Origin: Phycisphaerales bacterium
GTDB taxonomy: Bacteria; Planctomycetota; Phycisphaerae; Phycisphaerales; UBA1924
DNA: 64,000 nucleotides
Assembly: GCA_023382935.1 (NCBI GenBank)
Contig: JAHDXL010000008.1
Location: 62,001 to 126,000 of the forward strand
Direction of reading: 5' to 3'
Positions within the stretch are counted from its first letter, which is position 1; each line of letters starts with the position of its first letter. The notes under the pieces are model-generated. The model did no database searches and was not told where the DNA came from. It saw only the letters and a program-made list of their open reading frames with translations. The position numbers and the translations under genes were made by a program. Shown piece by piece: positions 1-64,000 of this stretch.

Positions 1-276
1 CAGAATCTGCTCGATATCGGACTGCGTCTGGCAGACGCAGGTCAGGTGGGGCACCGGATCCAGCCCGGTTTCCTCGCTGATCCGCACCACGAGATTCCGC
101 GTCAGTTCCCGCGTCGATCCGCCCGCCCCATAGGTCACCGACACAAACGTCGGCTTCAACTGCTCCAATTCGGCGATGTTCTCGAACAGTTCACCGGCCG
201 CCGATTCATCCCGCGGAGGGAAGAACTCGAACGAGAACGTGGTGCGGACCTTGCTGAAGATGTCGCGGATGTGCAT
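1..276 (-). CDS. metF: 5,10-methylenetetrahydrofolate reductase, N-terminal part (cut by window edge)
   Basis: Reading the minus strand from the ATG at 276 gives about 92 residues that run off the left edge. They begin MHIRDIFSKVRTTFSFEFFP and include the strand FVSVTYGAGGSTR and then PHLTC, which are the conserved first barrel strands of MetF (FEFFPP, the TYGAGG loop, and HLTC). The enzyme reduces 5,10-methylene-THF to 5-methyl-THF with NAD(P)H and FAD, feeding methionine synthesis in the cytosol. Only about a third of a normal ~290-residue protein is visible, so the FAD site cannot be checked. It is divergent from the pseudopilin gene at 358, leaving about 80 bp for both promoters. Upstream of the ATG no other start codon in frame lies nearby. 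Identification is by motif recognition and is strong. Confidence 0.9.
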   Translation of the reverse strand, partial: MHIRDIFSKVRTTFSFEFFPPRDESAAGELFENIAELEQLKPTFVSVTYGAGGSTRELTRNLVVRISEETGLDPVPHLTCVCQTQSDIEQIL

Positions 277-357
277 GAAATGCCGAAGGCTTGGGGAACG
301 CGGTTGGGTGAGCCGCAGTATATGCTGAGGCTGGGCGACCTCTGGGAGCAATCGCGT

Positions 358-1305
358 ATGGGCATTCGGGCGCTGATCGGAGGCCTTCGGGCCGGACGCG
401 GGTTCACCCTCATCGAACTGCTCGTGGTCACCGCCATCATTGCCCTGCTCATCGGCATCCTGCTGCCCGCGCTGGCCGCCGCCCGCGAGTCCGGCCGCAC
501 CATCGTCTGCGCCAGCCGCATGCGCCAGGTCGCCGCCGGCTGGCAGATCTACGCCAACGAGAACCACGACATCTCCGTTCCCGCCCAGCCGGGACGATAC
601 TTTCCGGAGGAACTCAACCTCTACGACGTCGGCAACGGGCTGCACTATCGCCCGCGCTGGTTCGTGCTACTCGGGGCGGCCGGCGGCTTCTACGCCTACT
701 CGCAGCCCTCCACCGACGTCTCGGACGAGCACTCCCTGCCCGTCGACGGCTCCGACGTGTTCCTCTGCCCCAACGCCGCCGACTGGATCAGCACCCGCAA
801 CTACGGCTACGGGTACAACCACCAGTTCCTAGGCAATACCCGCTTTCGCCGCAATGATGACCCCTCCAGCGGGCTGATCCGATTTCCGGTCAGGGCCAGT
901 TCGCTCGACGCCTCGATCACTGTCATGGCGGCCGACTCGCTCGGCACCGCCGCCGGCAAGCCCGCCGCGCTGCGCACGCCCAACCGCGCCGACGGCTCGC
1001 GCGACCCGCAACTGCTGGCCGAGGGCGGGCACGGCTACGCCCTCGATCCGCCTCGCATGACCACCAGTTGCGACTACGCCGACATCCGCAGCCGCTCGCC
1101 CGAGCACCGCTCCGGCCCGCACGAGCGCCACCGCGGAAAGGCCAACTTCTCCTGGTGCGACGGGCATGTGAGCACCGAGTCCGCGACGGATGTTGGTTAC
1201 GTGAAGCGCGGTGACGGCTCGTTCGAGGCCATCACGGATCAGGCGACCAACGCCAGGTTCAGCGGCCGGGGCATCGACCTCGATCCGCCGAGCGTGCTGG
1301 ACTGA
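358..1305 (+). CDS. pseudopilin-type secreted protein (prepilin N-terminal methylation motif)
   Basis: A 315-residue protein starting MGIRALIGGLRAGRGFTLIE. The GFTLIEL motif followed by a ~20-residue hydrophobic helix is the type IV prepilin signal: a peptidase cuts after Gly, and Glu5 of the mature protein is retained. Near the C-terminus it has ANFSWCDGHV, the His/Asp-Gly-His ending typical of the large planctomycete family of pseudopilin-like proteins (often DUF1559-related). The frame is open further upstream to about 46, but that part is antisense to metF, so the ATG at 358 was chosen; TGGGAG lies about 9 nt upstream. An ATG at 322 is a weaker alternative. The substrate or partner is unknown. 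These proteins occur in many copies in Phycisphaerae and are thought to be exported through a type II/IV pilus-like machine. Confidence 0.8.
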   Translation: MGIRALIGGLRAGRGFTLIELLVVTAIIALLIGILLPALAAARESGRTIVCASRMRQVAAGWQIYANENHDISVPAQPGRYFPEELNLYDVGNGLHYRPRWFVLLGAAGGFYAYSQPSTDVSDEHSLPVDGSDVFLCPNAADWISTRNYGYGYNHQFLGNTRFRRNDDPSSGLIRFPVRASSLDASITVMAADSLGTAAGKPAALRTPNRADGSRDPQLLAEGGHGYALDPPRMTTSCDYADIRSRSPEHRSGPHERHRGKANFSWCDGHVSTESATDVGYVKRGDGSFEAITDQATNARFSGRGIDLDPPSVLD

Positions 1306-1327
1306 GTTCGGCGTCGCATGAATGAAC

Positions 1328-1873
1328 TCATGGACGAGCCACGCCCGTCAGGAAGCGGTCAAAGGCGTCGCGGCCTGCCTGCGCATGTCGATTCGACCTG
1401 AGCACGAGCAACGCGGCCACGCCCAGCGATGCCGCGGTGATCGCGTTTCGCGTCAGGATCGAGGGCCAGTCCGCTGTCGGCGCCGACAACATCCCGCACC
1501 CGCAGGAAGTCGCCTCGGGCGGCGGCTTGGCGGCGAGCAGGCCCGCGTACACGGCAAAGCCCAGGAACATCACGGCCTGCGCGAGGAACACCGGCGCCAG
1601 CGACCGCGGGCCGGTCAGAAGGACGACTGACAGACCGATGGCTCCGAGCCCGAGTTCGATGCAGGCCAGCGCCACGCCTGCCGGCCCAGCCCACGACTGC
1701 CCGATCAGGCCGTGCGACACGACGATCCGCTCGAACTGTCCGATGTCCGACCACTTCTCCACGCCTGAATACAGGAAAAGCAGCGAAACTGCGATTGCGA
1801 TGAACATCAGGATTGCTCGCAGCACCGACGCCCGCCTCGGCGCATCGGCACCGCGTTCGGCGACGGCTGGCAT
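1328..1873 (-). CDS. MauE/DoxX-like four-helix membrane protein
   Basis: A 181-residue membrane protein with about four hydrophobic helices (FIAIAVSLLFLYSGVEKW, then VALACIELGLGAIGLSVVLL, FLAQAVMFLGFAVYAGLL and a last one near residues 140-160). The layout and the Cys motif TSCGCGML between helices 3 and 4 resemble the MauE/DoxX superfamily, whose members are linked to disulfide chemistry or redox balance in the envelope. It is the last gene of a four-gene minus-strand operon; its ATG shares one base with the upstream TGA (TGATG), indicating translational coupling. The neighbouring Cys-rich exported protein (2825-3265) makes a role in cysteine oxidation of that protein an attractive inference. 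No methylamine dehydrogenase genes are present, so the name MauE describes only fold similarity. Confidence 0.65.
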   Translation of the reverse strand: MPAVAERGADAPRRASVLRAILMFIAIAVSLLFLYSGVEKWSDIGQFERIVVSHGLIGQSWAGPAGVALACIELGLGAIGLSVVLLTGPRSLAPVFLAQAVMFLGFAVYAGLLAAKPPPEATSCGCGMLSAPTADWPSILTRNAITAASLGVAALLVLRSNRHAQAGRDAFDRFLTGVARP

Positions 1874-2841
1874 CACTTGCCCATCCTCGCGCGGAAGAGC
1901 GCGATGAGCCCGATCGCAACGACGATGATCCCGCTGATGATCAGAGGCCAGCCGGCGCGGCTCAGGCGATGCTGAACATACGGGATTGGTGTGCCGGGGT
2001 CCGTACCGCGGGACGAGTGGGATGACTGGGCCGCGAAGGCGTTTCGACGCATCTCTGACCACATACGGTTATCGACTGCAATTTGGAGCACGGCTTCCGG
2101 TGTGAACAGGTCGGGACGGCTCGTTGCGAAGTACTGGATCTCGACCAGCTGATATGAAGGTGCCAACGAATGGTGCCGCCGATCATTGGTGATCAGGAGC
2201 GGTTCGCGTGAGTCCGGGTGAAACTCGTAATCGTATGCTTCTGCCTCCTGGCCTGCCTCTGGATTTGCTTCCATTTCAAACCGAAGCGGCTTGCCCTGCG
2301 GACTGAACATTGTCCGGGTGAGAGGCGGCTTCCTGTCTCTGACCGCGAACCCGAAATAGTCAATCACCCAGTTGCCATCGGCATCTCTCGTGATATCAAC
2401 CAGACCCTCTGTGGTCTGAAGAAGACGCAGGGGAAGAGCCATCGGAATCAACCTGCTCATCGCTCCAGCCAGCCCCGGTGCTGGATCGGGACTTGGCGCA
2501 ATCTCGTCGGGCGTGCCGGAGTAATAGACGCCTTCAGGCGTTAGCAGGGCGACGGAGGACTCATAGGCGCTGAACCACGCGCCTGTGGTTGCGTCAAAGC
2601 CGAAGGTTCGCCGGGTGCCCCGCGCACCTTCCCCGGTTGGCTCCCTTGTAAACACCACGGTTCCGGCGCCGGTGGTCCACTCCGTGACATTCGCGCGGAA
2701 CTCGTCCAGAAGCGGCGGTTCGGAGACGGCGACTGAGTTCGCCAGCAAAATAAGCAAAGCGAATGCGAAGCAGTGGTCAGGGCCGCCCCGACGTGCGCAT
2801 CGAGTACCCACAGTTGCCCCCTGGTCAGTTCTGGTACTCAT
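1873..2841 (-). CDS. exported protein with C-terminal membrane anchor, unknown function
   Basis: A 322-residue product. The N-terminus has a basic stretch and a hydrophobic core (CFAFALLILLANSVAVSEPP), consistent with a signal peptide. The C-terminus ends with a hydrophobic helix (WPLIISGIIVVAIGLIALF) followed by basic residues RARMGK, so the body is probably periplasmic and anchored. The middle part is beta-rich and resembles DUF2092-like or outer-membrane lipoprotein-sorting-like folds (residues describing a measured value, FGFDATTGAWFSAYES, IDYFGFAVRDRKPPLTRTMF), but I do not recognise a family with certainty. The ATG at 2841 was chosen because it overlaps the end of the upstream gene by 17 bases, as in a compact operon; the frame continues upstream but inside that gene. 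Its stop overlaps the start of the MauE-like gene. Confidence 0.6.
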   Translation of the reverse strand: MSTRTDQGATVGTRCARRGGPDHCFAFALLILLANSVAVSEPPLLDEFRANVTEWTTGAGTVVFTREPTGEGARGTRRTFGFDATTGAWFSAYESSVALLTPEGVYYSGTPDEIAPSPDPAPGLAGAMSRLIPMALPLRLLQTTEGLVDITRDADGNWVIDYFGFAVRDRKPPLTRTMFSPQGKPLRFEMEANPEAGQEAEAYDYEFHPDSREPLLITNDRRHHSLAPSYQLVEIQYFATSRPDLFTPEAVLQIAVDNRMWSEMRRNAFAAQSSHSSRGTDPGTPIPYVQHRLSRAGWPLIISGIIVVAIGLIALFRARMGK

Positions 2842-3265
2842 TGCAATTACCAATGCAGTCTCGGACCCAATATCCCGTACCGAGCGGCACAATCTCCAAA
2901 TTGTGTTCAGGCCCGACGGCGTAGCAGCACTGCCCGTTCGGCAGCACGCCAATGAAATGCCCTCCCGCGGGCGGTTCATCCGAACAGTCCTGACGATAAA
3001 ACGCCGCAGGTGACTCCAGAAGAGCGAGGAAGCACTTGGCTTCGACCCAGAGCCGCTTCATGCGTGCCATTGGATCCTCCCCCCATACGTTCTGCGCACC
3101 CGTTTGGCAGGAGGTTGCCTCCAGTCCGGCGCATGCGCCGTTCGGGTTCTCCTCTGCAGGCCACTCCCACAGGTACTTGCAGCACGGCGGCACCGCCACC
3201 TGGGCAGCCGCGGCCAACGCGATCACCAAACTCGCGCCCATTGCCATCAACTTCTGGATGTTCAT
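2825..3265 (-). CDS. small secreted cysteine-rich protein, unknown function
   Basis: A 146-residue protein with a clean signal peptide (MNIQKLMAMGASLVIALAAA, likely cleavage near AAAQVA). The mature part holds ten cysteines in about 120 residues, including two Cys-Cys pairs (PPCC and QCC) and short CxC-like spacings near the end (RDCIGNC). That number and even count suggest several disulfides in the envelope. I do not recognise the family. It is the second gene of a four-gene operon that also contains a pseudopilin and a MauE/DoxX-like membrane protein with a CGC motif, so its folding may depend on the latter. A comparison that comes to mind is the small disulfide-rich light chain of methylamine dehydrogenase, which needs MauE, but the sequences are not recognisably alike. 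Confidence 0.6.
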   Translation of the reverse strand: MNIQKLMAMGASLVIALAAAAQVAVPPCCKYLWEWPAEENPNGACAGLEATSCQTGAQNVWGEDPMARMKRLWVEAKCFLALLESPAAFYRQDCSDEPPAGGHFIGVLPNGQCCYAVGPEHNLEIVPLGTGYWVRDCIGNCNEYQN

Positions 3266-3301
3266 TCTGCCTGTACTCCTTCAAGCCGTTGAGTTGTCCG
3301 A

Positions 3302-4018
3302 TCACCGGTCGCGTCCGCGTATGCCGAACCACGTCGAGTACACCGGGGCTCCGATGTCATGCTCCATGTAGAGCGAGTCTCCGTCGAGGAACTCCCTCAT
3401 CGTGCCGCTGGCCGCCGAGCCATCCGCGAACGACACCGGGGTCGGCCAGTCCACGAATGCCGCGGCGCAGCAGAACACATTGATTCCGCCGAAGGTCTCG
3501 TTCGGCTGACCGTCCCACAGTCGAAAGGTCAGGGCCTTCGAACTCGGAAAAAGCACCTGATGAGTCCGCACCGCTCGCGGACGCTGCTGACCGACCGGCG
3601 GCACATGCCCCGGCCGCATCTGGTTGGCGTCAAAAACCATCGCGATCGACAGAAGGAAAGACGGCTCCAGCCCGCGATCGACATCGGGGTCTAACTGCGC
3701 CACGCTGTCGGCATGCCCGCTTTCGATGAGGGGCACCCCCCAGTTGCCCGCGGCCGAAAAGAGGTGCCCAAGCCGGTCGTCGGCCAGTGGGTAGGTGTCC
3801 TCAAAGTCGGCCGCGTACATCGAAATCAGCATCGCCTGCTGACGCACGGTCCCCACGTCTCGGATCAACTTGGCCCGTGACATGGCCCTGCCCAGCGAAG
3901 GAGCGATCAGCCCGATCAGGATCATGATGATCCCGATGCAGACCACCAGTTCAATGAGTGTGAAGCCGCGGCCGCAGCCTGGTGCTTGGGCGGCCCGCGG
4001 GCCCATGCCCATGCCCAT
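3302..4018 (-). CDS. pseudopilin-type protein (prepilin N-terminal methylation motif)
   Basis: A 238-residue protein beginning MGMGMGPRAAQAPGCGRGFT and continuing LIELVVCIGIIMILIGLIAP. The GFTLIEL motif plus helix is a type III/IV prepilin signal, with processing after Gly and Glu5 preserved. The C-terminal part contains the family's FADGSAASG segment and several hydrophobic strands. Three ATGs lie in a row at 4018, 4012 and 4006; 4018 is given. A TTG further upstream at 4054 is open in frame but is itself the -35 box of a strong promoter, and no ribosome binding site precedes any of the ATGs, so the mRNA may be leaderless. It heads an operon with the three minus-strand genes down to 1328, and is one of two pseudopilins in the first 4 kb. 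Confidence 0.78.
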   Translation of the reverse strand: MGMGMGPRAAQAPGCGRGFTLIELVVCIGIIMILIGLIAPSLGRAMSRAKLIRDVGTVRQQAMLISMYAADFEDTYPLADDRLGHLFSAAGNWGVPLIESGHADSVAQLDPDVDRGLEPSFLLSIAMVFDANQMRPGHVPPVGQQRPRAVRTHQVLFPSSKALTFRLWDGQPNETFGGINVFCCAAAFVDWPTPVSFADGSAASGTMREFLDGDSLYMEHDIGAPVYSTWFGIRGRDR

Positions 4019-4025
4019 GCAGCGG

Positions 4026-4054
4026 AAGATACTACCGGACGTGCGGGCTGTCAA
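4026..4054 (-). promoter_or_regulatory. near-consensus sigma70-type promoter
   Basis: On the minus strand TTGACA (4054-4049) is followed after exactly 17 bases by TATCTT (4031-4026). The -10 box ends 7 bases before the first ATG of the pseudopilin gene, so initiation at the normal distance would start the transcript at or beside the start codon. This predicts leaderless translation from 4018, or use of 4012 or 4006. Confidence 0.55.
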
Positions 4055-4238
4055 GAGCGATATTCGGTGTCTGTTGAAGAATGTTCAGCGATCGTTGCCC
4101 ACGGTGGAATGAGTCGGACGTGGATCCTCGGAACGCTGGACGAAATTCCTAGGGAACCTGCCCGAAACTGATCGCCTCTCAGGTGGTCCGACGGCGGGTC
4201 ATTGCTGCTCGACTCCCATCAACCTTCCCGGAAGGAGT

Positions 4239-5945
4239 TTACAGCGCATACGCCCGCTGGGCGTATTCCCGCACCATGCGTTCGGTCGTGAAGTAAGACC
4301 CGTTGATTTCGATGCACGCGTACATCATGTTGATCCACTCGTCGCGCTGCTTGTAATAGCGCGGCAGCACGAACTTCTCGAGTTTGTCGTACAGTTCTTC
4401 TGCATGCCGGTGGTCCATGCCCTCTGGCTTCTGCGTGCGGATGTCGTCCTCGTGCGTGCCGATGCCCCAGCCGGTCACGCCCTCGACCCAGCCCTCGATC
4501 CACCAGCCGTCGATGGTGGACAGCGAAGGCACGCCGTTGATCGCGGCCTTCATGCCGCTGGTTCCGCTGGCTTCGAGCGGTGGGCGCGGGTTGTTGAGCC
4601 ACACGTCGCACCCGGCCACCAGGCGGCGGGCCAAGTCGATATTGTAGTTGGGCAGGAACACGCCGCGCGCTTTGCCCTCCAGCCCGCGCAGGGTCTCATG
4701 CACCTGGCGGAGGATCTCGCGCCCCACGCCGTCGTGCGGGTGGGCCTTGCCGGCGACGATGATCTGGATCGGTCCGACGGCGGCGGCGATGCGCTCCAGC
4801 CGGCGCGTGTCGCTGAGCAGCAGAGCCATTCTCTTATATTCGGTGGCGCGGCGCGCAAAGACGATGGTGAACGCTTCCGGGTCGAGCCGCACGTTGCCGT
4901 TGGTCTGCTGGACAATGTAAGACGAAAGTTGTGTCTTGGCTTCCTGGTGGGCGTTCCATAGTTTCGCGGCCGGTACGCGCCGCACCAGGCGCAGTTCATC
5001 ATTGCGACGGCGCCAGTGGGGGATGTACTGATCGAAGAGGTCGCGCATCGGCTGGCACGCCCACGTCGAGGCGTGAATGCCGTTGGTGATCGACTCGATG
5101 TGATATCCAGGGAACATGTCGCGCGACACCTCGCCGTGTCGGCGCGCCACGGCGTTGGCGAACTTGCTCAGGTTGAGCGCCAGTTTGGTGGTGTTGAGTA
5201 CGTGCTGCTCGCCATAGATGTCCTCGCGGTGGAACACCGGGTGGTCGCCGATGATCGCCCGCACCCGCTCGATCGAGAAGCGGTCGTGCCCGGCCGGCAG
5301 CGGGGTGTGCGTGGTGAACACGCAGCGTGAGCGCACATCGGCCAGCGCGTCGTGCCTGATCTGGTGGATCTGGTGCCGACACAAATACTCGCTGAGAAGG
5401 TCCACCGTCAGGAAGCAGGCGTGCCCTTCGTTCATGTGGAAGCAGCCCACGTCGTGCCCGATCGCCCGCACCATCCGGCGTCCGCCGATGCCCAGCAGGC
5501 ACTCCTGGCGGATGCGATGGTCGCTGTCGCCGGCGTAGAGCCGGTGGGTCATCTTGCGGGCCGCCTCGTCATTCTCGGCAAAGTCGGTGTCGAGGTAGTA
5601 CACCGGGACGATGTGCCCGTTCACCCCGATCACGTTCTGGCGGAAGGCCCGTACGACCACGTCGCGTCCGTCCACAGGGACAGTGATGCGCGGAGTCATG
5701 AGCGTGAACATCGATTCGGGGTTCCACTGGGCCGGGTGTTCGGTCTGGTGTCCCTTGTCGTCGAGTTCCTGCTGGAAGTAGCCTTCGCGGTAGAGCAGTG
5801 TGACGGCCAGCATGGGCAGCCCGATGTCCGCCGCGGCCTTGATGGTGTCGCCCGCGAGGATCCCCAGCCCACCGGAATAGGTAGGTATCGAGCCCTCCAG
5901 TCCAATTTCTAGGGAGAAGTAGGCGATGTCGTGACCGGTGCGCAT
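4239..5945 (-). CDS. glgP: alpha-glucan phosphorylase
   Basis: A 568-residue member of glycosyltransferase family 35. The start MRTGHDIAYFSLEIGLEGSI and then PTYSGGLGILAGDTIKAAAD are the standard opening of the compact bacterial alpha-glucan phosphorylase class (TIGR02094 type). Near the C-terminus EASGTSGMKAAINGV contains the pyridoxal-phosphate lysine (about Lys466), followed by STIDGWWIEG. The enzyme splits alpha-1,4 glucan with phosphate to glucose-1-phosphate in the cytosol, mobilising glycogen. It lacks the extra N-terminal region of the ~850-residue forms, as expected for this subclass. It stands alone on the minus strand, divergent from pqiA with about 70 bp between them; no other glycogen gene is in the window. 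Confidence 0.92.
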   Translation of the reverse strand: MRTGHDIAYFSLEIGLEGSIPTYSGGLGILAGDTIKAAADIGLPMLAVTLLYREGYFQQELDDKGHQTEHPAQWNPESMFTLMTPRITVPVDGRDVVVRAFRQNVIGVNGHIVPVYYLDTDFAENDEAARKMTHRLYAGDSDHRIRQECLLGIGGRRMVRAIGHDVGCFHMNEGHACFLTVDLLSEYLCRHQIHQIRHDALADVRSRCVFTTHTPLPAGHDRFSIERVRAIIGDHPVFHREDIYGEQHVLNTTKLALNLSKFANAVARRHGEVSRDMFPGYHIESITNGIHASTWACQPMRDLFDQYIPHWRRRNDELRLVRRVPAAKLWNAHQEAKTQLSSYIVQQTNGNVRLDPEAFTIVFARRATEYKRMALLLSDTRRLERIAAAVGPIQIIVAGKAHPHDGVGREILRQVHETLRGLEGKARGVFLPNYNIDLARRLVAGCDVWLNNPRPPLEASGTSGMKAAINGVPSLSTIDGWWIEGWVEGVTGWGIGTHEDDIRTQKPEGMDHRHAEELYDKLEKFVLPRYYKQRDEWINMMYACIEINGSYFTTERMVREYAQRAYAL

Positions 5946-6016
5946 GAGAGGCCTCCTGAGCCAGATCCATCGGCCGAAACACCTGCGGATCGAAACGGAA
6001 CGGTACTCTTTGGCGT

Positions 6017-6610
6017 ATGCCCACTGTGCTTCGTGCCTGTCACTGTTGCGGCCTGGTGCACAATGTCCCCCACTTGGGGGTTGGCGAGGAGGCCAGGTGT
6101 GCCCGCTGCGGCACCGCTCTGAAGACCCGGACCCATGCCCGGGCGCGATCGCGGACCGCCGCCTTCGCTTTGGCCGGGCTGGTGCTCTTTCCCCTGGCGA
6201 TCGGGCTGCCGATCCTGCGCGCCGAGCAGCTCGGGCACCAGCACGCGACCAACGTGTGGCAGGGCGTGGTGGAACTGCTCGCGGCCGGCGAGTGGGCCGT
6301 CGGGCTGGTGGTGCTGGTCTGCTCGCTTGTCATTCCGGTCCTCAAACTGGTGGCGATGCTGGCGCTTTCCCTGCGGCGGCAGGTGCTGGGGCAGCGGCAT
6401 CGGGCGCTGACATATCGCGCCGTCGAATGGCTGGGGCGCTGGGGCATGGTCGATGTCCTGCTCGTTGCGGTGCTGGTGGCGCTGGTCAAACTGGGAAGCT
6501 GGGTGCAGGTCGAGCCGGGCCCGGGTCTTTTTGCATTCACAGCCATGGTCGTGTGCAGTCTGCTCTCGACCGCGTGTTTTGACCCGCACTCGATCTGGGA
6601 GGAGGCATGA
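6017..6610 (+). CDS. pqiA: PqiA-like integral membrane protein, single-module form
   Basis: A 197-residue protein. The first 35 residues form a zinc ribbon (CHCCGLVHNVP ... CARCGTAL), followed by four hydrophobic helices, which is the order found in one PqiA/YebS module. Escherichia coli PqiA has two such modules; here there is one. In the Pqi system the membrane protein works with an MCE-domain PqiB to move phospholipids between inner and outer membranes. The last base pairs overlap the next gene by four (ATGA), and that gene is a PqiB-like MCE protein, which confirms the assignment. PqiC is not seen downstream. Confidence 0.85.
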   Translation: MPTVLRACHCCGLVHNVPHLGVGEEARCARCGTALKTRTHARARSRTAAFALAGLVLFPLAIGLPILRAEQLGHQHATNVWQGVVELLAAGEWAVGLVVLVCSLVIPVLKLVAMLALSLRRQVLGQRHRALTYRAVEWLGRWGMVDVLLVAVLVALVKLGSWVQVEPGPGLFAFTAMVVCSLLSTACFDPHSIWEEA

Positions 6611-7479
6611 TGAATGAACAGGCGGCCGCTCCGGTGGTGGTAGCACGCTCGCGGCGGGTGAGTCTGGCGTGGCTCGTGCCGGTGCTGGCGCTGGCGGCCG
6701 CGTGTGTGCTCGGCTATCAGGCCTGGCTGGAGCGCGGGCTGCCCGTGTTCATCACCTTCGAAGACGCGGGCGGGCTGCGCGCGGGCGATGCACTGGTCTA
6801 TCGCGGGATTCCTGTGGGCGAGATTCGCGACGTGCGCCTGGCGCGCGACCTGGGGCGGGTGGTCATCGAGGCGAGGCTTCGGCCCGAGGCCGAAGACCTG
6901 GCCCGCGAAGGCACTCGCTTCTGGGTGGCGCGGCCCGAGGTGAGCCTTGCGGGCGTCAGTGGGCTGGATACGTTGCTGGGCCCGACGTATCTCAACGTGC
7001 ACCCGGGCTCCACGCCTGGTGACGTGAGAACGCGATTTGAAGGCGACAAGCGCGCGCCGCTCGACCAGTTGGCCAGCGGGTTGCACATCGTGCTGCGCTT
7101 GGTGCGGCGCGGCACCGTCTCGACCGGTTCGCCGATTCTGTATCGCGACGTGCCGGTGGGACAGGTCGATGGCGTGCGACTGGCCTCCGACGCGAGATTT
7201 GTTGAGGTTGACGCCACCATTCGCGAGGAGTACGGGCATCTCGTGCGACAGAGGACGAGATTCTTCAAGGCCAGCGGCATCGGTGTCGATTTCGGCTGGT
7301 TCCAGGGGCTTTCGGTCAGGGCCGAGAGTTTGGAAGCCTTGGTCAACGGCGCGATCGCTTTCGCCACGCCCGAGAAGCCTGGAGATGCTGTGGGCGACGG
7401 CGCAGTTTTTGACGTGGCCGATGCTCCGGAAAGCGACTGGCTCAAGTGGAGCCCTGCGTTATCAGCCTCGTCGCCGTGA
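6607..7479 (+). CDS. pqiB: PqiB-like MCE-domain lipid transport protein
   Basis: A 290-residue protein with one N-terminal membrane helix (LAWLVPVLALAAACVLGYQA) and then two MCE (MlaD-type) domains. The first runs about residues 45-135 (ITFEDAGGLRAGDALVYRGI, PVGEIRDVRL) and the second about 160-255 (PILYRDVPVGQVDGVRL). The repeated VYRG/LYRDVPVG turns are the MCE signature. E. coli PqiB has three MCE domains, so this is a shorter relative. It would form a periplasmic hexameric channel for phospholipids anchored in the inner membrane. The gene overlaps pqiA by 4 bp (ATGA) and is surely co-transcribed. A paralytic loss of function is not indicated; both domains look intact. Confidence 0.85.
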   Translation: MMNEQAAAPVVVARSRRVSLAWLVPVLALAAACVLGYQAWLERGLPVFITFEDAGGLRAGDALVYRGIPVGEIRDVRLARDLGRVVIEARLRPEAEDLAREGTRFWVARPEVSLAGVSGLDTLLGPTYLNVHPGSTPGDVRTRFEGDKRAPLDQLASGLHIVLRLVRRGTVSTGSPILYRDVPVGQVDGVRLASDARFVEVDATIREEYGHLVRQRTRFFKASGIGVDFGWFQGLSVRAESLEALVNGAIAFATPEKPGDAVGDGAVFDVADAPESDWLKWSPALSASSP

Positions 7480-7536
7480 TCAAGCCCGGCAATGCGGGAT
7501 CGCACTCGACGTTGAAATGGGCGAGGAGGTTCGAGG

Positions 7537-8568
7537 ATGCTCGGTCAGGTTCTGCTGGTGTCGATCGCGTTGCTGTGCCCCCTGTCCCGCGTGGATGACT
7601 ACTCTCCGAGCCCGGTCGGCCCGCTGGAGGTGCGTGACTCGGGTGTGCTGACGTTGCACGACGAAGCCCGCGACAAGAATCTCCAGATCCGGGTTCGCTT
7701 CCCGGTGCGCGACGACAGAACCGATGGCGACCACGCCGGGGCCCATCCGCTCATCATCTTCAGCCACGGCGCGGGGGGCTCGTGCGATGCGTTCGTTTCG
7801 CTGAGCACCTGCCTGGCCAGTCATGGGTATGTCGTCGTGCATCCGACGCACTCCGATTCCCTCGCGCTCGAACAGGGTAAGGACCGGCGCCAAGCGGTGC
7901 GCCGCGTGCTGCGTCAGCCCAGTGAGATCGTCTCGCGCGTCGACCTGCCTGATCGCGTGGCGGATGTCAAGTTCCTGCTCGATGCGATCGACACCATCGA
8001 GGAGAGAATCGGTCAGGAAGGGCTGGTCGATCGCCAGCGCGTGGGGATGGCTGGTCACTCGGCCGGGGCGATGACCACGCAGGTGCTGGGTGGTATGGAG
8101 TTTCGCATCGGTCGCATGTCCGGTGGAGACCGACTGGAAGAGCCGCGTTTCGACGCATTCGCGCTCATTTCGGGCCAGGGAACCAATCGACGAGCCATCA
8201 CCGAGGATTCATGGAACAAAGTGGATCGCCCGTGGCTGGTGCTGGCCGGGAGCAAGGATGTCAGCGCGGCCAGCAACGAGACGCCGGAATCGCGCCGACA
8301 TCCCTTTGAGTTTGCCCCGGCCGACGGGACCAAGTACCTGGTCTTCATCGACGGCGCGACGCACTCTTCGTATCAAGGGAAGGTGCCGGGCGCGCTGCTC
8401 GACCGCGATCGGCCGGCAAATCTCGCCTGGATTGAGCAGACCACCAACCTGAGCGTGCTGGCGTTCTTTGACGCATACGTCAAGGGCGATCAGGAGGCCA
8501 AGGCATGGCTCGACGCGGGCAAGTCGGTCGAGCGTGACGGCGGCGAGGCGGAGTTTCTGCACAAGTAA
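7537..8568 (+). CDS. secreted alpha/beta hydrolase (dienelactone-hydrolase / PAF-acetylhydrolase-like)
   Basis: A 343-residue protein with a short hydrophobic N-terminus (MLGQVLLVSIALLCPLSR) that is probably a signal peptide. It shows the alpha/beta-hydrolase order: oxyanion region PLIIFSHGAGGSCDAF, nucleophile elbow VGMAGHSAGAMTTQ (Ser in GHSAG), an acid candidate near LAGSKDVSA, and the catalytic His in GATHSSYQG. The fold family matches predicted dienelactone hydrolases and platelet-activating-factor acetylhydrolase-like esterases; the substrate cannot be told from sequence. A good ribosome site, GAGGAGG, lies upstream of the ATG. It follows pqiB on the same strand after 57 bp and could be co-transcribed, although a lipid-related role is only a guess. 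Confidence 0.8.
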   Translation: MLGQVLLVSIALLCPLSRVDDYSPSPVGPLEVRDSGVLTLHDEARDKNLQIRVRFPVRDDRTDGDHAGAHPLIIFSHGAGGSCDAFVSLSTCLASHGYVVVHPTHSDSLALEQGKDRRQAVRRVLRQPSEIVSRVDLPDRVADVKFLLDAIDTIEERIGQEGLVDRQRVGMAGHSAGAMTTQVLGGMEFRIGRMSGGDRLEEPRFDAFALISGQGTNRRAITEDSWNKVDRPWLVLAGSKDVSAASNETPESRRHPFEFAPADGTKYLVFIDGATHSSYQGKVPGALLDRDRPANLAWIEQTTNLSVLAFFDAYVKGDQEAKAWLDAGKSVERDGGEAEFLHK

Positions 8569-8672
8569 TGAGAGAGGCGAATGTCTGAAATGAGCCCCGA
8601 CCGTCAGGGAGGGGTCGGACTGGGCCGGGTGACTGCTCCCGCTCGGTGGCGGCTCGTCAAAGCCGGTGCGGC

Positions 8673-9071
8673 TCAGGTTTGCGCCGCCATGCCGCACGAC
8701 GAGCAGAAGTTATCGTCCTCGTCGAGTTTCGCCCCGCAGTTAGAGCAGAAGGCCGGGCGGTGCTCGCCGGGCAGTGGTGGCCGGATCGGTGACGAACGGG
8801 GCGAGCGTCGGCTCGGGTCGAGCGGGTCAGGCTCCTGGCCCGGGCCGGTGATGTCATACACACTCATGCGATGACGTGCGAAGGCGTTGTAGCCGTGGAA
8901 CGCCGCCGAGCCGAGCGCGACGACGATGAAGATGATTCCGAAAAATGTGAAGAATGGTGGCGCTCCCATCGACCACGCAGTGGCGGTGAAGATCACGCCG
9001 AACAGCGCGGCCACCATGCCCATGAAGATCCCGGCCGCCGATGGTCCACGTCCTGGCTTGACGCTGTACAT
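8673..9071 (-). CDS. small membrane protein with C-terminal zinc ribbon
   Basis: A 132-residue protein with two adjacent hydrophobic helices (about residues 13-60, IFMGMVAALFGVIFTATAW and FFGIIFIVVALGSAAF) and a short cytoplasmic tail ending in a zinc ribbon, FCSNCGAKL ... FCSSCGMA (CxxC-x11-CxxC). The ATG at 9071 is preferred over the one at 9095 because AAGGGAG precedes 9071 at a proper distance and nothing similar precedes 9095. Such zinc-ribbon two-helix proteins are common in bacteria with no known function. It converges with the hydrolase gene, about 100 bp apart; that gap holds no clear terminator. Confidence 0.65.
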   Translation of the reverse strand: MYSVKPGRGPSAAGIFMGMVAALFGVIFTATAWSMGAPPFFTFFGIIFIVVALGSAAFHGYNAFARHRMSVYDITGPGQEPDPLDPSRRSPRSSPIRPPLPGEHRPAFCSNCGAKLDEDDNFCSSCGMAAQT

Positions 9072-9171
9072 CGCCCGATCTCCCTTGGCTGACATGGTAT
9101 TGGGGACCGGGCTGGGCTGCTTGCGAGAGCGGCGAGTCTGTCAGGAACAGTAGGTCGCGGCCTGTCCTCCG

Positions 9172-9260
9172 GGGGTTGGAAGCCCCTTCTTCAGCCGGGC
9201 GAGCAAGGCACGGCCTCCGGTTGGCGCGCGTGCCAGCAACGTCCCTCCTCGGACGTTGCT
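9172..9260 (-). other. cluster of three adjacent RNA hairpins in the 3' region of the TPR gene
   Basis: Three inverted repeats lie in a row: 9235-9260 (10-bp perfect stem AGCAACGTCC/GGACGTTGCT, loop of 6), 9207-9234 (stem GGCACG/CGTGCC with an inner GCC/GGC pair) and 9172-9186 (GGGG/CCCC around a 7-base loop). They begin about 65 bases after the stop of the TPR gene in its direction of transcription. No U-rich tail marks a classic terminator. The cluster may be a 3'-UTR structure, a small RNA or a dispersed intergenic repeat; the strand is inferred from the neighbour. Confidence 0.4.
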
Positions 9261-9325
9261 TCTCTTGGTCGACCGTCCGCGCCAGGCGCAGCAACCTTGA
9301 AGACAAGGTCCATGGCACGACACCC

Positions 9326-11014
9326 CTACTCGCCGTGTTCGGCCAAACTGCTGCAATAGCACGAAGCCACTGGGCGCACGTCGGCTCGCGCCCATGCTTG
9401 GTCGAGCATCGGGTCGAGTGAGGCCGCCTCGCCGATCTTGCCTTGTGCCTCCAGCGACTGCTGGAGCCCCAGCAGAGCCCAGCCGTTGTTGGCGTGTCGC
9501 TTGAGGTCTTCGCGATAGACCGCCTCGGCCTCGGCGGCGCGCCCGTCAGACAACAGCAAAGCCCCCAGCGCGTGCCGCACCGGCTGCATCCAGCCCGGTG
9601 GCTCGTCGTACACCAACTTGTCCTCAAGCGCGACGGCCTGGCGAAGCAGACTGAATGCCTCGGTGGAATGGCCGTCCTTGAAGGCGATTTCTCCCGCGGC
9701 CATGTTGCGTGCAATCCCGATCACTGCGGACGCCGGGTTGTTGCCCATGAACCAGGTATCGTCCAGTTGCGAAGCCATCTCGTCAAACTTCGCCAGTTCC
9801 TCCCTGGCCTCCTCGATGCGTTTCAGGTTCGCCAACGCCACCGCGCGCGCGTAGTGCCATTCGGCCCGGCTCAGCAGGCGGTAGTCGTCCGGTTCCGGCT
9901 CAGTGAGTACGTCCTGCCACTTGCCGAAGCGGATCAGAACGTGCAGCGTCGTGGGCATGAAGCCATCGGCGAATCCCACGTTCTCGCGGAGGAACTTCTC
10001 GGGAATGTCGCGCTCGATCTTGCGTGCGGCATCGAGCGCCGTTTCGTAGCGGCCCTCCATCATCGCGGCGTATGCAAGGAAGTGCACGTTGTGCAGGAAA
10101 TACAGGTTGTAGAAGTCCGGCGCCGGCGCGAGTTTGAAGTATGCTTCGTCGACCGCGATGGCGCGCGAGTTTGCATCGGCGGCCATTGCGTAACGACCCG
10201 TGCGGATGAAGATATGGCTGGGCATGTGCACCAGGTGCCCCGAGCCCGGCACCAGATCCACCAGCCGCTCGGCAGCGGGCAGGCCCTTTTCAGGCCAGGG
10301 CGAGGCCTCGATCGCGTGAATGTAGAAGTGGTTGGCGCCCGGATGCAGGGGCGTATGCGACAGCGTGTGATCCAGGACGTCGAGGATGTCGAGCGTTCGA
10401 CCCTTGGGCTCGCCCATGTGCGTCCACAGATCCCACGGCTGAAGGTTCATCAGCGATTCGGCATAGAGCGCTCCGACGTCAGGATCATTGGGGAACTGCT
10501 CGTATGCCTCGCCCATCGCCTCCGCGTAGGACTCGTCGAGCGGGCGGCGGACTTCGGGCGCCGGCCACGTGTATCGCCGCGCCACCGCGCGGATCAGCGC
10601 CGCCTCAACCGGACTGGCCTTATCGAGACGCTGGAGCGCCTCCTGCGCGGCATCAAAGGCTCGCTTCGACTGCTCTTCTCCCATCTGCGGGTTGTTGATG
10701 TGCAGCCCGTGCGCGTACGCCACGCCCCACCAAGCCATGGCGCAGTCTGGGTCGAGCGACGCGGCATGCTGGAAAGAACGGATCGCTTCGTCGTGATTGA
10801 ACCCGTAGAGCAACTGAATGCCCTGATCGAAGGCCTGCTGTGCCTCGGGCACGCTGGTCGTCACAACCCGGTGATACCCCCCGAAGCCGGGGTAGAACGC
10901 GGGAGGCACGGATTCGGAAACCTGGGCCGCGGCGGGCAGGGCAGCCCACAGCCAAGGCCCTGAGAGCCCAGCCGAGAGCGACAGGGCGAGGGAAATGCGT
11001 GGGACGAATCTCAT
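9326..11014 (-). CDS. secreted tetratricopeptide-repeat protein
   Basis: A 562-residue protein. The start MRFVPRISLALSLSAGLSGP leads into a signal peptide ending near AAAQ; GAGGAG lies 6 bases upstream of the ATG at 11014, which is why this start is chosen over open frame further upstream. The body is a chain of helical pairs: QGIQLLYGFNHDEAIRSFQ, then AASLDPDCAMAWWGVAYAHG, a middle block HPGANHFYIHAIEASPWPEKG with LVPGSGHLVHMPSHIFIRTG, and C-terminal repeats with GRAAEAEAVYREDLKRHANN and WALLGLQQSLEAQGK. This matches a widespread exported TPR family found in planctomycetes and others whose function is not known. The conserved His cluster in the middle (HFYIHAIE, HLVHMPSHIF) could bind metal. 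It is divergent from vgrG across about 190 bp. Confidence 0.75.
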   Translation of the reverse strand: MRFVPRISLALSLSAGLSGPWLWAALPAAAQVSESVPPAFYPGFGGYHRVVTTSVPEAQQAFDQGIQLLYGFNHDEAIRSFQHAASLDPDCAMAWWGVAYAHGLHINNPQMGEEQSKRAFDAAQEALQRLDKASPVEAALIRAVARRYTWPAPEVRRPLDESYAEAMGEAYEQFPNDPDVGALYAESLMNLQPWDLWTHMGEPKGRTLDILDVLDHTLSHTPLHPGANHFYIHAIEASPWPEKGLPAAERLVDLVPGSGHLVHMPSHIFIRTGRYAMAADANSRAIAVDEAYFKLAPAPDFYNLYFLHNVHFLAYAAMMEGRYETALDAARKIERDIPEKFLRENVGFADGFMPTTLHVLIRFGKWQDVLTEPEPDDYRLLSRAEWHYARAVALANLKRIEEAREELAKFDEMASQLDDTWFMGNNPASAVIGIARNMAAGEIAFKDGHSTEAFSLLRQAVALEDKLVYDEPPGWMQPVRHALGALLLSDGRAAEAEAVYREDLKRHANNGWALLGLQQSLEAQGKIGEAASLDPMLDQAWARADVRPVASCYCSSLAEHGE

Positions 11015-11208
11015 GTGAGTCTCCTCGATCAGCGTGCTCTGTGCTGACGGTGCAGGCGCAGCGCACGGTGTTCGGGTGACACTCCGTGCCGGGATTCGCT
11101 GCATTGTGCACATTTCATCCTCCGGCGGAAGCGCGGCCGGTGCACACGATTCCCTGATTTGTCGCTCCCTGACGGGAGAACCCTTGTTCTGCCCGAGAGG
11201 AGCCGTCC

Positions 11209-13203
11209 ATGATCCGCCCCGACCGAGTCCGTCGTTCCCGAGCCGTAAGTCGCGCGGCCCGCGACTCCGTGGCCGGACACCGGCAGGTCCGCATCCGAAC
11301 CTCGCTTGGACCAAATCTGCTGCGGATCAAGTCGCTCCGCGGGCGAGAGGCTGTGGCCGAGCCTTTCACCTATGAAATTGAACTGCTCACCGAGCAGCGC
11401 GCCTTCACACCCGACGAACTGATCGGTCAGTTTCTGGGAGTCGACATTGACCTGCCGGGCGGCGCCGTTCGACACATTCATGGTGTTGTGTGGCGTTGCC
11501 GTCGCCTGCCCGACCAGGGCGGATGGGTGCGTCTCGTGGCCACGCTTGTGCCCTGGCTGCGGCTGCTCGAACAATCGACCGATTGCCGCATCTTTCAGCG
11601 CATGAGCGCGCCCGACATCATTAAGCGGGTCTTTCGCGACCACGGCTTCGGCGACTTCCAGGACGCCCTGGCCGGTGAGTACCCCGTGCGCGAATACTGC
11701 GTGCAGTACCGCGAGTCGGCCCTTGACTTTGTAGGCCGGCTGATGGAGGAAGAGGGCATCTCGTATCGCTTTCGGCACGAAGCCACGCGGCACGAACTGG
11801 TTCTCTTCGATGACTCGCCCGGAGCACCCGTGGCCGAGCACTGCCCATCGCTGCCCTACATCGAGCCTGACGCGGTCAACGACCTCAACGAGCGCGTGTG
11901 GGACTGGTCGATGCGCACCGACCTGCGCCCGGCCCGCTACACGCACACCGACTACGACTTCGAGAAGCCCAACAAGCCGCTTCTCACCAGGGCAGGTGCG
12001 CCGTGGGATCCTGCCAGCGCCACTTTCGAAGTTTTTGACTATCCCGGCGGTTACGTCCACAGCGATCATGGACAGCGCGACAGCAGCGTGCGCATCGAGG
12101 AACTCCACGCCGACCAGACCATGTTCAGCGGGCGCAGTTCGGCCCGCGGCATCGAGCCCGGAAGGCGTCTGCAACTGGAACGCGACCCGTTCGGCGTAGG
12201 CGATTACTTCGTCACAAGCGTCAGCATGGAGATCGTGCTCGACCAGCACGAGTCGGTGCGCATGGGCGGCGACGACGCCATCGTCTCGGTGGCCTTCGAC
12301 GCCACGCCGGCCCAGCGCCGCTTCCGTCCTGCTCGGCGCACGCCGCGACCGGTCGTGCGCGGCCCGCAGACGGCCGAGGTCGTCGGGCCTGCCGGGCGCG
12401 AAATCCACACCGACGAGCACGGGCGCGTCAAGGTGCAGTTTCACTGGGATCGCTACGGCCGGCGCGACGATGACAGTTCCTGCTGGATCCGCGTCAGCCA
12501 GGCCTGGGGTGGCAAGGGCTTCGGCGGTGTCACGGTGCCGCGCATCGGGCAGGAAGTGATCGTTGACTTCCTCGAAGGCGATCCCGATCGCCCCATCATC
12601 ACCGGGCGCGTCTACAACGGCGCCAACCGCTCGTCACTCAACCTGCCCGCCGACGCGATGAAGACCTGCCTGCGCACCAACAGCCTCAACAGGACCGGCG
12701 GATACAACGAGATCGTCTTCGACGACACCGCGGGCGAGGAGGGCGTGCATATCCGCAGCCAGTACGACCACACCTACTGGGTAGGTCACGATCGCAGCGG
12801 CGAGGTGGTGAACGACTCGACGGAGAAGGTGGGGAACAACGCTCACCAGGAGGTAGGGGTTGACAAGACGGTGGACGTCGGTTCAAAGTTCGTTCTGAAG
12901 GCCGGCTCCTCTATTACGCTGGAGTGCGGCGCCTCGAAACTGCACATGACCAGCGGGGGCGTCATCACCCTCAGCGGCGTGATGATTACGGTGGCCGGCG
13001 CCGCCAACACCAACATCGTGGCGCCACTGACCAATGTCGCCGGCGGTGTCATGCTCAATCTTGCGGGGCTCTCGACCAATCTTCAGGGCATGGTCACCTC
13101 GGTCGGTGGCACTTCTCTGGTCAGCATCTCAGGCGGGAAGATTGATTCCGTCGCCGATTCTGACCAGATCATTCAGGCTGGCGGGGCCATCAAACTCAAC
13201 TAG
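11209..13203 (+). CDS. vgrG: type VI secretion system spike protein VgrG
   Basis: A 664-residue protein with full VgrG architecture. Residues about 25-390 are the gp27-like base (FTYEIELLTEQRAFTPDELI, LDFVGRLMEEEGISYRF, PARYTHTDYDFEKPNKPL). Residues about 395-480 are the gp5 OB-fold (HTDEHGRVKVQFHWDRYG, CWIRVSQAWGGKGFG, PRIGQEVIVDFLEGDPDRP). The rest is the triple-stranded beta-helix plus a hydrophobic tail (GSSITLECGASKLHMTSGG). No enzymatic domain is attached, so it is a structural spike that carries effectors. A strong GAGAGGAG site precedes the ATG. Two unknown genes follow at once, the usual position for effector and adaptor. The only other type VI gene in the window is the fused sheath gene at 19.9-21.4 kb. 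Confidence 0.93.
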   Translation: MIRPDRVRRSRAVSRAARDSVAGHRQVRIRTSLGPNLLRIKSLRGREAVAEPFTYEIELLTEQRAFTPDELIGQFLGVDIDLPGGAVRHIHGVVWRCRRLPDQGGWVRLVATLVPWLRLLEQSTDCRIFQRMSAPDIIKRVFRDHGFGDFQDALAGEYPVREYCVQYRESALDFVGRLMEEEGISYRFRHEATRHELVLFDDSPGAPVAEHCPSLPYIEPDAVNDLNERVWDWSMRTDLRPARYTHTDYDFEKPNKPLLTRAGAPWDPASATFEVFDYPGGYVHSDHGQRDSSVRIEELHADQTMFSGRSSARGIEPGRRLQLERDPFGVGDYFVTSVSMEIVLDQHESVRMGGDDAIVSVAFDATPAQRRFRPARRTPRPVVRGPQTAEVVGPAGREIHTDEHGRVKVQFHWDRYGRRDDDSSCWIRVSQAWGGKGFGGVTVPRIGQEVIVDFLEGDPDRPIITGRVYNGANRSSLNLPADAMKTCLRTNSLNRTGGYNEIVFDDTAGEEGVHIRSQYDHTYWVGHDRSGEVVNDSTEKVGNNAHQEVGVDKTVDVGSKFVLKAGSSITLECGASKLHMTSGGVITLSGVMITVAGAANTNIVAPLTNVAGGVMLNLAGLSTNLQGMVTSVGGTSLVSISGGKIDSVADSDQIIQAGGAIKLN

Positions 13204-13219
13204 GCTGGGGTTTTCATCC

Positions 13220-13819
13220 ATGGAAACGCAACTGGTGCTCATAGGAACTTCAACTCCGCAAGCCAGTCAGGCCGGACGGGCTTCTCTGCCGACCCCGGTG
13301 TTCGCAGATCCTGACGGGAACACCTACATGTTGGTCGAGTGCGAGGGCCAGCCAGCCTTGTCTCCGTTCCCGCCCGACCCCTCGCATCCAACCTGGGAGG
13401 CGGCGTCAGTGCACTCCGACGCCAGGTTCGTCGCTGTCCCGGCGACGGAGCCCCCGTCGCCCGACGGGGCAGACGGCGGCGCCCTTGCCGACATGATTGC
13501 TGCGATTGCCCAGAACATGTCCAATTCTGATGATCTTGTGGCTCTGGCGGGTGTCGTTGGCGGTCCCGTCGGTGCGGCGCTCGCAGCCGGCGCTTTGCAG
13601 CCGAGCGCCATCGAGCGTTCCCTGGCCTGCATCCACAGAGCACTCGACCAGCAGCGAGTCCGAATCGACCTGCTTCGGGCGCTCTCGACGGAGGCACGAA
13701 CGCTGCCCAACGTAACAACGCGCACCACTCCCGTGGTTGGTGACTTGCTCCAGCGCGGCCGACAGCAGTTCGAAGAAATGTGCCGCCAGTCGGGCCTGTC
13801 CAGAGGAGACGTGGCATGA
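13220..13819 (+). CDS. hypothetical protein in vgrG operon (adaptor or immunity candidate)
   Basis: A 199-residue protein beginning METQLVLIGTSTPQASQAGR, 16 bases after the vgrG stop. No signal peptide. The first 90 residues are Pro-rich and hydrophilic; a central hydrophobic stretch (VALAGVVGGPVGAALAAGAL) follows, then a predicted helical C-terminus (CIHRALDQQRVRIDLLRALS). It overlaps the next gene by 4 bases (ATGA), so the two are translated together. I do not recognise a family. Placed between VgrG and a candidate toxin, it is likely to act as loading adaptor, chaperone or PAAR-like element, but no PAAR motif is evident. Frames upstream of the ATG at 13220 lie inside vgrG and were not used. 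Confidence 0.55.
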   Translation: METQLVLIGTSTPQASQAGRASLPTPVFADPDGNTYMLVECEGQPALSPFPPDPSHPTWEAASVHSDARFVAVPATEPPSPDGADGGALADMIAAIAQNMSNSDDLVALAGVVGGPVGAALAAGALQPSAIERSLACIHRALDQQRVRIDLLRALSTEARTLPNVTTRTTPVVGDLLQRGRQQFEEMCRQSGLSRGDVA

Positions 13820-14733
13820 GCGTCGCGCCAAGTGTGACACCGCTGCCGGATGACATACGTCGCTTCCTGATGGGAGCCTCTTCGACTGCTTCCATCCCCC
13901 TGGCCATCGGTGTTCCAGCAGGCGCACCCGGTGAACTCCTCATCGGTGGAAGGGGCGTGGGCAAGATCAATGATCAAGCCATCATCAAGTCAACTCCCGA
14001 ACCGGCCATCATCCGTCAGGGTCATCCGCGTATCCTCGCCTACGGTCGTCCGGTCTCCGGCAAGGGCTATGAGGCCGAAGGCACCCAGACCGGAGCAAAG
14101 GGGGGAGTGGATGAGTCCGACACCGCCGGCTGCGTGCTGATGACTGCTGAAGCGACCACCAAGTGCGCCGTTGACGTGGCGTCGTCACAAGCCGACATCA
14201 TGGATGACTTGACCAAGTCGGAGCAAGCCAAAACACAGGATGCGCTGAGTCGCTCGCAGAAGAAGTTCAATCGACAGGCCAAGACCCTGGAGGGAGCCAA
14301 GAAGCCCGCGACGATCGAGCGCCTTCAGCAGAGTCAGGGTGACATCAAGGCCAATATTGACCGGCACTCGGGCAAGATGCGTGGATTCAAGGCCATGAAG
14401 CGGGTCGCCTACGCTGACAAGGTATTTGCCGGGGCTGAGGCTGTGAAAACAATGCTTGATTGCAGACCCGCCGCAGCGATGGGTGGCTTCGGGAAGTCAT
14501 TCGCCTCAAGTGTCATTGGAGGCGCTTTCGGATCTGCTGTGGCTGGAACATGCGCAGTCGGGACTGCGGGTGTTGGCACCATTGTCTGCGTCGGAGGGGG
14601 CATCGCGGCCGGCGCTGGGGCCGCCGAGGTGACGGAAAGCGTCGTTGACTGGGGCGCTGACAAGATCGGTCTGGATTCGCTGGGGAAATGGATCGACGAG
14701 TACGCCCAGCAGGCCTGCGATGCGCTGTTGTGA
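13816..14733 (+). CDS. candidate type VI effector with glycine-zipper hydrophobic C-terminus
   Basis: A 305-residue protein. Residues about 20-110 contain short Gly-turn repeats (GELLIGGRGVGKINDQAIIK, IIRQGHPRILAYGRPVSGKG) that faintly recall PAAR or DUF4150-type spike tips, though the standard motif is not clear. Residues about 125-195 are a highly charged helix or coiled coil (QKKFNRQAKTLEGAKKPA). Residues about 220-285 are Gly/Ala-rich and hydrophobic (SVIGGAFGSAVAGTCAVGTA, IVCVGGGIAAGAGAAEV), like the glycine-zipper segments of pore-forming toxins, followed by an amphipathic end. It is the last gene of the vgrG operon, overlapping its neighbour by ATGA. No dedicated immunity gene follows; the next gene is manA on the other strand. 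Function is inferred from position and composition only. Confidence 0.5.
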   Translation: MSVAPSVTPLPDDIRRFLMGASSTASIPLAIGVPAGAPGELLIGGRGVGKINDQAIIKSTPEPAIIRQGHPRILAYGRPVSGKGYEAEGTQTGAKGGVDESDTAGCVLMTAEATTKCAVDVASSQADIMDDLTKSEQAKTQDALSRSQKKFNRQAKTLEGAKKPATIERLQQSQGDIKANIDRHSGKMRGFKAMKRVAYADKVFAGAEAVKTMLDCRPAAAMGGFGKSFASSVIGGAFGSAVAGTCAVGTAGVGTIVCVGGGIAAGAGAAEVTESVVDWGADKIGLDSLGKWIDEYAQQACDALL

Positions 14734-14868
14734 ATCGTTCGCTCAGTGCACGCCACATGCACTTCGAGGTCGGTGACGGTGCCCGATCGAGTTCTTCGGC
14801 GGGCGCGCTGTCCGAAAGTTGGGACTCGCATGAGCGGGACTGGATCACCGCGGCTGTATGCGAGGTTC

Positions 14869-15912
14869 CTACCGCAGTGTGATTCTGAGCACGCGCAAGC
14901 CTGCCTCCCCGCGGATGCTCGTGCTGTCAGCGCACCCGGCCGGAATCAGCATGGTCGTTCCCGCGCTGATGGCCACCGGCTCGCAATCGGGCGCTTCGAC
15001 GGTTCCGCTGCCGGAAACTCCCATGAGGGCATAGCAGCGAGCGCCCTCCAGGCGGTGTTCACCTGCGTGGAAGCGGAGTTCGTCGATCGTGTAGAACCCG
15101 GTGTCGGCCAGACGGGCCACCGAGTCGGTCTTTGAACACCAAGTCGGCGCGGGGGGCGGAGCATCGCCGAACGAGATGCACTGCATGGCCTGCTCGAGGT
15201 GCAGTTCACGCCGCGGGCGATTGTATTCCTTCGTCCAGTCGTAGAGCCGGAACGTGGTGTCGCTGGGGGTCTGCACTTCGGCCACGAGCACGCCCGCGCC
15301 CAGTGCATGTACGGTGCCGCTGGGCAGGGTGTGACACTGCCCCGGCACAGCCGGTTGCGAGAGCAGGGCATCCTGCACGCGGTGCGACGCGATCATCTCG
15401 CGCAGGGACCGTTCATCGATCTCGCGACGCAGGCCGCTGAATATCAACGGTTCAACGCCCCCCATTGGTTCGGCGTCGAGAACGAACCACGATTCGGTCT
15501 TGAGGTGCGCATCGGCATGAGCGGCCGCGTACGCAGGACTGGGATGCACCTGCACCGAGAGATGCTCGGCCGCGTCGAGAAACTTGAGCAGCAACGGGAA
15601 CGGCGGGGTCTCGGAGTTGCTGCGGGCACACTGGCGCTCATAGATGTTGTGCCCGAGGAGGCGGTGACGCCACAGGCGCGCAGCGTCGGAGATGGTCTGT
15701 CCGGCCAGCAGTCCATTGGCGATGACCGAGTGCGCCGCCTCGCCGCCGCCGCCGCTGGCAGACGTGGTGGCCAGATCGGCCAGTTCCCAACTCTCGCCGA
15801 CGCGCACGCTTTCGTCGGGCGGCAGGGACTTGCCGAAGCGCGCGAGGCGACGCCCGCCCCAGACTTTCTGCTTGAGAATGGGCTGGAAAAGCAGCGGGTA
15901 GCAACTGGTCAT
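14869..15912 (-). CDS. manA: mannose-6-phosphate isomerase, class I
   Basis: A 347-residue type I phosphomannose isomerase. The opening LLFQPILKQKVWGGRRLARF is characteristic, and the zinc and active-site segments are present: FLDAAEHLSVQVHPSPAYA and LPSGTVHALGAGVLVAEVQT followed by SDTTFRLYDW. It interconverts fructose-6-phosphate and mannose-6-phosphate in the cytosol, supplying GDP-mannose for polysaccharides. Its ATG overlaps the stop of the UvrC-like gene by four bases, so it belongs to the same minus-strand operon as that gene, the GNAT enzyme and glmS. The link with glmS, another fructose-6-phosphate branch enzyme, suggests shared demand for cell-wall and surface sugars. Confidence 0.92.
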   Translation of the reverse strand: MTSCYPLLFQPILKQKVWGGRRLARFGKSLPPDESVRVGESWELADLATTSASGGGGEAAHSVIANGLLAGQTISDAARLWRHRLLGHNIYERQCARSNSETPPFPLLLKFLDAAEHLSVQVHPSPAYAAAHADAHLKTESWFVLDAEPMGGVEPLIFSGLRREIDERSLREMIASHRVQDALLSQPAVPGQCHTLPSGTVHALGAGVLVAEVQTPSDTTFRLYDWTKEYNRPRRELHLEQAMQCISFGDAPPPAPTWCSKTDSVARLADTGFYTIDELRFHAGEHRLEGARCYALMGVSGSGTVEAPDCEPVAISAGTTMLIPAGCADSTSIRGEAGLRVLRITLR

Positions 15913-17000
15913 GGCTGTTCAGTCCTGGTTTCGCTGTCAGGTTCTTCATCAACGATGGCCTCGCGGCGCACAGCCGCGAGCAGTCGCGGGATGTCCACCG
16001 CTTCCTGCCCATCCAGATACATCTCGGCGCGGCGTTTGCGGAACAATCGGCGGCAGGCGAGCCATACTTCTTCAATGCCGAAGCGGTCGAATGGCGGCTC
16101 GACGCGTCGACTGAGCCGGTCGCGAATCAACTCGACGAGCGGATCGAGGTCTGCCAGATCGGCTTTCCGAGAGGTGCGCACGATCAGTTCCACGCCGCCG
16201 GATCGAACGGCAAAAAGGCTGCACCGCCCGTCGTTTCCGGGCACGACCGCGAGGCGAGCCCAAGTCGGCGCCGGGCCCATGTGTTCAAATGGCCTCCCGG
16301 AGCGGGCGTCCAGGCAATGCAGATGTGCACGCAGTTCGGCGGCCCGCTCGAAGTGCATCGAGGCCGCGGCGGCGCCCATCAGCGCCTCAATGGCCTCCCG
16401 GAGCACGGTGTGAGACCCGAGCGCCGCGATGGCCTGCACAAATCGCGCGTCGAAAGCCGCACGAGCCTCAAGCCCCGCGCACGGGCCCGGGCAGCGCCCC
16501 ATCTCGTGATAGGCGCAGACCTTCCCCTGCGGAGCCCTGGCCAGTTCGGCAGGGTACCGACACAGGTCGAACAGGTCATCGAGAAGTTCACCCAGCCGCG
16601 AGGGCGCGTGCTTGTCGGGCATGGGTCCGATGAAAACCGATCCGTCGGCCTCCGCCTCTTCGAGCGATGCGGGCGACCACCGCCCACGCTGCGGATCCAG
16701 CCGCAGGTACCAGCAGCGCCAGCGGTCCGTCACGCTGCGACAGGTTGTCGGCATGAGAGAACGAGCGAAGCGCAGATAGGCCAGTTCGGCTTCGAACATG
16801 GAGGGGCAGAGCAGGCAGCGGACCTGGTGGGCGGCGGAACCGTCGTGGCAGGTGATGAGGCCGGCGCGACGGGTGGCGAAGGCGCGCACGTCACCGCTGG
16901 CGGCCAGCAGCACGCAACGCTGATCCGCGTCAAAGAGCGCGACGGCGCCCGGTGAGGCGGGAATCGCGTCGAGGAGGTCGGCCCGGGCGGGCATGGTCAT
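15909..17000 (-). CDS. UvrC-like protein lacking the C-terminal nuclease region
   Basis: About 363 residues. The N-terminus (LDAIPASPGAVALFDADQRC) lines up with the GIY-YIG domain of UvrC but the catalytic GIY and YIG tyrosines are not seen. The middle has the clear UvrC Cys motif, VCAYHEMGRCPGPCAGL, and a following UVR-like helix pair (EALMGAAAASMHFERAAELR) that in UvrC binds UvrB. The RNase H-like endonuclease and HhH domains of full UvrC (~600 residues) are absent. The start is uncertain: ATG at 17000 is given, while GTG at 17018 would overlap the upstream stop by 8 bases. It sits inside an operon with glmS, GNAT and manA. A nuclease-dead regulator or UvrB-binding protein seems more likely than an active repair enzyme. 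Confidence 0.7.
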   Translation of the reverse strand: MTMPARADLLDAIPASPGAVALFDADQRCVLLAASGDVRAFATRRAGLITCHDGSAAHQVRCLLCPSMFEAELAYLRFARSLMPTTCRSVTDRWRCWYLRLDPQRGRWSPASLEEAEADGSVFIGPMPDKHAPSRLGELLDDLFDLCRYPAELARAPQGKVCAYHEMGRCPGPCAGLEARAAFDARFVQAIAALGSHTVLREAIEALMGAAAASMHFERAAELRAHLHCLDARSGRPFEHMGPAPTWARLAVVPGNDGRCSLFAVRSGGVELIVRTSRKADLADLDPLVELIRDRLSRRVEPPFDRFGIEEVWLACRRLFRKRRAEMYLDGQEAVDIPRLLAAVRREAIVDEEPDSETRTEQP

Positions 17001-17010
17001 CGACCAGGCG

Positions 17011-17724
17011 TCATTCACGCTCAGAGCGTAGCGAAGGGCGATCGATGCCGCGCGGGGGTTTGACCTCGGTGAGCGCGGGAGCCAGCGAGTCGGCGACCCA
17101 GCACTCGTGACGCTTCCAGGTGTCGCCCACCCGCACGTAATGGTCCTCCTGCATGAATGGGCGGAAGCCCAGGGCGCGAGCCAGTTTGAGGCTGGCCAGG
17201 TTCTCGGGCGCAATCATGGCCATCACCTTGTGCAGCCCCAGGCCCTCGGGCAGGTCGGCGAAGGCGTGACGCAGCAGGAGTCGGACGCCTGCGGTGGCGT
17301 AACCGCGAAGCACGTAGGGCCGGGCGACCCACCAACTCGCGTCGGCGGTGAGTGTCAGACCCGAGGAGCAGTTGAAAAGGTTGAACATGCCGACTATGCG
17401 CTCGTCGGCGATGCCGATCCGGCGGAACGAGTGCCGGGCAGATTCCTCCTTGAGAGTTCGCTCCAACTCTGTATCAAAGAACTCCTCCGGCGATGCGCCG
17501 CGTGCCAGCATGGGAATCCAAGGCGAAAGGTGGGCCAGCGAACCTTCGACCAGCGCGACAAACTCATCACGATCGCCGGCGGTCAGGGCGCGGAGCGTGA
17601 ACCGCGGCGTGGACTCCTCTCGTGTGAAAACGTGGGCCGGGAGTTTGCCGCTCATCGACGCAATCCCCATTCGGAGGGAGACTGAAGACCTGCCGGCGCG
17701 GTCCGGACGTGATGCTTGCGGCAT
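17011..17724 (-). CDS. GNAT-family acetyltransferase (RimJ/RimL type)
   Basis: A 237-residue protein whose core (residues about 55-215) is a RimJ/RimL-type N-acetyltransferase: FTLRALTAGDRDEFVALVEG, SFRRIGIADERIVGMFNLFN, a WVARPYVLRGYATAGVRLLL acetyl-CoA loop and HKVMAMIAPENLASLKLARA followed by LGF. This fits acetylation of a protein N-terminus or small amine using acetyl-CoA; the target is unknown. The ATG at 17724 was chosen because GGGAG precedes it at 6 bases and it lies 13 bases after the glmS stop; ATGs at 17670 and 17655 would be shorter options. It is the second gene of the operon glmS-GNAT-uvrC-like-manA. Confidence 0.8.
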   Translation of the reverse strand: MPQASRPDRAGRSSVSLRMGIASMSGKLPAHVFTREESTPRFTLRALTAGDRDEFVALVEGSLAHLSPWIPMLARGASPEEFFDTELERTLKEESARHSFRRIGIADERIVGMFNLFNCSSGLTLTADASWWVARPYVLRGYATAGVRLLLRHAFADLPEGLGLHKVMAMIAPENLASLKLARALGFRPFMQEDHYVRVGDTWKRHECWVADSLAPALTEVKPPRGIDRPSLRSERE

Positions 17725-17737
17725 GCAGTTCTCCCGG

Positions 17738-19576
17738 TCATTCGACCGTGACGCTCTTGGCCAGGTTTCGCGGCTTGTCGACGTCGTGCCCACGCAGCAC
17801 GGCGGCCCAGTAGGCCATCATCTGCAACGGAACCACCGTCAGCATCGGGCTGAGGCACTCGGGACAGTCGGGCACCTCGATCACGTCGTCGGCCCGGTGG
17901 TAGATCTCGCGATCGCCCTCGGTTGCCACGGCAATCACATGCCCGCCGCGCGAGCGGACTTCCTCGATGTTGACCATCACCTTCTCGTACTGGCTCCCGC
18001 GGGTGGCGATGAACACCACCGGCATGCCGCGGTCTATTAGCGCGATGGGCCCGTGCTTCATCTCTGCGGCCGGCATGCCCTCGGCGTGGATGTATGAGAT
18101 TTCCTTGAGTTTCAGTGCGCCCTCCAGCGCCGTGGGGTAGTTGTACCCGCGCCCCAGGAACAGCCAGTTGTCGCGTTCGACGTGCTTCTCGACCACCGAG
18201 CGAATGTGCTGGTCATGTTGGAGGATGCGCTCGATCTTGTCGGGCACGGCGTCGAGTTCGGTGAGCAGCGCCCGACAGTGCTCTTCCGACATGTGTCGGC
18301 GCCGCGCCAGGTACATGGCCATCATCGTCAGCACCGCCACTTGTCCGGTAAAGGCCTTGGTCGAAGCGACGCCGATCTCGGGCCCTACCCGCAGATACAC
18401 CCCCGCGTCGGTCTCGCGCGCGATCGTCGAGCCGACGACGTTGATCACGCCGAGCGACAAGGCGCCGCGTTCGCGGGCTTCGATCAGCGCCGCCAGCGTG
18501 TCCGCCGTCTCGCCAGACTGGCTGACCGCAACGATCACCGTGCCTTCCTCGATGATCGGGTTCCGGTAGCGGAACTCGCTGGCGTATTCGCACTCGGTCG
18601 GCACACGCGCCAGGTCTTCAAAAAGGTACTCACCGATCATGGCCGCGTGCAGCGCCGTCCCCTGCGCCGTCATGATGAACCGGTGCGCCCGGACGAGTTC
18701 CTTGCTCAGCGCCGCCAGTCCGCCCAGGACGATCTTGCCCTCCTTGAAGTCGATGCGCCCGCGCATCGTGGTGCGGATGCGCTGCGGCTGTTCAAAAATC
18801 TCCTTCTGCATGTAGTGCTCAAACGCGCCCAGTTCGATTTGGTCGAGTTCGATCTCGAGTTGCATGAGTTTGGGAGTCACGGCCACGTCGTCGATGGTGG
18901 ACGTGCGGAACCCCTCACGCGAAACGCGCACCACGTTGTAGTCGTCCAGCGCAAACGCTCGAGTCGTGTGCGCCACGATCGCAGAGGCGTCGGACGCCAC
19001 CACGTACTCGCCGCTGCCGACGCCCACCAGCAGTGGTGATCCCTTGCGGGCGCACACGATCACATCCGGCTCGCGCGCGCAGATCACGGCGATCGCATAG
19101 GCGCCGCTGACTTCGCGCAGCGCCGCCTGCACGGCCTTCTCGAGGTCGATGCCCTCTTCCAGCGCGTACAACTCGCCGATCAGCATGGTCAGCACTTCGG
19201 TGTCGGTCTCGCTCTGAAACTTGTGCCCCTTCTCCTCGAGGTAGCGGCGCAGGGCGGCGTAGTTCTCGATGATGCCATTGTGCACCAGCGCGATGCCGTG
19301 CCGATCATCGCGGTGGGGGTGGGCGTTCAACTCGGTCACGCCGCCGTGCGTAGCCCAGCGCGTGTGCGCCAGCCCCACCGTGCCCTCCAGCCCGCGGCAG
19401 GCCTCTACCTTCGCTTCCAGGTTGGCCACCCGCCCGACCGCTCGCACCACCTGAAGGTCACGCCCGATGACCGCGATGCCCGATGAGTCGTACCCGCGAT
19501 ATTCCAGCCGCTTGAGACCCTCAATCAGGATCGGCGTGGCGGGACGGTCTCCAAGGTACGCGACAATTCCACACAT
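17738..19576 (-). CDS. glmS: glutamine-fructose-6-phosphate aminotransferase (isomerizing)
   Basis: A 612-residue GlmS, the usual length. It starts MCGIVAYLGDRPATPILIEG, giving the catalytic N-terminal Cys after Met removal, and has the glutaminase loops YRGYDSSGIAV and THGGVTELNAHPH. Two SIS sugar-binding domains follow (TAQGTALHAAMIGEYLFEDL, VSQSGETADT, VGPEIGVASTKAFTGQVA, GRGYNYPTALEGALKLKEI). The last residues DKPRNLAKSVTVE are the typical end. It makes glucosamine-6-phosphate, the entry to UDP-GlcNAc for LPS and any peptidoglycan. AGGA lies 8 bases upstream of the ATG. The 296 bp between it and the sheath gene contain no convincing gene, and no glmS-ribozyme fold was recognised. Confidence 0.96.
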   Translation of the reverse strand: MCGIVAYLGDRPATPILIEGLKRLEYRGYDSSGIAVIGRDLQVVRAVGRVANLEAKVEACRGLEGTVGLAHTRWATHGGVTELNAHPHRDDRHGIALVHNGIIENYAALRRYLEEKGHKFQSETDTEVLTMLIGELYALEEGIDLEKAVQAALREVSGAYAIAVICAREPDVIVCARKGSPLLVGVGSGEYVVASDASAIVAHTTRAFALDDYNVVRVSREGFRTSTIDDVAVTPKLMQLEIELDQIELGAFEHYMQKEIFEQPQRIRTTMRGRIDFKEGKIVLGGLAALSKELVRAHRFIMTAQGTALHAAMIGEYLFEDLARVPTECEYASEFRYRNPIIEEGTVIVAVSQSGETADTLAALIEARERGALSLGVINVVGSTIARETDAGVYLRVGPEIGVASTKAFTGQVAVLTMMAMYLARRRHMSEEHCRALLTELDAVPDKIERILQHDQHIRSVVEKHVERDNWLFLGRGYNYPTALEGALKLKEISYIHAEGMPAAEMKHGPIALIDRGMPVVFIATRGSQYEKVMVNIEEVRSRGGHVIAVATEGDREIYHRADDVIEVPDCPECLSPMLTVVPLQMMAYWAAVLRGHDVDKPRNLAKSVTVE

Positions 19577-19872
19577 GTTTGGTATCCTATCGGGGGTTTC
19601 CCCGGCGGTCCGAGTTGTTTGATCGGACGAAGCGCTCTCTCCGGTTCGATCTGCAGCCGGCAGAACCAGACAATAGAAGGATTACGCCTGCCGGACGCAG
19701 CCTTGTTCGTCCCCGGCGAATCACCGATGCGCAAATCCCGCCGAGGGACAGACCATCACCGCCTCCGAGAGCCAGCACGACCCCGGGCCTGGTCGCTCTC
19801 TTCAAAATCAGTCCATGCATCGCTGACTGCCGAATCTGACTGGCGGGCCGAGCGGAGTTGAGTGGCCGGCAC

Positions 19873-21366
19873 TCAAGCCCATGAAGCGTGCAGGCTCCGC
19901 CCGTTGATCGCACACAACCGAGGTACGCGCACGGCATCGCGGTGCTGTACGCTGAGCACGGGGGTCAGCCCGCGCTCGAGCAGTCTCTGCGATGCCGTAT
20001 CGGTCAGCCAGGCCTCAGCGCACGGCACGGCGGCGCGATCAGGCCCCGAGCCGGGCACATAGACCGGCAGCCCCTCCACATCCCCGCCCGCCTGCGGGTC
20101 GAGCGTCCAGCCTTCTTCCACAAACGCACGCCCGAGCAGCAGCGTGCAGTGCATGGCCGCGTTCGTCCACAGCAGACTCTCGTGTGCGCCGGCTCCCTCC
20201 AGTTCCTCGAACGCGAAGGTATCGACCGGCTCCGTGCGCGCGCCATACGGCAGCCTGCCGAGCACCCTGGGCAGTGCCAGACCGACAGACGACGCTTCGC
20301 CCAGTGAACGCACGAGTTGCCATGCGGCGGCTTCGTCGGGTGAAAGGGGTGTTGTCCAGTCTTCCGGCCGCGGGTGGCGTGCCAGCGAGTCGGTTCCCGC
20401 CAGTCGGTCGTGTGCGCCGGCCAGCAGCACTGCGCCCGACGCATGGGCGCACACCGCCAGCCCGCCGAGCAACTGGGCATCGGAGGCACTGGCGCCGAAG
20501 CGTTCGAGCAGGCAGATCACGCTCCACGGATGCCCGCCCGGTGTTGATCTCGGACGCTCAGTCAGCAGCGCGTGCAACCCCCGGGCCCCGTTGCTGAACA
20601 CGTCATGCTCCAGTTCAGCGCGACTGACGTCAAGCACGAACACCTGGAGTTCCTCGCGCGTCTCCAGCCCCGTGACCAGCAGGTGCAGCCCGCGCCAGTT
20701 TCCCTCCAGCGTCTGAAACGCCGGGTCGTGCAGCACTGAGCGCATCTGCCCGGCGATGGTCTGGTCGACCAGCGCCACCAGTTCACCCAGATCGGGCGCA
20801 CCCGACGGCACAATGTGCGGGCGGATCAGTTCCCGGATCAACGCCTCCACGTGCCCCGCCGCGGCGGTGGGGGCGGCGCCGGTGCTCCCGCTCAACAGCG
20901 CTTCAAACTCGCTGCGCGGCGTGGCCGGGGCTTCCATCGGCTTGGGTTCGACCGTCGAAGCGGGCTTGGTCGTCGCCCAGGCTCTCACTTCAGCGGCCGC
21001 CGCGGCACTCGTCGCCGGGTTGGTCAAGCGCGCACGCAGATCGCGCAGCGCAGTAAACAGTTCCACGCGGCGGAAAATCTGGTCGGGGTGGAAATGTTCG
21101 AGTTCCTGAAAACCGATGCCGAAGGCCCCATCCTGCCCCGCCCGCAGCCCCAGCCGCGTCTTCCACGAGGCCATCAGCGTCTCAAAATTGTCGATGTCGA
21201 CCTTGGAGGGCGTCCGAACGTCGAGCGGCTCAATCTGTCCACGATTGCCGCGCCCCGAGAAATCGCCTGCCACCAGGATGCGGAAGGGCGCCTCAGGCTC
21301 CGGGCGAGGGGCGCGCCCCCCCGACACGGTGTTGCGGAAGATGTCGAACGTGAAGTTCATGGACAT
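19873..21366 (-). CDS. type VI secretion contractile sheath protein, TssB-TssC-like fusion
   Basis: A 497-residue protein. Residues about 25-100 (FRILVAGDFSGRGNRGQIEP, VDIDNFETLMASWKTRL) resemble the small sheath subunit TssB, in which DNF is conserved. Residues about 190-480 match the large subunit TssC: LVDQTIAGQMRSVLHDPAFQ then TLEGNWRGLHLLV, VFVLDVSRAELEHDV, GLALPRVLGRLPYGART and LLWTNAAMHCTLLLGRAFVE. A low-complexity linker (residues about 110-180) joins the halves. In normal systems these are two proteins that together build the contractile sheath; here one polypeptide holds both. No other sheath, baseplate, Hcp or ClpV gene is adjacent, and vgrG lies about 7 kb away. The start at 21366 or 21360 cannot be separated. 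Confidence 0.8.
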   Translation of the reverse strand: MSMNFTFDIFRNTVSGGRAPRPEPEAPFRILVAGDFSGRGNRGQIEPLDVRTPSKVDIDNFETLMASWKTRLGLRAGQDGAFGIGFQELEHFHPDQIFRRVELFTALRDLRARLTNPATSAAAAAEVRAWATTKPASTVEPKPMEAPATPRSEFEALLSGSTGAAPTAAAGHVEALIRELIRPHIVPSGAPDLGELVALVDQTIAGQMRSVLHDPAFQTLEGNWRGLHLLVTGLETREELQVFVLDVSRAELEHDVFSNGARGLHALLTERPRSTPGGHPWSVICLLERFGASASDAQLLGGLAVCAHASGAVLLAGAHDRLAGTDSLARHPRPEDWTTPLSPDEAAAWQLVRSLGEASSVGLALPRVLGRLPYGARTEPVDTFAFEELEGAGAHESLLWTNAAMHCTLLLGRAFVEEGWTLDPQAGGDVEGLPVYVPGSGPDRAAVPCAEAWLTDTASQRLLERGLTPVLSVQHRDAVRVPRLCAINGRSLHASWA

Positions 21367-21483
21367 GCCGGTGCTCCCCAGGTCGAAGCGCAGTGTACCG
21401 CGCGGGTATCCCCGGCGGCCGTGGCGCCTCGGACAGGCAATAATGGGGGGCTTGGCAGCGGGCCTGGCTCGCTGACAAGGCGC

Positions 21484-21556
21484 GGGGCGCTAACTCAATT
21501 GGTAGAGTGCCAGCTTTGCAAGCTGGAAGTTGCCGGTTCGAGTCCGGTGCGCTCCA
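21484..21556 (+). tRNA. tRNA-Ala (anticodon TGC)
   Basis: A 73-base cloverleaf. The acceptor arms GGGGCGC and GCGCTCC pair with a G-U at position 3-70, the identity element of alanine tRNA, and A73 follows. The anticodon arm is CCAGC-TTTGCAA-GCTGG, giving anticodon TGC for codon GCA. The T arm reads GCCGG-TTCGAGT-CCGGT and the D arm ACTC/GAGT with GG in the loop. The CCA end is not encoded. It lies between the divergent sheath gene and the DUF4405-like gene. Confidence 0.97.
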
Positions 21557-21578
21557 TTCTCCGAAATGCGACGGGTGT

Positions 21579-22049
21579 TCACGGAACGCGCCCGCGCCCG
21601 CCCCCTCCCCCGCCCCCGGGACGATCGATGCGCTGCTGCTGCTCATGTCGTCCGGCTGCCTCGGCGTCGTGTTTGACCTGTGCCTTGGCCGCGAGCGTGA
21701 ATCCGGCCAGTCCACCGACCAGCACGATCAAGACCGCCACGCCCGCCCAGCGCTGCTTGCCCTTCGTCGGAGGAGCAACCTTGCGGAACGGGTGCATCAG
21801 TCGATTCGTCAGCACGCACACCCACGACCAGTGAAGGTAAAGGTGCAGCACCAGCAGCACCGCCAGTGCGACCGTGCACCAGAAGTGGATCGACCCCCAG
21901 TCATGACGCCCGAGCGACCAGAGCGCCAGCCCGGCTCCGCCGCTGCCGGGTGGAAGGGCGAACTTCATAATCAAGCCGGTGCCGGCGATCCCAAGCATGG
22001 CCAAGAAGGTCAGCAGGTCGACGATGTAGTTGATCGACGCACGCTGCAT
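21579..22049 (-). CDS. DUF4405-like membrane protein (cytochrome b-type four-helix)
   Basis: A 156-residue protein with four membrane helices. The first helix region YIVDLLTFLAMLGIAGTGLI and the His-rich segment WGSIHFWCTVALAVLLVLHL followed by YLHWSWV carry spaced histidines (IH, LHLYLHW) as in the DUF4405 family, which is thought to bind heme like small cytochrome b proteins. The last 30 residues are charged, then Gly-rich (PGGGGGGGRGRVP). The ATG at 22049 is preferred; GGAG occurs 12 bases upstream. Its stop lies 22 bases past the end of tRNA-Ala, which is on the other strand. No redox partner gene is next to it. Confidence 0.7.
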   Translation of the reverse strand: MQRASINYIVDLLTFLAMLGIAGTGLIMKFALPPGSGGAGLALWSLGRHDWGSIHFWCTVALAVLLVLHLYLHWSWVCVLTNRLMHPFRKVAPPTKGKQRWAGVAVLIVLVGGLAGFTLAAKAQVKHDAEAAGRHEQQQRIDRPGGGGGGGRGRVP

Positions 22050-22289
22050 GACTGACTCTATCTCCACTGGCTTGCAATGCCGAGCCTTGGCAGACCGATT
22101 GACGCGACCGGGGAAACGCTCAAAGCGTCCGATAACGTTCGACTCGGGGGCCATTCGACAAGCCCGCGCAACTTCTGTCCTCGGTTGGTAGGATCTTCTA
22201 CGGATTGTCGTTGATTGTGATTCGGTCGCGGGTTGGTTTGGTGCAATCTGTGCTGCCTGACCGGCGTCGGGAAATCAGGGGAAGGATCC

Positions 22290-24716
22290 ATGCTCAACAA
22301 GTTTCACCTCGCGCTGCTGCTGGCCGCCAGCACTCTCTTCACCTTGCAGGTCGCCTCGGCGCAACCGGGCCGGGGCCCGCGCGGCGGCGGGGGGGGCGAT
22401 GCGGCCGCCAAGAGCGACGGACCCAAGTCCTACGACGAGGTCATCAGGGACTCGGCCATCACCTCCAAGGGCCTGATCGTCACGCACCTTCAGGACGGCA
22501 AACTCTACTACGAGATTCCCGCAGATGTCTTCAACCGCGACCTTCTCTGGGTCACGCAGATCAGCCAGACCGGGCAGGGGCGCAGTTACGCCGGCATGCC
22601 CGTGGCCGACCTGGTCGTGCGATGGGAGATGCGCGGCGAAGAAAAGGTGCTGCTTCGCGAAGTGCAGTACCGCGTGCGCGCCGACACCGACGATTCGATT
22701 CGCCTGGCCGTCGAAGCCAGCAGCGTCATGCCCATCATCGAAGCGTTTGATATTGCCTGCTGGGGCAAGGACAAGCGCCCGGTGATCGAGGTGACCAAGT
22801 TGTTCACCAACGACGTGCCTCAGTGGACCGCCACGGGAGAACTGGGTGCGCAGAGCCTCGACTCGGCGCGCACGTTCATCGATCAGGTCAAGGCCTTCCC
22901 GGAGAACGTCAACACCAAGGTGCTCGCGACGTACAAGGTGGGTCCGCCCGAAGGTCGCGGCGGAGGCGGCGGGGGCGGAGCAGCCACTCGCCCGCGCACC
23001 GGCGAAGTGACGGCCGTCATCGCCCACTCGATGGTCAAACTCCCCGACAAGCCGATGAAGCCGCGCGTGCAGGACGAGCGTGTCGGGTTCTTCAGCGTGG
23101 GCTTCACCGATTACGCGGATATGTCGCGTCACCAGGCCGAGCCGGTGCGCTACATCACGCGCTGGCGCCTGGAAAAGCAGGATCCTGCCGCCGAGGTTTC
23201 CGACCCGGTCAAACCAATCGTGTTCTACGTGGCGCGCGAGGTGCCTGACTTCCTCAAGCCCTACGTCAAGCAGGGCATCGAGGACTGGCGTCCGGCCTTC
23301 GAGGCCGCGGGCTTCAGCAACGCCATCATTGGGAAGTTCGCCCCCAGCGTGGATGAAGACCCGGACTGGGATCCGGAAGACGCCCGCATCAGCAGCATCC
23401 GCTGGCTGCCGGCCGACATCAAGAACGCCTTCGGCCCGCATGTGCATGACCCGCGCACGGGCGAGATTCTCGAAGCCGACGTGCGCATGTATCACAACGT
23501 GATGACGCTGGTGCGTGACTGGTACTTTGTGCAGGCCTCGGCCTGCGATCCGCGGGCCCAGAAGTTGCCCATGCCCAACGACTTGATGGGCGAACTGGTT
23601 CGCTTCGTCGTGGCGCACGAGGTCGGGCACAGCCTCGGCTTCCCGCACAACTTCAAGGCCTCGAACGCGTACTCGGTCAAGCAGTTGCGAGATCCCGAGT
23701 GGACGAAGAAGAACGGGACGGCTCCATCGATCATGGACTACGCCCGGTTCAACTACGTCGCGCAGCCGGGCGACGGGGCCGCGCTGCTGCCGGGGGTGGG
23801 GCCTTACGACCTGTTCGCGACCGAGTGGGGATACCGCCAGTTTGCCGAGGACGCCGACGAGAAGGCCGAACTGGAGACTCTGGTCAAAAAGCAGATCGGT
23901 GAGCCAATGTTCCGCTTCGGTGGAGGCTTCGGTGACCCCACCAGTCAGACCGAGGACTTGGCCAGCGATGCGGTCGAGGCAACGACGCTGGGCATGGCCA
24001 ACCTGCGGCGCATCGCGGGCTTCATCGTCAACGCCAGTTGCAACCAGGGCGAAGATTACGACCTGCTCGACAACATGTACAACGAACTGTGGGGGCAGTG
24101 GAACCGCGAAGTCGGGCATGTGGCCAATCTCGTCGCCGGCGTGCAGCAGATCAACCTCTTCTTCGGCGATGCCGACAAGCGGTACTTCCCGGTCGAGCCG
24201 CAGCGCCAGCGCCAAGCCGTGAAGTTCCTCGTCGAAAACGTGCTTGGCGAGCCCGACCCGGCGATGGTGAACGAGGACATCGTGTCCCGCCTGACGCCCA
24301 CCGGCGTGGCCGAGCGGGTCGGAGCCGCTCAAAACCGCGTGCTGCAGTCGCTGCTGAACGCCGGGCGGATCAACCGCATGGCCGAACTGGCGCAACGACA
24401 CGCTGAGGCGTACACGCTGCCCGAGTTCATGTCCGATCTGCGCAGGGGCATCTTCGCCGAGTTCGGACAGGGCGGATCGAACGAGGTGAGCCTGTACCGG
24501 CGCAATCTGCAGCGGAACTACGTCGATCTGCTCGCCGGGGCCGTGGCCGCGGGAGGCGCCGACTCAGACTTCCCGGCGATGGCGCGCGGAGAACTGAATG
24601 AAATTGCGTCGCTGTTGCGCATGCGAGCCCCGTCATTGACCCAGGGCCTCACGGCCCTGCACGCCGCCGACCTGCGGGCGCGGATCGAGAAGGCACTGGA
24701 TACCGACGGCGACTGA
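22290..24716 (+). CDS. secreted zinc-dependent metalloprotease (DUF5117/DUF5118 family)
   Basis: An 808-residue protein with a signal peptide (MLNKFHLALLLAASTLFTLQ, cleavage near ASAQ). A Gly-rich spacer precedes the family's N-terminal region (ITSKGLIVTHLQDGKLYYEI). The catalytic motif VVAHEVGHSLGFPHNFKAS is a metzincin-type HExxHxxGxxH (first His about 443), with a later Met-turn SIMDYARFNYV. This is the standard layout of the large exported zinc metalloproteases common in Planctomycetota and Bacteroidota. It would degrade proteins or peptides outside the cytoplasm. GGGGAAGG precedes the ATG; the frame is open a little upstream but without a better start. It converges on the IorB-synthetase fusion gene with about 110 bp between. 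Confidence 0.88.
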   Translation: MLNKFHLALLLAASTLFTLQVASAQPGRGPRGGGGGDAAAKSDGPKSYDEVIRDSAITSKGLIVTHLQDGKLYYEIPADVFNRDLLWVTQISQTGQGRSYAGMPVADLVVRWEMRGEEKVLLREVQYRVRADTDDSIRLAVEASSVMPIIEAFDIACWGKDKRPVIEVTKLFTNDVPQWTATGELGAQSLDSARTFIDQVKAFPENVNTKVLATYKVGPPEGRGGGGGGGAATRPRTGEVTAVIAHSMVKLPDKPMKPRVQDERVGFFSVGFTDYADMSRHQAEPVRYITRWRLEKQDPAAEVSDPVKPIVFYVAREVPDFLKPYVKQGIEDWRPAFEAAGFSNAIIGKFAPSVDEDPDWDPEDARISSIRWLPADIKNAFGPHVHDPRTGEILEADVRMYHNVMTLVRDWYFVQASACDPRAQKLPMPNDLMGELVRFVVAHEVGHSLGFPHNFKASNAYSVKQLRDPEWTKKNGTAPSIMDYARFNYVAQPGDGAALLPGVGPYDLFATEWGYRQFAEDADEKAELETLVKKQIGEPMFRFGGGFGDPTSQTEDLASDAVEATTLGMANLRRIAGFIVNASCNQGEDYDLLDNMYNELWGQWNREVGHVANLVAGVQQINLFFGDADKRYFPVEPQRQRQAVKFLVENVLGEPDPAMVNEDIVSRLTPTGVAERVGAAQNRVLQSLLNAGRINRMAELAQRHAEAYTLPEFMSDLRRGIFAEFGQGGSNEVSLYRRNLQRNYVDLLAGAVAAGGADSDFPAMARGELNEIASLLRMRAPSLTQGLTALHAADLRARIEKALDTDGD

Positions 24717-24825
24717 GCATGAATCCGGACGTCGGAGAATCGCCTGTTTTGAGGCTCTCTCCTGGTCTTGGCGGCCCATGAGTTGGGTTCATATCAGTGC
24801 GGCTTCGTGTGCGTGGAACGACACG

Positions 24826-27801
24826 CTACCGCGCCACGCGGTGGCACAGGTATCGTCCCAGCGCCTTCATCGCCTCGTCGGCCGACCGGAACACCGGAAT
24901 TGAAGTCTCGCGCAACTTCCGAACCAGTCCTTCATAGGCCGCGCCCGCATCGACCACCGCCACGATGGGCTTGCTGAACTCGCCAGCCAGCGTGCCGAGC
25001 ACGTCGGCAAGTGTGCGTCCTCGTGCGATCTCGTCGCCCGTGGTCGCCAGCGAAGGCGTGAGCGGAACCGCCGATACCAGCAGCGCGTCGACCTCTCCCG
25101 ATGCGAGCATCACGCGGGCAGCCGCCTCATATGCGTCTTCCCCGGCCATCGGCGTCAGGTCGAGCGGATTGCGAGCGTTCACCAGCCCGCCCAGCCGCTG
25201 TTCACTCAGCACCTGTGCCAGTTGCGAGCGTGTCGCTTCGCTCAGCCCGGGCAGTTCGATCTCATAGCCCGGTCCGCGCACGCGGTCGCCCATGCCGACG
25301 GTCTCGAAACCGGCGTTGGAAATGGCTCCCAGCCGCCGCCCGCCCGCCGGTCGATCGTGCAGCAGGCAGCCCAGTTCGAGCAGTTGTTCAAACTCGGCGA
25401 AGGACTCGGCCACCAGCGCGCCCGCGCTGGTCGCGCCCGCTTCGGCGATGTCGTAATCGCCCGCGACCGAGGCCGTGTGTCCCGCCGCCGCATCGCGACC
25501 TTGCTCGGTGCGACCGGCCTTGTAAAACACGATGGTACGCCCCCGCTGCGAGAGTCTGCGCACCGCGTGCAGCAGGTCGAGCCCGTCCAGGTCGGCAAAA
25601 CCCTCGACGTACACGCCGATGGTGTGAATGTCGTCTCGCTCTCCGACAGCCCGCACCATGTCGGCGACGGTCAGGTCAGCCTGGTTGCCGATCGACAGCG
25701 CCACTGCCGGATCAAGCGTCGGATTGCGGCTCATGCGGCTGACGATGAACGCCCCGCTCTGGGAGACCAGCGCCACGCCGCGAGCGGGCAGGCCTCGTCG
25801 CTTATCAATCTTGTCATCGGGAATGAAGAAAGTGTCGTAGCGACCGGGACGCGACATCACTCCCAGGCAGTTGGGCCCGAGAAACACCGGGCCGCCGTCC
25901 TCACGCTCCCTCCCGCGCTCGATCGCGGCCCGGACCTGTGCAAGGATGCCGCCGCTGCCCTCCGTCTCGCCGACTCCCCCCGGAATCACGATGGCCGAAT
26001 GCACCTTGCCAGAGTCCACGCACTCGTTGACAATCGCGGGCAACTGCTCGGCCGCCGCCGCGATGACCAGCAGATCGGCGGGCTCGGGCAGCGCGCCAAT
26101 GGACTCCACGCAGCGCACGCCGTCGATTTCCGTTTCGCCCGGCTTGATGACGCGCACGCGATGGCGATCAAATCCGCATGCCAGAACGTTGTTCAGGATG
26201 ATCCTCCCGAAGTTCCTCCCGCGCGACGACACGCCCAGTACCGCCATCGACTTGGGCTCGATCAGTCGAGCGACCTTCTCGATCGGTCGCGGCCTGCGCC
26301 GTTTGGCGGCCGTCGCCAGCCGTCCGCGACCGTCCAGCGGAACCAGACACTGGTGCCGGAAGGCGAACGGGTTGACCTCGAGTTCGGCCACGTCGGGCCC
26401 GACCGCCCCGCGATCGACGCAGAAGCGCCGCGCCAGCGCGACAAACGCCCGGAAGCAGCGCAGCAACTCGCCGTCGGATACCGACCGCTGGTGTCCGCGG
26501 GCCTGGCCAGAGACGGTCTCATACGCGGCGGTGCGGCGAAACAGGTCGAAAAACTCCTCGGCCGACAGTTCCGTCGCGACTCCCTTGGCCACGGCGGCGC
26601 CCTGACGCATCACGCCGGCCAGATACTCCATGTCCACTCCGCCCAGCCCGGCCGCGACGATCGGCCCGAACTCGCGCGTCGCGCGGATGCCCACGAACAT
26701 CTCCTCGCCCAGCCCGCGGTGGGCTCGCTCGACGAACTCAACAGCGAGCACGCCGTAGACCTTCGCCCCGCGCTTGCGGTGCAGGTCGATCAGCGCGTCA
26801 ATCTCGCGCCGCACGGTGGCCGGCTCCTTGTCGCAAAACACCACGCCGCGTGCCTCGCTCTTGTGCACCACGTCGGGCGACACGATCTTGAGCACGATCC
26901 GCTCGCCGGGAAATCGCGCCAGTGACTCGTCGGAAATCAGATCGTCCACCCCCAGAAACACATGCTGCGGCGGTGAAATCGCGCCCACCAGTTGCACGAT
27001 CTGGTACACCTCGTGCTCGAACAACTGCTTGCGCCCGTCCTCGTACACGTCCCAGAGCAGCCGCTCGACTGCGTGCGACTCGGCGCCTGAAAGTTGGTCT
27101 TCCAGCCCACGGACGTCAAAGACCGGGCCTTCGATGGCGGAATCACCTTCCAGTTGCTCCACGCTCAATCCATCGACCCAGTGCCGCACCTCGCGGCTGG
27201 TGCCCCCGCGCTCCAGCCCGCGCAGATACGCTTCGGCGGCGCGACGCCCGTAGCGCAGTGCCCGGCGGTTCGACTCGGCCACGCGCTCGCCCTTGCCCGC
27301 GAACATCTCCGCCACCGCCTGTTCGATCTGCTCCATCTCCAGCCCGAGCACGGTCGAGGCCGCGCCCAGCAGCACCACGTTGCCCGATCGCGCCGACCCG
27401 GCGCTCCTGGCCAGCCGTTCCGCATCGATGACGATGTGACGCGGGTAGCGCGCGATCCGGTCAATCACCTGCTCCACCGCCGGATAGTTGCCGATGTTCA
27501 GGAATGCGTTGGCTGAAGAAATGATCGTGCCGTCGGCCCGCAGCATGTGCACGTACCGCAGCGACTCGAGCGGCTCGGTGGCGATGAGCACGTCAGCCTT
27601 GCCCGCGGGAATCAGGTCGGAGTGCAGCGGTTCGTCGCCGATGCGCAGGTGGCTTTGCACCGCTCCGCCGCGCTGGCTCATCCCGTGCACTTCACTCTGT
27701 TTGACGTGCATCCCGCGCGACACGGCCGCTCCCGAAATCGCCCTAGCGATCGTCAGGATGCCCTGTCCGCCCACGCCTGCGAGGATGATGTTCTGCTGCA
27801 C
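24826..27801 (-). CDS. indolepyruvate ferredoxin oxidoreductase beta subunit fused to ADP-forming acyl-CoA synthetase
   Basis: A 991-residue, three-part protein. Residues about 1-195 are IorB: NIILAGVGGQGILTIARAIS, VKQSEVHGMSQRGGAVQSHL and VLLGAASTVLGLE. Residues about 245-500 are the ATP-grasp beta part of an ADP-forming acyl-CoA synthetase (VLKIVSPDVVHKSEARGVVF, ELEVNPFAF). Residues about 515-991 are the alpha part: CoA-binding Rossmann fold (IEPKSMAVLGVSSRGRNFGR), GPNCLGVMSRPGRYDTFF, VALVSQSGAFIVSRMSRNPT and the phospho-His motif AAGHTASVAGDY (His about 775). All motifs look intact. IOR oxidises aryl pyruvates to aryl-acetyl-CoA; the synthetase converts acyl-CoA, ADP and phosphate to acid and ATP, so one chain could join both steps. 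It starts with GTG after GAGGAAGG and lies 43 bases downstream of iorA. Confidence 0.85.
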   Translation of the reverse strand: MQQNIILAGVGGQGILTIARAISGAAVSRGMHVKQSEVHGMSQRGGAVQSHLRIGDEPLHSDLIPAGKADVLIATEPLESLRYVHMLRADGTIISSANAFLNIGNYPAVEQVIDRIARYPRHIVIDAERLARSAGSARSGNVVLLGAASTVLGLEMEQIEQAVAEMFAGKGERVAESNRRALRYGRRAAEAYLRGLERGGTSREVRHWVDGLSVEQLEGDSAIEGPVFDVRGLEDQLSGAESHAVERLLWDVYEDGRKQLFEHEVYQIVQLVGAISPPQHVFLGVDDLISDESLARFPGERIVLKIVSPDVVHKSEARGVVFCDKEPATVRREIDALIDLHRKRGAKVYGVLAVEFVERAHRGLGEEMFVGIRATREFGPIVAAGLGGVDMEYLAGVMRQGAAVAKGVATELSAEEFFDLFRRTAAYETVSGQARGHQRSVSDGELLRCFRAFVALARRFCVDRGAVGPDVAELEVNPFAFRHQCLVPLDGRGRLATAAKRRRPRPIEKVARLIEPKSMAVLGVSSRGRNFGRIILNNVLACGFDRHRVRVIKPGETEIDGVRCVESIGALPEPADLLVIAAAAEQLPAIVNECVDSGKVHSAIVIPGGVGETEGSGGILAQVRAAIERGREREDGGPVFLGPNCLGVMSRPGRYDTFFIPDDKIDKRRGLPARGVALVSQSGAFIVSRMSRNPTLDPAVALSIGNQADLTVADMVRAVGERDDIHTIGVYVEGFADLDGLDLLHAVRRLSQRGRTIVFYKAGRTEQGRDAAAGHTASVAGDYDIAEAGATSAGALVAESFAEFEQLLELGCLLHDRPAGGRRLGAISNAGFETVGMGDRVRGPGYEIELPGLSEATRSQLAQVLSEQRLGGLVNARNPLDLTPMAGEDAYEAAARVMLASGEVDALLVSAVPLTPSLATTGDEIARGRTLADVLGTLAGEFSKPIVAVVDAGAAYEGLVRKLRETSIPVFRSADEAMKALGRYLCHRVAR

Positions 27802-27844
27802 GCGCGTTCCTTCCTCAAGTCGCGTCCGATCTCGACGCCGTCGC

Positions 27845-29512
27845 TCAGGTCGTGTTGATCGTCACGCATCCGCACACGCCGCCGGCCCCGCACGAGCCGC
27901 CCGATTCCGCCGCCGGGCCCTTGCGCTTGACGTGAATACACGCCCGCTGCGCCACGATCACGCTCAATCCACGGTGGTTGATCTCGCGCCGGATCAGGTG
28001 TGTGTTCGCCTCGTGGTTCTTCGGAAGTGGCTCGATCACATGCAGGTGATCGACGCGCACACCCAGCCCGCGCACCGCCGCCACCAGCGCCTCGCCGCAC
28101 AGCAAAGTGTCCTGCGCCCCCGTCATCCCCACCGTCGAGTTGTCGAGGATGATCACCGTCATGTTGGCGTCGGCGTGCGCCGCCCCGAGCAGGGCCGTCA
28201 TCCCCGAATGCGCAAACGTCGAGTCTCCGATCGTGCATAGCACCGGGTGCGCCCCCGCCTGCGCCGCCCCGTGCGCCATCGAGATCGAAGCCCCCATGTC
28301 CACGCACGTATGCACCGCGCGGAACGGCGGCGCCACCCCCAGCGCATAGCACCCGATGTCGCTGAACATGTGTGCCTCAGGGTATCCTGCGGCCGCCTCC
28401 ACCATCGCACGGAAACTGTCCGCGTGCGGACACCCGCGACACAGTTGCGGCGGCCGGTCGGCCAGCCCCGCCAGCGCACCAATGGCGCCGGGCTCGGCGC
28501 CCACGCCCAGCATCGCCGCCACGCTGTCGGGCGTCAGTTCACCGGCCAGCGGAAGGTCACCCGTCAGTTTGCCCCGGATCGTCTTGCCCGGCACACCCAT
28601 CAACCCGTTGAGCCGGCGCTCAATGAGCGGATACCCCTCCTCGATCACCAGCACTTCCTCGCAATGTCCCACGAGCGTGCGAATGAGCCCGCCCGGCAGC
28701 GGATAGTGCCCGATGTGCAGCCTCGATTCGCCGCTGCGCCCGCCCAGCGCCTCTTCCACGTAGTTGCGCGCGATGCCCGAGGTGATGATTCCGCGCCGGC
28801 CTCGCAGCGTCAGTTGATTGTGCCTTGACTGCTCGCTGTCGCTCTCCAGTCGTGGCTGAAGTTCGAGCAGGTGGGCAAAACGCCGCCGCGCATTGCCCGG
28901 CACCAGCACCCAGTCCGAAGGCGTCGGCCTGGCATAGGCGCGCACGCGCCCTTCGCCCCGTTCGCTCTCGCCGCGCCGCTGCACCGTCGCGCGGCTGTGG
29001 CACAGCCGCGTCACCATGCGCACCATCACAGGAAGTCCAACGGCCTCGGAGTACGCGAAGGCTTCGAATACCTGGTCGTAGGCCTCCTGCTGGCTGCCCG
29101 GCTCAAACAGCGGCAACTGCGCAAACTCCTGGTAAAAGCGCGTGTCCTGCTCGTTCTGCGACGAGTGCATCCCTGGGTCGTCGCCCACCACCAGCACCAG
29201 CCCCGCGTTCACGCCCGTGATGGCCGAACTCATGAACGCATCGGCCGCCACGTTCAGCCCCACGTGCTTCATGCTCACCATCGCCCGCCGCCCCGCGTAC
29301 GACATGCCCAGCGCCTCTTCGTACGCCACCTTCTCGTTGGCCGACCAGCGTGTGCTGATGCCGCACCCCGGGCCCATTCGCTGAGCCTGTGACTCGACAT
29401 ACTCGAAAATCTCCGTCGCCGGCGTGCCGGGGTAGGAGAACGCCCCACCGATTCCCGCGTCGATGGCCCCCTGCGCGGCCGCCTCGTCCCCCAGAAGCAA
29501 CTCGCGGCTCAC
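27845..29512 (-). CDS. iorA: indolepyruvate ferredoxin oxidoreductase, alpha subunit, without ferredoxin domain
   Basis: A 555-residue protein (GTG start at 29512, preceded by GAGGTG; the normal family start SRELLLGDEAAAQGAIDAG fits). It has the pyrimidine and PP domains of IorA: GGAFSYPGTPATEIFEYVES, VGLNVAADAFMSSAITG, and the thiamine-diphosphate site GDSTFAHSGMTALL with DNSTVGMTGAQ. A Cys motif CRGCPHAD in the middle is also typical. Family members normally end in a two-[4Fe-4S] ferredoxin domain of about 60 residues; here the chain stops after CGAGGVCGCVTINTT with only four scattered cysteines. The electron path is therefore unclear. It precedes and is almost surely co-transcribed with the IorB-synthetase fusion. 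Confidence 0.88.
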   Translation of the reverse strand: MSRELLLGDEAAAQGAIDAGIGGAFSYPGTPATEIFEYVESQAQRMGPGCGISTRWSANEKVAYEEALGMSYAGRRAMVSMKHVGLNVAADAFMSSAITGVNAGLVLVVGDDPGMHSSQNEQDTRFYQEFAQLPLFEPGSQQEAYDQVFEAFAYSEAVGLPVMVRMVTRLCHSRATVQRRGESERGEGRVRAYARPTPSDWVLVPGNARRRFAHLLELQPRLESDSEQSRHNQLTLRGRRGIITSGIARNYVEEALGGRSGESRLHIGHYPLPGGLIRTLVGHCEEVLVIEEGYPLIERRLNGLMGVPGKTIRGKLTGDLPLAGELTPDSVAAMLGVGAEPGAIGALAGLADRPPQLCRGCPHADSFRAMVEAAAGYPEAHMFSDIGCYALGVAPPFRAVHTCVDMGASISMAHGAAQAGAHPVLCTIGDSTFAHSGMTALLGAAHADANMTVIILDNSTVGMTGAQDTLLCGEALVAAVRGLGVRVDHLHVIEPLPKNHEANTHLIRREINHRGLSVIVAQRACIHVKRKGPAAESGGSCGAGGVCGCVTINTT

Positions 29513-29684
29513 ATCCACACCTCGCTTCCCACCCGGGCCTCCGAACCAACACCCCATATTCTTTATCCAAATGTCGCATTTTAGCGAGCCACGCCCGCGC
29601 GAACCTGCGCCGATCGCAAACGTAGAATCAGCGGGCCCGGGCGTACGGCTGCGCGCCGGGCTTGGTTTTGCTCTGGAGTCTTCC

Positions 29685-29996
29685 ATGCCTGCTCGCGTCG
29701 GTCTGCTCGCCTATCCCGTGTTCGTCTTGGTGACGCAGTTATCCAAGCCTTCGGCCGTGCCAGCGTTTGAAAAGGCCGGGGCCTTCTCGCCCGAAACCAG
29801 CCGCCGCCCGTCGAGTCTGAACGTCCCGATGAAGGCCATGCGACGCGCGTTGAGGAGGAATCTGCTTGTTCCGGTGGGTGATGGACGCTTTTACCTCGAC
29901 CGGCACGCCCTCCGCCGCGCCGATCGGCGCAACATGATCATCATGGCCATCGGGCTGCTGGCCTTCCTGCCGCTGGCGTGGCTCATGCTGCAATAG
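29685..29996 (+). CDS. small membrane protein, unknown function
   Basis: A 103-residue protein starting MPARVGLLAYPVFVLVTQLS. The first 20 residues are weakly hydrophobic; the middle is basic (MKAMRRALRRNLLVPVGDGR, then FYLDRHALRRADRR) and the end is a hydrophobic helix (MIIMAIGLLAFLPLAWLMLQ). It would be a tail-anchored protein with a cytoplasmic basic domain. GGAG lies 7 bases upstream of the ATG. It is divergent from iorA across about 170 bp and converges on the peptidase fusion gene. No family recognised; small size makes it a modest call. Confidence 0.5.
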   Translation: MPARVGLLAYPVFVLVTQLSKPSAVPAFEKAGAFSPETSRRPSSLNVPMKAMRRALRRNLLVPVGDGRFYLDRHALRRADRRNMIIMAIGLLAFLPLAWLMLQ

Positions 29997-30168
29997 CACC
30001 AATCGGCGGATCGGGCTGTTTCCTGAACCTCCCGATGTTCAGGTCCGCGGAGATCGGCGCTCCGAGCCGATCCCTGGCGTGCTGCCTCTATCGGCGGCGT
30101 GATCCGGCGATTCGCATGCCACGACCCACCTCGGCGGGCCGGGCCGGCCATCGCCGCCACCCGTGCCT

Positions 30169-33100
30169 TCACCCCTCCTCCGACACTTCCTGTTCCACCC
30201 CACCCGCTTGGGGCTCAGAATCTTCAGATTCTTGCTCCGGCCCGGGCTTCTCGCCTCCCAGCATGGTCCGGATCATGAAGTCGTACATCAGCCGCGTGTA
30301 GTGCGAGCCGTACAGCCCGTGACGGCGTCCGGGGTACAGGAACATCTCGAACTGCTTGCCCTTCTCCACCAGCGCGTCGATGAAGCGCACCGAGTTCTGC
30401 GGGTGCACGTTGTCGTCGATCATGCCGTGCAGCAGCAGCAGCCGTCCATGCAACTTCTCGGCCGCGGCCACCACGCTGGTATTCGCGTAGCCCTCGGGGT
30501 TGTCCTGGGGCGTGAGCATGTAGCGTTCTGTGTAGATCGTGTCATAGTCGCGCCAGTCGGTGGGCGGCGCGCCGGCGATGCCCGCGCTGAACAGCGTCGA
30601 ATGCGTCATCGCATAGGCTGTCATGAACCCGCCATAACTGTGCCCCGACATGCCGACCCGGCTGGTGTCGGCCCACGGGTGCGCCGTCACCCAGCGGATC
30701 ATCTCCTCGATGTCCTGCATCTCGCGGATGCCGAACTGCCTGTAGCACGTCCAAGCCGACTGTGCGCCCTTGCCGCTGGCCGGGTACGGGTCGCCGTAGA
30801 AGATGACGATGCCCTGCGTGGCCAGCAACTGATCTCCCGCACGCCCGCCGCCCCAGGAGTCGGAAACGGTGGGGGCGTGCGGGCCCGCGTAGGTCTTGAA
30901 CCAAATTGGGTACTTGCCCTCGGGCTTGAAATCGGGCGGATACAGCAGTGCCCCCTCGAGTGTCACACCCTTCTCTGACGGAATGCTCACCGGCTCGATG
31001 CGCCCCAGCGACCACTCCTCCAGTTCATACACCGGGTTCGTGTCAATCATCCGAACCAGCGTGCCGTCGCTCTCGCGCAGCGCCACCTGCGTCGGCGTGC
31101 CGTACGAAGACCACGAGTCGATGAACATGGAGCCCCCCGTGCTGATCTGCGTGCGGTGGCTGCCCGGTTCGGGGGTCAGGCGCGTCAGGTCGCTGCCGTC
31201 AAACCTGACGCGGTAGAAGTTGCTCGCGATCGGCGAATCACGCATGCCCGAGAAATAGATCCATCCGTTCGTTTCGTCGACGTGATCGAGCGAGCGCACT
31301 TCCCACTCGCCCTCGGTGATGCGCCTTTGCAGCGAGCCCTTCTTCTCGAAGTGGTAGATGTGCTTCCAGCCGTCGCGCTCCGAGAGCAAAAGGAAACTTC
31401 CGTCCTTCAGTTCGGTGGGGTCGCCCAGCGACTCAACCCATGCGCCGGTGGTCTCGCGGAAGAGTCTGTCCGGCTTGCCGCCGCCGGAGCCGACCTCCAG
31501 CAGGTCGAGCCAGGTCTGCGCGCGATTCTGCACGCCCAGCCGCAGTTTGCCCGTTTTCTCCGACCAGCCCACCCACGAAATCAGGTGTCCCCCGACGTCG
31601 TAGTCCGAGAGATCCACCTCGCGCGGTGCCTCGCCCGCCACCGACGCGATGAACAACCGCACGTACGGGTTCGGTTCGCCTGGGCGCGGATAGCGCTCCA
31701 CCTCCACACGCCCCTCATTCCGAAGCACGTCGTGCACCAGTGTGTACTGCGGCACCATCGAAGCGTCGGTCTTGAAGTACGCGATGGACCGGCCGTCCGG
31801 ACTCCACCAATAGGCCTTCCAGTCGCGATTGTAGAGTTCCTCGAAGTAGACCCAGGTGTTCTTGCCGTGCCGCAGGGCGTCGGTGCCGCCGGTGGTGATG
31901 GCCCGCTCCACGCCCGTGCTCACGTCGACCACGTACAGGTCGTTCTCACGCACGAACGCGGCGAACTTCCCGTCGGGCGAAAGTGAGCTGAGATCTTCGA
32001 CGCCGGGCGAAGAGGTCAGCCGCCGCGCGTTGCCGCCGTCGGCGTCGGCGTAATACAAGTCACCCGCGTGCTCGAACACTGCGCCCTTCGTCTGCCCGGC
32101 CCGCCCGAAGTGCGCCCGCGCGATGCCCCGCGCCTGTCCGGCGTCCACCGTCGTCAGTTGGCTCAACTTCGCGACGATCGGATCCAAGTCAACCTCGTAC
32201 GGTTGTGTCCGCCCGGTGCGAGCATGCACCAGCAGCGTCTGGTTGTCCTTGCGCTGCACGAACCGCTCGTCATCAACCCACCGCAACCCGCCGACCGGCG
32301 AGCCGTTCAGGTTCACACGCCCGCCCGCATGAACGTCTTCGTAGGTCAGTTTCCGCCCGGTCTTGCGATCCTCCGGGAGCGGACGCGCCGCGCGCAGCGT
32401 CATGGGCGATCGCAGCGGCACCCGCAGCACCGGAAACGCGGCCTCCGACTGCATCGCGTCTGGGAAAAAGTTCCACGTCACCAGCCCGTCGCCCGACCGT
32501 GCCTCGAGCAGATAGCACGCCAGCGTGCCCAGTTTCTGCCCGCTCCGCACCACGTACCACCCCGGCTCGAATCGCCGCATCGACGATTCGACCCGCGTCT
32601 CCAACTCCCGCACGATCGAATGCCCCTCGTAGGCGCGCGAGGACATCGCCGCCTTCAGCACACGCTCGCCCTCCACGTCCAGGTCAATGTCCTCCCGCAG
32701 CACCTCCACCTCGATCCCGTGCCGCTGAAGCATCTCGCACAGCCACGTCATCTCGCCGGGAAAGACATACGCATACGGTCGCTGCACCTCGAGCGCCGGC
32801 ACGAAGTTGTTGTACAGGTCCACCTCGTACGCGCGCTCCTCGCCCAGCACCACCGGCTGGCCTTCTTCCCGCGTTTCCTCGTAGCCCAGGACCGTGAACT
32901 TGCGATCAAACGCCTCGACCTTCGAACGAATCGCCACCCGGTCCGTTGTCGAAGGATTCCGCCCCGCGTCAATCACCCGACGGTCGGCCTCGCGCGTCAG
33001 GCGACGGATCTCCTCGCGGTGTTTGCCGGCGTAGTTCAGCACCGCTTCACAGAACGCCTTCGTCGCCAGCACTCGATCCTTGAACGGGGCGTACGAGTAC

Positions 33101-33999
33101 GCCTCGCTCAGGATTGTCACCCGGTTGCGCAGGCTGAAGTACCCCTCGCCATAGCGCGGCTCATCGGGATAGGTCTCCCAGCGCGTGTGGTCACGCCCAC
33201 GATCGCCGAAGTACCCGTAGAAGAATGCGTGATATCCGCTCTCCTTCTCAAATGCCTCGTCCACCGCCGGAAGCATCGTGTCACGCACATACTCGACGAT
33301 CGCCTTGTCGCACGCCGGGTTCTTCGGACCCTGATACGTGATCAGGTGCCGGTGGTGCGACCCGTTGGTCGTGTGCGTGTCAATGAAGATCGTCGGATCC
33401 CACTCGTTGGCCCACTTGACCAGCGCCCGCGTCTCCGGGGCGTCCAACTTCACGTAGTCGCGGTTGAGGTCGAATCCGTCTGCGTTCTCCCGCGCGCCCA
33501 TCTTCTCCGGCCCGTTCTGCCCTGGGCGGTTGTCCGGGGCCACCTTCTCGTTCCCGTCCACGTTGTAGTTGGGCACCATGCACAGCACGAGTTGCTCGAG
33601 CAGCGGACTCTTTTCCCCCAGGCATAGGTCGCGAGCCATCATCAGCAGCGCTTCTTTTCCACACGTCTCGCCCGCGTGAATGTTGCCGATCAACAGCACC
33701 ACCATGCGCTCGCCGACCTGGTCGACCTTGCTCACCGGCGGGTCGGCCACAATCGCCATCTGGATCTCGCGCCCTTCCTTGCTCTTACCGATGCTTGTCA
33801 GCCGGATGCGGTCCGAGTGCTTCGTCAGCGCTTCCAGAAACCCCCGCACGTCGGCCTCACGCCCGGTCTGCGCAAAGTCCGTCGCCTCCGCTACCGTCAC
33901 CGGCGCCTGAAACCCGGCGCACGCTTCGGCCTCCTGCCCGAACGCCTGCCGAAGCACCACGACCAGAACCGCCAGCACCACCAATCGCACTCTGCTCAT
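30169..33999 (-). CDS. secreted peptidase fusion: M14 carboxypeptidase plus S9 dipeptidyl peptidase IV-like
   Basis: A 1276-residue protein with a signal peptide (MSRVRLVVLAVLVVVLRQAF). Residues about 45-370 are a zinc carboxypeptidase of family M14: GNIHAGETCGKEALL gives zinc ligands His108 and Glu111, FIDTHTTNGSHH gives His209, and ILSEAYSY the catalytic Glu299. From about residue 560 to the end it is a DPP IV-type S9 peptidase: a beta-propeller (AYWWSPDGRSIAYFKTDASM) and an alpha/beta hydrolase with VGMSGHSYGGFMTAYAM (Ser), MIDDNVHPQ (Asp) and GRRHGLYGS (His). A region of about 190 residues joins them. Both active sites look complete. GGAG precedes the ATG at 33999. The two activities together could trim peptides from both ends in the periplasm or outside. 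Confidence 0.87.
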   Translation of the reverse strand: MSRVRLVVLAVLVVVLRQAFGQEAEACAGFQAPVTVAEATDFAQTGREADVRGFLEALTKHSDRIRLTSIGKSKEGREIQMAIVADPPVSKVDQVGERMVVLLIGNIHAGETCGKEALLMMARDLCLGEKSPLLEQLVLCMVPNYNVDGNEKVAPDNRPGQNGPEKMGARENADGFDLNRDYVKLDAPETRALVKWANEWDPTIFIDTHTTNGSHHRHLITYQGPKNPACDKAIVEYVRDTMLPAVDEAFEKESGYHAFFYGYFGDRGRDHTRWETYPDEPRYGEGYFSLRNRVTILSEAYSYAPFKDRVLATKAFCEAVLNYAGKHREEIRRLTREADRRVIDAGRNPSTTDRVAIRSKVEAFDRKFTVLGYEETREEGQPVVLGEERAYEVDLYNNFVPALEVQRPYAYVFPGEMTWLCEMLQRHGIEVEVLREDIDLDVEGERVLKAAMSSRAYEGHSIVRELETRVESSMRRFEPGWYVVRSGQKLGTLACYLLEARSGDGLVTWNFFPDAMQSEAAFPVLRVPLRSPMTLRAARPLPEDRKTGRKLTYEDVHAGGRVNLNGSPVGGLRWVDDERFVQRKDNQTLLVHARTGRTQPYEVDLDPIVAKLSQLTTVDAGQARGIARAHFGRAGQTKGAVFEHAGDLYYADADGGNARRLTSSPGVEDLSSLSPDGKFAAFVRENDLYVVDVSTGVERAITTGGTDALRHGKNTWVYFEELYNRDWKAYWWSPDGRSIAYFKTDASMVPQYTLVHDVLRNEGRVEVERYPRPGEPNPYVRLFIASVAGEAPREVDLSDYDVGGHLISWVGWSEKTGKLRLGVQNRAQTWLDLLEVGSGGGKPDRLFRETTGAWVESLGDPTELKDGSFLLLSERDGWKHIYHFEKKGSLQRRITEGEWEVRSLDHVDETNGWIYFSGMRDSPIASNFYRVRFDGSDLTRLTPEPGSHRTQISTGGSMFIDSWSSYGTPTQVALRESDGTLVRMIDTNPVYELEEWSLGRIEPVSIPSEKGVTLEGALLYPPDFKPEGKYPIWFKTYAGPHAPTVSDSWGGGRAGDQLLATQGIVIFYGDPYPASGKGAQSAWTCYRQFGIREMQDIEEMIRWVTAHPWADTSRVGMSGHSYGGFMTAYAMTHSTLFSAGIAGAPPTDWRDYDTIYTERYMLTPQDNPEGYANTSVVAAAEKLHGRLLLLHGMIDDNVHPQNSVRFIDALVEKGKQFEMFLYPGRRHGLYGSHYTRLMYDFMIRTMLGGEKPGPEQESEDSEPQAGGVEQEVSEEG

Positions 34000-34096
34000 G
34001 ACTTCTCCATCCGACCCGCGCCCGTCGCGAGCAGGCATTTGAGCACATCCGACTTCCCGGAACAACCCGCCACCTTCAGCCCGTCAATCATCCCCC

Positions 34097-37000
34097 ATGT
34101 CCGATCTGGGTGCAAAGCCCGAATCTCGCCCCGGCTGGCGCGTGGCCATCGACCGCGGCGGCACCTTCACCGACATCGTCGCCCTTTCCCCTGACGGCCG
34201 CATCCTCACCGGGAAAGTCCTCTCCGAGACTACCCACTCCGCCGACGACGCCATTGCCGCCGCCATTCTCCGTTTCATCCCTCCCACTCAGCCGGTCGCC
34301 TCCACTCGCATTGGCACCACCGTCGCCACCAATGCCCTGCTCACACGCACCGGCGTCCCGACCGTGCTGGTCGTCACCCGCGGGCTGCGTGATCTGGCCT
34401 GGATTCGCGACCAGACTCGCCCGGATCTGTTCGCCCTCGACATCCGCCGGGCCGAGCCCACCGCCGCATGCGTCATCGAGGCCGCCGAACGCATCGCCGC
34501 CGACGGCTCGCTGATCGAGCCGCTCGACGCGCCGAGCCTGCGGGCCGATCTTGAGCAGGCCTTTGCCCGGGGCTGTCGCTCCGCCGCCATCTGTCTTCTG
34601 CACGGCTGGAAGCATGCCGCCCACGAACAACAGGCCGCCGACATCGCGCGAAGCATTGGCTTTCACACCGTCATGACCAGTTCCGACGCGCCCATGTGCG
34701 GCTACGTCGCGCGACTCGCCACCCTTTCGGCCGATGCCTCGCTCACGCCGCTCCTTCAGCGCAGCCTCCAGGGCGTGAAGTCACAGTTCGCAAGCGCCCG
34801 CGCCCTCGGCATGCAGAGCAACGGCGGACTCGTGCGCCTCGACTGCTTCCGCGGCGTCAACGCCATCCTCTCCGGCCCGGCGGGCGGAATCATCGGAGCA
34901 GCCGCTGCCGCCCAGGCCGCCGGACTTTCCCGCGTCGTCACGCTCGACATGGGCGGCACTTCCACCGACGTCGCCTGGTGGGACGGACGCCTGCATCGCA
35001 GCGATGAAACACGCATCGCCGGCGAACGCCTCCGGGTACCCATGCTCGAAATCCACACCATCGCCGCAGGGGGAGGCTCCATCTGCACCTTCGACGGACA
35101 GCGCATGCGCGTCGGGCCCGACAGCGCCGGAGCCTTGCCCGGCCCGGCCTGCTACGCCCTCGGCGGCCCGGCTGCCATCACCGACTGCAACGTCGTCCTC
35201 GGCCGGGTGCCGCCCGGCTTTCTGCCGCCTCTCTTCGGTCCCGATCGCAACGCACTCATCGACGCGGGCTATGCTCGTGCCGCGCTCGACGTCCTGCGTT
35301 CACGCATGAACGCCGCCGGTCACGCATTCCCCTCCCCCGAGCACGTGGCAGATGGATTCCTTGCCATCGCTGTCGAAGCCATGGCTGCCGCCGTGCGCCG
35401 CATCTCCATCGAGAAGGGTCGCGATTTGCGCGGCGCGGGTCTGGTCGCCTTCGGCGGTGCGGGCGGTCAACTCGCCTGCCGCATCGCGGACGCTCTGGGC
35501 ATCGACGTCGTGTTGCTGCATCCGCTCGCCGGCGTCCTGTCGGCCTGGGGCATCGCCTGTGCCGACCGCCGCGCCCTCCGTCGCGCCTCCCTCGAAGCCC
35601 GCCTCGACGCCAATGGCCTCGCCGCCGCACGCGCGCTGTCCGACGAACTTCAGACTCAGGCCGAAGCCGAGGTCGAATCCACCGCCGCAGTCGTCATCGA
35701 ACGCCGGGCCGTTCTGCGACTGCCCGATTGGGAGCACGGGCTTGAGGTCCCGCTGACCGATGCCGACTCCATGCACGCCGCTTTTGTTGAGTCCTGCCGT
35801 CGGCGCTTCGGCTACGAACCTATCGGCCCGGAGGTAATCGCGGCCGTCGAAGTCGAAGCCATCGCGCCTGGCTCTCCGATGCCCGCTTCCCCGCCAAGAC
35901 CATCGGCCGCCGCGCGCCCGTGCGGGCGCACGCCCCTCTGGTGCACTGGTCAGATCCTCGACGCCCCGTGGTTTGATCGCGCCGCCCTCGGCGCAGGACA
36001 GGTGATCGAAGGCCCCGCCCTCGTGCGGGAAGACGGTGCCACCACCGTCATCGACCCCGGCTGGCGAGCCGAAGTTCAGCCCGATGGCGCCCTCCGCCTC
36101 GATCGCGCCACGCTCGCGCAACTCGCGCCGCCGCGTGACCACCTTGCCACGGACGCGGCACGCCTCGCTGTCTTCGGGCACCGCTTCCGCGCCATCGCCG
36201 AAGAAATGGGAGCCGCCCTCCAGAGCACTGCACGCTCGGTCAACATGCGCGTCCGCCTCGACTATTCCTGCGCCGTCTTCGATGCCGCGGGCAATCTCGT
36301 CGCCAACGGCGCGCACATCCCCGTGCATCTGGGCTCGATGAGTCACAGCGTGCGCCACATCATCACGCAGCGCGCCGCCGACCTGCGCCCCGGCGACGCC
36401 TTCCTGCTCAACGATCCCTTCCACGGCGGCACGCACCTGCCCGACCTCACCGTCGTCTCACCATTCTTCAACCATGACGCCGAACTGTGCGCCTTCGTCG
36501 CCAGTCGCGGGCACCACGTCGATGTCGGCGGCCTGACGCCCGGCTCCATGCCCCCCGACGCGACGACCCTGGCCGACGAGGGAGTCGTCATTGACAACTT
36601 CCTCCTCGTGCGCGACGGCTTGCTGCGCGAAGGCGAACTGCGCGCCCTCCTCGCCTCCGGCCCTCATCCCTGCCGCCTGCCCGATCGCGTCGTCGACGAC
36701 CTGCGCGCCCAACTGGCTGCCAATCGGCGCGGGCTCGAATCACTCGACTCAGTCTGCCGGGAGTACGGTTCGCCACTTGTCCGCGCCAGCATGACGCGGC
36801 TCCAGGACCACGCCGCCGACTGCATCTCTGCACGCCTGCGCACCCTGCGAGACGGTCACGCCGTCACACCCGTCGATGGCGGCGGGCAGATCGCCGTGCA
36901 TCTGCGCGTCGACCCCGGCCGGGGCCGCGTCACCTTGGACTTCACCGGCACCAGCGCCCAGCGCGCCGACAACGCCAACGCACCGCCCGCCGTCACCCGT

Positions 37001-37693
37001 GCGGCCGTCCTCTACCTCCTCCGATGCCTCGTCGCCGACGACATCCCGCTCAACGACGGGTGCCTGCGCCACGTCCACATCCATCTGCCTGAAGGCTGCA
37101 TGCTCAACCCACGCCCCGGCGCCGCTGTCGCCGCCGGCAACGTCGAGACCAGCCAACTCGTCGTGGACACCCTCATGCGAGCCGCCGACGTCATGGCCGA
37201 CTCCCAGGGCACCATGAACAACCTCACCTTCGGCAACGGCCACTTCCAGTATTACGAAACCATGTGCGGTGGCAGTGGTGCTGGCCCAACCTTTGCCGGC
37301 GCTCACGCCGTCCACACCCACATGACCAACTCACGCCTCACCGACCCCGAGATCCTCGAAGACCGATACCCCATCCGCCTGTGGCGTCTGGCACGTCGCA
37401 TCGGCTCCGGCGGCCTCGGCTTGCACCCGGGCGGTGATGGCGCCATCCGCGAAATCGAATTCCTTGCCCCCATGACCCTCTCCATCATGGCCGGCCGGCG
37501 CCAGCACCCGCCCCGAGGCCTCCGCTCCGGCGGCGACGCCCTGCCAGGACGACAATACCTCGTCCACCGCGGCCAACCCATGGACTTGCCCGGCCGCTGC
37601 ACGCGCCACGTCGCCACCGGCGACCGGCTCGTCCTCGAAACCCCGGGCGGCGGCGCCTGGGGAGAACTCGGCTGCGATCAACAGGCGTCGTGA
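34097..37693 (+). CDS. 5-oxoprolinase / hydantoinase family protein, HyuA-HyuB fused
   Basis: A 1198-residue protein. Residues about 10-690 are HyuA-like: VAIDRGGTFTDIVALSPDGR, TNALLTRTGVPTVLVVTRGL, SGPAGGIIGAAAAAQAAG, TLDMGGTSTDVAWWDG. Residues about 700-1190 are HyuB-like: STARSVNMRVRLDYSCAVFD, IPVHLGSMSHSVRHI, LNDPFHGGTHLPDLTVVSP, GTMNNLTFGN and YETMCGGSGAG. One-chain HyuA-HyuB is the layout of ATP-dependent 5-oxoprolinase, which opens 5-oxoproline to glutamate; relatives act on hydantoins. The length is near that of eukaryotic 5-oxoprolinase (~1290). A glutathione or pyroglutamyl-peptide source is not obvious nearby, though the upstream divergent peptidase could supply pyroglutamate. Substrate remains inferred. 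Confidence 0.85.
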   Translation: MSDLGAKPESRPGWRVAIDRGGTFTDIVALSPDGRILTGKVLSETTHSADDAIAAAILRFIPPTQPVASTRIGTTVATNALLTRTGVPTVLVVTRGLRDLAWIRDQTRPDLFALDIRRAEPTAACVIEAAERIAADGSLIEPLDAPSLRADLEQAFARGCRSAAICLLHGWKHAAHEQQAADIARSIGFHTVMTSSDAPMCGYVARLATLSADASLTPLLQRSLQGVKSQFASARALGMQSNGGLVRLDCFRGVNAILSGPAGGIIGAAAAAQAAGLSRVVTLDMGGTSTDVAWWDGRLHRSDETRIAGERLRVPMLEIHTIAAGGGSICTFDGQRMRVGPDSAGALPGPACYALGGPAAITDCNVVLGRVPPGFLPPLFGPDRNALIDAGYARAALDVLRSRMNAAGHAFPSPEHVADGFLAIAVEAMAAAVRRISIEKGRDLRGAGLVAFGGAGGQLACRIADALGIDVVLLHPLAGVLSAWGIACADRRALRRASLEARLDANGLAAARALSDELQTQAEAEVESTAAVVIERRAVLRLPDWEHGLEVPLTDADSMHAAFVESCRRRFGYEPIGPEVIAAVEVEAIAPGSPMPASPPRPSAAARPCGRTPLWCTGQILDAPWFDRAALGAGQVIEGPALVREDGATTVIDPGWRAEVQPDGALRLDRATLAQLAPPRDHLATDAARLAVFGHRFRAIAEEMGAALQSTARSVNMRVRLDYSCAVFDAAGNLVANGAHIPVHLGSMSHSVRHIITQRAADLRPGDAFLLNDPFHGGTHLPDLTVVSPFFNHDAELCAFVASRGHHVDVGGLTPGSMPPDATTLADEGVVIDNFLLVRDGLLREGELRALLASGPHPCRLPDRVVDDLRAQLAANRRGLESLDSVCREYGSPLVRASMTRLQDHAADCISARLRTLRDGHAVTPVDGGGQIAVHLRVDPGRGRVTLDFTGTSAQRADNANAPPAVTRAAVLYLLRCLVADDIPLNDGCLRHVHIHLPEGCMLNPRPGAAVAAGNVETSQLVVDTLMRAADVMADSQGTMNNLTFGNGHFQYYETMCGGSGAGPTFAGAHAVHTHMTNSRLTDPEILEDRYPIRLWRLARRIGSGGLGLHPGGDGAIREIEFLAPMTLSIMAGRRQHPPRGLRSGGDALPGRQYLVHRGQPMDLPGRCTRHVATGDRLVLETPGGGAWGELGCDQQAS

Positions 37694-37718
37694 GGGGGCC
37701 CGCTTTCAGCGGCCCCTC
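37692..37718 (+). terminator. hairpin at end of the 5-oxoprolinase gene
   Basis: GAGGGG and CCCCTC flank an inner GC-rich stem around TTTCA, giving about ten pairs with one bulge. It starts inside the stop codon and lacks a T-run, so it may only partly terminate or protect the 3' end. Confidence 0.35.
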
Positions 37719-37748
37719 GGCGTTCCGAGACTCGCCAACTTCAACCAG

Positions 37749-37782
37749 AAAAAGCGCGACGCCCGGTGGGGTCGGGCGTCGC
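37749..37782 (-). terminator. intrinsic terminator of the PEP-CTERM gene at 37815
   Basis: A perfect 10-bp stem (GCGACGCCCG at 37756-37765 with its complement at 37773-37782) and a 7-base loop. On the minus strand it is followed by GCTTTTT. It lies about 33 bases after the stop codon of the minus-strand gene and fits a Rho-independent terminator. Confidence 0.8.
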
Positions 37783-37814
37783 AAGGCAGATGGGGGCTCT
37801 GAAATCTGGTCCTC

Positions 37815-38642
37815 TCACCGACGACGCCGGCCCGCCAGCAGCCCGCCCGCGCCCAGCAGCGCCAGCGTCCCCGGCGAAGGCACAAAGCCGAAACCCACGG
37901 CCCCGCGCACCGCGTCGCCCAGCACCGACTCCACTTCAAACGCTCCGGTTTCCAGGTTCACATGTCCGAACACCAATTTCATGTCTTCGCCGCGAATTCC
38001 CGTGCCGAACACCACGCCGTTGAAATACTCCAGTCCGTTGGCGCCCCAGCGCATCCCGGCGTGCCCGATCGTGCGCACCGCGCCAGCACTGGTCCCGTCT
38101 CCGAAATCAATCCCGAAGAACGTGTTGGACCGCGTGTCGCTCACGATGAACTCGTTGAGTTCCGGGACGTAGGCCATCCCACCAATGCCCAGTTCAAACA
38201 CGCCGTACGTTCCCAGTTCCGAGTACGTGAACGGATCGAGTTCGACGATGGCGTCCCAGTAGCCTTCCAGGTTCTTGATCGCGAACACTCGCTCTCCCAC
38301 GACTTCAAACGAGTTGTAGTACGTGTCCGTCACCGCGATCGAGTCAAGCCAGTAGTTGCTCGCGTTCCCTCGAAGACGGAAAAACTCGCCATTCCCATTG
38401 GCCCGAATGCCGTGCACCAGCACATGCCCGTTCACGTCGTGTCCCACCGCAGGGAAGTTCGCCGGCCCGTCGGCGATACCGATGTTCTGATATTCCTCGG
38501 GTGGATGCACGGCCGTGAAGGTGTACATGCGCGACCCGTTGGTCGCAAGAAACGGCGGCGGCGTGATGTCAGCCTGCGCCTGACCAGCCCCAACAACCAG
38601 CATGAGCGCGAAGAGACCGCGCGTCGGCATGTGCTTGGACAT
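37815..38642 (-). CDS. PEP-CTERM-type exported protein, unknown function
   Basis: A 275-residue protein with a signal peptide (MSKHMPTRGLFALMLVVGAG, cleavage near AQADI). The C-terminus PSPGTLALLGAGGLLAGRRR is a PEP-CTERM-type sorting signal: Pro motif, hydrophobic helix, Arg cluster. Between them is a beta-propeller-like run of repeated strands (IAVTDTYYNSFEVVGERVFA, IVELDPFTYSELGTYGVFEL, EFIVSDTRSNTFFGIDF) that resembles proteins that log time-dependent values. Such proteins are exported and the tail processed by an exosortase-like enzyme, not found here. GGAGGAG precedes the ATG at 38642. It has its own terminator and stands alone. Confidence 0.75.
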   Translation of the reverse strand: MSKHMPTRGLFALMLVVGAGQAQADITPPPFLATNGSRMYTFTAVHPPEEYQNIGIADGPANFPAVGHDVNGHVLVHGIRANGNGEFFRLRGNASNYWLDSIAVTDTYYNSFEVVGERVFAIKNLEGYWDAIVELDPFTYSELGTYGVFELGIGGMAYVPELNEFIVSDTRSNTFFGIDFGDGTSAGAVRTIGHAGMRWGANGLEYFNGVVFGTGIRGEDMKLVFGHVNLETGAFEVESVLGDAVRGAVGFGFVPSPGTLALLGAGGLLAGRRRR

Positions 38643-38868
38643 GACCACTCCTCCGAATTTGCCTTTGTCTCTGCCTGAAACCCCGGAATGGGGCTCTCTC
38701 TCACAACATGCCACCGTAACTCGTGGCTTCCAATGGCTTTACGACAATTTGTGTGCCAAGGTGGCAAAAAAACGCCGGGTTTTTGGGGGTTCCCGGCTTG
38801 TCCCCTGTCAAGATGGGGCAACTCGGCCGTTACCGCCCCTCTGCTCCTGCCTCCGCTACCCTCTTCCC

Positions 38869-39456
38869 ATGCCCGATAAGGCCGAAAAGTCCGCCCACGA
38901 CGCCTTGGCAGCCGCCTCCGACGCCCTCTCGGCCTTCCTCGCCGACCCCGACCAGGCCACCCGCATCGCCCGCGTCGCGCGAGCCATCGCCTCGGCCATT
39001 CGCTCAGGGGGCAAGGTGCTCGCCTGCGGGAATGGCGGCTCTTCCGCCGACGCCATGCACTTCTGCGAAGAACTTACCGGCCGCTTCCGAGACAACCGCC
39101 GCGCCCTCCCGGCAATCGCCTGCGTCGACCCGGGGCACATCACCTGCACCGCCAACGACTTCGGCTACGAGTTCGTCTTCTCCCGCTGGGTCGAAGCCCT
39201 GGGCCGCCGGGGCGACGTCCTCATCGTCCTCTCCACCTCTGGCAATTCGCGCAACATCGTCCGCGCCGTCGAAGCCGCTTCCAGCGTCGGACTGACCCGC
39301 GTCGCCCTGCTCGGCGGCACCGGCGGCGTGCTGAGCGGGCTGTGCGAACATCAATGGATCGCCCCAGGCCGCACCTCTGACCGCATCCAGGAAATCCACA
39401 TGCTCATCCTCCACACGCTGGTTGGGTGCATCGAAGTCGAACTGGGCATTGCCTGA
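38869..39456 (+). CDS. gmhA: phosphoheptose isomerase-like SIS protein
   Basis: A 195-residue SIS-domain protein. The nucleotide-free sugar site shows ACGNGGSSADAMHFCEELTG, ANDFGYEFVFSRWVEALGRR and LIVLSTSGNSRNIVRAVEAA, and ends with DRIQEIHMLILHTLVGCIEV, all typical for GmhA (sedoheptulose-7-phosphate isomerase), which starts the ADP-heptose pathway for LPS inner core. Close relatives such as DiaA share the fold, but the GRF and ANDFGYE segments favour GmhA. The ATG at 38869 is just upstream of the SIS domain; no strong ribosome site is visible. A small membrane protein follows 14 bases on and may be co-transcribed. Confidence 0.88.
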   Translation: MPDKAEKSAHDALAAASDALSAFLADPDQATRIARVARAIASAIRSGGKVLACGNGGSSADAMHFCEELTGRFRDNRRALPAIACVDPGHITCTANDFGYEFVFSRWVEALGRRGDVLIVLSTSGNSRNIVRAVEAASSVGLTRVALLGGTGGVLSGLCEHQWIAPGRTSDRIQEIHMLILHTLVGCIEVELGIA

Positions 39457-39470
39457 ACGCGGGTCAATCC

Positions 39471-39818
39471 ATGTCCGATTCCAACACGCCCATGGCCGCC
39501 CCGCTCGATCCCTTCCCCCGGCGTCTACTCGTCGCGGCCTTGTGGTGCGGCGCTTACGGACTGCTCTGGTACTTCTTCTGGAAGCCACTCCCGCCCTACA
39601 CCTGGGTCAACGCCGCCATCATCGTTGCCATTCTTCTCGGCACGCTTCCGCCCGAACGGGTCCGCAACTTCACCGCCGCCTTCGGCTACGTGGCCACGGC
39701 CGTCATCCTGCAACTAACCTTCCACCAGACCCTCGCGGCCATCGTCCTGACCCTGCTGGGCGCCATGGCCTGCTACAACGGACTTGCCTATCTCCGGCAG
39801 ACCCGCCGTCGGGGCTGA
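39471..39818 (+). CDS. small membrane protein
   Basis: A 115-residue protein beginning MSDSNTPMAAPLDPFPRRLL with about three hydrophobic helices (LVAALWCGAYGLLWYFFW, TWVNAAIIVAILLGTL, VATAVILQLTFHQTLAAIVL). No family recognised. It starts 14 bases after gmhA on the same strand, so it is likely in the same transcript, with hmgA 90 bases later. A few residues ending RQTRRRG give a basic tail. Nothing in it shows a catalytic site. Confidence 0.55.
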   Translation: MSDSNTPMAAPLDPFPRRLLVAALWCGAYGLLWYFFWKPLPPYTWVNAAIIVAILLGTLPPERVRNFTAAFGYVATAVILQLTFHQTLAAIVLTLLGAMACYNGLAYLRQTRRRG

Positions 39819-39907
39819 AAGCCCGGCTTTTCCGGGCCCCACCGCTACAATGGACCCACACGCCCTCCCTCGCCCTCGGGCGCGGGGAAGAACGAGGATC
39901 GCAGACG

Positions 39908-41185
39908 ATGCCGTATTACACCAAGCTCGGCGAAATTCCCAAGAAGCGCCACGTTCAGTTCCGCCGTCCCGACGGTGCGCTCTACTCCGAGGAACTCTTC
40001 GGCACCGAGGGTTTCGTCGGCCCCACCAGCACCCTCTACCACATCCACCCGCCCACGCAGGTCACCGGCTGGAAAAAACTCTATGACACCAGGCCTGAAT
40101 ACGTGGAAGTCGAAATCATGCGCATGCGTCACATGAAGACTGCGCCCATGAAGCCACACGGCGACCCCGTCGACGGCCGCATCATCGTCCTCGGCAACGC
40201 CGATGTCGAAATGGCCATCTGCATCCCCGCCAAGCAGATGGACTATCACTTCAAGAATGCCCAGGGCGACGAGTGTCTGTTCATCCACTATGGCTCAGGC
40301 ACCGTCTACACCATGTTCGGCACACTGCGCTTCCACCCGAAGGACTACATCATCATCCCCAAGGGCACCATCTACCGCATTGAGTTCAATCCACTCCGCG
40401 AGCAGGACCGCCCACAGGGAGTCAGCGCCGCCGACATGCCCTTTGGCAAGTTCGTCGCCTTCGAGACCGCCAACGCCAGCCACATCGGCCCGCCCCCGCG
40501 CTACATCTCCAAGCAGACCGCCCAGTTCCTCGAACATGCGCCCTACTGCGAGCGCGACCTGCGCACTCCCGAACTTCCCCTCACCTTCGACCAGCTCGGC
40601 GACTTCGAGGTCCGAATCAAGGCCCGCGACTGCGTGCACTCCTACATCTACCCATACCACCCACTCGACGTGGTCGGGTGGGACGGATGCTACTACCCCT
40701 ACATCTTCAACATCGACGACTTCGCCCCCATCGTCGGCAAACTGCACATGCCCCCGCCGATTCACCAGACCTTCGAGGGACACAACTTCGTCATCTGCTC
40801 GTTCTGCCCGCGCGTGCTCGACTTCCACCCCGAAGCCGTCCCCATTCCCTACAACCACTCCAACATCGACTCCGACGAAGTCCTCTACTACGTTGAGGGC
40901 AACTACAAGGCCCGGCGCGGCATCGAGTCCGGCTCGATCAGCCTCCACCCCCAGGGAATCCCGCACGGCCCGCACCCCGGCACCGTCGAAGCCAGCCTTG
41001 GCAAGAAATACACCGACGAACTGGCCGTCATGTGCGACACCTTCCGCCCGCTGTTCCCGACCAAGGCCGGGCTTCAAATCGACGACCCGCGCTATCCCGA
41101 GAGTTGGCGGGCCGACCACTTCGCTCCAGGCGAGGTGCGTGCTGCCTCCGATCGGGACGCCGGCTCCGTCAACACCTGGACCTGA
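39908..41185 (+). CDS. hmgA: homogentisate 1,2-dioxygenase
   Basis: A 425-residue cupin protein of the HmgA family. It includes FHPKDYIIIPKGTIYRIEFN, the C-terminal metal site NHSNIDSDEVLYYVEGNYKA and SISLHPQGIPHGPHPGTVEA, with the iron His/Glu ligands expected in these segments, and GWDGCYYPYIFNIDDFAPIV. The enzyme opens the ring of homogentisate to maleylacetoacetate in tyrosine and phenylalanine breakdown. The product begins MPYYTKLGEIPKKRHVQFRR; the ATG at 39908 has GAGG about 10 bases upstream. Partner genes (hppD, maiA, faa) are not in this window. Its length is normal (~430). Confidence 0.92.
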   Translation: MPYYTKLGEIPKKRHVQFRRPDGALYSEELFGTEGFVGPTSTLYHIHPPTQVTGWKKLYDTRPEYVEVEIMRMRHMKTAPMKPHGDPVDGRIIVLGNADVEMAICIPAKQMDYHFKNAQGDECLFIHYGSGTVYTMFGTLRFHPKDYIIIPKGTIYRIEFNPLREQDRPQGVSAADMPFGKFVAFETANASHIGPPPRYISKQTAQFLEHAPYCERDLRTPELPLTFDQLGDFEVRIKARDCVHSYIYPYHPLDVVGWDGCYYPYIFNIDDFAPIVGKLHMPPPIHQTFEGHNFVICSFCPRVLDFHPEAVPIPYNHSNIDSDEVLYYVEGNYKARRGIESGSISLHPQGIPHGPHPGTVEASLGKKYTDELAVMCDTFRPLFPTKAGLQIDDPRYPESWRADHFAPGEVRAASDRDAGSVNTWT

Positions 41186-41191
41186 GCGAAA

Positions 41192-41855
41192 CTACCGACG
41201 CCGGAGTCCGATCAGCCTGAGGCTCAGCCGCGCCAGCCCGGACGGGTCGGCACGTAGATGCCGAAGAACAGGTTGTCCGAGTACCCCACCTGTCGCGATC
41301 CGCCCGAAGCCAATCCGTCCATCCCCATGCGCGATGCCCACGTCGACTGGTCGTTGCCATCGCTCATCCATCCCACAAACTCGCGTCCCATCGTGTTCTG
41401 GTGGGTGCCCAGCAGGTCGCCCGCCTTGTTGCAGAACCGGGTGAGCGACCAGATGTTCCACACGCGGGGAAACCCCGCGCGACCTTGCGGAGTGTCAAAT
41501 CGAATCTCGTATCCCACACGCCCATCGTCCACCCCGCCCGGATACGGCGACCCCACGATCGTGTTCCCGTAGGCCGCCGGGTGAGCGCCCGCGACACCTC
41601 CATGTGCTCCGGTCCAAATGGGTACCCATACGGGTCGATGATCAACGCGAAACGCACTCCCATTCCGAACGGATTTGTTCCCGGCATCAGGTTCGTCCCA
41701 GACGGAATGCTCTCATAATCAATGAACTCCTCGTTCAGCAGGTCTTGCAGCGATTGAAACTCGAATTCCGCGTCGGGCCCGAACACCAGTCCCGCCTGCG
41801 CCGACACGCCCAGCACTCCGAGGCACACGCACCCCGCGCACCCGGGACGCTGCAT
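41192..41855 (-). pseudogene. PEP-CTERM-type exported protein with two frameshifts
   Basis: Three pieces in different frames read as one former protein. From the ATG at 41855 comes a signal peptide and AGLVFGPDAEFEFQSLQDLL up to FALIIDPYGYPFGPE (about 41585). The next part, GVAGAHPAAYGNTIVGSPYP then VGYEIRFDTPQGRAGFPRVW and LTRFCNKAGDLLGTHQNTMG, is in another frame. It ends by a normal stop at 41224 in that frame, while a sorting-signal-like end, SGLARLSLRLIGLRRR, lies in the third frame down to 41192. At least two single-base changes would be needed to restore it. Sequencing error is possible. Nearby sound genes make decay plausible. Confidence 0.7.
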
Positions 41856-42007
41856 GGATTCCTCCTTCCCTGTCCCCCCTCTCGGTGCGGCTCAACACCC
41901 GTTTCGCGGGCGTCGCTCCAACTGCAAGGGCGAACGCGCCTTCCCCTTCGGCCTCCGACTTGCCCGATATCCGGTCCCGATGCAGCAACCGAACTGCTCA
42001 CAGATCA

Positions 42008-43378
42008 CTACCGCACCTTGGCGACCAGAATGGTCCGATCGTCATCCTGCGTACGACCGTTCGAAAACCGCTCGACGCTCTCCAGGATCGCGCCAATCAA
42101 TCCCTCGGCGTCGATGCGGCAGTCCTCGATTGCCTGGTCCAGTCGTGCCGTGCCGAACAACTCACCCGCGGGGTTGCGCGCCTCGGTGATACCGTCCGTG
42201 TAGAACACGATCTGATCGCCCACCGCCAGCCGTGTCGAGAACGACTCGTACGTCACGTGCGGCTCGATGCCCAGCGGCAGCCCCCGCAGCGCCGACTCGT
42301 TCCCGGCTTCGCACATCTTCCCGCCCAGACGCCCGTCAAGCACGAACGTCGAGCCGTCCGAACACCGCTTCACCCGCGGCGGATTGTGCCCGGCGCTGGC
42401 AAAGGTCAGTGTCCGCGTGTGCTCGTCAAACACCGCGAAAAACGCCGTGACAAACGAGCCGTTCAGGCGAGTGTATCGAGCCTCCAGGTGCTCGTTGAGA
42501 AACTCCAGCGCCGCCGCCGGACACGGTCCAGCCCCGTCGCCGCGCACGATGCTTGCCACGTGCTGCTTGCAGAACATGTGCGCCAGACTGTGCGTGATGG
42601 CCATCAGCACCGCCGCCGGAGGCCCATGCCCGCACACGTCGGCCAGCAGGATTCCCCAGCGCCCCTGCCCAAAGTCGAAAACGTCGTAGTAATCACCGCC
42701 CGCGCGCGTCGAAGGCTCGTAGTGTGCCGCCAGGTCCAGCGACGCGATCTGGGGCATGGCGCTCGGCAGCAACGACCGCTGCAGGCGCCCGACGATCTGC
42801 ATCTCCTCGTCGATGCGCTCATACGCCTCCCGCAACTCCTTCTGCAGCACCAGCATCTTCGTCCCGCGTCCGAACAGGTTGGTCGTCCACACCAGTTCGG
42901 GGAAAAACTCCGGATCAAACGCCGCAGAATGCGACGAGAGCACCAGGTTCACGTTCAGCGCCTCGCCATTATCAAAGATCGGCACCACGATCGCCGAGCG
43001 AAATCGTCCCACGTGCGGATATGCCGGGTCACTTTCCGGAATCTCCAGGTGGTCGATGATCCGCGCTTCGTTCGAGTAGACCAGTTCGCTCAACACTCCG
43101 CCCTCGATCAGCGGCAGTTTCTCCCGCTCACTCCACGGATCCGGCTGCTCGGCCCACTCCGTGCTCCGCGTGACCCTCACCCGGGGCCTCTCCAGCCCGC
43201 GCCGGCTCAACGCCACGAACGCCTCGAAGTTCGTCAGCGATCGCAGCCGCTCGGCGTACCCCGCCACCACTTCGCTCGGATCGTGCTGGCGCGATGTTTC
43301 ACGCATCAACTCGACCGTGAAGCGCAGACGCTCCTGCCAATCCGCCTCGGCCCCATATCGCAGACTGATCCGTGACAT
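42008..43378 (-). CDS. PP2C-type serine phosphatase with GAF sensor (RsbU/SpoIIE-like)
   Basis: A 456-residue cytosolic protein. Residues about 20-190 are a GAF-like sensor (FRSAIVVPIFDNGEALNVNL). A short coiled coil follows (LQKELREAYERIDEEMQIVG) and leads into the SpoIIE/PP2C domain from about residue 215: AGGDYYDVFDFGQGRWG, LLADVCGHGPPAAVLMA, FASAGHNPPRVKR and DDDRTILVAKVR, which hold the metal-binding acidic residues. Such enzymes dephosphorylate anti-sigma-factor antagonists in partner-switching control. No anti-sigma or antagonist gene is adjacent. It starts about 150 bp from the metallophosphoesterase gene, which is divergent. Confidence 0.86.
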   Translation of the reverse strand: MSRISLRYGAEADWQERLRFTVELMRETSRQHDPSEVVAGYAERLRSLTNFEAFVALSRRGLERPRVRVTRSTEWAEQPDPWSEREKLPLIEGGVLSELVYSNEARIIDHLEIPESDPAYPHVGRFRSAIVVPIFDNGEALNVNLVLSSHSAAFDPEFFPELVWTTNLFGRGTKMLVLQKELREAYERIDEEMQIVGRLQRSLLPSAMPQIASLDLAAHYEPSTRAGGDYYDVFDFGQGRWGILLADVCGHGPPAAVLMAITHSLAHMFCKQHVASIVRGDGAGPCPAAALEFLNEHLEARYTRLNGSFVTAFFAVFDEHTRTLTFASAGHNPPRVKRCSDGSTFVLDGRLGGKMCEAGNESALRGLPLGIEPHVTYESFSTRLAVGDQIVFYTDGITEARNPAGELFGTARLDQAIEDCRIDAEGLIGAILESVERFSNGRTQDDDRTILVAKVR

Positions 43379-43528
43379 CCCGCGCTCCGTGCCTCAAAGC
43401 CACGGCCCCGAAACTCGCACCGAAACCCTTCTCGGCCGCAACGATCCTATCGCCCCCCGGGCCAGCGCTCGACGCGAAAGGTCTACAAATACCGTAACCG
43501 ATCCGTCCATTTCACCCGGGAGTGTCCT

Positions 43529-44158
43529 GTGAAAATCCTTGCGTTCAGCGACATCCACCGCGACCTCGGCGCTGTCCAGGCCTTTGCCGCCCGCGCACGC
43601 GCCAGCGATGTCCTTGTCGGCGCCGGCGACTTTGCCACCAGACGCGAGGGACTCCAGCCCGTCATCGAAGCCATCGCCGCTCTCGGTCGCCCGACCGTCC
43701 TCGTCTGCGGCAACGGCGAATCGCCCGACGAACTCCAGTCCGCGTGCGCGCGCCACAGGCACCTTCACGTCCTGCACGCATCCTCGGTCGAGATCGAAGC
43801 CGTCACCTTCTTCGGGCTCGGAGGCGCCATCCCGCCCACCCCTTTCGGCCCGTGGAGCGTCGACTTCGAAGAAGCACAGGCCGAGAAGTGGCTGTCCCAC
43901 TGCCCGCGCGGGTGCGTCCTCGTCACCCACTCGCCCGCCTTCGGGCACTGCGACCGCACGCCTGCGGGCAGGCACGTCGGCAGCCACGCTGTTCTCGCCT
44001 GCGTTCAGCGCTGCCAACCTGCCTTCCTCTTCTGTGGACATGTTCACGACGCCTGGGGCAGCGCCAGCACGCTCGGACCCACGCGCCTCTACAACGTCGG
44101 CCCGCGCGCCCTCCAGGTTGATCTCCCTCTGCCTCCGCCTACGGGCAGCCCGCGCTGA
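43529..44158 (+). CDS. calcineurin-like metallophosphoesterase
   Basis: A 209-residue protein starting with GTG after GGGAG. The metal-binding motifs are in order: KILAFSDIHRDLGAVQAF (DxH), VGAGDFATR (GD), VCGNGES (GN-like), VLVTHSPAF (H) and FLFCGHVHDAWG (GHxH). This is a small cytosolic phosphoesterase of the YfcE-related type; substrate unknown. The usual GNCD is changed to GNGE, where the last Asp is replaced by Glu, but the other ligands remain. Its 3' end overlaps the convergent dockerin-type gene by 20 bases, so the transcripts could form an antisense pair. Confidence 0.82.
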   Translation: MKILAFSDIHRDLGAVQAFAARARASDVLVGAGDFATRREGLQPVIEAIAALGRPTVLVCGNGESPDELQSACARHRHLHVLHASSVEIEAVTFFGLGGAIPPTPFGPWSVDFEEAQAEKWLSHCPRGCVLVTHSPAFGHCDRTPAGRHVGSHAVLACVQRCQPAFLFCGHVHDAWGSASTLGPTRLYNVGPRALQVDLPLPPPTGSPR

Positions 44159-44888
44159 AAAGGCTCAGATACTGCTGCACGTCAGGAAAGTTGTACTGCC
44201 CGTCAAAGTTCAGGTCGGCGTGTGGATCGTGCGCCGAGAACCATGACAGGAACAACAGCACGTCAAAGAAGTTGAGCACGCCGTCGCGGTTGCCGTCCGC
44301 CCGACACGGCTCAAAAACCAGTTGCAACCCGTTGAAATAGCCCGACTGTCCCCAGATGCCGCCCGCAATGCCTATGCTGATCGCCCCCTCCGCTCCGACC
44401 TGCACCGTGAACGCCGCATGCGTCACGCCCTCGACCAGTTGCCCCGTGTACGCCCCGCCGGTCAGTCCATACCAGTCGCCGACTTCGAAGAGCGTACGTT
44501 CGTTCGGCATGCCGCCCGCGATGCCGTATACATACACGTCGTACACGCCCGGTTGGAGGCGGTTGATCGTCAGATGCAGCAGCACGTCGCCAGCGCCCCA
44601 CGCGCCGTCGTCGAGCAGCGCCGCCTCGTCGCCGCTCGTGCCTGGGTCATTGAGCACGAATGGGTAGATCGCAAACGTTCCCCCGAGTGAGGCGCCCGTG
44701 GGCATGCCGTCCAGGTCGCGCAGGTTGCCCGCGTCGTGTCCGGTCGCGTCGTTCCAGACGCCCGCCAGCCCGGCCGCCGCGTACCCAGCCGACGGAATCC
44801 CCGCTTGCGGCGCCAGGTCAATGTTGATCGACTGCGCCAGGGCCAGCCCAGTGCACACTCCCCCGATGAGAAAGCCAAGTGCCTTCAT
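44139..44888 (-). CDS. secreted protein with C-terminal dockerin-like repeats
   Basis: A 249-residue protein with signal peptide MKALGFLIGGVCTGLALAQS. The body (residues about 25-190) is a beta-rich module that resembles carbohydrate or lectin-like folds (LLHLTINRLQPGVYDVYVYG). The last 55 residues, from CRADGNRDGVLNFFDVLLFL to LNFDGQYNFPDVQQYLSLFS, contain two EF-hand-like DxNxDG loops with flanking Cys, the GC-type dockerin found widely in Phycisphaerae secreted proteins. No cohesin partner is recognised in the window. GGGGAG is upstream of the ATG at 44888. It overlaps the convergent phosphoesterase end. Confidence 0.75.
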   Translation of the reverse strand: MKALGFLIGGVCTGLALAQSINIDLAPQAGIPSAGYAAAGLAGVWNDATGHDAGNLRDLDGMPTGASLGGTFAIYPFVLNDPGTSGDEAALLDDGAWGAGDVLLHLTINRLQPGVYDVYVYGIAGGMPNERTLFEVGDWYGLTGGAYTGQLVEGVTHAAFTVQVGAEGAISIGIAGGIWGQSGYFNGLQLVFEPCRADGNRDGVLNFFDVLLFLSWFSAHDPHADLNFDGQYNFPDVQQYLSLFSAGCP

Positions 44889-45049
44889 ATGTGATCTCCC
44901 CGTGATTTTCGCTGTCAGTCCCATGCTACCCAGGTACCGGTCTTCCCGGAAGCACACTGTTCAATCACCGCCCTCTTCCCGGTTGTGAATCGCTTCCAGT
45001 TCCCGTAGCATCCCCTCCGCCGCGATGGTGCGGCCACGTCGGAGCCCCC

Positions 45050-48000
45050 GTGCCCTCCTCCCTCGTTCGTCGCGCCCTCGTGCTTGCCCTTTCGGCCGGA
45101 CTGGTGGCCCCGCCCACCGCCCCGGCCGCCTGGCAGGGAACCCGGCCCGGCCCGACCGCCGTTGCTCCCCCAGACTTCGCCTCCCGGCGCATGCCCCTGG
45201 CACCCTTTCAGGGGGACATCTCCTTCGAATCCGACCGAGCCTGGACCTGGAATGAGGGCGCCACGAAGAGAATCGTGCTCGAGCGCGATGTTCGTGTTTC
45301 CCTTGGTCAGACGACCTTCGAAGCCGCGCGCGCCATCGTGTGGCTCAGCCGCCTTCCCGAAGATCAGGCTGGCGAGCCGGTGTATCAGGTCTTTGCCTAC
45401 CTCGTCCGCGTGCGAACGCCGCGGGCTGACGCTGCCATCGGCATCGAGGCCGATGCTTTGCCCGTTCGCGGCGTGATCGTTGCACGCCCGCGTCTGAAGG
45501 TTGATCTGCGCCTCGATGGTCCACCCGATCATGGTGGAGTGGTCAAGCCCGAGCGGGCCACGCTGGACGCCATCCCGGCCGCCGAAGCCGAGTTGGCTCG
45601 CGCCTTTGAAGTCGATCGCTCCCCCGTGCCGCCTCCGGTGCGTCCTCCGCGGCCAGATCGTCCCCCCACTGAGCAGCCGCCGGTTCCACCTCCGGTTCAG
45701 CCTCCCACACCACCCGTCGAGCCGAAGCCCGCCGAGCCCAGGCCGATCGAGCCGAGGCCCGTGCAACCTAGGCCCGTCGAGCAGCCCGGGCCGGAGCAAC
45801 CCGCTCCGCCCGGCCCGACTGTGCCGACGCCCGTCGAACCGGCACCGCCCGCGCAGCGCGTCGCGCCCTCCCCCGTGGCATCTGCCCTGTTCCGCCCCGA
45901 CGGCTTCTTTTACATCGCTGCCGGCGATCGTCTCGTCGTGCAATCCGGCGAGTTCGACAACGCCGTCATTATCACCGGCGGCGTCGTCGTGCAGTACGAG
46001 AAGGACGGGCAAACGCTCGAGATCTCAGCCCAGCGCGGCGTGGTCTTCCTCAAGCCCGGACGCATGATCGATCGCCTCACGAGTTTCTCGCCCGACGATG
46101 TCTTCGGGATCTACCTCGAAGGCGAGGTCCGCGCTGTCAACGGCACCTACACCTTCCGAGCGCCGCGCATCTACTACGACGTGCAGAACGATCGCGCCCT
46201 CGCCCTCGACGCGGTCTTCTGGACCTACGACCAGCGCCTCGGCATGCCCCTCTACATGCGCGCTGATGCCATCCGCCAGGAGGCCGTCAACCAGTTCAGC
46301 GCCGAGAAGGCCACCCTCTCGAATACCGCCTTCTTCCACCCCGACTTCTCCATCGGCGTCACCAGCGTCACGGTCGAGCACGCCCAGCGTGCCGACGGGT
46401 CCAATCACCTCATCATGGACGCCCGCAACATCACGCTCAAGGCCGGCGCCGTGCCCTTCTTCTGGTGGCCCCGCTATCACGGCGACCCCGAGCGCATCCC
46501 CATCCGCAGCGTCGGATATCAGGATTCCAACCGCACCGGCGGCGTCATTCGCACCCAGTGGGACGCATACTCCCTCCTCGGCATCGAGCCTCTCCGCAAC
46601 ATCGACGCCCTGCTCGACATCGACGCCTACTTCGATCGTGGCCTCGGGCTCGGGCTCGACACCGACTGGTCGAGCGATGACAGCCAGGGCTCGCTCTACG
46701 CCTACCTCCTGCCCGACGATACCGGCGAGGACGTCATGCCGCGCGGCACCAGGATCGACCGCGATGGAGTCACGCGCGGGCTGATCTTCTTCCGCCATCG
46801 CGCCGAACTGCGCGACGGCTGGACCATCCTCGCCGAGGCTGCCTACGCCTCGGATGAAGCCTTCGTCCCCGCGCTCTTCCCCCAGATCGCCGAGGAATCG
46901 CGTGAACTGACCACCCGCCTCTACGCCCGCAGGACCGAGGAAAACGCGCAGTTCAACGTCGAGGTCAAGGGCGATCTCAACGACTTCATCATCCCCCAGC
47001 ATCAGTTGCAGGCGCCGGGGTACATGGTCGACAAACTCCCGCAGGTCGGCTATGTCTCCATCGCCAACGACCTGCTCTCCGAAAACTACCCCGGCCTGCT
47101 CTCCTACACATGGGAAGCCTCCTACGCCCAGATGCGACTGCGATTCAGCGAGGTGGACGCCACCAGCCTCGGCTTCAATCGAAACGCCGTCGCCCAGCGT
47201 GTCTTCGGCACCAACGCCGACGAATCACTCGGCGACTTCTACCGTTCGCTCGGCCTCGACGAGGGGCTGGTCAACCGCTTCGACACGCGGCACGAACTCT
47301 CGGCCCAACTCGAGGCCGGTGAGGTTCTCATCACGCCCTTCACCACCGGCCGCTTCACCTACTACGACGACTCGTTCGCCGACTTCAGCCCCGATGAAGA
47401 CGACCACGCCCGCTTCTGGGGCGGCGCCGGGGTGACCCTGGCCACCTCTTTCCATCGCGTCAACCGCGACGTCGAAAGCGACCTGCTCGACATCCACGAA
47501 CTGCATCACATCGTCGAGCCCAGCATCACCCTCTTCCACGCCGAAACCACCATCCACCAATCCGACCTGCCCATCTACGACGACGAAGTCGAATCGCTCA
47601 ATGATGGATCGGCCATCCAGATGCGCCTTGGACAGCGCTGGCAGACCAAGCGCGGCGGCCCGGGTCGCTGGCGCTCCGTTGACCTCCTTGAACTCAATCT
47701 CGACTACGTCTGGCACTCCGAGGACACCGAACCCGAGTCCCCCATCGGCCGCTTCTACGCCGCCCGCCCCGAACTGTCCGTCCCCGGCGAGTACTTCCGC
47801 GTCGAAAGCATCCTGCAACTCACCGAAGTGGTCGCGCTGGCCGGCGAAACCATCTACGACCTCGAAATCGACCAGCAGGCACGCTCCTCCGTTGGCGTCC
47901 TCTTCGAGCACACGCCCGACTTCCTCACCACCGCCGAACTGCGATATCTCAACAGCCAGAACGTCACCTACGGCCGCCTGGGCTTCCGCTACGTACTCAC

Positions 48001-48241
48001 CGAAAAATATCGCATCGCCGGCAATGCCACCTACGACTTCGACAACGCCGACTTCCAGACTCTCTCGCTCAACTTCCTCCGCCGCTTCACCATCGGCGAA
48101 CTCGGCGTCGTCGTCGTCTACAACAACATCCGCGGCGAAACCGCCCTGGGCTTCACCTTCACCCCCGTGGGGGCCCCCGGTCGACGCATCGGCGACAGCG
48201 GAAACCGCAGCGTCCGATCTTCCGACGACTTCGGCGGATGA
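45050..48241 (+). CDS. LptD-like outer membrane LPS assembly protein with Pro-rich linker
   Basis: A 1063-residue protein. The signal peptide runs to about residue 28. Residues about 50-170 are an OstA/LptA-like jellyroll strand set (GDISFESDRAWTWNEGATKR, VSLGQTTFEAARAIVWLS). Residues about 195-285 are a Pro-rich linker (PVPPPVRPPRPDRPPTEQPP). A second OstA-like part follows (GDRLVVQSGEFDNAVIITGG, ISAQRGVVFLKPG), and the C-terminal two thirds is a barrel domain with repeated strands (LRYLNSQNVTYGRLGFRYVL). The end has strands (LGVVVVYNNIRGETALGFTF) typical of LptD. Its role would be to insert LPS in the outer leaflet. It starts with GTG after GGAG. The Pro-rich insertion is unusual; LptE is not nearby. 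Confidence 0.8.
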   Translation: MPSSLVRRALVLALSAGLVAPPTAPAAWQGTRPGPTAVAPPDFASRRMPLAPFQGDISFESDRAWTWNEGATKRIVLERDVRVSLGQTTFEAARAIVWLSRLPEDQAGEPVYQVFAYLVRVRTPRADAAIGIEADALPVRGVIVARPRLKVDLRLDGPPDHGGVVKPERATLDAIPAAEAELARAFEVDRSPVPPPVRPPRPDRPPTEQPPVPPPVQPPTPPVEPKPAEPRPIEPRPVQPRPVEQPGPEQPAPPGPTVPTPVEPAPPAQRVAPSPVASALFRPDGFFYIAAGDRLVVQSGEFDNAVIITGGVVVQYEKDGQTLEISAQRGVVFLKPGRMIDRLTSFSPDDVFGIYLEGEVRAVNGTYTFRAPRIYYDVQNDRALALDAVFWTYDQRLGMPLYMRADAIRQEAVNQFSAEKATLSNTAFFHPDFSIGVTSVTVEHAQRADGSNHLIMDARNITLKAGAVPFFWWPRYHGDPERIPIRSVGYQDSNRTGGVIRTQWDAYSLLGIEPLRNIDALLDIDAYFDRGLGLGLDTDWSSDDSQGSLYAYLLPDDTGEDVMPRGTRIDRDGVTRGLIFFRHRAELRDGWTILAEAAYASDEAFVPALFPQIAEESRELTTRLYARRTEENAQFNVEVKGDLNDFIIPQHQLQAPGYMVDKLPQVGYVSIANDLLSENYPGLLSYTWEASYAQMRLRFSEVDATSLGFNRNAVAQRVFGTNADESLGDFYRSLGLDEGLVNRFDTRHELSAQLEAGEVLITPFTTGRFTYYDDSFADFSPDEDDHARFWGGAGVTLATSFHRVNRDVESDLLDIHELHHIVEPSITLFHAETTIHQSDLPIYDDEVESLNDGSAIQMRLGQRWQTKRGGPGRWRSVDLLELNLDYVWHSEDTEPESPIGRFYAARPELSVPGEYFRVESILQLTEVVALAGETIYDLEIDQQARSSVGVLFEHTPDFLTTAELRYLNSQNVTYGRLGFRYVLTEKYRIAGNATYDFDNADFQTLSLNFLRRFTIGELGVVVVYNNIRGETALGFTFTPVGAPGRRIGDSGNRSVRSSDDFGG

Positions 48242-48369
48242 CACACCTGACTTTCACGCGCACGCGCGTCCGGCCCCGAGGTGATCGAAAAAGGCGAGGG
48301 CTTCCAACCCCACGCCAGCGGCGCGCCGCCTCGCCTGAGGCCGTGCCGGGTTTGCCCAGCCTCACGAAC

Positions 48370-49188
48370 TCACGGCGTCGGCTGCGTCTCCGTCGGCTGC
48401 CGCCGTGCCTCTTCCCGCACCGCCTCCTGATGCTTGCCCCACGCGTACATCACCATGACTGCGGGAATCGCGAACTTCTCCACCGCCGACTGGCCCAACT
48501 GGTTCATGCTCGTCGTGCGCCCCACCCGCACGTCCGACGTCATGTCACGCACGCCGTTCTCCAGCGTCTTGAACAGACTGCCCCAGAGCATGAACTCGTC
48601 GTCGGTGTCCGGCAACACCTGCCGCGCCCCCGGAAGGTTGGTCGGAAGCATCAGGTACCACCCGTCCTCCTTCTGCTGGATCAGCAATCCCCACGGCTGG
48701 AGCAGTGGCTGACCATCGTACATCACGCCATAGGTGTCGTCGGCTATGTAGATCACGTCCAACTTGTCACGCCGCTGACTCAGCCACCCATACGGATCGG
48801 CGAAAATCCGCTTGGCAAGGTCGCGGAAGACCGAACCATCCTCCGGGCCTCCCCTTCGTCCGCGCCCCGTCAACTGCTCGACGATCGACTGCCCTCCGTC
48901 GGCTTGGATCTGCGCCCGCATCGCCGCCAGTTCCTCCGGAAACTTCTCCGCCACCGCGCGCGACAACTCCTCCATCGCACCCAGCGCCAGCCCGATCTGG
49001 TTCAGCAGGCTGCGCATGGGCACGTTCTCGGCGTACACCAGTTCAGTCAGCCGCCTCGCCTCCTGGTTCTCCACCATCAACACCGCTGACTCCAGCACGT
49101 TTTCCGGAGACGAACGGCTGTATTCTCTCGGCGGCTTCGAACACCCGACCAGCAGCCCCAATAGCAGCATCAGTCCAATTCGCACCAT
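48370..49188 (-). CDS. lipoprotein, unknown function
   Basis: A 272-residue protein with a lipobox, MVRIGLMLLLGLLVGCSKPP, so Cys16 would be lipidated. The rest is helical with a conserved-looking strand pair (DVIYIADDTYGVMYDGQPLL, GLLIQQKEDGWYLMLP). I do not recognise the family. It starts 68 bases from thiS, which is divergent, and converges on lptD. Since lptD precedes it, a role in envelope assembly is possible but only by position. No enzymatic motif is seen. Confidence 0.6.
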   Translation of the reverse strand: MVRIGLMLLLGLLVGCSKPPREYSRSSPENVLESAVLMVENQEARRLTELVYAENVPMRSLLNQIGLALGAMEELSRAVAEKFPEELAAMRAQIQADGGQSIVEQLTGRGRRGGPEDGSVFRDLAKRIFADPYGWLSQRRDKLDVIYIADDTYGVMYDGQPLLQPWGLLIQQKEDGWYLMLPTNLPGARQVLPDTDDEFMLWGSLFKTLENGVRDMTSDVRVGRTTSMNQLGQSAVEKFAIPAVMVMYAWGKHQEAVREEARRQPTETQPTP

Positions 49189-49256
49189 GTCGCGTCTCTC
49201 CGGGTTCCCGCCTCAGTCTATCAGCATTTCGTCCGATTCCCCCCGTACAGTTTCAC

Positions 49257-49457
49257 ATGCAGATCATCCTCAACGGCCAGCCCTCCGAGCAGCCCGAACC
49301 GCTCACGGTTCACGGGCTGATCGAGCGCCTCGGACTCGCCCGGGCCATTTGCGCCGTCGAGGTCAACAGTCAGGTCATCCCCAGGGCCGAACACGAGTCG
49401 CGCACCGTCCATGACGGCGATCACGTCGAGGTCGTCACGCTCGTCGGCGGCGGCTGA
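49257..49457 (+). CDS. thiS: thiamine biosynthesis sulfur carrier
   Basis: A 66-residue ubiquitin-like protein beginning MQIILNGQPSEQPEPLTVHG and ending with the required Gly-Gly (VVTLVGGG). ThiS carries sulfur as a C-terminal thiocarboxylate for the thiazole of thiamine. It lies 57 bases upstream of thiG on the same strand, its usual partner. It is too short to rest on length alone, but the N-terminal NG(E/Q) strand and the GG end with thiG next door make it clear. Confidence 0.92.
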   Translation: MQIILNGQPSEQPEPLTVHGLIERLGLARAICAVEVNSQVIPRAEHESRTVHDGDHVEVVTLVGGG

Positions 49458-49514
49458 ACTTGTCTGCCGACCCAGGTCTCCCAAGATTCCCCCGTACGCC
49501 TCCTATCCTCTGGT

Positions 49515-50363
49515 ATGACTGTTCACACTTCACCCGAGCCGGGGCTTGCTCCGTTTGCCATTGCAGGCCGCACCTTCTCCAGCCGGCTCTTCGTCGGCAC
49601 CGGCAAGTACGCCACCTACCCCCTCATGCAGCAGTCGCTCGAGGCTTCCGGCTGCGAGGTCGTCACCGTCGCCGTTCGACGCGAGCGACTGGTCAACGAG
49701 CGCGGCGAGAGTCTGCTCGATTTCATCGACACCTCTCGCTACACCATCCTGCCCAACACTGCCGGCTGCTTCTCGGCCGCCGACGCCGTCCGCGTCGCGC
49801 GACTCGGTCGCGAACTGCTCGACCAGATCGGCAACCCCGGCAGGGACTGGGTCAAACTCGAAGTCCTCGGCGACAAGAAAACCCTGCTGCCCGATCCCGT
49901 CGGCACCATCGAGGCCACGCGCACCCTGGTCGCGGACGGCTTCCAGGTGCTCGTCTACACCTCCGACGACCCGATCAGCGCGCAGCGCATCAAAGACGCC
50001 GGCGCCGCGGCCGTCATGCCCGCAGGAAGCCCCATCGGCTCGGGTCAGGGCGTGCTCAACCGCAACAACATCGTTCTCTGCCTCGAACTGCTCAAGCACG
50101 CCGACCCGCGTTACCCGGTCATTGTCGACGCCGGCGTCGGCTCGGCCAGCGATGTTTCCATAGCGATGGAACTCGGAGCCGATGGCGTGCTGCTCAATAC
50201 CGCCATCGCTCACGCTCGCGAGCCCGTCATGATGGCCCACGCCATGCGCAAGGCCTGCGAAGCCGGGCGACAGAGTTACCTGGCTGGCCGCATCGACAAG
50301 AAGATGTACGCCACCGCGTCGAGCCCGATGGAGGGCACGATCAGTTACATCCCGGGCGAGTAG
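49515..50363 (+). CDS. thiG: thiazole synthase
   Basis: A 282-residue ThiG barrel: [20 protein letters not shown], the active-site Lys in [20 protein letters not shown] and [20 protein letters not shown], then [36 protein letters not shown] and [20 protein letters not shown]. The enzyme joins 1-deoxyxylulose-5-phosphate, an imine of glycine and ThiS sulfur. No TPP riboswitch was recognised upstream of thiS and no other thiamine gene follows; the next genes are minus-strand PEP-CTERM proteins. The start at 49515 fits the family. Confidence 0.96.
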
Positions 50364-50376
50364 TACTTCTCGCCCG
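50353..50376. terminator. hairpin between thiG and the first tandem PEP-CTERM gene
   Basis: Perfect 8-bp arms CGGGCGAG and CTCGCCCG around an 8-base loop, overlapping the thiG stop. It is placed between two convergent genes but has no T-run on either strand, so it may be a weak bidirectional terminator. Confidence 0.35.
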
Positions 50377-50399
50377 CGATGCCCTTGCACTCAAGCCGT

Positions 50400-51050
50400 T
50401 CAGCGCCGCCGACGCGAGCCGACCGGCCCCAGAACTGCCAGCGCCAACACGCCCGCCGGGGCGGGAATGATCTCGCCGCTCAACTGCACCGAAACGCCGG
50501 CGAAGTTGTTGGTAAAGAAGTGGCTGGCCCCGTGGATGAACAACTGGATCAGCGCGCCCTCATAGGGCTCGTTACCCGGCAGATCCATGTCGAACGACCC
50601 GCCGTCCGTGCCGTCAAAGGTCGTACCGCTCAGTGTCACGTTCGTCAGGTAGCCGGTGAAGAAGTAGATGCCGAAGCCGCCGTTGGCGAACTGCCCATGG
50701 ACGTCGCATGCGATCGTGTCGCCGTCGTCGTCGGTCAGAATCAGTTGCCCCGAGCCCGTCGCGCTGTTTGAAGTCACCCCGGTGATCGACATTGACAGCC
50801 CGACATCCGCAAACGACGACCGTGAAACAAACCCTGCGTCGAAGTCGGCCGTATCTCCCGGCATGCCGATCCGCGTCACATCGCCCGACGTGCGCGTCGA
50901 ACCCACGTCGGCAGCATCCGCGGTGAAGATCCCGGTCCCCGTGGAGTACGCCCCGTACAGGTCTGTGTAACCGAAGGTTACGATCACGTCGCCAGCGGCG
51001 ATGCCGCCCGCAAGTGCTACAACCCCGACAAGAGCAAGTGTGCGCATCAT
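50400..51050 (-). CDS. PEP-CTERM-type exported protein, paralog A
   Basis: A 216-residue protein (start ATG at 51050 or 51047; GAGGAGGGAG upstream). It has a short signal peptide ending near AAGDV, a beta-rich body ([70 protein letters not shown]) and ends PAPAGVLALAVLGPVGSRRR, a PEP-CTERM-type tail. Paralogs B and C below share [11 protein letters not shown], the GGSFD(M/L)DLPG segment and the VSVQ(L/V)SGEI(I/L)P end. The family function is unknown; the DDDGD loop could bind calcium. It differs from B and C in having a Cys near that loop. Confidence 0.72.
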   Translation of the reverse strand: MMRTLALVGVVALAGGIAAGDVIVTFGYTDLYGAYSTGTGIFTADAADVGSTRTSGDVTRIGMPGDTADFDAGFVSRSSFADVGLSMSITGVTSNSATGSGQLILTDDDGDTIACDVHGQFANGGFGIYFFTGYLTNVTLSGTTFDGTDGGSFDMDLPGNEPYEGALIQLFIHGASHFFTNNFAGVSVQLSGEIIPAPAGVLALAVLGPVGSRRRR

Positions 51051-51120
51051 GCTCCCTCCTCTGCCTCCATTCTCGGGGTAAACGGGGGCAAAACCAAGCG
51101 GCCGTCAAGCCATTTGCCAG

Positions 51121-51159
51121 AAAAACGAACCATGACCCACCCCAATAGGTAGGTCATGG
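51121..51159 (-). terminator. intrinsic terminator after mscL
   Basis: CCATGACC (51130-51137) pairs with GGTCATGG (51152-51159) across a 14-base loop; on the minus strand TTCGTTTTT follows at once. It lies about 25 bases after the mscL stop. Confidence 0.65.
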
Positions 51160-51183
51160 CCGGGATTTTCCCAAGTTTCCCCC

Positions 51184-51654
51184 TCAGCGGGTCTTCAGTG
51201 AGTCGCGGATCTCGCGGAGCAGCAGCACATCCTCGGGCGTGGGTGGGGGCGCCGCCGGAGCGGCTGCCTGCTCGTGCTCAAACCGCTTCCGCGCCCTGTT
51301 GATCATCTTCACCACCATGAAGATCACGAACGCCAAGATGATGAAGTTGATGAACAGCGTGATGAAATTCCCGTACGCCAGCACGGCGCCTGCGGCTCGT
51401 GCCTGGGCCAGTGGCAAAACCGCGTCCGCATTGGCCGCGGCGTGCTCGGTCATCTTCGCCCGCACGCCCGCGTTGAGCGGAATGTACAAATTCGTGAAGT
51501 CCGCCTTCCAGATCATCCCCACCGCCGGCATCACCACGTCATCGACCAGCGACTTGACCAGCCCGCCGAACGCAGCGCCAATGATGATGCCCACCGCCAT
51601 GTCGACCATGTTTCCCTTGATCGCAAACTCGCGAAATTCCTTCATCAGTCCCAT
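51184..51654 (-). CDS. mscL: large-conductance mechanosensitive channel
   Basis: A 156-residue Msc[21 protein letters not shown] is the usual N-terminus, followed by TM1 ([20 protein letters not shown]), a periplasmic loop and TM2 ([20 protein letters not shown]), then a charged C-terminal helix ([16 protein letters not shown]). It opens under membrane tension to release solutes. The ATG at 51654 has AGGAG upstream; a longer frame has no ribosome site. It lies between PEP-CTERM paralogs A and B, each with separate terminators, so it is probably its own unit. The periplasmic loop is somewhat long with an Ala-rich segment. Confidence 0.95.
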
Positions 51655-51750
51655 GATGGGTCTCCTGCCCGGAGCCAGAACGGCCCCGCCGTGATCAAGC
51701 ACAAGGATACGCCAGAACCCGGGGCATTGCCCATCCGGCTGCGCATCGAC

Positions 51751-51785
51751 AAAAGTGAGCAAGCCCGGTGAAGAACCGGGCTTGC
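51751..51785 (-). terminator. intrinsic terminator after paralog B
   Basis: GCAAGCCCGG (51759-51768) pairs perfectly with CCGGGCTTGC (51776-51785) around a 7-base loop. On the minus strand TCACTTTT follows; the plus strand also has CTTTTT, so it could work both ways. It lies 30 bases after the paralog B stop. Confidence 0.7.
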
Positions 51786-51814
51786 GAGGACTTTTTGGAG
51801 ACCGAGTGCCAAGG

Positions 51815-52465
51815 TCAGATCTTGCGCCGGCGCACGGCCAGCAGACCGGCCGTCGCCAAGAGCGCCATCGATCCCGGGGAGGGCAGAATCTCTCCGCTCA
51901 CCTGCACCGACACGCCCTCAAAATCAGCAGCGAAGAACCCCGAGTCCGTCACGATGAACAACTGCACGATAGCGCCCCAGTACGGCGGGTCGCCTGGCAG
52001 ATCCAGATCGAACGAGCCGCCGTGCGTTCCGTTGAACTCCGTTCCGGTGGACCCGACGTCGGACAGCAGCCCGGTGAAGTAGTAGATGCCCGAGCCCCCG
52101 CTGGAGAACTCGCCCGCGATGGTCGCAAAGATCGTGTCCCCGTCATCGTCGGTCAGCACGATGTTGCCCACGCCCGACGCTGTTACCGCGTCGATCATCG
52201 ACACCGTCAGCGCCAGTTGCACGTCGGCGAAAGCCGAGGCCGTGACGAATCCGGTGTCGAAGTTGGCCGTTCCGAACGGGCTGACCAGCCGGGTGACGTC
52301 ACCCGAAGTCTTCAGATCGGCCGTGTCCGAAGCCGAAGCGTTGAACTGCCAAGTTCCCAGGTTGAACGATCCCGACAGGTCGGTATACCCGAAACTCAGG
52401 ATCGGAGCGGCGCCTGCGACGCCAGCGAAACCCGCCAGCACCGCCGTCAAAGCCAAGTGTCTCAT
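51815..52465 (-). CDS. PEP-CTERM-type exported protein, paralog B
   Basis: A 216-residue protein with signal peptide [20 protein letters not shown] and body [78 protein letters not shown] and [17 protein letters not shown]. The end [18 protein letters not shown] is a PEP-CTERM-type tail. It is nearly collinear with paralogs A and C, pointing to tandem duplication, and closer to C than to A by shared APILSFG start and TANFDTGF(V/L)[15 protein letters not shown] precedes the ATG at 52465. Function unknown. Confidence 0.75.
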
Positions 52466-52731
52466 GAGCGTTTCCTCCCTGCTCTCTCCAAGGCGAGCCA
52501 ACAGATGCACAACCGCCACGGACGCACATGCTCCGCGAATCCCGGCGCTGCCCTTGGAAGGTGCCACAGGACTGCCATTCGTCAACCTGAATTCGCCCTT
52601 CTCATTTGGCCAACCGGGCCTGGAAAGCGGCATCCGAAGGGAGAACCGACGCACAACATATGCGCCACCATCGGTTTATGACCAGGGCGACCTCCGCGTG
52701 CCCTGTCCTGCCGATGCCCCGGAAAAGCAAG

Positions 52732-52760
52732 AAAAAACCACCGGGCCCCGCAGGGCCCGG
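52732..52760 (-). terminator. intrinsic terminator after paralog C
   Basis: CCGGGCCC (52741-52748) and GGGCCCGG (52753-52760) form an 8-bp stem with a 4-base loop, and on the minus strand GGTTTTTTC follows. It is about 35 bases after the paralog C stop. Confidence 0.82.
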
Positions 52761-52794
52761 CGTGCGTTGCCGCAGAGGACTTGAGCCGACTCGA

Positions 52795-53460
52795 TCAGGA
52801 CCGACGCTGGCGACGCGAAGCCACCAGACCGCCCAGCGCCAGCAGCGACATCGATCCGGCCGAAGGCAGGATCTCGCCGTTCACTTGCACCGACACCTCC
52901 CGGAAGTCACGATTGAAGAACGAGGTTCCGTTCAGGATATACAACGCGACGAACGCCCCCGGATACGGAGCGTTGCCGGGCAGGTCCATGTCGAACGACC
53001 CCCCATCCGGTCCGTCGAACGTGGTCCCGCTCAGCATCACGTTGCTTAGCAGGCCGGTGAAGAACGTGATTCCATACCCAGGCGTATGGAACGTCCCATT
53101 AATCGTCCCGGTGATGGTGTCGCCATCGTCATCCGTCAGCGTGAACGAGCCGACGCCCGACGCATTCTGCGCGTCAATGATCGACACGTTCATCGTAATG
53201 TTCACGTCGGCGAACGCCGAAGCGGTCAGGAATCCCGTGTCAAAATTCGCCGTGCCGATCGGACCAGCCAGCCGGGTCACGTCACCCGACGTGCTCAACG
53301 CGGCCGTGTCGCTCGCGTTTGCCTGGAACACGCCGCTGCCCGTGCTGAACGACCCGGCCAAGTCGGTAAACCCAAAACTCAGGATCGGGGCTGCGGTCGT
53401 CACAGCCGCCAATCCCGCAATGGCCCCGCCGACGGCCGTTACTTGTGCGCTCAATCGCAT
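52795..53460 (-). CDS. PEP-CTERM-type exported protein, paralog C
   Basis: A 221-residue protein with signal peptide MRLSAQVTAVGGAIAGLAAV (cleavage near TTAAP). The body repeats the family pattern: [79 protein letters not shown] and FREVSVQVNGEILPSAG. It ends SMSLLALGGLVASRRQRRS. GAGGTGGAG precedes the ATG at 53460; the longer open frame upstream is not supported by any feature. It is the first gene of the tandem set on the minus strand and lies 353 bp downstream of the LuxR-type gene. Confidence 0.75.
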   Translation of the reverse strand: MRLSAQVTAVGGAIAGLAAVTTAAPILSFGFTDLAGSFSTGSGVFQANASDTAALSTSGDVTRLAGPIGTANFDTGFLTASAFADVNITMNVSIIDAQNASGVGSFTLTDDDGDTITGTINGTFHTPGYGITFFTGLLSNVMLSGTTFDGPDGGSFDMDLPGNAPYPGAFVALYILNGTSFFNRDFREVSVQVNGEILPSAGSMSLLALGGLVASRRQRRS

Positions 53461-53813
53461 CACTCTCCACCTCTTCTCTCTCACGCGCTGGACCCACACA
53501 GCGGCAACAGCGCAAACACATTCCAAACCCAACGCTCTCCCGGCGGCATCCGACCGCCTCAAGCCTGAAAGTGCCTCAGATCCGGTGTGATGCAACCCAA
53601 ACATGGAGATTCTGCGGGAGTTCCTGCAAATCCCCTGGCCGCCCGCGCACGCGCACCATGACTCCCCGAATTGGGGCAACTGGCACTTAAGGCGCACAGT
53701 GCACGATCCGTCTGGGCACTGCACGCTTGGCGGAATCACTCCCAGCCTCAGGGGGCAGCGTCGTCCTGCTCGCGAGCAGGGCGTGATCGAGAGGCCTGGT
53801 CGGAGTTGTGGCT
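53461..53813. promoter_or_regulatory. intergenic region with a 16-bp perfect palindrome
   Basis: 353 bp without a gene between the LuxR-type regulator and paralog C. At 53764-53779 CCTGCTCGCGAGCAGG is a perfect palindrome with no loop, suited to a dimeric DNA-binding protein or a short hairpin just after the regulator gene. A second element, GCACAGTGCAC and then CACTGCAC near 53695-53730, is an imperfect repeat. No promoter boxes are sure. Confidence 0.35.
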
Positions 53814-54410
53814 CTAGCCGTGAAAGCGGCCTAGTTGGTCCAGTTTCATGGCCGGGAGTCCGGCATCGGCCGCGATGCGGGCGAGTTCCGCCTTCGTCCG
53901 ACACCCCAGCTTTTTCCCTAGTGAGATGCGATGCCCCTGAATCGTCCGCTCACTGCGGTGCAGGACTTGCGACATCTGCCTGGAGGTCAGCCCGTCCCCG
54001 ATGAGTTTGAGCACCTCGAGTTCACGCCGTGTCAGCCTCGCCAGCGGGCCGAGGTCGCGATACCGGAACTTGTACAAAGGGATGCCGTTGACCTCGAGGT
54101 TGATTCCCCGCCAGTCCCGCTCGGTGAAGCAGTCGTACACGATGTCGGTTCCGTTGTCCGAACGTGGGCGAAAGAGGAACATCGACCAAATTCCGCCGAT
54201 CATCACGACCGCCAGGAAGGGCGTCCTTTCCCGCGCATGCTTCTCGAGCGTCGAAAGGAACTCCTCCGCCAGATCCGGCGGGCAGAACTCGCTGAGGTGA
54301 CGACCGGTCAGGTCTTCCTTCGATCTTCCGATTCGCGAAGCACAATCCTCGTCCGCCCGAATGACGAGCCCCGAAGCGTTCAGAATGGTGACCTCGCGCT
54401 GCTCAGGCAT
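53814..54410 (-). CDS. PAS-LuxR transcriptional regulator
   Basis: A 198-residue regulator. The N-terminal ~110 residues are PAS-like (ILNASGLVIRADEDCASRIG, RHLSEFCPPDLAEEFLS). The C-terminal part (residues about 125-190) is a LuxR/GerE helix-turn-helix: ARLTRRELEVLKLIGDGLTS followed by RQMSQVLHRSERTIQGHRIS and GKKLGCRTKAELARI. There is no receiver domain, so sensing would be through the PAS part; no cofactor residues are clear. It is divergent from the PilZ-receiver-HPt gene across a 484-bp region, and upstream of the tandem PEP-CTERM genes, which are candidates for its control. Confidence 0.8.
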   Translation of the reverse strand: MPEQREVTILNASGLVIRADEDCASRIGRSKEDLTGRHLSEFCPPDLAEEFLSTLEKHARERTPFLAVVMIGGIWSMFLFRPRSDNGTDIVYDCFTERDWRGINLEVNGIPLYKFRYRDLGPLARLTRRELEVLKLIGDGLTSRQMSQVLHRSERTIQGHRISLGKKLGCRTKAELARIAADAGLPAMKLDQLGRFHG

Positions 54411-54894
54411 GGATCACTGAAATCCAGAGAACGGGCTGTCCCTTGAGTACCCGGATACCGCGCATGCCGCGGAAGGACCGCAGGCACTGTCACTGCCTTC
54501 CTACCTGGCTCTCCCCCGGAACTGCCTTCCCTCGCGCGGGCGCAGCCGCTTCGCCCACACATCATACGTGATATCGACCTTTCGGTACGGAATGAAACGC
54601 CGCACAAAGCGCCTGTTTTCGCCGGGAACTGTTACGCCGGGCGCTCGCGGCATTGCGCCATGACGCGATGTGCATACGCAATCTGCATATGCAAGACCTG
54701 GCGGCACGCGCATCTGCCGTTCTTGTCGAGCGATGTAATCGCTTTCAGAAACTGGCATCACCAGATCCGGTGCCGGCGCGAGCGTGTGGTTTTGCCGATT
54801 GTGGCGCAAAAGCGCTCGTTTTTGAGATGAACACCCCAACCCGGCCGCGCGCACAGGCGCATTTCTCCGATGGCACCGTCGGGAGGCCCCGACC
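54411..54894. promoter_or_regulatory. long intergenic region with repeated TGCATA boxes
   Basis: 484 bp without a supported gene, between two divergent genes. It contains TGCATA at 54671 and again at 54684, the second as part of the 10-bp palindrome TGCATATGCA (54684-54693). A stem AGCGAT/ATCGCT occurs near 54730. These could be operators for the PAS-LuxR regulator or the PilZ gene, and both promoters must lie here. No clear -35/-10 pair was found. Confidence 0.35.
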
Positions 54895-56106
54895 ATGAGC
54901 GAACACGGCATGCGACCGTCGCTGCCATTGCCCCAGATCGAGACGTTCCCATTGCTCCAGGCCGATGCGCTCGTAACGCTGGCCGAAGAAACCGCCATCC
55001 GACCCGACGTGCCGCTGACCCAGGCTCGCCGGGCGGCCATGCAGGGGGTGCGCTTCGATCGCAACGCGATCAAGTTTTTCATCTTCCACCCGGGCGGGAG
55101 TGCATCGTGCAAGTCGGCCTACGTCTACCGCATCAACACCCAGGTGGCCGCTATTCTGCACCGTGGGTACATCCACCCCGGAACGCGGTGCGAAGTGGAC
55201 TTGGTGTCGCTCGACGGAGACGCCGTGGTCGTGCGCGCCAGCATCGTGCAGTGTCGCCATCTGGCCGGGCTGATTCATGACTCTCTTGTCGAGTTTGACG
55301 ACAGACTCAATCTTCGCCGCTTCGTCAAATGGACCCCCGAAGTTGCCTCACTGGTCGCCGAGACCGAAAAACCGCGCCCGCTGCGAGGGCGTGTGCTGCA
55401 CATCGAGCCTTCGGCCTCCGAGCGAGCCCTGTTTGCGTCACGCCTGGCGAACACTCAACTCCGCCTCGTCGCCGTGCCTGACGCGCCGGCTGCCTACGAC
55501 GAGACCAAACGAACAGGGAACTGGCAGTTGATCGTGTCCGAACTCCGAGTCGGCGACACGGTCGCTTCCGAAGTCGCAAGGAAACTGCGCGAACTGGGCG
55601 AGCACGCGCCGCTCCTGCTGCTGACGAGTGAGCGCGGACCTCGCCGTCAGACGGTGGTGGATGATTCGGAGGCCTCCGGCGTGCTGGACAAGCCGTACTC
55701 ACCCGATGCATTGCTGGCCCTGGTGTCTTCGCTCCTGCCAGCGACGGTCACGGGCAACTACGACATGTGCCCGTCCGGGCGGGTGTGCTCGACACTGCGC
55801 GAGGGCGATGAGGCTCGCCAACTGGTCGAAGGGTACATCGCCGAGTGCACCTCGCACATTGCCGAACTCGAGCGATCCGCGGTCCACGACGACGTGCCGG
55901 CCTGTCGCGCCCTGTGTCTCTGGCTGGCTGGCAGTGCTGAGGCCTTCGGTTTTGGCGTGATCGCCGATCACGCGGGTCAGGTGGTGACGGAAATCGACGC
56001 GGCCGGCTCAACCCTTGAAGCCCAGCGTTCTCTCAGTGCCCTGTTGGGAATGCTGCGGAGACTGTCCATCTGTGGCCCGGGTGGGTGCGGCGCGGCGGCG
56101 ACGTGA
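54895..56106 (+). CDS. PilZ-like / degenerate receiver / degenerate HPt protein
   Basis: A 403-residue cytosolic protein after GGGAGG. Residues about 45-145 resemble a PilZ domain (AAMQGVRFDRNAIKFFIFHP, DGDAVVVRASIVQCRHLAGL). Residues about 165-283 follow the receiver fold: GRVLHIEPSASERALFASRL, QLIVSELRVGD, LLLLTSERG, VLDKPYSPDALLALV. The phospho-acceptor Asp is replaced by Glu216 (LIVSEL), while Thr244 and Lys266 remain. Residues about 300-395 resemble an HPt helical bundle (CRALCLWLAGSAEAFGFGVI), but the His of the HxLKG motif is Leu342 and its Lys Ala345. Both transfer residues are thus lost. It could be a constitutive or c-di-GMP-responsive scaffold. It is divergent from the PAS-LuxR gene. 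Confidence 0.62.
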   Translation: MSEHGMRPSLPLPQIETFPLLQADALVTLAEETAIRPDVPLTQARRAAMQGVRFDRNAIKFFIFHPGGSASCKSAYVYRINTQVAAILHRGYIHPGTRCEVDLVSLDGDAVVVRASIVQCRHLAGLIHDSLVEFDDRLNLRRFVKWTPEVASLVAETEKPRPLRGRVLHIEPSASERALFASRLANTQLRLVAVPDAPAAYDETKRTGNWQLIVSELRVGDTVASEVARKLRELGEHAPLLLLTSERGPRRQTVVDDSEASGVLDKPYSPDALLALVSSLLPATVTGNYDMCPSGRVCSTLREGDEARQLVEGYIAECTSHIAELERSAVHDDVPACRALCLWLAGSAEAFGFGVIADHAGQVVTEIDAAGSTLEAQRSLSALLGMLRRLSICGPGGCGAAAT

Positions 56107-56125
56107 ATACTTCTGAGAAAAACTA

Positions 56126-56938
56126 TCAATCTGTTTCATTGGTGTTGGTTACAGTTGCAGGCATTTCAACACCCGGCGGCGCATCATCGAGTCGCGCCGC
56201 TGCTGCCGACGTATTGGCAAATCGCATCCGGCGGACTCCGACGTACACCAGCGACTCGAACCACAGCAGCCCGATGAGGAAGCCTGCGATCGGCATCCAA
56301 TAGTGGGCCGTCAGCGTGAGTTCCCAGGTCGCCCAGACCTCGCGTTGCGCAAGCCATGCGACACCGGAGCCCAGCGCCCAGCCGGCCCAGGTGAGAAGGG
56401 CCGCGACAATCCACCCAATGGCGGCGTGCGCGACGATGGTCTCGGCCACCGCGCGCGTGATGCGCCGATGATGCAGGCGACCGAAGACGCGAATCCCGCT
56501 CCTCTCGATCGCCGTCAGCCCCAGCAGGATAAGCACGAAGAGCACGAATCCCATCACCGGCGCGATCACCCCCACGAGAATGGTCGTGCCGATTCCCGGT
56601 GAAGCATGCATCGCCGCTATCAGCGCACGAAAGCCCACCAGCAGCGCCAGCAGCGAGCCCGCCCAGGCGATCGACTCGGCCTCGAGCCGCCGGGCCGACT
56701 GCTCATCCACCCGAACCTGCCCATACATCCGCCAAGGCGAGCGGATGAAGCCCGCCATGTTGCGCAACACGCCCAGAGACCTGCCGCGCTGCCATGGGCT
56801 GCCCGTCCGGGAATCAGGATGGCTTTCGTCAATCGGGCGCCCGCACTCGGGGCAGGCATCGCGCCGGCGTAGCCCGTTGAGCAGATATCCGCAATGCTCG
56901 CAGAGAAGATCATCGGGTTGTGGTCGGTCTGCACGCAT
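56126..56938 (-). CDS. membrane protein with N-terminal zinc ribbon
   Basis: A 270-residue protein. Its N-terminus has a zinc ribbon, LLCEHCGYLLNGLRRRDACP followed by ECGRPI, typical of many planctomycete membrane proteins. Four or five hydrophobic helices follow (SLLALLVGFRALIAAM, IGTTILVGVIAPVMGFVLFV, WIVAALLTWAGWALGSGVAW, HYWMPIAGFLIGLLWFESLV), with a region VFGRLHHRRITRAVAETIVA between. Yip1-like families have this layout but the match is not firm. Start at 56938 is chosen because the ribbon begins soon after; no strong ribosome site. It converges with the PilZ gene, 19 bases away. Confidence 0.65.
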   Translation of the reverse strand: MRADRPQPDDLLCEHCGYLLNGLRRRDACPECGRPIDESHPDSRTGSPWQRGRSLGVLRNMAGFIRSPWRMYGQVRVDEQSARRLEAESIAWAGSLLALLVGFRALIAAMHASPGIGTTILVGVIAPVMGFVLFVLILLGLTAIERSGIRVFGRLHHRRITRAVAETIVAHAAIGWIVAALLTWAGWALGSGVAWLAQREVWATWELTLTAHYWMPIAGFLIGLLWFESLVYVGVRRMRFANTSAAAARLDDAPPGVEMPATVTNTNETD

Positions 56939-57110
56939 CGTCGCAGCGGACGATACTCCCGCGCCGGCCAGGCGGATGCGGGGCGTGCCATCGGCTCGGA
57001 GAGTCGATCCACCCCAGGGCCATAGCCCTCGCACGGGCAAGATTCCGGCGGATGGGTCTACACTTGCCGCACCAGTCCATCGGCTGGCGGACCCCCTCAC
57101 GGAGCCTCGC

Positions 57111-57593
57111 TTGGTCAGGATCGAACGGATCCATCTCGATCACCCGCTGTACGCTCAGGAGTGTGCCCTGCGCGAGCAGGTTCTGCTGGCTCCGGTGGGG
57201 TACGACATGGACCGCTTCCGAGCCGAGTACCCGGGCATGGAAGAGGGCTTCATCCACTTCGTTGCGGTGGTCGATCATCCGTCGGGTCCGCGCGTGGTGG
57301 GCACGGCCCTGTTGCGCCCGAACTACCCCGAGGTCGGCATGGGCAAGGTCATGCAGGTTGCAGTCGACCGCCAGCGCCAGGGGGAGGGCATCGGACGCAA
57401 TCTCATCATCGCCGTGGAGAGCCACGGATTCGGTCGGCTTGGATTGCGCGAGATTTTCTGCCACGCTCAACTCTCGGCCGTTGGCTTCTACGAACGCCTG
57501 GGATGGACCGCCGACGAGGAGGTCTTTCTCGAGGCCGGCATCGATCACCGTCGGCTGGCCATCCGCGACGCGGACGTTGGGCAACCGCGATAG
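57111..57593 (+). CDS. GNAT-family acetyltransferase
   Basis: A 160-residue protein. A TTG start at 57111 is inferred because GGAG lies 7 bases upstream and no ATG or GTG in frame precedes the conserved fold; it begins MVRIERIHLDHPLYAQECAL. The acetyl-CoA motif VMQVAVDRQRQGEGIGRNLI is clear, followed by EIFCHAQLSAVGFYERLGW. The fold matches small GNAT enzymes such as ElaA-like proteins (LREQVL ... VAVDRQRQGEGIGR); substrate unknown. It is the first gene of a plus-strand run with hpt 10 bases downstream, so it is probably co-transcribed. Confidence 0.8.
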   Translation: MVRIERIHLDHPLYAQECALREQVLLAPVGYDMDRFRAEYPGMEEGFIHFVAVVDHPSGPRVVGTALLRPNYPEVGMGKVMQVAVDRQRQGEGIGRNLIIAVESHGFGRLGLREIFCHAQLSAVGFYERLGWTADEEVFLEAGIDHRRLAIRDADVGQPR

Positions 57594-57603
57594 GGGCAGG
57601 GCG

Positions 57604-58182
57604 ATGTTTTTCGAGATCGACCAGGTGCTGATCAGTCGCGAGCGCATCGCCGCCCGCGTGCGCGAACTGGCCGGACAACTGGCGGCCGACCTTGCCAGGC
57701 AGTTGCGGCAGGAGCAAGCCGGCCCGGGCGTGGAAGGGCGCGTCGTCCTCGTGCCCATCATGACCGGCGCAATGATCTTCACTGCCGACCTGATCCGCGA
57801 GATGCCCATCAAACTGGCGCTCGGGCTGGTCGCTGTTTCGAGTTATCCGGGCGAGTCGATCACGTCGAAGGGCGCCCATCTGGCCAGCGAACTGCCGCGC
57901 GACTTGGCCGGCAAGCACGTGGTCATCATCGACGACATCCTCGATTCCGGTCAGACGCTGCACCTGATCCGCAAGGCCATTATCGAGCAGCAGGCCGCTT
58001 CGGTCCGGATCTGCGTCCTGCTCAACAAGCAGGTGCCGCGGGTGGTCGAGGTGACGCCCGACTACGTGGGTTTCGACATTCCCGACGCCTTTGTCGTGGG
58101 ATATGGACTCGATTATGACGGGTATTACCGCAATTACCCGGAGATCGCCACGCTCAAGCCCCTGGCCCTGGCCGATCGATAG
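57604..58182 (+). CDS. hpt: hypoxanthine phosphoribosyltransferase
   Basis: A 192-residue enzyme. VVLVPIMTGAMIFTADLIRE is the first loop and VVIIDDILDSGQTLHLIRKA the PRPP-binding motif with the two Asp. PDYVGFDIPDAFVVGYGLDY and then YYRNYPEIATL form the typical C-terminal part. It converts hypoxanthine or guanine and PRPP to IMP or GMP in purine salvage. It is 10 bases after the GNAT gene and 7 bases before the PH-domain gene, so a tight operon. Confidence 0.93.
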   Translation: MFFEIDQVLISRERIAARVRELAGQLAADLARQLRQEQAGPGVEGRVVLVPIMTGAMIFTADLIREMPIKLALGLVAVSSYPGESITSKGAHLASELPRDLAGKHVVIIDDILDSGQTLHLIRKAIIEQQAASVRICVLLNKQVPRVVEVTPDYVGFDIPDAFVVGYGLDYDGYYRNYPEIATLKPLALADR

Positions 58183-58189
58183 GGCTTCC

Positions 58190-58762
58190 ATGTCGAGCCA
58201 CACGCACGACACTTCGGCGAGCGGTCGGGCCCGGCGTACCATCGGGCGCGGGTTCGTGCCGGGCGACGAGGCCATCCTCTTCGATCGTCACCCCTCCTTC
58301 TGGCTCGTTTTCCTCCGCGCCGGACCGGTGGTTCTGTCCATCGTTGCTCTGGCTCTCGTCGTGGATTTTCTGGTCGCGTTGGCTCGCTACTCTTTGGGGT
58401 TCGATTCGGCGGCGTCCGGTCTGCTTTGGGGTTGGCTGTCTTGGATCTGCGTGGGGATCACTGCCCTTGCCTTTGGATGGGCTTTCCTGGACTGGCTCTG
58501 CCGCCGCTACGTCCTGACCGATCGTCGAGCGATCGTCATCTCCGGCGTCCTGCACCAGCAGATGGCCGAACTCCCGCTCGAGCGGGTGCAAAACGTCGGC
58601 ATCTCGAAGCCGCTGGTTCCGCGCCTGCTGAGGCTGGGTCACGTCGGACTCGCGTCGGCCGGGACCGATGGGTACGAAGTCGTCTGGCGCGCCCTCGCTT
58701 TCCCGGAGGACGGCGCCCGTGAGATTCGCAAGGCCATCGATGCCGGAAAGGCCAGGCCGTGA
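58190..58762 (+). CDS. membrane protein with bacterial PH-like domain (YdbS type)
   Basis: A 190-residue protein with two central hydrophobic helices (VVLSIVALALVVDFLVALAR, WICVGITALAFGWAFLDWLC) and a C-terminal bacterial PH domain, RRYVLTDRRAIVISGVLHQQ followed by MAELPLERVQNVGISKPLVP and GHVGLASAGTDGYEVVWRAL. YdbS/bPH2 proteins have this layout and are found near membrane or secretion genes; function is not firmly known. The stop overlaps coaE by four (GTGA). It starts 7 bases after hpt. Confidence 0.8.
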   Translation: MSSHTHDTSASGRARRTIGRGFVPGDEAILFDRHPSFWLVFLRAGPVVLSIVALALVVDFLVALARYSLGFDSAASGLLWGWLSWICVGITALAFGWAFLDWLCRRYVLTDRRAIVISGVLHQQMAELPLERVQNVGISKPLVPRLLRLGHVGLASAGTDGYEVVWRALAFPEDGAREIRKAIDAGKARP

Positions 58763-59397
58763 CGCCCGCCCGCAGGTTTGCCGTCATCGGCGTGGTGGGG
58801 GGGATCGGCTCGGGCAAGAGCACGGTGGCTGGGATGCTCGGCGAACTGGGGTGTGTGGTCATCGACTCGGATGCACAGGCCCGGCGCGCGTTGCAGCGCC
58901 CGGAGGTGATCGCCGAACTGGTGGGCTGGTGGGGCTCCGGCGTGCTCGACGCCGAAGGGCTGATCGATCGCAAGGCGGTGGCAAGGATTGTCTTTGCCGA
59001 CGCGGACCAGCGATCGCGGCTGGAGGGGCTGATTCATCCCCTGATCGCGCAAAGCCGGGCGGTGCAGATCGAGGAAGCGCGCCGGTCCGGACGGGCCGGG
59101 GTGGTGATCGACGCGCCGCTGCTCTATGAAGCCGGGCTGGAGCGCGAGTGTGACGCGGTGGTGTTCGTGGAATGCCCGTTCGAGGATCGTCTGGCGCGGG
59201 TGCAGGCGTCGCGGGGGTGGGATGAGCGGGAACTGCGCCAGAGAGAAAAAGCGCAACTCCCCCTTGAAGAAAAGCGCCGACGGGCCGATTATCTGGTAGT
59301 GAACACCGGCAACCTCCCGGATCTGCGCTTGGAGGTTGCCCAGATCTTCACGTCGATCACCGAGGCAAGTGAGTCGTCTGACGGCCCGACGCGGTGA
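58759..59397 (+). CDS. coaE: dephospho-CoA kinase
   Basis: A 212-residue kinase with GTG start overlapping the PH gene. P-loop VGGIGSGKSTVAGMLGELGC, DSDAQARRALQRPEVI, LEGLIHPLI, VVIDAPLLYEAGLERECDAV and RADYLVVNTGNLPDL are the family's signature pieces. It phosphorylates the 3'-OH of dephospho-CoA in the last step of CoA synthesis. Its position in front of rho is noted; the 216-bp gap between them holds a CCACCC-CC-GGGTGG hairpin at 59438-59451, which may act as an attenuator or terminator. Confidence 0.94.
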   Translation: MTPARRFAVIGVVGGIGSGKSTVAGMLGELGCVVIDSDAQARRALQRPEVIAELVGWWGSGVLDAEGLIDRKAVARIVFADADQRSRLEGLIHPLIAQSRAVQIEEARRSGRAGVVIDAPLLYEAGLERECDAVVFVECPFEDRLARVQASRGWDERELRQREKAQLPLEEKRRRADYLVVNTGNLPDLRLEVAQIFTSITEASESSDGPTR

Positions 59398-59613
59398 GCG
59401 TCTGCCTGTTGGACGCCGGAAGACGCGGATGAGGCTTCCACCCCCGGGTGGGCCGGGCGTGCGGCAAGAAGCCCCGATCAACTCCGGAGACTTTGACGAT
59501 TTGGTCCATTTCCCGGTTCAACGCCGCAGGCGTGCTTCCGGTACTCCCCGATAGTTGGGGTCTTGCATCCGGCTTCGCCGGCTCAAGTCGTGTCCACGGC
59601 ACGCAGATAAAGG

Positions 59614-61431
59614 ATGAAGAAAGGTATGACCAAGACCAGCGAGGTCGTCGAACAGGACACCGGGTCGAAGAAGAAGCGCACCCGCTCAAAGCGGGCGGAG
59701 GCCGAAGACACTGGATCGAAGGGAGAAGGGGCGCCAGCCCCGGCTCCGACTCCGGCCCCGACTCCGGCGCCTGCTCAGACTCCGCCACCCACCCCGGTGC
59801 CTCGCGCTGAGGTGGAACCGGCCCGATCGCCCGCTGCCCCCGCGCCCGGGCGACCGGATCGTCCGGATCGAGCGGACCGTCCCTTCAATGGGGGTGGTCC
59901 CGACCGCGAGCAGGAAGGGCCTGGCGGCGGGTATGACCAGCGTGACCAGGGCTACGACGGCATGGGTCGCAAGGGTCGCCGCAAGCGCAAGAAGAAGCGC
60001 GGCGGAGGCGGGGGCATGGGCATGGGTGGGGGCGGCGGTGGAAGCGGCGGCGGGATGTCGCCGTACCGCCCCAGCCACGACCACCTGCCGAGCGATGAAG
60101 AACTCGAGCGCGAGGCTGCGGAACTTGAGAAGTTTGCCGCCAAGGCCGGTCCGCTCGACGAAGCCGATCAGTTGACGATTTCCGAGTTGCAGCGGATGGA
60201 GATCGACGAGATCTTCAAGGTGGCGCAACTGGAGGGGATGGAGGATTTCCACCAGATTCCAAAGCAGGAGTTGATCTTCAAGATTCTCAAGGCCCGGGCG
60301 ACGCGGCTGGGCATCATGTTCGGCGAGGGCACGCTGGAGATCATGCCAGACGGGTTCGGGTTCCTGCGCAGCCCGGAGCAGAGTTACCTGCCCGGACCGG
60401 ACGACATTTATGTGAGTCCGAGCCAGATTCGTCGGTTCGGGCTGCGCCGCGGGATGACGGTGCGTGGGGCCATTCGCCCGCCCAAGGAGAGCGAGCGGTA
60501 TTTTGCGCTACTGCGGGTGGAGATTGTCAACGGGCGGATGCCGACGAAGATCCACGACCTGGTGAACTTCGAGGATCTCACGCCCCACCACCCTGAAGAG
60601 CGTTTCGTGCTCGAGACCTCGCCGGACGAGATCGAGATGCGGATCGTCGACCTTGTGGCTCCGATCGGCAAAGGTCAGCGTGCGCTGATCGTGGCTCCGC
60701 CGCGCACGGGCAAGACGGTGCTGATGCAGAAGATGACCAAGGCCATCAACCGCAACTATCCGGACGTGCACATCTTCGTGCTGCTGGTGGACGAGCGTCC
60801 GGAAGAGGTGACGGATTTCCGTCGGAACTGCTCGGGCAAGAACGTGGAAGTGGTGGCGTCGACCTTTGACGAGCAATCGAGCCGGCACGTGGCGGTGGCC
60901 GAGGTGGTGATCGAGAAGGCCAAGCGGATGGTGGAGTTTGGAGATCACGTGGTGATTCTGCTGGACTCGATCACGCGCCTGGCGCGAGCGTACAACGCCG
61001 AGATACCGCACTCGGGCAAGATCATGACGGGTGGTCTGGATTCCAACGCCCTGCAGCGCCCCAAGAAGTTCTTCGGGGCCGCCCGCGCCATCGAGCGGGG
61101 CGGGTCGCTGACGATCATCGGGACGGCGCTGGTGGACACCGGGTCAAAGATGGACGAGGTGATCTTCGAGGAGTTCAAGGGAACGGGCAACAGCGAACTG
61201 CACTTGGACCGTCGCTTGGTCGAGAAGCGGATCTGGCCGGCGATCGACGTGGCTGCCTCGGGCACACGCCGCGAGGAGTTGCTGATGGACCCGAAGGAAC
61301 TGGAACTGGTATACCGCCTGCGGAAGGTTCTCAGCGACATGAACGTGGTCGAGGCCATGGAACTGCTCAAGAGCCGCCTGAAGAAGGTGAAGACCAACGC
61401 CGAGTTCCTGATGACGATGGCGCTGGGATGA
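59614..61431 (+). CDS. rho: transcription termination factor Rho, with long disordered N-terminal insert
   Basis: A 605-residue Rho, longer than the usual ~420. The first 150 residues are low complexity: Pro/Ala/Thr repeats ([20 protein letters not shown]), then [20 protein letters not shown] and Gly. From about residue 180 the conserved core follows: [23 protein letters not shown]-binding [29 protein letters not shown], Walker [11 protein letters not shown] and Walker [17 protein letters not shown], ending with [15 protein letters not shown]. ATGs at 59614 and 59626 are both possible; the ribosome site AAAGG is very close to either. The basic Gly-rich insert likely adds RNA affinity, as in high-GC taxa. 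Confidence 0.94.
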
Positions 61432-61508
61432 TCGAGTCGATTCGCGCGCCGGGCGGCGCTCGGGTACATTGCCATGGTGTCGGGATTTGACTGGCGGGAG
61501 GGCACTCG

Positions 61509-61829
61509 GTGCGTGCGCGGCCGAGGATCTCCGAGTTTGCACTGGTGGGAGTGGCCACCGGGTGGTCATTCTCGCTCGTCCTGGCGGGGTTGTGGAGCGT
61601 GGTGACTGGCGCGACGCGGGCGACGGGATTCTCGGTCGAACTGGTGTCGGCGGGGCTGGGAGCCATCGCGGCCGGGCACGTCGTCTTCCTCTCCTGCGTT
61701 GCCGAGCGTATCTTCCCTCGTGCCAACCGGACGATCGTCCTCTGGATGGAGATGATCTCGTGCGTGATTTTCTTCGTCGCCTCCACGATCTGCCTCGTCG
61801 CGTTGTTCGGTGCTGCGTCGTTGCGCTGA
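61509..61829 (+). CDS. small membrane protein, unknown function
   Basis: A 106-residue protein starting with GTG after GGGAGGG. It contains about three hydrophobic helices ([60 protein letters not shown]). No family recognised. It follows rho by about 77 bases. The next gene starts inside its 3' end (GTG at 61760) or exactly at its stop (ATG at 61829, TGATG), so the two are probably translated in sequence. Confidence 0.6.
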
Positions 61830-64000
61830 TGCTGGTGCTGTCGCCGCCTGCATTCGGTCAGACGGCGACGGAGCCAGACGCCCTGACCCTGGCGGCGGCC
61901 CGCGAGATCCAGAGGCTGGCACTGACCGAACTGCGGATGCAGGTCAGCCCGACTCCGGACGACTACCTGATTGCCTGCTACACGCTCCGTCTGGCGCAGC
62001 AACTGACGCCGGATGACCCGGACCTGGCGCGCAAGGTGGCGGCGGCCGCGTGGGCGACCGGCGACAGCGAACTTCTGATCGACGCGACGCGGCAGGTGGT
62101 CAGGCTGGACCCGAGCGATACGGTGGCGCAGTTGCGCCTGATCATCGCAGGCATCGCACGCCTTCAGACCGTGGAGGAACGTCTGTCGGCCTACGAGCGA
62201 TTCCTGGGCCCAGCGGGCGACCGGCTGCGCCCGGAAGTCCGCAGCCGACTGGCGCTCGACGCGGCGCTGCTTCTGCGTGAACGGGGCGACACGCCCGGGT
62301 TCGTGCGCCTGCTGCGAAGGGCGATCGAACTGGACGGGTCGAACAAGGCGGCTGTGCAACTCGCGGCGACGTACTTCACCAGCGAGATTGACGATCCGGT
62401 GGGGCGGTTCGAGATGCAACTGAACGTGCTCTACGCCGACCCGATCGATCCGCAGTTGCACTACTCGATTGCGCGCGAACTGCTGGCGCAGGGTGCCCTG
62501 GCCAGTGGTCGGCGTTTCTTCTCGCACGCCTCGCAGTTGTTCAACCTGGCGGGCAATCTGCCGCCGTCGTTTGCAACCGAGACCATGTCGCTGCGTTTTC
62601 AGACCGAAGGGCCGGCGGTGCTGCGCGACGCGCTCAACGCGGAGTTGAAGGGGATGCGTCAGAACGCCCAGTTGCAGCGTGAGGCGGCCATCGAGCGGCA
62701 ACTGCCGCTAGACGACTTCGTCGATCCGGCCGAGGTGCGGCTGGATGCCGACTGGGACAAGATGCGCATTCTCGCGGCGCTGGCGATGGGAGACAAGGAA
62801 ACGGTGGAGGCGGGACTGACCGACCTGGAGAAGTCGGTGGTGTACGCCTCGAAGCAACTGGAGAATGAGCGCACGCGCCCTGCCGGATACACCGCCGATC
62901 AGGCCTCGTCGCTCATCATTTCCATGTTCATCGAACTGCAGTTGTACCGTCTGTGGTGCGATTCCCGCCGGGAGACGGTGGACGCGGACATTGCGGCCCT
63001 GTCGGAAAGGGCGCCGGGGGTGGTCCGCCTGCTCGAGCCGCTACAGCCGTGGCTGCTGCTGCGCGACGGCAAGTATGATGAGGTGCTCGTTCGCGTGGAC
63101 CAGATGCAGGGCGGCGCCGGACGCGTCGGCGAAGTGGCCCGCGGTCTGGCGCTGGAGAAGCTTGGGCGCACCGACGAAGCCGTGCGCGTGATGCTCGAAT
63201 CGTCCCGCTACTCACCCCTGAGCGCGGCGGCGGCGTGGGCGCGGCATCACGCGCTGGCGCTGGACCCGTCGGCACCGCTGCTGACTCCGCTGGGCGTTTC
63301 GCTGGACCGGATGGCGGCGGGCGTGCCTCGCTACATCGACGACATGGTTTACGACCCCAAGTCCTTCATGGATCTCCAGGTCGAGGCCGGCCCGCGCTCG
63401 CGCGATCCAATGCAGCCCTTCTATGTCACGCTCCGCCTGCGGAACCTGGCGCCGATCCCGCTCGGTGTGGGATCTGACCGTCCGATCAACAGCCGCCTGC
63501 TGCTCCAGCCTCACCGCGACAACAACGTGGGCTTCTTCTTCGGCGAACTCTACCCGGAAGTGGTCGAACTCAACCGCCGTTTCCGGCTCGATCCGCGCGA
63601 GACGATTGAGGCGCGCATCCCGGTGGACCTTGGCGCCAGCGGGATGATCCTCTCACTCAATTCGCTCAACAACCACCGCATCCGCTGGCGCGTGTTGCAG
63701 GGTTTTGTGATCGGCGCACTCCAGTCGTTCCGCCCGGGGCCCCTGTGTCTGAGCGTTGAATCAAGCCCGATCGAGATCGTGCGTCTGCCTCAATACCGCC
63801 TGACGGCCGAGCAGACGGCCGTGCTGATCCGTTCCGGACCGCCCGAGGACCTGCCCAGCGGCGTCATGCTCGCCCGTGCGGTCATGCTGGCCTGGCCGGT
63901 GCGCACGTCTGAACGTCCGCAGGCCGGCGTCGAACTGTTCGCCCGCGCGCTCACCGCGCGCCTTCAGGCTGGCTCTCCCATCGAGCGTGTCTTCATGCTG
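61760..64000 (+). CDS. large exported protein with TPR-like repeats, cut by window edge
   Basis: At least 747 residues, open to the right edge. The GTG at 61760 (GGAG 8 bases upstream) gives a convincing signal peptide, basic then hydrophobic: [20 protein letters not shown] and [14 protein letters not shown]. The ATG at 61829 would remove its basic part. The body starts with helix pairs like TPR repeats (DLARKVAAAAWATGDSELLI, DATRQVVRLDPSDTVAQLRL, ALLLRERGDTPGFVRLLRRA) and later a beta part (FYVTLRLRNLAPIPLGVGSD). No enzymatic motif is visible in the part present. It is probably in the same transcript as the small membrane protein upstream. Full family unclear. Confidence 0.6.
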   Translation, partial: MRDFLRRLHDLPRRVVRCCVVALMLVLSPPAFGQTATEPDALTLAAAREIQRLALTELRMQVSPTPDDYLIACYTLRLAQQLTPDDPDLARKVAAAAWATGDSELLIDATRQVVRLDPSDTVAQLRLIIAGIARLQTVEERLSAYERFLGPAGDRLRPEVRSRLALDAALLLRERGDTPGFVRLLRRAIELDGSNKAAVQLAATYFTSEIDDPVGRFEMQLNVLYADPIDPQLHYSIARELLAQGALASGRRFFSHASQLFNLAGNLPPSFATETMSLRFQTEGPAVLRDALNAELKGMRQNAQLQREAAIERQLPLDDFVDPAEVRLDADWDKMRILAALAMGDKETVEAGLTDLEKSVVYASKQLENERTRPAGYTADQASSLIISMFIELQLYRLWCDSRRETVDADIAALSERAPGVVRLLEPLQPWLLLRDGKYDEVLVRVDQMQGGAGRVGEVARGLALEKLGRTDEAVRVMLESSRYSPLSAAAAWARHHALALDPSAPLLTPLGVSLDRMAAGVPRYIDDMVYDPKSFMDLQVEAGPRSRDPMQPFYVTLRLRNLAPIPLGVGSDRPINSRLLLQPHRDNNVGFFFGELYPEVVELNRRFRLDPRETIEARIPVDLGASGMILSLNSLNNHRIRWRVLQGFVIGALQSFRPGPLCLSVESSPIEIVRLPQYRLTAEQTAVLIRSGPPEDLPSGVMLARAVMLAWPVRTSERPQAGVELFARALTARLQAGSPIERVFML

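What the first reader, a model, noticed from the sequence alone, without database searches (positions are those of the whole stretch)
24826..29512. Two-gene module joining indolepyruvate oxidation to ATP formation, with IorB fused to an ADP-forming acyl-CoA synthetase
Seen: the 991-residue protein carries, in order, an IorB domain, an ATP-grasp (ACD beta) domain and CoA-binding/ligase (ACD alpha) domains with intact phospho-His (about 775) and ATP-grasp motifs; iorA is 43 bases upstream. Known: in Pyrococcus and Thermococcus, IOR makes aryl-acetyl-CoA and a separate ADP-forming acyl-CoA synthetase converts it to acid plus ATP. Inferred: here the two steps are physically linked, which may channel aryl-acetyl-CoA and give substrate-level ATP from aromatic amino acids. 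I am not aware of this fusion being described.
Basis: partly seen in the sequence, partly recalled or inferred. Interest (0 to 1): 0.72.

Follow-up and report, generated by a model that had tools for sequence, protein, structure and literature searches.

The report
Oxidoreductase subunit fused to ATP-making ligase
In a group of uncultured planctomycete bacteria, one protein joins the CoA-handling part of a 2-oxoacid-oxidising enzyme to the enzyme that normally cashes in its CoA product for ATP, so two consecutive energy-yielding steps that are separate proteins elsewhere sit on one chain.

Summary
A single 991-codon ORF (24826-27801, minus) encodes an IorB domain (CoA-binding gamma/domain III of 2-oxoacid:ferredoxin oxidoreductases) followed by a complete ADP-forming acyl-CoA synthetase. 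A short iorA lies 43 bases upstream. It is not an assembly error: the fusion occurs in 26 distinct sequences, 23 of them in the window's class (Phycisphaerae by inference), with invariant catalytic residues. The joint diverges in sequence (24% mean identity) but holds its length (62-67 residues). The ACD tree suggests one fusion, loss of the IorB part in two genomes, and horizontal transfer into this genus; the IorB tree is too poorly resolved to confirm this. Unfused forms show intermediate stages: three-gene operons in Aminicenantes, Acidobacteriota and Spirochaetes; a GTGA overlap; same-frame genes 6 bases apart. Neighbouring IOR and ADP-forming ligase genes are in print; the fusion was not found in the papers searched. 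Most likely role: oxidising arylpyruvates (or other 2-oxoacids) to acyl-CoA, then acid plus ATP, on one complex. Substrate, direction and channelling are inferred, not shown.

The parts
24826..27801 (-). iorB-acd fusion gene, 991 aa
   Evidence: single ORF; Pfam and NCBIfam domains; 26 distinct homologous fusions including this one
27217..27801 (-). IorB domain, residues 1-195 (gamma/domain III type; GxGGQG at 9-14)
   Evidence: POR 11-186; NF005324 2-192, 252 bits against cut-off 222; GGQG 11-14 identical in 26 of 26
27031..27216 (-). joint, residues 196-257: IorB tail helix, variable linker about 216-240, lead-in to ATP-grasp
   Evidence: linker mean pairwise identity 24%; length from 192 to 257 is 62-67 residues in 26 fusions; pLDDT under 50 at 229-234
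26326..27048 (-). ATP-grasp (ACD beta, subdomains 3-4), residues 252-492; H313, E473, E475, N477, P478
   Evidence: ATP-grasp_5 1.6e-22; residues identical in 26 of 26
25855..26253 (-). CoA-binding subdomain 1, residues 517-649
   Evidence: CoA_binding_2 5.6e-15
25375..25782 (-). ligase subdomain 2, residues 674-809, with phospho-His H775
   Evidence: Succ_CoA_lig 7.8e-31; H775 aligns with the His of 4xyl_A and 9y43_A; loop 764-781 has pLDDT under 50
24829..25347 (-). subdomain 5 (second flavodoxin-like), residues 819-991
   Evidence: alignments to 9y43_A and 4xym_A run through residue 991; no separate Pfam hit
27845..29512 (-). iorA, short form, 555 aa: POR_N and TPP domains, four invariant Cys (C358, C361, C388, C525), no 2x[4Fe-4S] ferredoxin domain
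   Evidence: (TIGR03336 2-537 of 595)

Best explanation
A two-gene oxidative module. IorA with the IorB domain should form a minimal 2-oxoacid:ferredoxin oxidoreductase of the short-IorA kind. The 2-oxoacid, most likely an arylpyruvate from Phe, Tyr or Trp, is decarboxylated on TPP. Two electrons leave through the single proximal [4Fe-4S] cluster to a separate ferredoxin, and CoA held by IorB takes the acyl group. The ADP-forming synthetase tethered to that same CoA-binding domain then takes acyl-CoA and Pi, phosphorylates H775 on its mobile loop, carries the phosphate to ADP in the ATP-grasp domain and releases the free acid and ATP. Shown by sequence: domains, order, intact catalytic residues, conservation, one-chain coding. 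Inferred: substrate, direction, complex formation, and the advantage of proximity (channelling or fixed 1:1 stoichiometry).
For: Domains and cut-offs. Colinear match to a solved ADP-forming synthetase of the same domain order: 9y43, residues 242-991, Z 31.7 over 674 residues. Phospho-His loop of low model confidence (764-781), as expected of the swinging loop described in PMC11494057 (passages). IorB corresponds to OFOR domain III, whose P-loop binds CoA in PFOR (PMC8091585 passage). An OFOR without a ferredoxin domain can use external ferredoxin (StOFOR, PMC5020499 passages). Four invariant Cys in IorA, 9 of 9. Linker length conserved while sequence diverges. iorA upstream in 26 of 26 fused loci; no other neighbour family is in more than 3 of 31 regions, once ORFs antisense to the module are set aside. 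Unfused relatives have the same three genes in one operon. G000 has prephenate dehydratase and TrpA, so it does not appear to need arylacetates to make Phe or Trp. The only other ACD-like protein that this query finds in G000 is a Pat-type alpha-beta-GNAT protein. Short IorA is also the Bacteroides form (L108, 530 aa), and B. thetaiotaomicron IOR is reported to act in phenylalanine to phenylacetate conversion (PMC13285125 discussion).
Against: IorA scores under the TIGR03336 equivalog cut-off, and IorB passes NF005324 but not the older TIGR03334. ACD-type ligases are reversible, and the best structural match, the Nitrosopumilus 3-hydroxypropionyl-CoA synthetase, is an enzyme of a carbon-fixation cycle. 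G130 and G643 keep the ACD with no IorB domain, and G320 has ACD and IorAB on different contigs, so linkage is not essential to ACD. Aerobic respiration genes (COX1) are present in 20 of 21 genomes tested, so ATP from this step may be minor. No substrate-pocket evidence.
Confidence: 0.6

Rival explanations
1. The same complex works in reverse: the synthetase spends ATP to activate arylacetate (or another acid) and the IOR half carboxylates it reductively to the 2-oxoacid for amino acid synthesis or salvage.
For: ACDs are reversible; IORs of methanogens and, by proposal, Bacteroides run this way (PMC13285125 discussion); the closest solved ACD is a ligase of carbon fixation. Four of 14 genomes tested have no PDT hit and 2 of 14 no TrpA hit (G089 and G349 lack both), so salvage could matter there.
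Against: G000, G001 and G002 all have PDT and TrpA hits. In the Bacteroides case proposed as biosynthetic the ligase is AMP-forming; this one is ADP-forming. Peptidase genes flank the module in G000 and G002.
Confidence: 0.2
2. The substrate is not aromatic: the module oxidises other 2-oxoacids (branched-chain or pyruvate-like), and IOR is only the nearest name.
For: IorA is below the equivalog cut-off; OFOR specificity is hard to read from sequence (HpdDEFG uses hydroxyphenylpyruvate although nearest to VORs, PMC13285125).
Against: IorB passes NF005324; the shared short-IorA type includes Bacteroides, whose IOR is linked to phenylacetate. G000 has four other POR-domain proteins that could take other 2-oxoacids.
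Confidence: 0.25
3. The fusion is a neutral operon merger: it only fixes expression ratio, with no catalytic coupling between the halves.
For: Unfused relatives already have the genes 6 bases apart in one frame (G051) or overlapping by GTGA (G038), so a small change could merge them. Two lineages lost the IorB half.
Against: Retention in 26 diverged sequences (the 25 others 50-87% identical to P0001), linker length held to 62-67 residues at 24% identity, and apparent horizontal spread as a unit.
Confidence: 0.3
4. Assembly or sequencing artefact at the joint.
For: None found.
Against: Same joint in 26 distinct sequences from separate assemblies.
Confidence: 0.01

Closest known systems
Thermococcales IOR plus separate ADP-forming acyl-CoA synthetase (peptide fermentation pathway)
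   Same: Same two chemical steps in series (recalled; P. furiosus IOR is cited in PMC13285125).
   Different: There the two enzymes are separate and IorA carries a ferredoxin domain (both recalled). Here IorB and ACD are one chain and IorA is short.
Peptostreptococcales IOR/OFOR clusters with ADP-forming ligase or Pta/Ack (PMC13285125, sections 12-14 read)
   Same: Gene-level pairing of 2-oxoacid oxidoreductases, arylpyruvate type included, with an ADP-forming ligase; one such C. difficile ligase uses PA, HPA and IA.
   Different: Separate proteins; no such fusion is mentioned in the sections and passages read.
iorA-iorB-acd three-gene operons in Aminicenantes, Acidobacteriota and Spirochaetes (L081-L085)
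   Same: Same gene order, same beta-alpha ACD (35-38% identity), short IorA.
   Different: Not fused.
Nitrosopumilus 3-hydroxypropionyl-CoA synthetase (ADP-forming), 9y43
   Same: Same domain order (ATP-grasp then CoA-binding/ligase), Z 31.7, 23% identity.
   Different: No IorB domain; belongs to a carbon-fixation cycle (abstract of PMC11494057).
Sulfolobus tokodaii StOFOR1/2
   Same: Minimal OFOR with one [4Fe-4S] and no ferredoxin domain (PMC5020499 passages).
   Different: Domain III is fused to domains I-II there, not to a ligase.

Membership tests
Indolepyruvate oxidoreductase (IorAB) | IorB over a curated IorB cut-off | tested here: met
   NF005324 252.4 bits, cut-off 222; but TIGR03334 135.6 bits is under its 205.8 cut-off
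Indolepyruvate oxidoreductase (IorAB) | IorA over TIGR03336 cut-off | tested here: not met
   484.8 bits, cut-off 650.9; match 2-537 of 595, ferredoxin domain missing
Indolepyruvate oxidoreductase (IorAB) | 2x[4Fe-4S] ferredoxin domain at IorA C-terminus (recalled as typical of archaeal IorA) | tested here: not met
   no CxxCxxCxxxC in the iorA frame of 26 of 26 fused loci; also absent from the Bacteroidota IorA found upstream of iorB
Indolepyruvate oxidoreductase (IorAB) | TPP site and proximal-cluster Cys | tested here: met
   GDS...N and C358, C361, C388, C525 invariant in 9 of 9; ligand role of these Cys is inferred
Indolepyruvate oxidoreductase (IorAB) | activity on arylpyruvates | not testable with these tools
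   needs enzyme assay
ADP-forming (NDP-forming) acyl-CoA synthetase superfamily | ATP-grasp plus CoA-binding plus two flavodoxin-like ligase subdomains | tested here: met
   (subdomain 5 by structure and phmmer alignment, not by Pfam)
ADP-forming (NDP-forming) acyl-CoA synthetase superfamily | phospho-His on mobile loop | tested here: met
   H775 in 25 of 25 rows that reach it; aligned with 4xyl_A and 9y43_A; loop pLDDT under 50
ADP-forming acetate-CoA ligase (TIGR02717 and named equivalogs) | over the equivalog cut-off | tested here: not met
   TIGR02717 215.7 against 567 bits; NF045492, NF045493 and NF045494 also far under: a member of the superfamily, not of these named enzymes
Pat-type protein acetyltransferase | alpha-beta order plus GNAT domain | tested here: not met
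   no GNAT hit in P0001 and beta-alpha order; the other ACD-like protein found in G000 is of that type

The most novel reading that the evidence does not exclude
Substrate-level phosphorylation is built physically into a 2-oxoacid:ferredoxin oxidoreductase: the ligase is tethered to the domain that holds CoA, at a fixed reach, so acyl-CoA and returning CoA pass between the two active sites without leaving the complex, making one machine from 2-oxoacid, ADP and Pi to acid, CO2, reduced ferredoxin and ATP.
Probability: 0.35. Interest if true: 0.75.

Novelty: new variant of a known kind. Interest (0 to 1): 0.52.

Why it matters
The two steps are the core of amino acid fermentation in many anaerobes, and whether acyl-CoA is handed over directly is, as far as I know, open. 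A natural fusion to the CoA-binding domain, with a length-conserved linker and unfused relatives at several stages, gives a direct test: cut the linker and measure coupling. It also extends this ATP-yielding route to Phycisphaerae and gives a simple two-gene cassette that appears to move between lineages.

Tried and rejected
Assembly error: rejected. Chance ORF merger: rejected by conservation. Split copies as real fissions: G310 and G257 are contig ends (G310's two contigs end at the joint), so they were not counted as unfused; G257 still reads from IorB into ACD. A conserved wider operon: not found (31 regions; the two other widely shared ORF families are antisense to the module, 79 of 80 and 26 of 26 ORFs; the remaining families are in at most 3 regions). 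Long opposite-strand ORFs in this GC-rich DNA were ignored. IorA model (pLDDT 74.8, 9 rows) matched OFOR alpha chains over about 390-400 columns, among many TPP decarboxylases, and adds little. The structure re-alignment did not list an IorB-like chain; its rows are filled by the ligase part. By sequence, IorB matches 9bt4_E, 2raa_A and 3on3_A. Papers: (10 of 10 searches, open-licence PMC only). Searches returned none; the rest returned lists (20 of 65 shown), and no listed title or abstract start describes the fusion. Seen: PMC13285125 (passages and sections 12-14); PMC5020499, PMC11494057, PMC8091585 and PMC13156950 (passages only).

Rows dropped: the ACD tree left out duplicate loci and rows starting after residue 300 or covering under 500 residues (so L053, L056, L058, L073, L076 and alpha-beta paralogues). 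The IorB tree kept one in four of the IorB rows without ACD. Both trees are quick searches with SH-aLRT only.
Full report
The observation. The window lies in G000, a 3.72 Mb assembly in 35 contigs. ORF 24826-27801 (minus) encodes 991 residues with, in order, POR/IorB, ATP-grasp_5, CoA_binding_2 and Succ_CoA_lig. iorA (555 aa) ends 43 bases upstream. The IorB part passes an IorB cut-off (NF005324) but not TIGR03334. The ACD part is a complete superfamily member in ATP-grasp-first order, matching 9y43 over residues 242-991 with Z 31.7. The model of the whole chain has mean pLDDT 84.6. Its only two segments of three or more residues under 50 are inside the linker (229-234) and the phospho-His loop (764-781).

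How common it is. Same genus: 3 of 3 genomes; 0 of the other 34 members of family f1 searched. Class sample: 27 of 298 genomes hold this ACD subfamily, best match 46% identity or more. Of these, 20 (the own genome included) have the fusion in one ORF over residues 1-3 to 988-991; G257 reads from IorB into ACD to a contig end; G310 breaks at a contig end at the joint; and 5 (G130, G320, G284, G230, G188) show ACD without a fused IorB, of which G284 and G188 are contig fragments and G230 has a broken frame. Phylum sample: 15 of 392 have a match at E up to 1e-60, of which 3 are fused (G000, G349, G512). L079 and L080 are identical in the ACD part to G316 and G210; G316 is in the window's class and L079's record is titled Phycisphaerae bacterium, hence the class name used here. 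After removing duplicates, 26 distinct fused sequences remain, one of them cut by a contig end: 23 in the window's class, 2 in another class of the phylum (G349, G512), and L078 (Planctomycetota, class not known). Overlap between the class and phylum samples was not removed from the per-call counts.

Residues and linker. GGQG 11-14, H39, M41, R44-G46, K305, H313, K314, E473, E475, N477, P478 and N706 are identical in 26 of 26; E733, G774, H775, T776 and D782 in 25 of 25 rows that reach them. Mean pairwise identity is 68% in IorB 1-100, 54% in 101-195, 45% in 196-215, 24% in 216-240, 32% in 241-256 and 56-66% in the four large ACD blocks (257-985). Length from residue 192 to 257 is 62-67 in all 26. 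By contrast, the tail beyond residue 991 runs from 0 to more than 30 residues in 12 aligned fusions. A free-sequence, near-fixed-length joint fits a tether under selection, though no formal test was made and inner segments are generally more constrained than tails.

IorA. The matched model stops at 537 of 595, and no CxxCxxCxxxC motif occurs in the iorA frame of 26 of 26 fused loci; among the loci in which one search found an upstream IorA only L075 has one. Four Cys (C358, C361, C388, C525) are invariant in 9 of 9, the number expected for one proximal [4Fe-4S] cluster (ligand role inferred). StOFOR is a solved precedent for an OFOR without ferredoxin domain that uses an external ferredoxin (PMC5020499 passages). 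Short IorA is usual in the Bacteroidota loci fetched, so it is a subgroup trait, not part of the fusion.

Origin. In the ACD tree (49 rows, 47 different, quick, SH-aLRT only) the 27 fused rows and three non-fused rows form one group (99). The three are L052 (G310, contig end), L054 (G130) and L064 (G643). G130 and G643 have no iorA or iorB in the 16-18 kb read; a distant copy is not excluded, though G130 gave no IorB match at E up to 1e-30. Unfused L057 (90) and L055 (99) branch just outside. This favours one fusion and two later losses. The IorB tree puts the fused rows, the unfused G038/G051 pair and G320's IorB on one side (99), poorly resolved inside: there the fused state needs 3 changes, at least 2 forced by starred branches, because the unfused G320 IorB (a long branch) sits with the fused G125 (96). 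So G320 may be a secondary split, and the single origin rests on the ACD tree. The window's genus groups with families f22, f46 and f57 (98 for 17 rows), not with its own family f1, whose 34 other searched members lack the gene; 0 of 7 f1 relatives tested has any POR domain, while G000, G001 and G002 have 5, 3 and 4. Horizontal gain is the simplest reading. Stages towards fusion are visible: iorA-iorB-acd operons (L081-L085); GTGA overlap of iorB and acd in G038; iorA-iorB fused in G051 with acd starting 6 bases after the stop in the same frame.

Function. IorB is the gamma subunit/domain III type, and in PFOR a P-loop of domain III binds CoA (PMC8091585 passage citing the Moorella structure). 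The ligase is thus attached to the part of the oxidoreductase that should hold CoA. The ACD mechanism with a swinging phospho-His loop is described in PMC11494057 (passages). Direction: an ADP-forming ligase and a genome with prephenate dehydratase and TrpA favour oxidation; reversibility, and a best structural match from a carbon-fixation cycle, keep the reverse open, as do the 4 of 14 genomes without a PDT hit. COX1 is present in 20 of 21 genomes, so these cells probably respire and may use the module when oxygen is short (inference). The gene context in G000 and G002 includes a protein with Peptidase_M14, DPPIV_N and Peptidase_S9 domains, and in all three genus members a Met-zincin, which fits peptide use but is not shared outside the genus in the regions compared.

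What is known. IOR-cluster genes near ADP-forming ligases are in print for Peptostreptococcales, with a C. difficile ligase (beside Cd3c, an oxidoreductase outside the IOR cluster) active on PA, HPA and IA (PMC13285125, sections 12-14). In 77 loci (L081-L157) an ADP-type ligase lies somewhere in the locus in 7 and an AMP-type motif in 10 (28 of the 77 loci are not over 9 kb). The fusion itself was not found in ten searches of an open-licence library. It may be listed in domain databases not available here.

Verdict. A real, conserved fusion of two known enzymes that act in series, probably of single origin: a new variant of a known kind. The physical coupling is shown at sequence level; substrate, direction and channelling are not.

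Noticed in passing
window 30169-34065 (-): 1298-aa protein with Peptidase_M14, DPPIV_N and Peptidase_S9 domains on one chain; homologue beside the module in G002.
   Followed up: partly
window 19873-21366 (-): 497-aa protein with a T6SS_VipA match (24-120) and a VipB match (196-478): contractile sheath small and large parts apparently on one chain; homologue in G002.
   Followed up: no
L028 (G051), 1761-4307 (+): A separate fusion, IorA with IorB in 848 aa, with acd 6 bases downstream in the same frame.
   Followed up: partly
L158 (G130) 8277-10592 (-); L159 (G643) 7260-9866 (-): ACDs nested inside the fused clade but lacking the IorB domain; no iorA or iorB in the stretch read. Their acyl-CoA source is unknown.
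   Followed up: partly
G000 contigs C3, C4, C6, C7: Four further POR-domain proteins in G000 while 0 of 7 family relatives tested has any: this genus seems to have gained several 2-oxoacid oxidoreductases.
   Followed up: partly
window 22233-24716 (+): Met-zincin (DUF5117/DUF4953) convergent with the module, present beside it in all three genus members.
   Followed up: no
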